Shown: positions 1 to 23,255, numbered from the stretch's first letter. The stretch: DNA of 23,255 nt from a virus (IMGVR_UViG_3300025585_000174:1-23255), one strand, 5' to 3'. A program made the numbers and translations. Notes: generated by a model from the letters alone, not told the origin.

Positions 1-322
1 GCACAAACAATCGTTTGTTTGATTCAGCTGCGGCATTGAGCGCCGCCTGAATCGCCGCCGTGTCGTCTGTTACCCCATCCCCCACAGCCCCAAAATCCTT
101 CACCGACACAACGTCCCGCAGCTTGCTTTGAACAGTCCGCTCGACCGCGCCCGTGCCTGCCTGGAGGAAGCCAACGTCAGCGATGTCCAGGTTGGTTTCG
201 ATGTAGTCCTGCAGTTGCAGAACCGACATCTTTCTGGTGTCGCCGTTCGACTCGTCGTAGGTCGGGATCTGATCAGCCGAAGTGACTTCGCCGATGCTCG
301 AAAGCTGGTTAATCGTGGGCAT
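1..322 (-). CDS. Tailspike / tail fibre protein, N-terminal part (runs off left edge)
   Basis: Only the first 107 or so residues are in the window; the rest lies beyond base 1. The protein starts MPTINQLSSIGEV and has an N-terminal virion-binding-type segment (about residues 1-60). It then has the linker AGTGAVERTVQSKLRD and the motif VKDFGAVGDGVTDDTAAIQ (about residues 75-93). That motif is the classic entry into a right-handed beta-helix of the pectate-lyase-3 type found in phage tailspikes that bind or cleave surface polysaccharide. The ATG overlaps the TGA of the gp4-like gene by one base (TGATG), so the two are translationally coupled. The position directly after the gp4-like gene suits a tail component. 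The receptor and any enzymatic activity cannot be judged because the catalytic part is missing. Confidence 0.85.
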   Translation of the reverse strand, partial: MPTINQLSSIGEVTSADQIPTYDESNGDTRKMSVLQLQDYIETNLDIADVGFLQAGTGAVERTVQSKLRDVVSVKDFGAVGDGVTDDTAAIQAALNAAAESNKRLFV

Positions 323-804
323 CAGTAAAACTCCAATATGCCTTCAGGCCCGGTCTCGACGGGATCAACAGGCGGCTCGAGGAAGGGGTCATCCGCAACG
401 CGCCAGTACTTGTTGCCTGCGCCTGCTGGCATGGTGCCGGGCATCTGCTGCTCAATGGGCGCTGTTGCGCGCTGCAGAACGGTATCGTATGCGCCTTTAG
501 CTGCAATGCGCGTCTCGAGCATGACAGCCTTGCCGTAGCTGGGCGCCAGGCGTAGAGCCAGGTTGAGGATGATTGCTTCGTTGGCAGAGTCAGGCACCGA
601 CGTTTCGTCGTTAATCGAACCCTGCTCTGGCGATGCGGGAATAGGATAGCTCAGGCGAATGCCCTTACCATTCCAATCGGCCATCATGGCGTCGAGCCGT
701 CGCCGAGCGTATTCCAACTGCTCGGGCGATAGATCGAACACGTAGGACGCCAGGCCGATCTCGGTCAGCGCTGCTTCAACGAACTGTCTTCGTGTGTACG
801 CCAC
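322..804 (-). CDS. P22 gp4-like head-tail adaptor / tail accessory factor
   Basis: 160-aa protein starting at GTG 804. Its N-terminus (RRQFVEAALTEIGLAS, then an LDAMMADWNGKGIRL segment near residues 37-51) follows the pattern of P22 gp4, the tail accessory factor that forms a ring under the portal and helps close the DNA-filled head. From family knowledge, gp4 relatives are about 150-170 aa, so the length fits. The C-terminus is proline-rich and probably flexible. A GAGGA stretch lies almost directly against the GTG, which is a short spacing, but no better in-frame start keeps the conserved N-terminus. The first 29 bases overlap the end of the preceding 128-aa gene. It is followed by the tailspike with a one-base overlap. 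The assignment rests on motif pattern and gene order (coat, then gp4, then tail). Confidence 0.8.
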   Translation of the reverse strand: MAYTRRQFVEAALTEIGLASYVFDLSPEQLEYARRRLDAMMADWNGKGIRLSYPIPASPEQGSINDETSVPDSANEAIILNLALRLAPSYGKAVMLETRIAAKGAYDTVLQRATAPIEQQMPGTMPAGAGNKYWRVADDPFLEPPVDPVETGPEGILEFY

Positions 805-1162
805 TCCTCATCACCTCGCTGATCCGACTGAGCAACACTTGATCGCTCGTCCGGGCATTGTATCCGATGCCGAGCTTTTTCGCTTGCATCTCCATTTCAG
901 AGCGTGTAGGCGGGCCGTTGTCCATGATTTCGACCACCTTCCGCCTGCGCAGCTCACGCACGCGCGCCTTGCCTTTGAGTTTGGGATAGGCATTCACGCC
1001 CGCCGCTTCGATAGCCTCCTCGACCGTCTCGAACCAGTGGCCCGTTTTCAGAGCTTCCGCCAGATCGGCCTCGTCAACAACCGTCGCGCAACCCCATGTC
1101 GGGTGGCTCGATGTCTTGGCATATGGCCCGGGTGACTTGTATACGTGTCTCGGAAAATCCAC
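776..1162 (-). CDS. Conserved phage protein with C-terminal HeH/SAP-like segment
   Basis: 128 aa with a GTG start at 1162, preceded by GGAGGGAAA. The N-terminus begins MDFPRHVYKSPGP, an opening I associate with small phage proteins encoded near coat genes. The C-terminal part (about residues 85-118, TRSEMEMQAKKLGIGYN followed by RTSDQVLLSRI) looks like a small helix-extended-helix (HeH/LEM/SAP-like) fold often found at the end of phage head proteins. The middle is basic (KGKARVRELRRRK). It lies between a tiny basic protein and the gp4-like adaptor, so a virion or assembly role is likely, but its exact job is unknown. No signal peptide or membrane segment is seen. Confidence 0.75.
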   Translation of the reverse strand: MDFPRHVYKSPGPYAKTSSHPTWGCATVVDEADLAEALKTGHWFETVEEAIEAAGVNAYPKLKGKARVRELRRRKVVEIMDNGPPTRSEMEMQAKKLGIGYNARTSDQVLLSRISEVMRSGVHTKTVR

Positions 1163-1170
1163 TTTCCCTC

Positions 1171-1341
1171 CTACTTCTTCTTCGCCTTCGGAGCCTTGCT
1201 CGGCTTGCCTGCCTTCATGGCCGCTTCCCGCGCGGTCGAAAGCGCAATCGCAATCGCCTGCTTCTGCGGGCGGCCTGACTTCACCTCTTTAGAGATGTTC
1301 TCGCTGATTGATTTTTTACTGTAACCCTTTTTGAGCGGCAT
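1171..1341 (-). CDS. Small basic phage protein (56 aa, DUF6496-like)
   Basis: This short gene encodes 56 residues, [20 protein letters not shown] and onward, ending in a lysine-rich tail (KAPKAKKK). A GAGGTG ribosome-binding site sits 4 bases before the ATG. The pattern ([14 protein letters not shown]...[17 protein letters not shown]) matches small basic proteins common beside phage head genes. I believe these are grouped near DUF6496, but the family name is tentative. It is the first gene after the coat terminator and lies 8 bases before the next gene. It may bind DNA or RNA because of its charge, but the function is unknown. Confidence 0.72.
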
Positions 1342-1350
1342 CGTTCACCT

Positions 1351-1380
1351 CAAAAAAAATGGGGGGCATTGCGCCCCCCA
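1351..1380 (-). terminator. Rho-independent terminator after the coat gene
   Basis: Read on the minus strand, a 7-bp perfect G/C stem (GGGGGGC pairing with GCCCCCC, bases 1361-1379, 5-base loop) is followed directly by eight T residues (1352-1359). This is a textbook intrinsic terminator 21 bases past the coat stop codon. It should end most transcripts carrying the coat gene, and partial read-through would lower expression of the four downstream genes relative to coat. Confidence 0.93.
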
Positions 1381-1400
1381 AAGTTTAGCTTATCGGATCA

Positions 1401-2672
1401 TTACTGTCCGAACAGCAGTACGCCCGACATCTCAGGAGCACGGTTGACCACGCCGTACAGCGTGTCCAGACGATACTTGATCGTCATCGTGTCGATGTCA
1501 TAGAACTTCTGCATGACCAGCTCGATGCCCTGATCCGTCGATGCGCGCAGTACTGCGGCACCGCTATCGGTCGGGACAGCATACCGGCCCGGCAACAGCT
1601 CGATTGCATCGCGCTGCCAGAAGCAGTTGACGTTGCAAGCGTTATCATTCAGCCAGTTGATCGCAGCAGTTGCAGACGTGCTAGCCACGTTGATGTTCTT
1701 GTACTGCAGCTCGGCGTCCGTGGGAGCCGAGTTCGCACCGATCATCGGAGGGCTGATCGTCATGGTCGTGCCAGAATCTACCGAGATCACGCGGAAAGTC
1801 TTGGGCTGGCCCGTCGACTGCTTGGTGATCTGGTGAACGGCTTCGATGCCAGCAATCGTGAACGCATCGCCTGCGTTGACGCCGCTGGTCGTCGAAACCG
1901 TGACCTGCTGGTAGCGGTTGTCCACGTTCAGCACGCCTGCGGTTGCAGTCGTGGTCGCACGCGGAACGAACCGAACTTGCGCGCCGTTGGTAGCGATGGT
2001 CACAGAGGTGGCCTGTGCTGCCAGACGGTTTGCGTAGTCCAGCTTGTAGGTCTCAAAACCAGCAACCATGCCGACGTACGAACGCTCATACGCGCGGTCC
2101 GACTTTGCGTTGCCGAACGAGCGGGTAGCCGTCGCCAGGTTGCCAGCCAGGCCGTTGTAGTCGCGGGTCGACAGAGCCAAGTATCGGTCATAATCCGGCA
2201 CGCCCTGCTCGTTCATGATCGCGTCGCACAGAGCAACGTCGTCGTAGTCACCGGCAGCGCCAGCAACTGCAACGACCAGCGTGCCCTGGTTAGCAGCAGC
2301 GTTCATGACAGAGCGGTTGATGTCGGACGCCAGCTTCTGCTTTGCAGCGTCGCCGAGGCGGCCTTCCTGCAGTGCGTCACGCAGTTCCTTGGCGTTCAGC
2401 TTCCAAGCCGACGTCTTGGAGAAGCCGAGCGTTGCCGGTACCGAAAGCTGAGTCATGTCGTCGTAGTTGGACGAAATGCTCGAGCCTACGGTCGAGTCGA
2501 AGCTTTGCGCGATGTAGGGCATCGGGCGCCAGATGGTGTCGCGTGCGCGCTCCATCGTGGTGGCGTCGGTGTTGAACACAGCGACGTTGCGCGACAGTAC
2601 CAGCGCGTCTTGGAAGCCCTCGAGAATGTTCTCAAAGGCAACGATTTCCTCTTTCGAGAATGCATTAGCCAT
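1401..2672 (-). CDS. Major capsid (coat) protein, P22 gp5-like, with I-domain
   Basis: 423-aa major capsid protein. P22 gp5 is about 430 aa, so the length fits. The N-terminal arm is followed by ERARDTIWRPMPYIAQ (about 41-55), matching the P22 pattern of a TIW.P segment. Residues about 225-325 form an inserted beta-rich domain with NVDNRYQQVTVSTTSGVNAGDAF (about 249-271), equivalent to the P22 coat I-domain that stabilises the subunit and guides capsid size. The end (DTLYGVVNRAPEMSGVLL) also follows P22. The fold is HK97-like and assembles on the scaffold encoded just upstream. The start has a GAGGA ribosome-binding site 6 bases before the ATG. A strong terminator follows, as expected for the most highly expressed virion gene. 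Confidence 0.93.
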   Translation of the reverse strand: MANAFSKEEIVAFENILEGFQDALVLSRNVAVFNTDATTMERARDTIWRPMPYIAQSFDSTVGSSISSNYDDMTQLSVPATLGFSKTSAWKLNAKELRDALQEGRLGDAAKQKLASDINRSVMNAAANQGTLVVAVAGAAGDYDDVALCDAIMNEQGVPDYDRYLALSTRDYNGLAGNLATATRSFGNAKSDRAYERSYVGMVAGFETYKLDYANRLAAQATSVTIATNGAQVRFVPRATTTATAGVLNVDNRYQQVTVSTTSGVNAGDAFTIAGIEAVHQITKQSTGQPKTFRVISVDSGTTMTISPPMIGANSAPTDAELQYKNINVASTSATAAINWLNDNACNVNCFWQRDAIELLPGRYAVPTDSGAAVLRASTDQGIELVMQKFYDIDTMTIKYRLDTLYGVVNRAPEMSGVLLFGQ

Positions 2673-2683
2673 TTTTCAGTCCT

Positions 2684-3487
2684 CTATTTCTGCTTTGCCC
2701 GCTTGTAGGCCAGCACCTTCGACAGATCACCCGTCTTCAGTGCCTCAGCCCGCAGGCGGTCGAGTTGGTTATCTACAGTCCCTGCCGTGCGGCCCGAGCT
2801 TTTCACGGGCGACTCCGGCGGCGGCGGCGGCTTTCGAGTGGTCACTTTGAGTTCCTTTTCGAGTTTCGCAACCGCGAATGCAAATTTCACGGGATCGGAG
2901 ATCGCTGCTAGCTCCTTTGCACGCTTCGGGTTCTTCCCGATTGCGTACACAACCAGTGCCGGGTTATCTGCGCCTTGAAGCAGGATGCCTTGCTGGACCT
3001 CGGAGAGCGCTTCTTGCGTGGTCGCTTCTGCGTCCTCGTAGTCCCGTACCCGCAACGCCGACTTGGCCTTGCCGTAGTCATCCAACTTCGCCTGCCACGA
3101 ACGTGCTGCTTCTTCCTCTGCCGCCTTGGCTTTCGCCGATTCGGCATCGACTGCACGCTTTCGCTCGTACCAGCTTTCGAGAGCGCCCTCAAACTTGTCA
3201 GTGTCGTAATCGAAGTCCTCGAGCTTCGGCTTATTCCCAAGCGGCGGCCGTTTCGGCTCCGCAGTGGACAGCTTGGCTTCAAGCTCTCGAATCAGACGCT
3301 GCTGCTCGCGGTGGCTCTTGCGCAGCTCCTTAACCCACTGTGGCGCGGGCTGCGATTCTTCCTCGTGAGGTGGCGACTCCTCACCAATCGAGACGACTAC
3401 CTCTTCCTCTTCCACATCCTCGACCGTCTCGGTCTCTGGCGCTTCTGGTTCGAGTTCGACCTCTTCTGCCGTGTTTTCGATATCCAT
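2684..3487 (-). CDS. Capsid scaffolding protein (P22 gp8-like)
   Basis: 267 aa from ATG 3487, chosen because AGGCGAG precedes it; an upstream ATG at 3517 has no ribosome-binding site. The N-terminus is extremely acidic (runs of E and D to about residue 45). The middle is charged and helical (WVKELRKSHREQQRLIRELEAKL and an alanine-rich coil). Then comes a segment like the P22 scaffold (DNPALVVYAIGKNPKRAKELAAI), and a basic helix-turn-helix tail (DQ/NQLDRLRAEALKTGDLSKVLAYKRAKQK) of the type that binds coat in P22. The position directly before coat supports scaffold. The protein would be inside the procapsid and leave before DNA packaging. There is little sequence identity to P22, as is usual for scaffolds. 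Confidence 0.87.
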   Translation of the reverse strand: MDIENTAEEVELEPEAPETETVEDVEEEEVVVSIGEESPPHEEESQPAPQWVKELRKSHREQQRLIRELEAKLSTAEPKRPPLGNKPKLEDFDYDTDKFEGALESWYERKRAVDAESAKAKAAEEEAARSWQAKLDDYGKAKSALRVRDYEDAEATTQEALSEVQQGILLQGADNPALVVYAIGKNPKRAKELAAISDPVKFAFAVAKLEKELKVTTRKPPPPPESPVKSSGRTAGTVDNQLDRLRAEALKTGDLSKVLAYKRAKQK

Positions 3488-3519
3488 ATACTCGCCTGGT
3501 TGGTTGGCGGAAACCATGA

Positions 3520-3535
3520 ATCAATATTAATTGAT
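3520..3535. repeat. AT-rich inverted repeat before the scaffold gene
   Basis: ATCAAT and ATTGAT form a 6-bp inverted repeat around ATTA in the short gap between the repeat-protein gene and the scaffold gene. The gap is the most AT-rich spot in the capsid block. It could hold a protein-binding site or an extra promoter for scaffold and coat, but no clear -35/-10 pair is visible. Confidence 0.4.
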
Positions 3536-3536
3536 A

Positions 3537-4376
3537 TTACGCAGCGATGCCAAGTGCAACCAGCAACGCTCTTGACTCCATCTCGTCGATGATGTCGAGG
3601 ATCTCAAGCAGCTCGGCCTCCTCCTGCGCGAATATCTCGACAACCTTGGCCGCAGTCTCGACCTCATCGCGCAGGCGCTCGGAGGTTTCTGTCTCGACCC
3701 GAAGACGCTCGACCTCGGTGCGGAGCTGTTCGAGCGTAGCGCGGGCAGATTCGTATTCGCGCACCAGCTCGGCCACCCGTCGGGCGGATTCAGAGTCGGA
3801 CGCGCGCAGGATCTTGGTGGCAGTCTTGACTTCCTGCGCTGCGGTTTCAGTCTTCAGCGACGCCTCAAGCCTGGCGCGCTCGTTCGCCCAGCCGCGTTGG
3901 CGCTTTTGCTTGCCAATGCCACCGCCGCCCACCAACTGGGTAATGGTCGCGGTGGAGTCAAGCGTGTCGCCTTCCTCGGTGACGTTGAGGCTGCCCGTCG
4001 CGCCGGAGGTGCCGCTTGACGCAAGTGTGTCGCCGTCTTCGGTGACAGACAAGCTGCCAGTGATAGCCAGCGCGCCGGTGGATGCTAGGGCGTCGTCTTC
4101 CTCGGTGACGCTGAGGCTACCGGTGATCGGCAGGGTTCCGGTCGAGGCGAGCGTGTCGCCTTCTTCGGTTACGGTCAGAGAGCCTGTGAGCGGTAGGATT
4201 CCGGTAGAGGCTAGGCTGTCGCCTTCTTCGGTGGCCGCTAGGCTGCCCGCAATCGCTAGCGCGCCAGTGCTGGCTAGAGTGTCATCGGCCTCGGTGACGT
4301 TGAGGGTTCCGGTGATGGCGCCGGCTGCAGACTGTAGCTCTGCCCCGCCCTGAAGTAACGGCCCCCACCAGATCAT
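3537..4376 (-). CDS. Repeat protein: six 21-residue TEEGD repeats plus coiled coil
   Basis: 279 aa. Residues 23-148 are six tandem 21-residue units with the core GSLxVTEEGDTLASTG, then five variable positions. Similar GxLxxTExxDTLxSxG repeats occur in phage virion proteins; their fold is probably short beta-strands in a fibre or adhesion module. A glycine-rich hinge (VGGGG) follows, then a basic stretch (KQKRQRGWANERAR). A long coiled-coil region (about residues 165-268, rich in E, L and R with heptad-like spacing) ends the protein. It lies just before scaffold and after the glycine-rich genes. A virion decoration, fibre or assembly role is likely, but I do not recognise a named family for the full length. 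The N-terminus (MIWWGPLL) is short and not a convincing signal peptide. Confidence 0.8.
   Translation of the reverse strand: MIWWGPLLQGGAELQSAAGAITGTLNVTEADDTLASTGALAIAGSLAATEEGDSLASTGILPLTGSLTVTEEGDTLASTGTLPITGSLSVTEEDDALASTGALAITGSLSVTEDGDTLASSGTSGATGSLNVTEEGDTLDSTATITQLVGGGGIGKQKRQRGWANERARLEASLKTETAAQEVKTATKILRASDSESARRVAELVREYESARATLEQLRTEVERLRVETETSERLRDEVETAAKVVEIFAQEEAELLEILDIIDEMESRALLVALGIAA
3933..4310 (-). repeat. Six in-frame 63-bp tandem repeats
   Basis: The DNA behind the 21-residue repeats consists of six tandem 63-bp units that have diverged but keep the frame. Units differ mainly in the last five codons and at third positions. Tandem in-frame repeats of this kind can gain or lose units by recombination, changing protein length without a frameshift. 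Confidence 0.85.
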
Positions 4377-4379
4377 TTA

Positions 4380-4727
4380 TTAGGCAACCGACCGGATGGA
4401 CCAGTTGATGGTGCGGTCAGTACCGAAATTCTTCGTCAGGGTGAACGTCCAGCCATGAAGGAACAGGATCGCAGGCGTGACGTAAACAGGTTCAGACTGC
4501 GCCCCAGCGAATACAACTTCCTGCACCACGCGCTGCGTGCTGCTTGATTGAACCTTCTCGTAGATTTTGAGCGTGTACTGTTCGGTCGAGGTCAGTGCAT
4601 TAAGATCCAGAAAAAGCTGGTAGATCCCGTCAGTCGTCTGCGCGGAGACAGTCGTGCTTGCACTAGGCAAATCATACTCAGTTGTACTGATCGAGGCGCT
4701 GCCGTTAAATGCTTCAGAAATTGCCAT
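4380..4727 (-). CDS. Small conserved phage virion-type protein
   Basis: 115 aa beginning MAISEAFNGSASISTTEYDL. The sequence is beta-rich with no charged coil or membrane segment (for example YQLFLDLNALTS, then YTLKIYEKVQ). This pattern is common among small proteins encoded with phage head and tail genes, usually left unnamed. The ATG overlaps the TGA of the glycine-rich gene by one base, and its stop is followed 3 bases later by the start of the repeat protein, so it is part of a coupled virion set. It may be a decoration or fibre-linked protein; this is inferred from context only. Confidence 0.72.
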   Translation of the reverse strand: MAISEAFNGSASISTTEYDLPSASTTVSAQTTDGIYQLFLDLNALTSTEQYTLKIYEKVQSSSTQRVVQEVVFAGAQSEPVYVTPAILFLHGWTFTLTKNFGTDRTINWSIRSVA

Positions 4728-5626
4728 CAGTCAGCGCTCCAGTATGTAATCCGTAAATATCCATCTGAACCGTCCCCTCCGTTTGCTCCACCGCCACCCC
4801 CGCCACCTCCAGCCCCATAGCCGGTTGCGTTGGCTCCATTGACTCCGCCGTTGCCTCCGTTGCCTCCTTCGCCGAACGGGCTGGAGCCACCGCACCCGCC
4901 GCCGCCACGCGAAGAAGAACCAGTATTATTGCCGGACCCTCCGACTGGATTTGTTCCTGCTGGGTCGGATCGGCTAGTCCAAAAAATCAACCGACCATTT
5001 CCAATTCCGCCGCCAGCGGCCCCGTTGGTGCTTCCGGACGTGCTGGCTCCACCGCCACCAGAACCGCTTGTCGCAAAAATCCGAAATGCAGTTAATGTGC
5101 CATTTTGACTTCCACTCGCTGGCGATGCTGCTGATGCGCCACCGCTTCCACCAGCAATAACTTTACCACCAGACAGCCCAGCCACTCCCGCGCTGCTTGT
5201 TGTTGTAGTGCCGTCAGCGCCGCCCAAGAATTTTATAGTCGATCCGGTGTCGGTCATGATTGGCGTGACAACGCCATCAATCGTCGTATCTCCGCCCGCT
5301 GTTGCGGCGGTTGTTGGTGTTCCGCCTGTGCCTTTTGCCCCTACTGTTACTGTCAAAGAGGTGTTTTGAACAACCTCAACAGGAAAATCAATACAACATA
5401 AGCCAGTTCCGCCACCACCACCGCCACCACTGTTTGTTGCATTTGTACCGCCTGTGCCGCCAGATCCTGCTCCGCAACCAGTTGCAAAAATCTGCGCAAC
5501 TCCGAGGGGAACAGTCCACGTCCACGGACCGTTAGCGCTTGTGCTATCTAGTATTCCGTCTATATTGATGCCGGTTCCGCGGATGAATTCTACAATGTGT
5601 TGCTTTATAACTGGCCCGCCTAGCAT
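4727..5626 (-). CDS. Glycine-rich appendage protein, copy B
   Basis: 299 aa. The N-terminus (LGGPVIKQHIVEFIRGTGI, then WTWTVPLGVAQIFATGCGAG) is followed by long glycine, serine and asparagine runs. It ends in a GYGAGGGGGGGG-type segment and SDGYLRITYW. The motif TWTVPxGVxxIxxTGxGAGGG is the mark of phage glycine-rich domains, seen in tail-fibre tips and adhesins. These may fold as polyglycine II bundles and bind receptors, as known for some T-even adhesins. The same layout occurs in the preceding gene, so the two are paralogues. Base composition is AT-richer than in terminase or portal in parts (for example around 5341-5400). The ATG directly follows the TAA of its paralogue. It is most likely a virion surface protein. 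Confidence 0.82.
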   Translation of the reverse strand: MLGGPVIKQHIVEFIRGTGINIDGILDSTSANGPWTWTVPLGVAQIFATGCGAGSGGTGGTNATNSGGGGGGGTGLCCIDFPVEVVQNTSLTVTVGAKGTGGTPTTAATAGGDTTIDGVVTPIMTDTGSTIKFLGGADGTTTTSSAGVAGLSGGKVIAGGSGGASAASPASGSQNGTLTAFRIFATSGSGGGGASTSGSTNGAAGGGIGNGRLIFWTSRSDPAGTNPVGGSGNNTGSSSRGGGGCGGSSPFGEGGNGGNGGVNGANATGYGAGGGGGGGGANGGDGSDGYLRITYWSAD

Positions 5627-6553
5627 TTAGTCAATGCTCCAATAGACAAATCGAATATATCCTTTTGATCCATTTCCGCCAGAACCGCCACCACCGCCAC
5701 CACCGCCGCCAGCTCCATACCCTGTAGCGTTGCTTCCGTCTTGGCTTGAACTTGCGGCATTACCGCCTCCATTTCCTCCGTTTCCAAAGAAACTAGAAGC
5801 GCCAGCTCCGCCACCACCAGAACTGCGTGTTCCGTTTTGCCCGCCAGTTCCGCCGACCGCAGCAGTTACTCCGCCTTGATCCATCCAGTTACCAAAAGTA
5901 TTAGACCCAGCGCCGCCACCATTACCCCCCGCTGACGAACCTCCTGTCGTGTTGTACCCCCCGCCGCCAGCGCCGCCTCGGGTAAAGCAGTATGGATCAA
6001 ATAGGAGTGTTAAAGAATTTCCGCCGGGGCCGGGAGATGTATTGGATGCGCTGCCACCGCCGTTGTTAAGGTTAAATCTTCCGCCCTCACCTCCAGAGCC
6101 GCCATTAACTGCGCCACCAGACATACCAAAAGACCCACCAGCGCCTAAAATTTCAAATGTTGTACTGTTAATGTTAAAAAGAGCAACAGACACAGGAGAA
6201 ATAGTGGTGCTTCCTCCTGCCGCAACGTTGTTAGACGCAGCACTGCCGTTACTTGCCGCGCCAATGGCAATTGTCAGGTTTGTTCCTGCAACAACATCAA
6301 CCGGAAGATTTATAACGCACATTCCTGCGCCGCCACCACCGCCACCTGCAGCGGCGGTTGCGTTAGCACTTCCGCCATTTCCACCAGCACCGCCACCACA
6401 CCCAGTTACAAAAAGTTTTGTCACACCAGCAGGCACAGTCCAGCTAAATGGCGAAGCGGTGTCTGACGTGTCAACCACGCCATCGGTCTTGATGCCGGTC
6501 CCATCGATGAACTCGACTACATGCTGACGCAGTACAGGTCCGCCGAGGCTCAC
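5627..6553 (-). CDS. Glycine-rich appendage protein, copy A
   Basis: 308 aa with a GTG start at 6553, in a GTGA overlap with the stop of the preceding gene. The N-terminus (SLGGPVLRQHVVEFIDGTGI, SWTVPAGVTKLFVTGCGGG) and the C-terminus (GYGAGGGGGGGGG then KGYIRFVYWS) mirror the next gene. The centre differs in length and order of glycine runs. It is a phage glycine-rich domain protein, probably on the virion surface and possibly receptor-binding or decorating. The start choice preserves the paralogue's N-terminus. The wide G/S/N content and low-complexity repeats would favour recombination. Its place between portal and scaffold is unusual for P22-type phages. Confidence 0.82.
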   Translation of the reverse strand: MSLGGPVLRQHVVEFIDGTGIKTDGVVDTSDTASPFSWTVPAGVTKLFVTGCGGGAGGNGGSANATAAAGGGGGGAGMCVINLPVDVVAGTNLTIAIGAASNGSAASNNVAAGGSTTISPVSVALFNINSTTFEILGAGGSFGMSGGAVNGGSGGEGGRFNLNNGGGSASNTSPGPGGNSLTLLFDPYCFTRGGAGGGGYNTTGGSSAGGNGGGAGSNTFGNWMDQGGVTAAVGGTGGQNGTRSSGGGGAGASSFFGNGGNGGGNAASSSQDGSNATGYGAGGGGGGGGGSGGNGSKGYIRFVYWSID

Positions 6554-6960
6554 TGATCTACCTCCAGAATGCGGTCGGCATCTGCTGCCGAAATGAAGCC
6601 CTGCTGTTGCAGATAGCGCACATATCGGATCGTGTCTGGGTCGTCAGCAGCGATCTCGGTGGCAATGTCGAGCAGCTCGTGTGCGTCAATGATTACCGGG
6701 TCGGTCGATGCCCGGATGGCGATGCGCTGCTCAGGCGTAAAGCGACGCAGGAATTCCAGTCGGCTGACCGGGAGGATTACATGTACGTATGGCGCTTTCG
6801 AGAAGTTCTGCCCGTCGTACAGATCGCCCGGGCCATAGCCGCGCAGTGCGTCCGTGCGCTCGATGCAGATGTGGTCGGGGTAAAACCTCTGCGCGCGTTC
6901 TACGCTGTCCGCACAGATGCAGTTGTCTACCTTTCCGTCTTTGATCAAAAAGACATCCAT
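6550..6960 (-). CDS. Conserved phage protein, tail/head-associated
   Basis: 136 aa from ATG 6960, which overlaps the previous TGA by one base; a GTG one codon upstream is also possible. The N-terminal half begins MDVFLIKDGKVDNCICADS. The C-terminal half, about residues 70-136 (RRFTPEQRIAIRASTDPVIIDAHELL, then TIRYVRYLQQQGFISAADADRIL), is a helical domain often found at the end of small phage proteins encoded near tail fibres and appendages. No enzyme motif is visible. Translational coupling to the 133-aa gene and the glycine-rich protein suggests a role in building or attaching these appendages, but this is inference. Confidence 0.75.
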   Translation of the reverse strand: MDVFLIKDGKVDNCICADSVERAQRFYPDHICIERTDALRGYGPGDLYDGQNFSKAPYVHVILPVSRLEFLRRFTPEQRIAIRASTDPVIIDAHELLDIATEIAADDPDTIRYVRYLQQQGFISAADADRILEVDQ

Positions 6961-7361
6961 CACGCATTACCCGCCGTCAGGGTGAACGCGGTCACAGTGA
7001 AAGACTGCCCGCTCGTAAAGCTCACGCTGTCAACAATCATGTCCGTTGCGCTGGTCCCGACGGTGCCCTGCGCGTGACAGGTGGTGCCGTCGGATGCATA
7101 TAACCGGAAGTGTGCGGCAGTTCCGGATGCATCCGCAGACGCATCCGTCCAGGTTCCCGCCTTCGACTTAGTGCCGCCGGTGGCGGCGTCCATCCAGTCT
7201 GACGGCAGGTTGATTGTTGCCAGAACCGTGCCGCTGTCTGCCGCCGCGCAGTTGGCAGGAACCGAGCCGCTGCGGATCTTGAGCACAGCCGAAGCGCCGA
7301 TGGCAGTCTCGACCGCATCGAGCTTGGCGTTGCGAACAGTTACGGAATACTGAAGCGTCAT
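6960..7361 (-). CDS. Conserved phage virion-type protein (133 aa)
   Basis: 133 aa, MTLQYSVTVRNAKLDAVETAIG at the start. It is beta-rich with TVLATINLPSDWM and SFTSGQSFTVTAFTLTAGN. The pattern YSVxVRNAxLDAxE, then the A/P...CAAADSGTVLATINLPSDWM segment, is common in unnamed phage structural-region proteins. GGAGT precedes the ATG by 5 bases and lies inside the end of the portal gene. No signal peptide or membrane helix is seen. It is probably a minor head or tail protein; the exact role is unknown. Confidence 0.75.
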   Translation of the reverse strand: MTLQYSVTVRNAKLDAVETAIGASAVLKIRSGSVPANCAAADSGTVLATINLPSDWMDAATGGTKSKAGTWTDASADASGTAAHFRLYASDGTTCHAQGTVGTSATDMIVDSVSFTSGQSFTVTAFTLTAGNA

Positions 7362-7364
7362 TGT

Positions 7365-9734
7365 TTACTCCACGCCGACGATGCGGCCCTTTTCTCTGAT
7401 GATGCGTTTCGGACGCTTGATCGCCTCGATGGCGTCCTTCGCTGTCGATTCGTTGGATCGAATCAGCGCGTCGATTGTGGCTTTGATGTCCTGACTCGCC
7501 GTAACCAACTGCTCGGCTGCGTCCTGAACTGACAGCTCGGCCTGGCGCAGCTTCTCGAGCTGCTCCTTCTCGTCCTCTTTCGCCTGCGCCTCGCGGAACT
7601 TGAGCGAGGTCTCGAGGCGCAGCTGCTCGAGCTGAAGAAGCTTCTTCTCGGTCTCGATCTCGTCGAGCACGTTGGGAGCAGGCGAGGCGGCAGAAGTGCT
7701 GGCCGGGGCGCCAGGCGTGGCCGAGGGAGGGGAGGCGGACGCAGCCACGGGTTCGACGCCAATGCCCGCCAGCACCTCTGCCGTTTTCGCTTGCTTCAGT
7801 TCCGCATCCGCAATCGTGTCGATCACATCCGCGCGGGCCTTCTCGGCCTTGGCGACGGCTTCCTCCGCTGCGGCTTGCAGGTAGATCGCATTCGGATCCT
7901 GCGGCTGGCCTTGGCCTGCGGCCAGCTCCATCTCGGCTAGCTCTTCCTCGGTCGGCTTGACCACGCCCATGCCGACCAGGCGCTTGCGGAAGAAGTCCTG
8001 AACGTCGCCGAGTCCTTCGGCCTCCATGTTCATGAGTGCCAAAGCCTGAAGCACCATCTGCGTCTCTGGGTCGCTCGTAATCTGCATCATGCCTGTCAGC
8101 GCGCGCACGGCTGCGCTCTTCTTGCTGGCGCTGCTTGGGCCGACATCAGCAACCACGTCGAACTTGGCGTCGGAGAGATCGTGCTCGAACTCGATGCGCC
8201 CCGTCTCCTCATCCACCTTCGGACGCATGAGCACCAGCGGCTGCGTGTCGCCGGTGACCGCCACGCCCTTCATTTTCCGGCCTTCTTCGACGTAAATCTC
8301 CTGCGCCATCGCGAGCCAGATCTCGCCACAGCGCTTCATCGCTTTGGCAAAATTGCTCATGTAGATAAACGTCTGGCCGTCCAGACGCTGCTGGATCATC
8401 TCAACGGCCTTGCCGCTGATATTGCTAACAATCTTGTCGGCCTCGCCTTGGTTCCCCAAGATATCGGCCATGTCCTGCTCTGTGAGCTGAAGCAGCCCTG
8501 CCAAAGCAGGCGGGATTGCAGGCGAGCGCGTGTAGGCCAGCGGGCCAGCGAACTGCTGGGTTCCGTCAGTTGAATTGATCGGGTTGACCAACAAATAGGG
8601 ATAATTCTTGATATTATCCTCAGCCCACATCACCTGGTGCCCGGCCACCTGCTCCGGCACCATGATCGGCTTCTCGACAGACGACAGCGCGCTAATCTCG
8701 CCGAGCTTGGACAGTTGCATGTTTTTGAGGCGCTGCGCGTCTTTCGCCAAACGCACGTGACCCATGCAGCGCTCGACGTTATCGACGAACCAGCGCTTCC
8801 CGTAGACCGGAACGACCGGAATGCAGGTGCCGGGGATGTAACCGCAGTCCTCGAGGATCTTTCCGCCTGAGAGAATGTACTTTCTCACACGACGCCGCTT
8901 GATGCGCCGCTGCTTGACCTCAACCGCACCGATTGCCGCTAGCGTTTCCTCAAGCTCTTCGTCGGCCTCGAAGTCGCTTTGAGAGTACTTTTCCTCGCTG
9001 TCGTCGATGTTGCGGAAGGTCCGAATCAGCTCGGACGCCTCTTCCACGCGGTAGTATTCAGCCAGATACACCACGTCCGGCGTGTCCCAGTCGAACTCGA
9101 CCTGCTGCACCAGCTTCGGCCAGTCGGACGGGTCGTCGCCCCACTCCTCTTTGTACGCCTCGCGCGTGACGGAATGCACGACGTAGCAGTACCGCGCGTC
9201 GGCTTTGTCCTGGCGCTTGGCGTCGAGATCGAAGAAGACTGAACTATCAGCGTCGAAGATAGGCTCGATCTTGATGCGCTGGTGTTCGTTCTCTGGGTCG
9301 TACTCGTCTTCGTAGCAAGAGCGCAGCCGCCAGGCGCCGAAGCCACCGGCCACCGCTTCCTCAAAGGCGTTGTCGTAAGCCTCATCAGCCGTCGAATCCT
9401 GCTCGTCGGCGCGGAACAGCATGTCGCATGTCTCGGCCAGCTTCTCATTCGTCGCGCCGTCTTTGGCGATGAAGTCCACCGTGACGCGGCTGTTGCGGTA
9501 CTCGTTGATGATGCGGATCACCGCAAGGTGAATCTTATTGACTTCAAAGCGCGGTTTGTTCTCGAACTGGTAGCCGAGCGGGCCTTCCCACTGCGCGCCG
9601 CTGAGAGAGTAGAACCGTCGATCCTGCAGGCACTGCAGCCGCTCGTCGCGAAGCGCAGACTGGATATCGTCGAAGCGGCTCAGCGCCTCCTCGTGTACGT
9701 CAAGCAGTCGTTGTTCTTTACTGATTCGAGCCAT
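7365..9734 (-). CDS. Portal protein, P22 gp1-like
   Basis: 789 aa (P22 gp1 is about 725 aa). It begins one base after the terminase stop. The N-terminal region has a helical start, then QDRRFYSLSGAQWEGPLG and KPRFEVNKIHLAVIRIINEYRNSRVTV (about 38-87), the usual opening of P22-type portals. Further on, IGAVEVKQRRIKRRRVRKYILSG and CIPVVPVYGKRWFVDN are typical of this family. Residues about 640-690 are a proline/alanine/serine linker. The last 100 or so residues are a charged helical coil ending KRPKRIIREKGRIVGVE, equivalent to the barrel region that extends inside the P22 head. The dodecameric ring is the channel for DNA entry and exit and docks the terminase. Confidence 0.93.
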   Translation of the reverse strand: MARISKEQRLLDVHEEALSRFDDIQSALRDERLQCLQDRRFYSLSGAQWEGPLGYQFENKPRFEVNKIHLAVIRIINEYRNSRVTVDFIAKDGATNEKLAETCDMLFRADEQDSTADEAYDNAFEEAVAGGFGAWRLRSCYEDEYDPENEHQRIKIEPIFDADSSVFFDLDAKRQDKADARYCYVVHSVTREAYKEEWGDDPSDWPKLVQQVEFDWDTPDVVYLAEYYRVEEASELIRTFRNIDDSEEKYSQSDFEADEELEETLAAIGAVEVKQRRIKRRRVRKYILSGGKILEDCGYIPGTCIPVVPVYGKRWFVDNVERCMGHVRLAKDAQRLKNMQLSKLGEISALSSVEKPIMVPEQVAGHQVMWAEDNIKNYPYLLVNPINSTDGTQQFAGPLAYTRSPAIPPALAGLLQLTEQDMADILGNQGEADKIVSNISGKAVEMIQQRLDGQTFIYMSNFAKAMKRCGEIWLAMAQEIYVEEGRKMKGVAVTGDTQPLVLMRPKVDEETGRIEFEHDLSDAKFDVVADVGPSSASKKSAAVRALTGMMQITSDPETQMVLQALALMNMEAEGLGDVQDFFRKRLVGMGVVKPTEEELAEMELAAGQGQPQDPNAIYLQAAAEEAVAKAEKARADVIDTIADAELKQAKTAEVLAGIGVEPVAASASPPSATPGAPASTSAASPAPNVLDEIETEKKLLQLEQLRLETSLKFREAQAKEDEKEQLEKLRQAELSVQDAAEQLVTASQDIKATIDALIRSNESTAKDAIEAIKRPKRIIREKGRIVGVE

Positions 9735-9735
9735 G

Positions 9736-10953
9736 CTATCTCCAGCGATTCGCCACGGCTAGCGGCGTCACCTCGGCGACTGGCCGCGCAGCCTGCGCCC
9801 TGCGGACGCCTTCAAGCGCATATCGTAACGCATCGATACAGTGATTGTCTCTGTCCTGCAGAACAGGAAGCACGGCTCCTGTCAAGGTGTCCGTCTTGTA
9901 ACTGTAGAGCGACAGCTCATCAATGACGTGCTGGCAGCGCGGGTGAACGACGATATCGTAGGATTTCAGCCACTCGATGCCCTCAAAGACACTGTTCGCG
10001 CCCTTCACCGCCGCAGTGATTCGCGGGAAGCCATGCTTTCGCATGTGGCTGATTGTCTCGGGCCGCGAGCTATCGGCCACCATCGGCCACTTCTCGGCCT
10101 CCGGCACCGACATGAACAGGTCCGGCGTTGCTGTTATGTCGCAGCCCAGCGCGTAGGCCTCGTGGTCGACGTACAGAGTCCGACCGACCAAGTGACAGCG
10201 AACCAATACAGTCGGGTCGACCGCAAAGCCCCAGTCGGCGCCGAGCCTGTGAATCGCGTCCTTGGGAGCTTCGAACTCCTCGACCTTCCAGTTTCGGAAC
10301 ACGCGCGCCTCTGAATTCGTCAGGTAAGCGCCGCGCCAGACGTGCTGGTACTTTTCCGGGTCGCGGGCGCGGTCGTACTCCATCTCGGCGCGCAGGACTT
10401 CGGGGAACCATGGGTTCGAGTCGTAGTTGACAGTCACCAGCCGCGTTGAAGGCGGCAGCGTCGAGCCTGAGAACATCACCTCGACCGGATCGGTTTCGTA
10501 TTTCGGATTCCAAGTTAGCCAGATTTGGCTGCCTTCCTGTCGGATGGTCGGGATCAAAGTATCAAGACTCGACTGGCTGACCGTCTGCGCTTCTTCGATC
10601 CAGCAGACCTCGATGCCTTCCATCGACTTCACCGAGTCGACGTTTGTTCTCAACCCGGCGAACAGGAACAAGCTGCCGTTCTTGCCTCTGATCTCTGTAT
10701 CCGTTGAGACGAAGAACTTCCCTAGCCCGCAGCGCGCAATCTCGTCGTCTAGGAGGCGTTTTACCGAGTCCCTGATACTCTTCTGTATCTCCCGAGCGCA
10801 AAGCACCCGTAGAGGCTTCTGTGCGGCCCTGAGCACTAATGCGGTGGCGACCGACCGGCTCTTGCCGGAACCACGCCCGCCGCGCACGGCGATGTATCGC
10901 GCCGACTCGTCAAAAAGAACTTCGGCCCAGTCGGGCAAGTTAGCTTCAGCCAT
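9736..10953 (-). CDS. Terminase large subunit (ATPase/nuclease)
   Basis: 405 aa, Terminase_3-type motor. Walker A is GGRGSGKS (residues 25-32), Walker B is VCWIEEAQ (116-123), and the coupling motif is LTWNP (146-150). The C-terminal RNase H-fold nuclease shows its acidic residues in GADWGFAVDP (Asp240), MVADSSRPE (Asp294) and RDNHCIDALRYA (Asp369/Asp374). All motifs are intact. The enzyme cuts concatemeric DNA and pumps it into the procapsid through the portal encoded next. The ATG overlaps the small terminase stop by 8 bases, which suggests coupled translation. This kind of large subunit fits headful (pac) packaging in P22/Sf6-like phages, though the packaging mode is not proved here. Confidence 0.95.
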   Translation of the reverse strand: MAEANLPDWAEVLFDESARYIAVRGGRGSGKSRSVATALVLRAAQKPLRVLCAREIQKSIRDSVKRLLDDEIARCGLGKFFVSTDTEIRGKNGSLFLFAGLRTNVDSVKSMEGIEVCWIEEAQTVSQSSLDTLIPTIRQEGSQIWLTWNPKYETDPVEVMFSGSTLPPSTRLVTVNYDSNPWFPEVLRAEMEYDRARDPEKYQHVWRGAYLTNSEARVFRNWKVEEFEAPKDAIHRLGADWGFAVDPTVLVRCHLVGRTLYVDHEAYALGCDITATPDLFMSVPEAEKWPMVADSSRPETISHMRKHGFPRITAAVKGANSVFEGIEWLKSYDIVVHPRCQHVIDELSLYSYKTDTLTGAVLPVLQDRDNHCIDALRYALEGVRRAQAARPVAEVTPLAVANRWR

Positions 10954-11368
10954 TGGGCTTTACGAAGTTCACGTTGATGCCGACCTGAAGCGGCGACTCC
11001 TCATCAGCCGCCAGCGCCACCCGCTCGCCGTAGCGTTTCGGGGCCAGCTTGGACAGTAGCCACTTGCGGGTATCGACCTGCAAGCGCATCGCCTGCACTG
11101 CGCCGTTGTCGACCTTGCCGTCTGGCGTCAAAGGCGGCGGTTGGTCGGCGATCTGAAGGATCTCTCCGGCGATGAAGTCGTGAAGCTCTTCTCTAGCTCG
11201 CGCGTATTCTGCGGCAAGTTGTGGATCCTGATTCAGCCAATCGTTCAAACAGCTTTGAGGAACCCCGTTTTTCTTGCACGCCTTTAGCGCGCTAAGGCCG
11301 TTTCTCATGTCGGCGAAAATATCTGCGCAAACTTTTTCGCGGTCGTATTTTCTAGCCTTTGGTCTCAT
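10946..11368 (-). CDS. Terminase small subunit (Sf6-like)
   Basis: 140 aa from ATG 11368; a TTG at 11383 is an alternative. The N-terminal part has a helix-turn-helix (GLSALKACKKNGVPQSCLNDWL, about residues 25-46), then a helical core (DPQLAAEYARAREELHDFIAGEILQIAD) and QAMRLQVDTRKWLLSKLAPKRYG. This is the layout of Sf6-type small terminases, which recognise the packaging site and hand DNA to the large subunit. The start lies 17 bases inside the DUF3310 gene and the end overlaps the large subunit by 8 bases. No pac site can be picked out by eye, but in many phages it lies within or near this gene. Confidence 0.88.
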   Translation of the reverse strand: MRPKARKYDREKVCADIFADMRNGLSALKACKKNGVPQSCLNDWLNQDPQLAAEYARAREELHDFIAGEILQIADQPPPLTPDGKVDNGAVQAMRLQVDTRKWLLSKLAPKRYGERVALAADEESPLQVGINVNFVKPNG

Positions 11369-11573
11369 TACCGACAATCTCAATCAATTTATCCAAATAA
11401 TGCCTCGCCTTCTCCAAGTCGGCGACGCCGCCTTTGTCCTTCCAGCGCGTGACGTATTTTACGACATTACCCTCAAAAAACCCTAAGTTATTAGCCGCTA
11501 TATAATCCCACGGCTGCATGGCTCGATCCATGTAGTGAGTCCCGCCGAGCTGGCGGGAGTTGGCATCTTGCAC
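11352..11573 (-). CDS. DUF3310 protein (T7 gp1.7-like)
   Basis: 73 aa, GTG start at 11573 with AAGGAGT 6 bases upstream, far better than any internal start. The sequence (QLGGTHYMDRAMQPWDYI, NNLGFFEGNVVKYVTRW, DLEKARHYLDKLIE) is the DUF3310 signature. T7 gp1.7, a nucleotide kinase acting on dTMP and dGMP, carries this domain; whether the short stand-alone forms have the same activity is uncertain. Placed before the terminase genes, it may serve nucleotide metabolism late in infection. The end overlaps the small terminase start. Confidence 0.86.
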   Translation of the reverse strand: MQDANSRQLGGTHYMDRAMQPWDYIAANNLGFFEGNVVKYVTRWKDKGGVADLEKARHYLDKLIEIVGNETKG

Positions 11574-11632
11574 AATCTTACTCCTTTCCGCGTCTGTACC
11601 GCTTCAATGCTACAAACTTGCCGATACATGCT

Positions 11633-11740
11633 GGAACAAAGGAACAACACTTAGTGTTGTTGTTCCTGTTTGTTCCCCTGCATGTACCCTTATCCCGGGG
11701 AACAAAACGGAACTGTTCCCCTATTGTTCCGTTTTGTTCC
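11633..11740. repeat. Paired GTTCC/GGAAC iteron-like repeats with nested hairpins
   Basis: Four GGAAC (11633, 11641, 11699, 11709) and five GTTCC (11662, 11672, 11715, 11726, 11736) fall in 108 bases. Three pairs are spaced exactly 10 bases apart, one helical turn. GGAACAAAACGGAAC (11699-11713) and GTTCCGTTTTGTTCC (11726-11740) are a perfect 15-bp inverted repeat. TGTTCCCC (11671-11678), GGGGAACA (11697-11704) and TGTTCCCC (11714-11721) allow two mutually exclusive hairpins. AACAACAC/GTGTTGTT (11643-11661) is another 8-bp stem. The set fills the gap between primase-helicase and DUF3310 and enters the 3' end of the helicase gene. It may be a replication origin, an operator or an RNA switch; no T-run marks a terminator. 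Confidence 0.85.
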
Positions 11741-13592
11741 GCAGCGCCAGCATAGCACTACTGTGCACCTCATCGACAACTAACCAGCCGGAACCATATA
11801 CTTCAATGATATTATTAGATATTAACTCGCATATTATGCGACCCTTTTGGTTGGGCTTCACGTAGATCTTGGCCGACGCCTCCTTGATGCCCTTGTCATC
11901 AATTAGATATTGAATTAAATCGTCCCGAGATAAATACGGCAAATTCATCCGAACATCTTTGCCGCTTGATTCCCAGGCCGACTCGAACTGGTTTCGATGC
12001 TGCGCAAGCTTGCTGTTTACGTTCATCGCGGCGGTATCAGCCTCGACCATAACCCCGCTGGTGACGGGTTCTCCGTCCTCATCGACCCAGCCTGGTATCT
12101 GCACGCCCTGTATCCGAACGTTCACGGGTTCCGGTATTTCGGCGTCTTTGCTCTTCCGCTGGATGAGCTGAATCACCTCGCCCGGCACCACTGATATCTC
12201 GACATCAAGCGCGCCACGCCACGCGCTGGAGCCTCTGGCGCGATGCTGTGCTTCCTCGCTTACGCCGGTATGGTGGACCAGTATCACAGTGCAGTCGAAC
12301 TCGCGCATCAGCCCGGCGCAGGCGTCCAGCATGGTCTTGGCGTCTTGGGCAGAGTTCTCGTCGCCTGCAAGGAATCGGTGCAGGGTATCAACAACGATGA
12401 CGCGCGGCGGGCTTTCGAGCAGTCGAATATGCTCGACCGCCTTGATGTAGCCGCTCGGCGTATTCAAGTCGCAGCCGCTGTCGGATATCCACATGTCGCC
12501 GATTCGCTCGACGCCGTGCAGGTGCTTCCACGCCGCCAGGCGCGCCCGTAGGCCGACGTGACCTTCGCCAGCGAGGTAGACAACACCGCCCTGCCGGACC
12601 TTCTTTCCGAGCCATTCTGGCTGGCCTGACGCGATGCGCGCCACCCAGTCGAGAACTTGAAACGTCTTGCCGGACCCACTTGGTCCGTGGACCATGATCA
12701 TGGCATCGGCCTGAATCCAGCCCTTCACCAGCCACTTGATGGGCGCGGGCTGTTGGCTGAAGTCATCCGCGTTGTGTAGCCAGCGGTCTTTTGTCTGGTT
12801 GCGCAGCAGCTCCTCGGCGACTGCGGTGCCGAGCGCGACGCTGGCGGCCTTGTCCTCTTCTGGTTCGTATCGAGCCACCGAGCGCGCGATCTGCGCAATC
12901 TCACTCGCAGGAAGCGGCACGTCGCAGCGAGTCTCATTTGCGACATTTAGCGCGGCCAGAATCTCGGCCTCGGTCATGCCGTGGTAGCGCATCGACCCGG
13001 CAAGCGATGTCAGTCCGGCGTTTCGGTTGCCGGTTATCAACCCGCCGTCGACAGCCACCGATCGCTTTCGCTCCGACATTGCGCCGACCCAGCGGGTCGG
13101 AACAGGCATGACCGCGACGCCTTCCATGGGATCGCTGGAGCCTTCCCACTCGTATGATTTTCCGCCGATCTCCGACGGATAAGCGATGAAGTAGCGCCCG
13201 TCTGACAGGAAGTCGACACCCTGCGCCAGCTTTGACGATCGCAGGCCTGGCTCCCATAGCGCAAGTCGGTGTTCGCCACCACCTGCCGTCAGCTGTACCG
13301 GCCCGTCGAGCGAATCGCCTACGCGCTCAAGCCAGTCGTCCCAGCCTTCGCGCCCGCCATTCCGCGGGTCAATGTCGAAAACAACGATGCCGCTGATCTC
13401 GCCAGCAGCAATCGCAACGTTGTAGTCCGGGTTCTCTCGCCACCAGCGTTCAATTTGCTTCGTGTCTGTCGTCGCATCGTGCACGCCGTGTTGAGTCGCT
13501 GGCAGCTTGCTGTTTGGCTGCACTGGCAGAACATGCCAGCCGACTGACGCATACCAAAGCGCGGCGTCAAGCCTGCTGATCGTCATCTGCAT
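11721..13592 (-). CDS. Primase-helicase: PrimPol-type primase fused to RepA-like helicase
   Basis: 623 aa. The N-terminal domain is a bifunctional primase/polymerase (PrimPol) fold: YASVGWHVLPVQPNSKLPAT (14-33), the catalytic pair VFDIDPRNGG (Asp73, Asp75) and GGGEHRL (His108). The C-terminal motor has Walker A HGPSGSGKT (302-310), Walker B VIVVDTL (398-404) and VILVHHTG (436-443), typical of hexameric RepA-like helicases. The last 100 or so residues look like a winged-helix segment. It would unwind DNA and make primers for phage replication. It overlaps the cro-like gene by 26 bases and is transcribed with the late genes, while other replication genes run the other way. The start could also be the ATG two codons later. 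Confidence 0.93.
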   Translation of the reverse strand: MQMTISRLDAALWYASVGWHVLPVQPNSKLPATQHGVHDATTDTKQIERWWRENPDYNVAIAAGEISGIVVFDIDPRNGGREGWDDWLERVGDSLDGPVQLTAGGGEHRLALWEPGLRSSKLAQGVDFLSDGRYFIAYPSEIGGKSYEWEGSSDPMEGVAVMPVPTRWVGAMSERKRSVAVDGGLITGNRNAGLTSLAGSMRYHGMTEAEILAALNVANETRCDVPLPASEIAQIARSVARYEPEEDKAASVALGTAVAEELLRNQTKDRWLHNADDFSQQPAPIKWLVKGWIQADAMIMVHGPSGSGKTFQVLDWVARIASGQPEWLGKKVRQGGVVYLAGEGHVGLRARLAAWKHLHGVERIGDMWISDSGCDLNTPSGYIKAVEHIRLLESPPRVIVVDTLHRFLAGDENSAQDAKTMLDACAGLMREFDCTVILVHHTGVSEEAQHRARGSSAWRGALDVEISVVPGEVIQLIQRKSKDAEIPEPVNVRIQGVQIPGWVDEDGEPVTSGVMVEADTAAMNVNSKLAQHRNQFESAWESSGKDVRMNLPYLSRDDLIQYLIDDKGIKEASAKIYVKPNQKGRIICELISNNIIEVYGSGWLVVDEVHSSAMLALRNKTEQ

Positions 13593-13749
13593 CTGCCTTC
13601 AACTCACCCTTGGTTTTAAGCTCCAGCTCGTACTGCCTGCCCATCGGCGGGTGGTCACCCCACTGGTAAATGGTCTGCGGCCAGACCTTCAGCTCGTCCG
13701 CCAGCGCCTTGATGCTGCCGAAGTATGCAATCGCCTCTTTCGTCGTCAT
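13567..13749 (-). CDS. Cro-like transcription regulator (P22 Cro type)
   Basis: 60 aa. MTTKEAIAYFGSIKALADEL then KVWPQTIYQWGDHPP and RQYELELKTKGEL follow the P22 Cro pattern (helix-turn-helix at about 12-32, ending with an E/L-rich helix). It probably binds the operator in front of its own gene and controls both divergent promoters. It is the first gene of the leftward unit and overlaps the primase-helicase by 26 bases. The acidic tail (ADADDDQQA) comes from that overlap. The ribosome-binding site is weak. No partner repressor (CI/C2 type) is encoded in the window, so a lysogeny switch cannot be claimed. Confidence 0.87.
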   Translation of the reverse strand: MTTKEAIAYFGSIKALADELKVWPQTIYQWGDHPPMGRQYELELKTKGELKADADDDQQA

Positions 13750-13774
13750 TTTCCAGTTTCTTTTTCAAACGGTG

Positions 13775-13803
13775 TTGACATCCTAACCGGATAACCGTAC
13801 ATT
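13775..13803 (+). promoter_or_regulatory. Rightward sigma70-type promoter
   Basis: TTGACA (13775-13780), 17-base spacer, TACATT (13798-13803). The -35 box is perfect and the -10 box keeps the key TA....T positions. Transcription would start near 13810 and read into the 117-aa gene and the Sak4-like operon. The spacer holds the putative operator. Confidence 0.85.
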
Positions 13804-13808
13804 GTCCA
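13780..13808 (-). promoter_or_regulatory. Leftward sigma70-type promoter overlapping the rightward one
   Basis: Read on the minus strand: TGGACA (13808-13803), 17-base spacer, TAGGAT (13785-13780). Transcription would start near 13773 and read into the cro-like gene with a leader of about 25 bases. The two promoters occupy nearly the same 34 bases, so polymerase should not be able to occupy both at once. Confidence 0.78.
13785..13797. promoter_or_regulatory. Putative operator between the divergent promoters
   Basis: AACCG occurs twice 8 bases apart (13785-13789 and 13793-13797), and TAACCGGATA (13784-13793) is an imperfect 10-bp palindrome (8 of 10 positions). The site lies in the spacer of both promoters, so a bound Cro-like dimer would block both. 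Binding by the cro-like product is inferred from location. Confidence 0.55.
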
Positions 13809-13851
13809 CATGCCCGAACGGAATCGCCGAAGGGGCTGAAGGAGAAACGAA

Positions 13852-14205
13852 ATGATGCACAAATTCCTTACCTCCGCCGTTGCCGATTTTGAGCGGGCCG
13901 CACTGCCGTATGGCGAGTGCGACTTTTGGTGGGAGTTCGGAGCGGAGCGGGAATTCCGCGACGCTCCAGCGCCGTTCACGGTTGAGTCTTTTGACTCGAC
14001 TGAAAGGCGTGAGTGGCAGGGGCGTCAGTTAATAACTGACGGCGCGGTCGGCGTCCAACTGCTGGACGCGAATGGGCGCATCTGGCGCAAGGCCGGCGTC
14101 TGGGTCGAGGGCGATCTCGTCAAGGATGCCAGAGGATACCTCTGGCTTAAGGACCATGTAGCCGCAATCGACGGCGATCACCAAAACGGAGGGGCCGCCC
14201 TATGA
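13852..14205 (+). CDS. Unknown protein, first gene of the rightward operon
   Basis: 117 aa with AAGGAG 7 bases before ATG 13852. I do not recognise the family. It is rich in tryptophan (WWEFG, REWQG, RIWRKAGVWVEG, YLWLKD) and mixed in charge, with no membrane segment, signal peptide, helix-turn-helix or cysteine cluster. The second half reads as short beta-strands (GAVGVQLLDANGRIWRKAGVWV, GYLWLKDHVAAI). Its stop overlaps the Sak4-like start (ATGA), so it belongs to the recombination operon. The first gene behind an early phage promoter is often a host-takeover or regulatory factor, but nothing here proves that. The coding sequence contains several perfect hairpins and rare codons (TTA, ATA, AGA) at stem positions. 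Confidence 0.75.
   Translation: MMHKFLTSAVADFERAALPYGECDFWWEFGAEREFRDAPAPFTVESFDSTERREWQGRQLITDGAVGVQLLDANGRIWRKAGVWVEGDLVKDARGYLWLKDHVAAIDGDHQNGGAAL
13900..14146 (+). other. Cluster of hairpins inside the 117-aa gene
   Basis: Six stem-loops can be drawn on the transcript. They are 13900-13920 (8 bp with one bulge), 13939-13967 (GGAGCG/CGCTCC and GCGG/CCGC flanking a tandem G-A mismatch), 13984-13997 (GAGTC-TTTT-GACTC), 14024-14040 (GTCAGTTA around A), 14051-14069 (GCGTCCA/TGGACGC) and 14128-14146 (GCCAGAGG-ATA-CCTCTGGC, perfect 8 bp). They may form an early-leader RNA structure. No known RNA family is recognised. Confidence 0.5.
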
Positions 14206-14873
14206 AACTCCAACGAACCAACTCAATCGCCGACCAGGGCCAAAAGTTTCTGGGCTACGGCGCCGCAGGCGTCGGTAAAACTTCACTTATACCGACACTT
14301 CCCGACCCAATCATCCTATCGTCAGAAGGAGGCCTCTTATCGATCCGGGATGCTGACCTGCCATTCATTGAGATCGCGACCATGGCCGACCTGCACGAAG
14401 CCTACGCTTGGCTCGTCGGCAGCGACGAGGCGAAGGTCTATCAGTCCGTCGCGCTCGACAGCATCAGCGAGATCGCTGAGGTTGTCTTAAACAGCGAGAA
14501 GAAAGCGACAAAAGACCCGAGACAAGCATACGGCGCCATGCAGGAACAGATGGCGGATCTTATTCGCGCCTTCCGCGACCTGCCCGGCAAGCACGTCTAT
14601 ATGAGCGCGAAGCTGGACAAAAGTCAGGACGAGATGGGCAAGATCCTCTACGCGCCCTCGATGCCCGGAAATAAAACCGGGCAGATGTTGCCGTACTTTT
14701 TCGACGAGGTATTGGCTCTGCGCGTCGAGAAGGACGCAGACGGCAACCCCGTCCGCGTGCTGCAGTGCCAGCCTGACGGCGCGTGGCTTGCGAAGGACCG
14801 AAGCGGCGCGCTCGATATGTGGGAAGAGCCGGATCTTGGGGCACTGATCAAGAAGATCGGAGGCGAGCTGTGA
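14202..14873 (+). CDS. Sak4-like RecA-fold recombination ATPase (AAA_24)
   Basis: 223 aa. Walker A is GAAGVGKT (20-27), preceded by QKFLGYG; Walker B-like VALDSIS lies at 83-89 (Asp86). IILSSEGGLLSI and HVYMSAKLDKSQDEMGK are typical of the AAA_24 (PF13479) phage ATPases, among which Sak4 is the studied example. Sak4 proteins have a RecA core and promote single-strand annealing with a partner SSB. A DUF669 SSB-like protein is encoded two genes on, which is the usual pairing. The ATG overlaps the preceding stop, with GGAGGGG 7 bases upstream. It acts in recombination-linked replication or repair of phage DNA. Confidence 0.88.
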   Translation: MKLQRTNSIADQGQKFLGYGAAGVGKTSLIPTLPDPIILSSEGGLLSIRDADLPFIEIATMADLHEAYAWLVGSDEAKVYQSVALDSISEIAEVVLNSEKKATKDPRQAYGAMQEQMADLIRAFRDLPGKHVYMSAKLDKSQDEMGKILYAPSMPGNKTGQMLPYFFDEVLALRVEKDADGNPVRVLQCQPDGAWLAKDRSGALDMWEEPDLGALIKKIGGEL

Positions 14874-15271
14874 AATTTAACAATATGTCGACATCGGAAC
14901 TTTGTTCAGATTGGATCGAATGCAAAGCAACAGAGAAGGCGGCGACCGACCACCGCCGAGAGATCGAGGACGAACTGACCCGGCGCTTGGAGATCGCCGA
15001 GACGCTAGACGGAACGCAGCGTCCTAATGTGGACGGCTACACCGTAAAGGTCACTGGACGGATCGACCGCAAGGTCGATGCAGACAAGGTGCAGGAACTG
15101 GCGGCGGAGCACGACCTGACGGATGAGCTTTCGCGGCTGTTCCGCTGGAAGCCCGAAATCAACATGAACATGTGGAAGTCGTATCCCGAAACGACGACCA
15201 GACTTCTTTCCCCGGCGATCACGGCCAAGCCTGGCAGGCCGTCTTACACAATCGAAACGAAGGAGCAATAA
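14870..15271 (+). CDS. Small conserved phage protein between Sak4-like and SSB-like genes
   Basis: 133 aa from GTG 14870, which overlaps the previous stop (GTGA) and has GGAGG 6 bases upstream. This start is preferred over the longer upstream frame, which would run through the Sak4-like gene. The N-terminal half is helical and charged (ELCSDWIECKATEKAATDHRREIEDELTRRL). The middle has a beta-hairpin (VDGYTVKVTGRIDRKVDADKV) and the end has RLLSPAITAKPGRPS. The pattern resembles a family of phage proteins (I think DUF7173, name uncertain) that sits beside Sak4-type recombinases. Function unknown; a recombination accessory role is inferred from position. Confidence 0.78.
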   Translation: MKFNNMSTSELCSDWIECKATEKAATDHRREIEDELTRRLEIAETLDGTQRPNVDGYTVKVTGRIDRKVDADKVQELAAEHDLTDELSRLFRWKPEINMNMWKSYPETTTRLLSPAITAKPGRPSYTIETKEQ

Positions 15272-15274
15272 AAA

Positions 15275-15748
15275 ATGGCACGACTTGATATGGCAATCGA
15301 CCTCAACGACCTCCCGGTTCGGGAGTCGTCCTACGACCCGGTGCCGCCGGGCTGGTATACCGCGACCATTCAGGAAGCAGACGCTCGTCCGACGAAGGAC
15401 GGCACAGGGCAATACATCAAGATCCGCTGGCGGATCGACGGCCCGGCGCATGAAGGTCGCATCGTGTTCGGCAACCTGAACGTGCGCAACAAGTCGGTTA
15501 AAGCCGAGGAAATCGGCCGCCAGCAGATGGGAGAGGTCCTGCGCGCAGTAGGGCTGCAGCGCCTTGAGGACACCGACCAGCTGGTGGGCGCGTCGCTCAT
15601 GATCAAGCTGGACATCCGTCCGGCGAATGACCAGTACGCCGCGCAGAACGAGATTCGCGGCTACAAGCCCAGCGAAAACGCCCCGCCGGTCGCGGCGGTT
15701 GCGCCAAGCGCGGCTAAAAAGTCGCCGCCGTGGGCTGCGAAGCGTTAA
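15275..15748 (+). CDS. DUF669 protein, phage SSB-like
   Basis: 157 aa. PPGWYTATIQEADARPTKDG, then QYIKIRWRIDGPAHEGRIVFGNLNVRNKS and GRQQMGEVLRAVGL is the DUF669 pattern. The family is predicted to be an OB-fold single-strand-binding partner of Sak4-type ATPases. The C-terminus is alanine/proline-rich and ends in KKSPPWAAKR; many DUF669 proteins end in PPWA, perhaps a protein-contact tip like that of SSB. AAGGAG precedes the ATG by 10 bases. It would coat single strands during phage recombination. Confidence 0.87.
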   Translation: MARLDMAIDLNDLPVRESSYDPVPPGWYTATIQEADARPTKDGTGQYIKIRWRIDGPAHEGRIVFGNLNVRNKSVKAEEIGRQQMGEVLRAVGLQRLEDTDQLVGASLMIKLDIRPANDQYAAQNEIRGYKPSENAPPVAAVAPSAAKKSPPWAAKR

Positions 15749-15754
15749 AACAGC

Positions 15755-15790
15755 AAGGAGGCGGGGCCGGAAACGGCCCCACAAAAGATG
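15755..15790 (+). promoter_or_regulatory. Shine-Dalgarno and start codon separated by a GAAA-capped hairpin
   Basis: AAGGAGG (15755-15761) is an ideal ribosome-binding site but lies 26 bases before ATG 15788. A perfect 7-bp hairpin GGGGCCG-GAAA-CGGCCCC (15763-15780) fills the gap. If it folds, the effective spacing drops to 8 bases. Phage T4 gene 38 is a known example of a hairpin bridging a distant Shine-Dalgarno. No T-run follows, so it is not an intrinsic terminator. Confidence 0.7.
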
Positions 15791-16879
15791 ATCCAGGAAG
15801 TAATAAATTACATTGATTCGCTTGATCTTGAAAACAAAATAAAAGCAATCAATGACATACGCGAAAAAATTCACGAAATATCGCCGTTCAAAAATGAACC
15901 GGTTGATTTCGTTAGATGGGTTAAATCAGATCAAGTATATGCCAACGACTACAACCCAAACAGCGTGGCACCCCCTGAAATGGAATTGCTGGCGCATTCA
16001 ATTCTTAGTGATGGATACACTCAGCCAATCGTCACGTATCCGACAGATCAAGGCCGCGAGGTTGTAGACGGTTTTCACCGTAACCGTGTTGGAAAAGAAA
16101 ACGGCGAAGTACGCGCTAGAGTTGGAGGGTATCTCCCGGTTGTTTCGATCAAGGAATCACAGTCAGACAAAAGCGATCGGATAGCGTCAACTATTCGGCA
16201 CAATCGGGCCAGAGGAAAACACAAAGTCGATGCGATGTCAGATATTGTGATTGAGCTTACTAGGCGCAACTGGTCTGACGAAAAGATTGCCAAAAACCTC
16301 GGCATGGACGCAGACGAAGTGCTAAGGCTTCGGCAAATAACAGGATTGGCGGACGCATTCAAAAATCAAGATTTTTCCGAAGCCTGGGAAGTTGATCGTG
16401 ATGACTCAATTGCTGGAGAAATTATCAGCGACATAATTGCTGGATTTGAGCAAGACGACAAGGGGCGGATATTCCACACCTGGGAGCGCTGGGAATGCTA
16501 CAAAGCCGGTTTTTACGCCGAGCGCCTAACTGAAATGACGCAAGAAGAAGGCGAAGAAAAATACCAAGCGTTTTTGTCTGATCTAGACGCATTTGGCGCA
16601 GCCTTGCATGACGTGATTACAAAGTGGAAGTATTCGTGCGAGCACTATTTAACAAATGATCGCATGAACCGGATTGCATGGCTTGGTCAAGCATCGGTCT
16701 GTTATGCGCTGGGAATCCCGTCAATGTGTCGCGGCGGATACCATCGGCTTTCCGATGAACAAAAAAACACGGCAGACAATCTTGCGCTGGAATATCTGAA
16801 CAAATGGCTGTTTGCGAACGGAAGGGATCTAGTTGACTACGATTCCGCTGGTGGCAGGACAAAGGCGGAGTTGTATTAA
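15788..16879 (+). CDS. IbrB-like ParB-domain protein fused to a C-terminal phage domain
   Basis: 363 aa. The N-terminal ParB-like domain (about 40-145) shows YNPNSVAPPEM, SILSDGYTQPIVTY, VVDGFHRNRVG (92-102) and TIRHNRARGKH (135-145), the last typical of IbrB. A helix-turn-helix follows (NWSDEKIAKNLGMDADEVLRL, 161-181). Residues from about 228 to the end (HTWERWECYKAGFY, YSCEHYLTNDRMNRIAWLGQA, LALEYLNKWL) form an extra domain that, as I recall, occurs as a separate protein in other phages. In E. coli, IbrA and IbrB together raise expression of prophage eib genes; the mechanism is unknown. The gene is AT-richer than its upstream neighbours (about 43% GC by count in 16381-16440). Its stop overlaps the ibrA-like ATG by one base. 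Confidence 0.85.
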   Translation: MIQEVINYIDSLDLENKIKAINDIREKIHEISPFKNEPVDFVRWVKSDQVYANDYNPNSVAPPEMELLAHSILSDGYTQPIVTYPTDQGREVVDGFHRNRVGKENGEVRARVGGYLPVVSIKESQSDKSDRIASTIRHNRARGKHKVDAMSDIVIELTRRNWSDEKIAKNLGMDADEVLRLRQITGLADAFKNQDFSEAWEVDRDDSIAGEIISDIIAGFEQDDKGRIFHTWERWECYKAGFYAERLTEMTQEEGEEKYQAFLSDLDAFGAALHDVITKWKYSCEHYLTNDRMNRIAWLGQASVCYALGIPSMCRGGYHRLSDEQKNTADNLALEYLNKWLFANGRDLVDYDSAGGRTKAELY

Positions 16880-18093
16880 TGGCTTCTGTAAAAAAACGAA
16901 TTGGCGTTGACGTTTTGACCGCTGCGCGCCAAAGGATTAGTTACACGTTCGATCACTTTGAGGCTGTTTACGTTTCCTTTAGTGCCGGGAAGGATTCCAG
17001 CGTGATGCTTCATCTAGTCATGGATGAAGCAATCAAGCGTGGCAAAAAAGTTGGCGTTCTATTGATTGATTTAGAAGCTCAATACAACCTGACGATCAAG
17101 CACGCGGAAGAAATGTTTGAGCTGTACCGCGATCACATAGATCCATATTGGGTGTGCCTGCCGATAAAACTGAGGAACGCCGTAAGCAATTACGAGCCGG
17201 TTTGGTGTGCCTGGGACCCCGAAAAGCGATCAGATTGGGTTAGGGAAATTCCAAAGCTGGATCATGTAATCAGCGACCCAGAATACTTCGATTTTTTTCA
17301 GCCGATGATGGAGTTTGAGGAATTCATAGGGCTTTTTGCCGACTGGTACGGCAAAGGCCGAGAAACTGCGGCGTTTATCGGCATTCGCGCAGACGAGAGC
17401 CTTAATCGGTTTCGCACCGTCGCCGTATGGGAAAAGGAGACGCACGTTAACAAGCGGTGGACAACGAAAGTTGCCGAATCAGTGTACAACGTCTATCCAA
17501 TATATGACTGGCATGTGACTGACATATGGAAATACCACGCCGCATTTTCTGATAAGCCACACAATCAGGTATATGACCGGATGCAGCTTGCTGGGGTTTC
17601 ACTGCATCAGATGCGTCTTTGCCAGCCATACGGAGACGATCAGCGGCGAGGCCTTTGGCTGTATCACCTTATAGAACCGGAAACATGGGGCCGCGTTGTG
17701 GCAAGGGTAAACGGAGCAAACTCTGGCGCGCTCTATATTGAGGAAACAGGCAATGTTACTGGGTATAACCGCGTAACGTTGCCCCCAGGTCATACGTGGA
17801 GATCATTTTGCCAACTTCTTTTGTCAACAATGCCAAAGGTGACGCGAGACCATTACGTTGAAAGGTTTAACGATTGGATTCTAGGATGGCACAAGCGTGG
17901 CTATAGAAACGGCTTTCCAGATTACGCTCCGCGCGAACTTGAAAAAAAGTATTGGGCACCATCTTGGCGCCGCATGTGCAAAGTATTGCTTAGAAATGAC
18001 TGGTGGTGCAAAGGATTGGGTTTGACGCAACCAAAATCAAAAGCATACGAAAAGTATATTGAAATAAAAAAGCAAAGGCAAAAAAATGGCTAA
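16879..18093 (+). CDS. IbrA-like PP-loop ATPase / PAPS-reductase family (DUF3440)
   Basis: 404 aa. The PP-loop SFSAGKDSSVMLHL (33-46) is the ATP-pyrophosphatase signature of PAPS reductases and related sulfur or base-modifying enzymes. LLIDLEAQYNLTI (61-73), GIRADESLNRFR (168-179) and the long C-terminal part (GYRNGFPDYAPRELE, SWRRMCKVLLRNDWW) identify the DUF3440/IbrA group. PP-loop enzymes activate a substrate by adenylation; the IbrA substrate is not known. The gene starts in the stop of the ParB fusion and its end overlaps the Cas4-like gene by 8 bases. GC is low (40% in 17281-17340). A DndC-like role in sulfur chemistry is conceivable, but no other phosphorothioation gene is present. Confidence 0.9.
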   Translation: MASVKKRIGVDVLTAARQRISYTFDHFEAVYVSFSAGKDSSVMLHLVMDEAIKRGKKVGVLLIDLEAQYNLTIKHAEEMFELYRDHIDPYWVCLPIKLRNAVSNYEPVWCAWDPEKRSDWVREIPKLDHVISDPEYFDFFQPMMEFEEFIGLFADWYGKGRETAAFIGIRADESLNRFRTVAVWEKETHVNKRWTTKVAESVYNVYPIYDWHVTDIWKYHAAFSDKPHNQVYDRMQLAGVSLHQMRLCQPYGDDQRRGLWLYHLIEPETWGRVVARVNGANSGALYIEETGNVTGYNRVTLPPGHTWRSFCQLLLSTMPKVTRDHYVERFNDWILGWHKRGYRNGFPDYAPRELEKKYWAPSWRRMCKVLLRNDWWCKGLGLTQPKSKAYEKYIEIKKQRQKNG

Positions 18094-19096
18094 GATCCTC
18101 CCACCACTACACACCATCGAAAGCATGATCGACCAGGTCATGGTCGAAAACTCTGACAACACCCCCCGCTCGCACCTTGGCTGCAGCCAGATCGGCCACG
18201 CCTGCGAGCGCTGGTTGTGGCTGTCGTTCCGCTGGGCAGTACGGCCGAGCTTTTCGGGTCGCACGCTTAGGATCTTTCGGCGCGGGAATCGTGAGGAACG
18301 CATCATCGCGAGTGATCTCGAACATATCGGTATTGATATAAGACACACCGGCGCATCACAGAAGCGCATCTCTTTCGGCCCGCACGTAGGCGGGTCCGTT
18401 GACGGCATCATCGAGCGCGGTGTGCCTGGGGCTGAGGGCAAGCGGCATATCGCTGAGTTCAAAACCACCAACGCCAAGAATTTCTCGAAGCTGGAAAAAG
18501 AGGGCGTGCAGAAGGCGCAGCCGATGCACTACGCCCAGATGCAGTTGTACATGCTTGGCACCGGCATCGACCGAGCGCTATACGTGGCTGTATGCAAAGA
18601 CGACGACCGCTACTACACCGAGCGCGTGTCGCTTGATAAAGCGGCTGCCGAAGCCCTGCGTGATAAAGCCCTGCGCATTGTTGCGTCCGAGACGATGCCT
18701 GCGCCCATCAGCACCGACCCCAGCTGGTATCAGTGCAGGTTCTGCGACGCGCACGAATTCTGCCACACGACCAAGCTTACCAAGGAAGTGAACTGCCGCA
18801 CCTGCGCGCATAGTGCCGTCCAAGAGCAATGGCACTGCAACAGGTGGGAGGACGACATCCCTGTCGGTCACCAGCGCAAAGGCTGCGACAGCCACGTACT
18901 GCACCCCGACTTGGTGCCGTGGCCGTTTCGCCAAAGCGACGACGAGTTCGATGCGCTATACGTCATTGCCGGAGTTCCGGTGATGAACGGCCCGAACGGC
19001 TACGCGTCAACGGAGCTGATAGCGAATGCGCCTGCATGCGCGGTGGGGTTGGGGCAGGCGTTCCGGGAGGAGATGGGCGGGAGGGTTGTAGGATGA
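18086..19096 (+). CDS. Cas4-like PD-(D/E)XK Fe-S nuclease with extra zinc-type cysteines
   Basis: 336 aa. Nuclease residues: GGSVDGIIE (Asp106), AEFKTTN (Glu124, Lys126) and YAQMQLYM (Gln151). Cys40 plus Cys217, Cys220 and Cys226 (CRFCDAHEFC) have the spacing of a Cas4/AddB Fe-S cluster. A second set (Cys237, Cys240, Cys251, Cys267) looks like a zinc site seen at the end of related phage proteins. It is probably an exonuclease that makes single-strand ends for the Sak4/DUF669 system. Composition returns to GC-rich (58-63% in sampled lines), unlike the genes on both sides. The ATG overlaps the ibrA-like end and the ribosome-binding site is weak, so translation may be coupled. Confidence 0.9.
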   Translation: MAKILPPLHTIESMIDQVMVENSDNTPRSHLGCSQIGHACERWLWLSFRWAVRPSFSGRTLRIFRRGNREERIIASDLEHIGIDIRHTGASQKRISFGPHVGGSVDGIIERGVPGAEGKRHIAEFKTTNAKNFSKLEKEGVQKAQPMHYAQMQLYMLGTGIDRALYVAVCKDDDRYYTERVSLDKAAAEALRDKALRIVASETMPAPISTDPSWYQCRFCDAHEFCHTTKLTKEVNCRTCAHSAVQEQWHCNRWEDDIPVGHQRKGCDSHVLHPDLVPWPFRQSDDEFDALYVIAGVPVMNGPNGYASTELIANAPACAVGLGQAFREEMGGRVVG

Positions 19097-19713
19097 ACAC
19101 TTCGCACGATTTTGTTGTGGTCTCGCAACATCCAGACCTTCTGAAATACATTGACATGCTGCAAAAAAAGAACGCAGAAGCGCTCAGTTTTTACCCAATG
19201 TCTGTATTTGAAAGAGAAGCCCAAAAAGGTCGTTTATTTCTTGGTCTGTTGAACAACCAGCCGTGCGGTTACTTGTACGCAGGAGCACAAAATCACAGAG
19301 ATGTTAAGTTGCATCAAGTTTGCATTCAATATGACGCACGGCGCCGATTATACGGAGCGATGATTGCCGCAGTTATGGAGGAATACGCTATAGAGGGGAA
19401 AGCCACAACCATCACTCTGCGTTGTGGATTTGACTTAGACGCAAACCATTTTTGGTCTGCTCTAGGATATGTCTGCATCGCACACCAGACAGGCGGAGTC
19501 AGACGCATGCGAACAATCAACGTTTGGCGAAAATGGTTGCGGCCAGAATTATTTGAGACGCTTGCGATAGAACCTGCAATCGGAAAAACAGACGCATCTT
19601 TATGGCGTAAGCACAAACAAACAGGAATCGTTTCACAGTTTGTGCGCGGAAAAAAAATGGATCAATACAGAGCAACGCTTGTGTCATCTGAAAACCCTAC
19701 GGATTTGAAGTGA
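19093..19713 (+). CDS. GNAT-family acyltransferase, possibly modification-linked
   Basis: 206 aa from ATG 19093, in an ATGA overlap with the nuclease stop; a longer upstream frame is only the nuclease read out of frame. The acyl-CoA loop is VCIQYDARRRLYGAM (76-90). The C-terminal part has LDANHFWSALGYVCIA (115-130) and GGVRRMRTINVWRKWL (134-149). That ending (N-F-x-x-x-G-Y/F and then R..NVW) resembles a group of phage GNATs rather than ribosomal or drug acetyltransferases. The Mu Mom DNA-modification enzyme also has a GNAT-type fold, but a direct relation is only a guess. Low GC (38-47% in sampled lines) matches the IbrB/IbrA genes. The substrate could be DNA, a nucleotide or a protein. Confidence 0.82.
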   Translation: MNTSHDFVVVSQHPDLLKYIDMLQKKNAEALSFYPMSVFEREAQKGRLFLGLLNNQPCGYLYAGAQNHRDVKLHQVCIQYDARRRLYGAMIAAVMEEYAIEGKATTITLRCGFDLDANHFWSALGYVCIAHQTGGVRRMRTINVWRKWLRPELFETLAIEPAIGKTDASLWRKHKQTGIVSQFVRGKKMDQYRATLVSSENPTDLK

Positions 19714-21311
19714 TGCTGAGACCCTACCAACACAAAGCCATTACCCAGCTATACGCTTGGTTCGAGCGCAATCCAACCGGCAACCCGTGTTTGGTCCTCC
19801 CAACGGGGTCTGGCAAAAGTCACATCATCGCGCACCTCTGCCACGACATGCTGACCACTTGGCCCGAGACGCGGGTGCTGATGTTGACGCACCAGAAAGA
19901 GCTGATTGAACAGAACGCCGAGAAACTACTCGGCGTCTGGCCGGACGCGCCGCTCGGCATCTATTCGGCCAGCGTTGGGCGCAAGGATCTGGATCAGATT
20001 ACCTTCGCTGGCATCCAGTCGGTGAGGCGCCAGGCCAAGACGATCGGTCACGTCGATATCGTCATGATTGACGAATGCCACCTCGTCAGCCACCACGATA
20101 CCGGAAGCTACCGAAAGCTCCTTGCCGAGTTGAAGGAGATCAATCCGGCCCTGCGCGTTGTAGGTCTTACGGCAACTCCTTACCGCCTCGGCTACGGGTC
20201 GATCACTGACGAACCGGCGATCTTTTCCGACTTGATCGAGCCTACCAGCGTGTTGGATCTGGTGCAGGCTCAGTACCTGTCACCGCTGCGCTCTAAGATG
20301 ACGGACCACAGGTACGAGCTGGACGGGCTACACAAACGCGGTGGCGACTACATCGAGAAAGAGCTGGCCGAGCGCATAAATACGGACGGCCAGAATGTCG
20401 AGGTGGTGGATGAAATCATCAACCGTGGCCGCGACAGGCGCAGCTGGTTAATCTTCTGCTCAGGCGTCGATCACTCCTACGCTGTAGCCTCGCGGCTACG
20501 TGATCGCGGTATCAGCGCAGAGACAATCACCGGCGAGACGCCTAAGGCAACTCGCGAGTCATTACTAAGTGACTTCCGAGCAGGACGCCTGCGCGCTCTG
20601 ACGAATGCGAATTGTTTAACGACTGGTGTCGACGTGCCCGGCATCGACCTGATCGCACTGCTGCGCCCCACCGCCTCGCCCGGTTTGTACGTGCAGATGG
20701 TTGGTCGCGGCATGCGCATGGCTGAAGGCAAGTCCGACTGCTTGGTGCTCGACTTCGCTGGTGCCGTGAAAGCCCACGGCCCGATAACCGACGTGCGCCC
20801 GCCGGGCAAGGCTGGTCAAGGCGAAGCGCCGCTGAAGGCCTGCCCGGAATGCAACGAGCTGATTCACTTGTCGGTAATGCACTGCATTGCCTGCGGGTAC
20901 GAATTCCCGCCACCACCAAAGCCAAAGCCGAAACTGCACGACGACGACATCATGCGCATCGCGCCGTTTCAGATGCGCGTCACCGACTGGCGCTGGGACA
21001 AGCATATATCGCGCACCAGCGGTATTGAGATGCTGCGCATCAGCTACTATTCCGGGCTGACTAATTACCCGGTGCGTGAGTACATGCCCGTTCGGCATGA
21101 GGGATATGCCGGACGCAAAGCGGTCGAGACAGTCGCTATACTGGCTCGCTCGGCAGGCGCTGACGTGTTCGAGATCGACGACCTGACCGAACTGGCGCAG
21201 GTGCTGTCGCGCTCGACACCGCCGGCAATTGTCGAGTACAAGCGGGATGGAAAGTTTCACCGAGTAGTAAGGCGAATATGGAACGTTACACCGAACTGGA
21301 ACGCGGCGTGA
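19713..21311 (+). CDS. SF2 DEAD/DEAH-type helicase with zinc motif
   Basis: 532 aa from ATG 19713, whose A is the last base of the preceding TGA; a GTG one codon upstream is possible. Motifs (numbered from the GTG): LRPYQHKAI Q-like start, Walker A PTGSGKS (31-37), DECH (121-124), TATP (154-157), and NCLTTGVDVPGID and QMVGRGMRM in the second RecA domain. A CxxC...CxxC zinc element (CPECNELIHLSVMHCIACGY) follows. The C-terminal 110 or so residues form a separate domain. This SSL2/RecQ-like layout is common in phages next to VRR-NUC nucleases, as here. It probably remodels DNA at replication or recombination forks. Confidence 0.92.
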   Translation: MLRPYQHKAITQLYAWFERNPTGNPCLVLPTGSGKSHIIAHLCHDMLTTWPETRVLMLTHQKELIEQNAEKLLGVWPDAPLGIYSASVGRKDLDQITFAGIQSVRRQAKTIGHVDIVMIDECHLVSHHDTGSYRKLLAELKEINPALRVVGLTATPYRLGYGSITDEPAIFSDLIEPTSVLDLVQAQYLSPLRSKMTDHRYELDGLHKRGGDYIEKELAERINTDGQNVEVVDEIINRGRDRRSWLIFCSGVDHSYAVASRLRDRGISAETITGETPKATRESLLSDFRAGRLRALTNANCLTTGVDVPGIDLIALLRPTASPGLYVQMVGRGMRMAEGKSDCLVLDFAGAVKAHGPITDVRPPGKAGQGEAPLKACPECNELIHLSVMHCIACGYEFPPPPKPKPKLHDDDIMRIAPFQMRVTDWRWDKHISRTSGIEMLRISYYSGLTNYPVREYMPVRHEGYAGRKAVETVAILARSAGADVFEIDDLTELAQVLSRSTPPAIVEYKRDGKFHRVVRRIWNVTPNWNAA

Positions 21312-21586
21312 TCAACTGGGCGATTGACCGGGAAATCATCCCGAATAGCACCCCGATGGCGCAGGGCATTAAAACCCTGGAGGAAGTGACGGAGCTTCTT
21401 TCAGCAACGCAGCGTGGCTTCCGAGGCGAAATGCAGGATGCATACGGCGATATTCTCGTTACCCTAATCGTTGGCTCCCGCCTGGCTGGTTTTGAGCTGC
21501 TGGATTGTCTCGAACACGCCTACAACGTCATCAAGGACCGAAAAGGAACGCTGCGGTCGGATGGAGTGTTTGTCAAAGATGCCTAG
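21278..21586 (+). CDS. MazG-like nucleotide pyrophosphohydrolase
   Basis: 102 aa. The all-alpha NTP-pyrophosphatase signature is present: LEEVTELL (Glu35, Glu36, Glu39), then GEMQDAYGDILVTLI (Glu51, Asp54, Asp58), the metal-binding set of MazG-type enzymes. These hydrolyse NTPs or dNTPs to monophosphates. In phages they may clear unwanted nucleotides or alter host alarmone levels. The start overlaps the helicase end by 34 bases with AAGGCG before the ATG. The length is that of a single-domain MazG. Confidence 0.86.
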   Translation: MERYTELERGVINWAIDREIIPNSTPMAQGIKTLEEVTELLSATQRGFRGEMQDAYGDILVTLIVGSRLAGFELLDCLEHAYNVIKDRKGTLRSDGVFVKDA

Positions 21587-21767
21587 GCCAACCGAACCCG
21601 ATATCGTCCTGTCTTGGCGAGACCATCCAAAGCCTCCGCGATGCTGCCATACTTGCGATAACTATTCGGAGGATGGTATATGCATCGAATTCGACGCCGA
21701 GCCGCCGGAGCTGTTCGCGCGGCAACCAGGCGCGTGTCCGGCGTGGGTGATGGCGCCCCCGTTCTGA
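21579..21767 (+). CDS. Small cysteine-rich zinc-ribbon-like phage protein
   Basis: 62 aa from ATG 21579, which overlaps the MazG-like end by 8 bases. CCHTCDNYSEDGICIEF, then FARQPGACPAW and a final PPF give a CxxC ... C ... C pattern seen in short phage proteins that end in W....(I/P)PF. It probably binds zinc. A longer in-frame upstream extension is only MazG read in another frame. Function unknown. Confidence 0.72.
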   Translation: MPRPTEPDIVLSWRDHPKPPRCCHTCDNYSEDGICIEFDAEPPELFARQPGACPAWVMAPPF

Positions 21768-22123
21768 GTGAGCATTATGAGCAGGCGACATTCGTCGCCT
21801 GGTTCCGGCAAACGTACCCCTCCGTCCGCATCTTCGCCATACCCAATGGCGGTTCTCGCTCCCGCACGCAAGGCGCCAAGCTTAAGCTAGAAGGCGTCAG
21901 CCCAGGCGTGCCGGATCTTTTCATACCAGCATGGATGCTGTGGATCGAGATGAAGCGATCCGTCGGCGGGCGGCTATCCGCAGAGCAGAAAGACTGGATC
22001 GACTACTTGCAAAGCGTGGGACATTGCGCGATAGTGTGCGCAGGGTGCGGTGACGCACAGGAAAAGGTGAGAAGGTTTGAAAAAGGATCGATATCTAACG
22101 GTTCGCCTGCCGCCAGCGGTTGA
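21680..22123 (+). CDS. VRR-NUC domain nuclease
   Basis: 147 aa if started at ATG 21680, where GGAGGA lies 7 bases upstream. The core begins near residue 30 (SEHYEQATFVAWFRQTYP), then PNGGSRS, GVPDLFIP (Asp79), WIEMKR (Glu90, Lys92) and LSAEQKDW (Gln103), the VRR-NUC (PD-(D/E)XK) active-site set. VRR-NUC enzymes act on branched or flapped DNA and in phages often neighbour an SF2 helicase, as here. Residues 1-28 are basic (MHRIRRRAAGAVRAATRRV) and are encoded entirely inside the previous gene. A GTG at 21743 would give the usual short form. The true start is uncertain. Confidence 0.88.
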   Translation: MHRIRRRAAGAVRAATRRVSGVGDGAPVLSEHYEQATFVAWFRQTYPSVRIFAIPNGGSRSRTQGAKLKLEGVSPGVPDLFIPAWMLWIEMKRSVGGRLSAEQKDWIDYLQSVGHCAIVCAGCGDAQEKVRRFEKGSISNGSPAASG

Positions 22124-22220
22124 GGCCGAGCTGCGCAAAGTCGCAGAGGCGCAGACCCGCACGCTGGCCGGGCAAATTTTGTTTTACGTCCAGGAGGGAT
22201 TGAAGCGTGACAAGGAATGA
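22077..22220 (+). CDS. Ribbon-helix-helix (Arc-like) DNA-binding protein
   Basis: 47 aa from TTG 22077. KKDRYLTVRLPPAVEAELRK is a beta-strand (YLTVRLP) followed by helix 1, and TRTLAGQILFYVQEGLKR is the loop and helix 2 of a ribbon-helix-helix fold (Arc/CopG type). AAGGTGA lies 6 bases before the TTG, and the frame is blocked by a stop just upstream, so no longer start exists. It overlaps the VRR-NUC end by 47 bases. RHH proteins bind operator DNA as dimers and often tandemly; the target here is unknown. Confidence 0.75.
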   Translation: MKKDRYLTVRLPPAVEAELRKVAEAQTRTLAGQILFYVQEGLKRDKE

Positions 22221-22293
22221 CTTGATCGGCTGCGTTTTCTGGTTCTTTTTGGTTTACGGAATGGGCTATTTGGCACTGGTGACTGCACCATGA
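22207..22293 (+). CDS. 28-aa single-span membrane protein
   Basis: MTRNDLIGCVFWFFLVYGMG and on to a short tail. A GTG start at 22207 has GGAGGG 8 bases upstream, and the stop overlaps the next ATG (ATGA). One hydrophobic helix (about residues 6-26) fills the peptide. The strong ribosome-binding site and the overlaps at both ends support translation. It overlaps the RHH gene by 14 bases. Function unknown. Confidence 0.62.
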   Translation: MTRNDLIGCVFWFFLVYGMGYLALVTAP

Positions 22294-22523
22294 GCAGAGA
22301 AAGGTGGTGGATTGTTGACGATGGCGTCGAACTGAACATCGTATCGAATGGCGTAGAGCCGCTGCATGCCCGACGCGGCCCGTTTGACTCCTCATATGAA
22401 GCTGAGGAGTGGGCAGAGCGCTGGGAGCGAAAGCAGCGCGCTCGCGAGGATGCCGCCTACATGGTGATGTTGGGTTGGGCGCTTTTTGCCGTCATCGGTT
22501 TCTTCTGGTGGGTGTTCACGTGA
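22290..22523 (+). CDS. Unknown protein with C-terminal membrane segment
   Basis: 77 aa. The N-terminal part is soluble and charged (RERWWIVDDGVELNI, EAEEWAERWERKQRARED). Residues about 57-76 (YMVMLGWALFAVIGFFWWVF) are one transmembrane helix at the very end, with the positive side in front, so the soluble part should face the cytoplasm. The start is in an ATGA overlap with the 28-aa membrane protein and the stop shares a base with the next ATG. I do not recognise the family. Two membrane peptides in a row could act together, but a lysis role is not supported. Confidence 0.68.
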   Translation: MSRERWWIVDDGVELNIVSNGVEPLHARRGPFDSSYEAEEWAERWERKQRAREDAAYMVMLGWALFAVIGFFWWVFT

Positions 22524-22858
22524 TGCTGCCTTACTTCAAGCGAATCAAGCCGGAAAAAATCAAACGACGCCCGGTGATTAAGTTCCCGGGCGTTCAAAAG
22601 TTTATGGAACTGCTGCGCGAGCATAAGCCCGAACGCATCGCCGAAATGCTGGACGTGACGCCGCACACGGTGACCAAGTGGGTGAAGATCCACGAGCTTG
22701 GGCATTTGTTGCCTGCAACGGCAGGATTTCACGCCGGATATCACAACCACCTCGCCTACAAGTGGGCGAAGGTAAAACTCAGTAATGCGGAGGGGATAAA
22801 CGGATGGTTCAGGAGGCTACCAAGAAACGCGGCGAAGGACACCCGCGCGCCAAGTTGA
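22523..22858 (+). CDS. Probable helix-turn-helix protein of unknown function
   Basis: 111 aa from ATG 22523, which shares its A with the preceding TGA. Residues about 20-58 (VQKFMELLREHKPERIAEML, DVTPHTVTKWVKIHELG) carry a helix-turn-helix. The N-terminus is very basic (FKRIKPEKIKRRPVIK). The last 18 or so codons overlap the next gene, so the true C-terminus may be less conserved. A longer upstream frame is an out-of-frame reading of the membrane gene. It may be a regulator or a DNA-binding accessory protein. Confidence 0.65.
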   Translation: MLPYFKRIKPEKIKRRPVIKFPGVQKFMELLREHKPERIAEMLDVTPHTVTKWVKIHELGHLLPATAGFHAGYHNHLAYKWAKVKLSNAEGINGWFRRLPRNAAKDTRAPS

Positions 22859-22992
22859 CCGAGGGCGACGTCAGATTGATCCGCCAGCTTCACCCAGATC
22901 TTAGCTATCGGGTGCTGGCGGAAAAGTTCGAGGTCAGCAAAAGAGCTGTCGAGTCGATAGTGAAGCGGAAAACGTGGAGGCACGTAGCATGA
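22804..22992 (+). CDS. Small HNH-associated-type HTH protein
   Basis: 62 aa with GGAGGGGA before ATG 22804. The segment GHPRAKLTEGDVRLIRQLHP, then YRVLAEKFEVSKRAVESIVKRKTWRHV is the helix-turn-helix that commonly ends phage HNH homing endonucleases. Here it stands alone with no HNH motif, so it is likely a DNA-binding remnant or a small regulator. It overlaps the preceding gene by 55 bases, and its stop overlaps the next start (ATGA). Confidence 0.7.
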   Translation: MVQEATKKRGEGHPRAKLTEGDVRLIRQLHPDLSYRVLAEKFEVSKRAVESIVKRKTWRHVA

Positions 22993-23255
22993 ACAGAGAA
23001 GACATTATCCAAGGAGATTTGAAAATGAACGTAACCATCAATGGTGTTGAGTACGCTCCCGTTTGTGACCGTCCGACAGGCACCCGCGCTGTGGTCGTCG
23101 TAGATCGTGGATGGATCTTTGCTGGAGACGTGGCTCGTGAGAACGGGCGTATTCGTCTGAGCAGAGCAGTTCACGTTTTTTCGTGGGAGTCGATTGGTTT
23201 CGCCAAGATGGTCGAGACTGAGAAGGCAGATCTTCGCCCAATTGCGGACGTAGAT
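22989..23255 (+). CDS. Conserved phage protein, DUF6948-like (runs off right edge)
   Basis: The reading frame is open to the window end (at least 89 codons). ATG 22989 overlaps the previous stop, but ATG 23025 has a perfect AAGGAG 8 bases before it and gives MNVTINGVEYAPVCDRPTG, a more typical start. GTRAVVVVDRGWIFAGDV, then GRIRLSRAVHVFSWESIGFAKM matches a family of small phage proteins (I believe DUF6948) that are beta-rich and of unknown function. The C-terminus is not in the window. Confidence 0.72.
   Translation, partial: MNREDIIQGDLKMNVTINGVEYAPVCDRPTGTRAVVVVDRGWIFAGDVARENGRIRLSRAVHVFSWESIGFAKMVETEKADLRPIADVD

Follow-up and report, generated by a model that had tools for sequence, protein, structure and literature searches.

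IbrB, IbrC and IbrA as a candidate accessory DNA-modification module of phages

The ParB-like protein IbrB and the PP-loop enzyme IbrA are encoded side by side in the phage analysed here, together with a third component that we have named IbrC, and our best single explanation for the three, advanced tentatively, is that they form an accessory phage DNA-modification module. We favour DNA modification because the module occupies the slot of known DNA-modification genes in other phages. The window, by which we mean the whole stretch of DNA that was analysed, is an IMG/VR virus record of 23,255 bases with the following features.

1401-2672, minus strand: major head protein
2684-3517, minus strand: scaffold
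7365-9734, minus strand: portal
9736-10953, minus strand: terminase large subunit
11721-13592, minus strand: Prim-Pol/helicase, on the same side as the head and packaging genes
14202-14873, plus strand: Sak4-like protein, replication/recombination module
15275-15748, plus strand: SSB-like protein (DUF669)
15747-18087, no strand assigned: IbrBA cassette, its boundaries set by the empty site in a relative (L087)
15755-15761: Shine-Dalgarno-like AAGGAGG, before the hairpin and the IbrB start
15763-15780, plus strand: putative RNA hairpin GGGGCCGGAAACGGCCCC, between AAGGAGG and the IbrB start (z -2.86 against shuffles)
15788-16879, plus strand: IbrB fusion (IbrB plus IbrC domain), an ORF of 363 aa
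15788-16399, plus strand: IbrB part of the fusion, a ParB/sulfiredoxin-type domain and then a helix-turn-helix-like segment (WSDEKIAKNLGMDADEVLRL), called from PHROG_2159 (E 2e-71), a sub-threshold Pfam ParB_N match (19.1 bits) and motifs
16424-16879, plus strand: IbrC domain, the third component, fused in the window, called from invariant motifs and an AlphaFold2 model
16879-18093, plus strand: IbrA, PP-loop ATP pyrophosphatase (PAPS_reduct) plus DUF3440, an ORF of 404 aa with PP-loop and RxxES residues intact
18086-19096, plus strand: Cas4/YqaJ-like nuclease, an ORF of 336 aa (PHROG_1990, E 1e-93) that overlaps the IbrA stop
19093-19713, plus strand: GNAT acetyltransferase belonging to a separate phage family; counted from the ATG at 19093 it has 206 aa, the mechanical ORF beginning further upstream
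19710-21311, plus strand: helicase
21680-22123, plus strand: VRR nuclease

IbrB and IbrA go together as obligate neighbours, in phages as in bacteria: of 80 viral loci 79 have IbrB adjoining IbrA, as do 77 of 80 genome loci and the window itself, and the phage collection contains 216 IbrA and 218 IbrB records whose host distributions agree. The same two families (a DUF3440 PP-loop enzyme and a ParB/Srx-HTH protein) are found as adjacent genes in E. coli, as IbrA/IbrB in ECOR-9 and as YbdN/YbdM, at a fixed chromosomal place, in K-12, and the window proteins are 42% and 54% identical to the K-12 pair. However, the E. coli pairs have the order A-B and no IbrC, whereas in the window IbrC is fused to IbrB, the order is B-C-A and the genes lie in the phage replication module. 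Where IbrC is present the order is B-C-A (87 loci), and where it is lacking, A-B (79 loci).

Across an alignment of 11 diverse IbrB proteins, the motifs DGFHR and TIRHNRARGxH are invariant and are accompanied by the helix-turn-helix-like segment; the window protein has DGFHR, TIRHNRARG and the DNA-binding segment. Some members of the ParB/Srx superfamily, to which it is assigned, hydrolyse nucleotides or act as kinases. The last 150 residues of the window's IbrB belong to a distinct protein family, IbrC. Of 78 viral loci, 26 encode IbrC as an ORF of its own, placed between IbrB and IbrA, and the other 52 have it fused to IbrB; IbrC switches state just three times on the IbrA tree. Its invariant residues are WEC and S.EH.L.N..NR.AW.GQ, and an HMM also detected it in phages Mwe-JY13, Amjad_SA, XCL1123 and Gaia; none was found on plasmids. 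IbrC is predicted to be all helical (AlphaFold2, pLDDT 91), and comparison of the predicted model with PDB folds gave no match (best E 3). Sequence searches of solved structures with the IbrB, IbrA and GNAT proteins returned nothing useful.

The window IbrA matches PF01507 (PAPS_reduct, E 1.1e-14) and then PF11922 (DUF3440, E 1.8e-35), both above gathering. Among 174 IbrA sequences, S35, G37-S40 (the PP-loop), D64, E66, R170, E173, S174, R177, D210, W211, D215 and W217 are conserved at 100% after rounding, and so are the RxxES residues. This complete conservation of the PP-loop and further residues is consistent with ATP-dependent adenylation of a substrate. On the other hand, no cysteine column in the same 174 sequences exceeds 89%, and since there is no invariant cysteine although the PP-loop residues are at 100%, IbrA is probably neither a PAPS reductase nor a DndC-like enzyme. 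The sulfur alternative, in which IbrA-IbrB would carry out DndC-type phosphorothioation, some other transfer of sulfur or genuine reduction of PAPS, as in database annotation and in papers on "auxiliary metabolic genes", is disfavoured, and we consider it highly improbable. It can draw on a weak match to DndC (E 3e-7; TIGR03183 at 23.0 bits with a cut-off of 290), on PAPS reductase models that score under their curated cut-offs (22.4 bits for NCBIfam cysH, with a cut-off of 165) and on the fact that DndB and DndC are likewise a ParB-superfamily protein and a PAPS-reductase-like PP-loop enzyme. However, besides the cysteine columns, the ECG(I/L)H motif expected of CysH is absent from the window IbrA, and neither DndA/D/E nor other Dnd partners were identified among the window genes scanned.

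That DNA may be the substrate is suggested by position. In the cluster-B mycobacteriophage Akoma, a member of cluster B3, IbrA-IbrB lies between the left-end ParB (gp1) and the terminase, both of which are homologous across the phages compared, and between these same two genes CRB2 and Laurie carry DpdA-QueC-QueD-QueE-GTP cyclohydrolase, and Mithril an amino-acid:DNA-transferase (PF18724, E 1e-8) together with a DpdA-like protein. In Rosebush (Laurie's genus) dPreQ0 has been measured at ~28% of its G (PMC6884629); for IbrAB phages we found no nucleoside data in the literature. In Gordonia phage Ligma the left-end ParB is followed by genes for a GNAT-domain protein and a formyltransferase, and the first genes of another actinophage, Tonitrus, are ParB and thymidine hypermodification genes (PMC11955845). 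The order is ParB-IbrA-IbrB-methyltransferase-terminase in Arthrobacter phage Salgado and ParB-IbrA-methyltransferase-IbrB in Bacillus phage 035JT001 (methyltransferases assigned by PHROG), and glucosyltransferase-methyltransferase-GNAT-IbrA-like in Hendrix. The preliminary description had offered modification of DNA as one idea for these genes, and it gains positional support from the cluster-B mycobacteriophages and related actinophages, support that is to be read as analogy only, as a shared slot is not a shared function. Serratia phage eta, which has a ParB gene, was considered as a further parallel and discarded: its once-supposed hypermodified guanine is absent, and a PAPS reductase is not mentioned in its paper.

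Known systems provide precedents: the ParB-family proteins DndB and DpdB are partners of DNA-modification enzymes (PMC10853773, PMC12839542). The Dpd 7-deazaguanine cassettes of the cluster-B phages (Rosebush type) sit in the same place as the Akoma pair, by ParB gp1 and the terminase, and also combine a ParB-family protein with a modifying enzyme, but there the enzyme, DpdA, is a transglycosylase, while in the Ibr module it is a PP-loop ATP enzyme, and QueCDE is absent. The window genes scanned include neither a DpdA transglycosylase nor a ParA ATPase partner, so the module does not qualify as a Dpd system or as a ParABS partition system. In the CmoX/CmoY cytosine hypermodification, the phage amide ligase CmoY, an asparagine-synthetase homologue, ligates glycine to a carboxymethylcytosine handle in DNA, adenylation being the mechanism proposed, and the system is accompanied by ParB-domain genes (PMC12783734). 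An ATP-dependent adenylating ligase with ParB-domain neighbours is the resemblance here; the difference is that no CmoA/CmoX was identified beside the Ibr module and that IbrA belongs to the PAPS_reduct/DUF3440 branch.

There are two other ways of reading the pair. One would be that IbrA-IbrB regulates expression, IbrB being an NTP-dependent DNA-binding transcription factor whose ligand IbrA supplies or modifies, so as to switch prophage or host genes. The sole published function that we found, activation of the eib genes by ibrAB in E. coli (Sandt 2002, as cited in PMC7649339), is of this kind, the combination of a ParB domain with an HTH-like segment agrees with it, and YbdM is a predicted transcription factor within a regulated operon (PMC9068703). 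However, lytic actinophages hold the pair by the terminase genes, in a position at which modification genes are exchanged, and the fully conserved ATP-pyrophosphatase partner and the recurrent GNAT described below suggest an enzyme pathway over a plain regulator, so that we find a regulatory role unlikely. The earlier statement that IbrA and IbrB are known only as eib activators in E. coli is thus correct, as far as we could find, where function shown by experiment is concerned, but the pair itself is widespread, as the phage records and K-12 YbdN/YbdM attest.

The other alternative is that IbrA-IbrB, with a GNAT or cupin, produces or uses up a small molecule or a nucleotide (an anti-defence signal, NTP/NAD chemistry or an ectoine-like solute), DNA not being the substrate. 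The nucleotide-hydrolysing and kinase members of the superfamily (NTPases: PMC12839542), the cupin/ectoine-synthase domain fused to or adjoining IbrB in two phages, Gaia and XCL1123, and the small GNATs adjoining IbrA are all in keeping with it. Yet the HTH-like DNA-binding segment is kept in the aligned IbrB members and the Ibr slot is common to DNA-modifying enzymes, and we hold small-molecule chemistry to be improbable as the explanation. We know of no extra base in the DNA of E. coli K-12, although K-12 carries YbdN-YbdM. This is not decisive against modification, because the ybdN-ybdM operon is repressed by CitR (PMC9068703). Also speaking against modification of DNA are the activation of eib, the cupin in two phages, which hints at small-molecule chemistry, and the Streptococcus and Fusobacterium phages, in which IbrA-IbrB is not beside modification genes.

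The preliminary description grouped three genes, with ParB-like, PP-loop and GNAT domains, by their low GC. All three are confirmed as ORFs, each significantly matching a protein family (for the GNAT, Pfam Acetyltransf_1, E 1e-4), and their contrast with the surroundings is marked. Computed per gene, GC/GC3 is 0.45/0.43 for the N-terminal part of IbrB, 0.49/0.53 for the IbrC domain, 0.47/0.50 for IbrA and 0.45/0.43 for the GNAT, against 0.60/0.75 for Cas4, 0.64/0.78 for SSB and 0.59/0.73 for the helicase; that is, a GC3 of 0.43-0.53 against 0.70-0.78 next door, far beyond the neighbours' range. The low GC is therefore genuine, although the 38-47% originally read from sampled lines is a bit under the gene means of 45-49%. 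However, low GC is a habit of the IbrBA cassette rather than evidence of recent shared arrival, because in 62 of 65 viral loci the cassette is GC-poorer than the flanking DNA (by 5.4 points on average) and relatives at 63-72% nucleotide identity keep it in the same slot between SSB and Cas4.

The idea that the three genes arrived together, around a resident nuclease or split by it, does not survive comparison with relatives. The contig L087 matches the window at 91% nucleotide identity over 14853-15747 and at 88% over 18087-22819, and it has no IbrBA between SSB and Cas4, only ~96 bases; nevertheless, in the same place between Cas4 and the helicase it carries a GNAT with 98% amino acid identity to that of the window. 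Conversely, L022 has SSB, IbrBA, Cas4 and helicase and lacks the GNAT, its Cas4-helicase gap being 6 bases. The nuclease, which adjoins SSB at the empty site of L087, is a resident backbone gene outside the IbrBA module. In whole-contig searches in which the positive controls were detected, IbrA was absent from all 27 contigs with the window's GNAT family and a window-type GNAT from all 40 contigs with IbrA; these contigs are fragments, so that absence is not proof for a single phage, although all of them show the same pattern. The Cas4-helicase junction is variable, with the GNAT in the window, a cytosine-C5 DNA methyltransferase in two relatives (L023 and L068) and a GIY-YIG-like gene in another (L080). 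We conclude that the window GNAT is independently acquired cargo of this junction and assume no part for it in the IbrBA pathway.

The window GNAT family has a mean identity of 67% among its 27 members, with many invariant residues and the motifs SFYP, HQVCIQYD and GGxRRxRxINxW. The fold is a generic GNAT fold, and the closest matches in the PDB, protein N-terminal acetyltransferases, share 9-18% identity with it, a level that is uninformative, so that a specificity read from the fold was dropped. Mom of phage Mu, a GNAT-fold DNA-modification enzyme, was a lead for this protein; it has no profile similarity to it (hhalign probability 0.1%) and forms its own Pfam family (PF25680). For this GNAT to be the acyltransferase step of the IbrBA pathway one could invoke its low GC3, like that of IbrBA one gene away, the DNA methyltransferases in the same slot of relatives and the existence elsewhere of another GNAT family that is a true partner of IbrA. 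However, the window GNAT is unrelated to that other family by profile comparison (hhalign probability 1.4%), it never shares a contig with IbrA elsewhere and in L087 it stands without IbrBA, all of which makes its participation very unlikely.

This other family consists of small GNAT-like ORFs of ~120-155 aa, seen in the A-B gaps of bacterial loci. In a Pfam check of six of them, two were above the GNAT cut-off, two had weak sub-threshold matches and two had none, and the most diverged members were assigned by alignment and an HMM built from that family. The family adjoins IbrA in 18 of 182 loci, found in Firmicutes, Proteobacteria, Actinobacteria and Bacteroidota as well as on one viral contig, and its state changes ten times on the IbrA tree. 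Loci found with an IbrA query are biased toward IbrA; in a reverse test, small as it is, one bacterial operonic GNAT was searched against viral contigs regardless of IbrA, and all four new contigs found (L234-L237) have IbrA adjoining, three of them, L235-L237, in the order IbrB-IbrC-GNAT-IbrA, while a fifth, weaker phage match sits just before an IbrA. Single-sequence scans with two other bacterial operonic GNATs gave no viral matches, two viral queries matched only their own contigs, no match was found on plasmids, and the alignment was too divergent for a pattern scan. The association of ParB, PP-loop and GNAT proteins is real in nature, in bacteria and phages, with this operonic family; the window, where the co-occurrence was first suspected, is no example of it.

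Returning to the modification of DNA, we can sketch how the module might work. IbrB-IbrC and IbrA would chemically modify DNA, most likely the phage's own, which would then be protected from host nucleases. IbrB may bind DNA via its helix-turn-helix, a nucleotide in the ParB/sulfiredoxin-type pocket acting as a switch or motor, and IbrC could be the helical adaptor coupling IbrB to IbrA. The latter would spend ATP to adenylate a group of the base, or a small molecule destined for the base, and an amine or other nucleophile would then resolve the adenylated intermediate; the small GNAT that some lineages encode beside IbrA might add an acyl group. In the fullest version of this proposal, phage DNA would be hypermodified by a machine not recognised before, in which an adenylating PP-loop complex of IbrB-IbrC-(GNAT)-IbrA, driven by the ParB/Srx NTPase, ligates a group on the DNA (acylating it in the GNAT lineages); this version we regard as possible but rather doubtful.

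IbrA and IbrB are carried in more than 200 phage records as "co-activators" of prophage expression or as auxiliary genes of sulfur metabolism, without a mechanism. The evidence presented here adds to the pair a third component, with a predicted fold that has no counterpart in the PDB, a GNAT that recurs as a partner, and a specific hypothesis of DNA modification, and it argues against the PAPS reductase reading of these genes in viral-metabolism surveys. If the proposal is true, a hypermodification machine would be present in hundreds of phages that are now annotated with a "PAPS reductase" metabolic gene.

The junction between the Cas4-like nuclease and the helicase, compared in the window and three other loci (L023, L068 and L080), is a cargo slot of variable content, in which a GNAT, a cytosine-C5 methyltransferase or a GIY-YIG-like gene was found:

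Window 19096-19710, Cas4-helicase junction
L023:8096-8851, Cas4-helicase junction
L068:3493-4386, Cas4-helicase junction
L080:5180-6073, Cas4-helicase junction

The window also carries a MazG-like pyrophosphatase gene (21278-21586). Three phage loci have a four-gene IbrB-IbrC-GNAT-IbrA operon (L235:2985-5582, L236:2997-5592 and L237:810-3437), the GNAT of which belongs to a different family from that of the window.

In cluster-B mycobacteriophages and their Gordonia relatives, the contents of the slot between ParB and the terminase are swapped (L225:1-4474 versus the left ends of L229, L230, L231 and L232), the alternatives being:

IbrA-IbrB
DpdA-QueCDE-GTP cyclohydrolase
amino-acid:DNA-transferase gene
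GNAT/formyltransferase pair

At the right end of Microbacterium phage Hendrix (L142:1598-5146), glucosyltransferase, methyltransferase, N-acyltransferase and IbrA-like genes are consecutive, a row that looks like a hypermodification cluster. An ectoine-synthase-like cupin adjoins IbrB in XCL1123 (L139:5308-5697) and is fused to it in Gaia (L137:5308-5780).

In the window (15755-15788), a stable hairpin follows a Shine-Dalgarno-like sequence and precedes the start codon of IbrB; it is possibly a structured spacer. The empty site of the cassette-free relative (L087:895-990) contains a spacer of ca. 96 bases. In this spacer there is a direct repeat, imperfect in its copies (GCTAGCCGTTGCAC.GCAGCGGCTA), which was not seen at the matching cassette boundaries in the window.

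In one published phage, a PAPS_reduct gene that is followed downstream by a ParB/sulfiredoxin gene (ORF4, ORF16) is described as a sulfur auxiliary metabolic gene (PMC10434257). Annotations of this kind, if they fall on IbrA-type genes, would be likewise doubtful.
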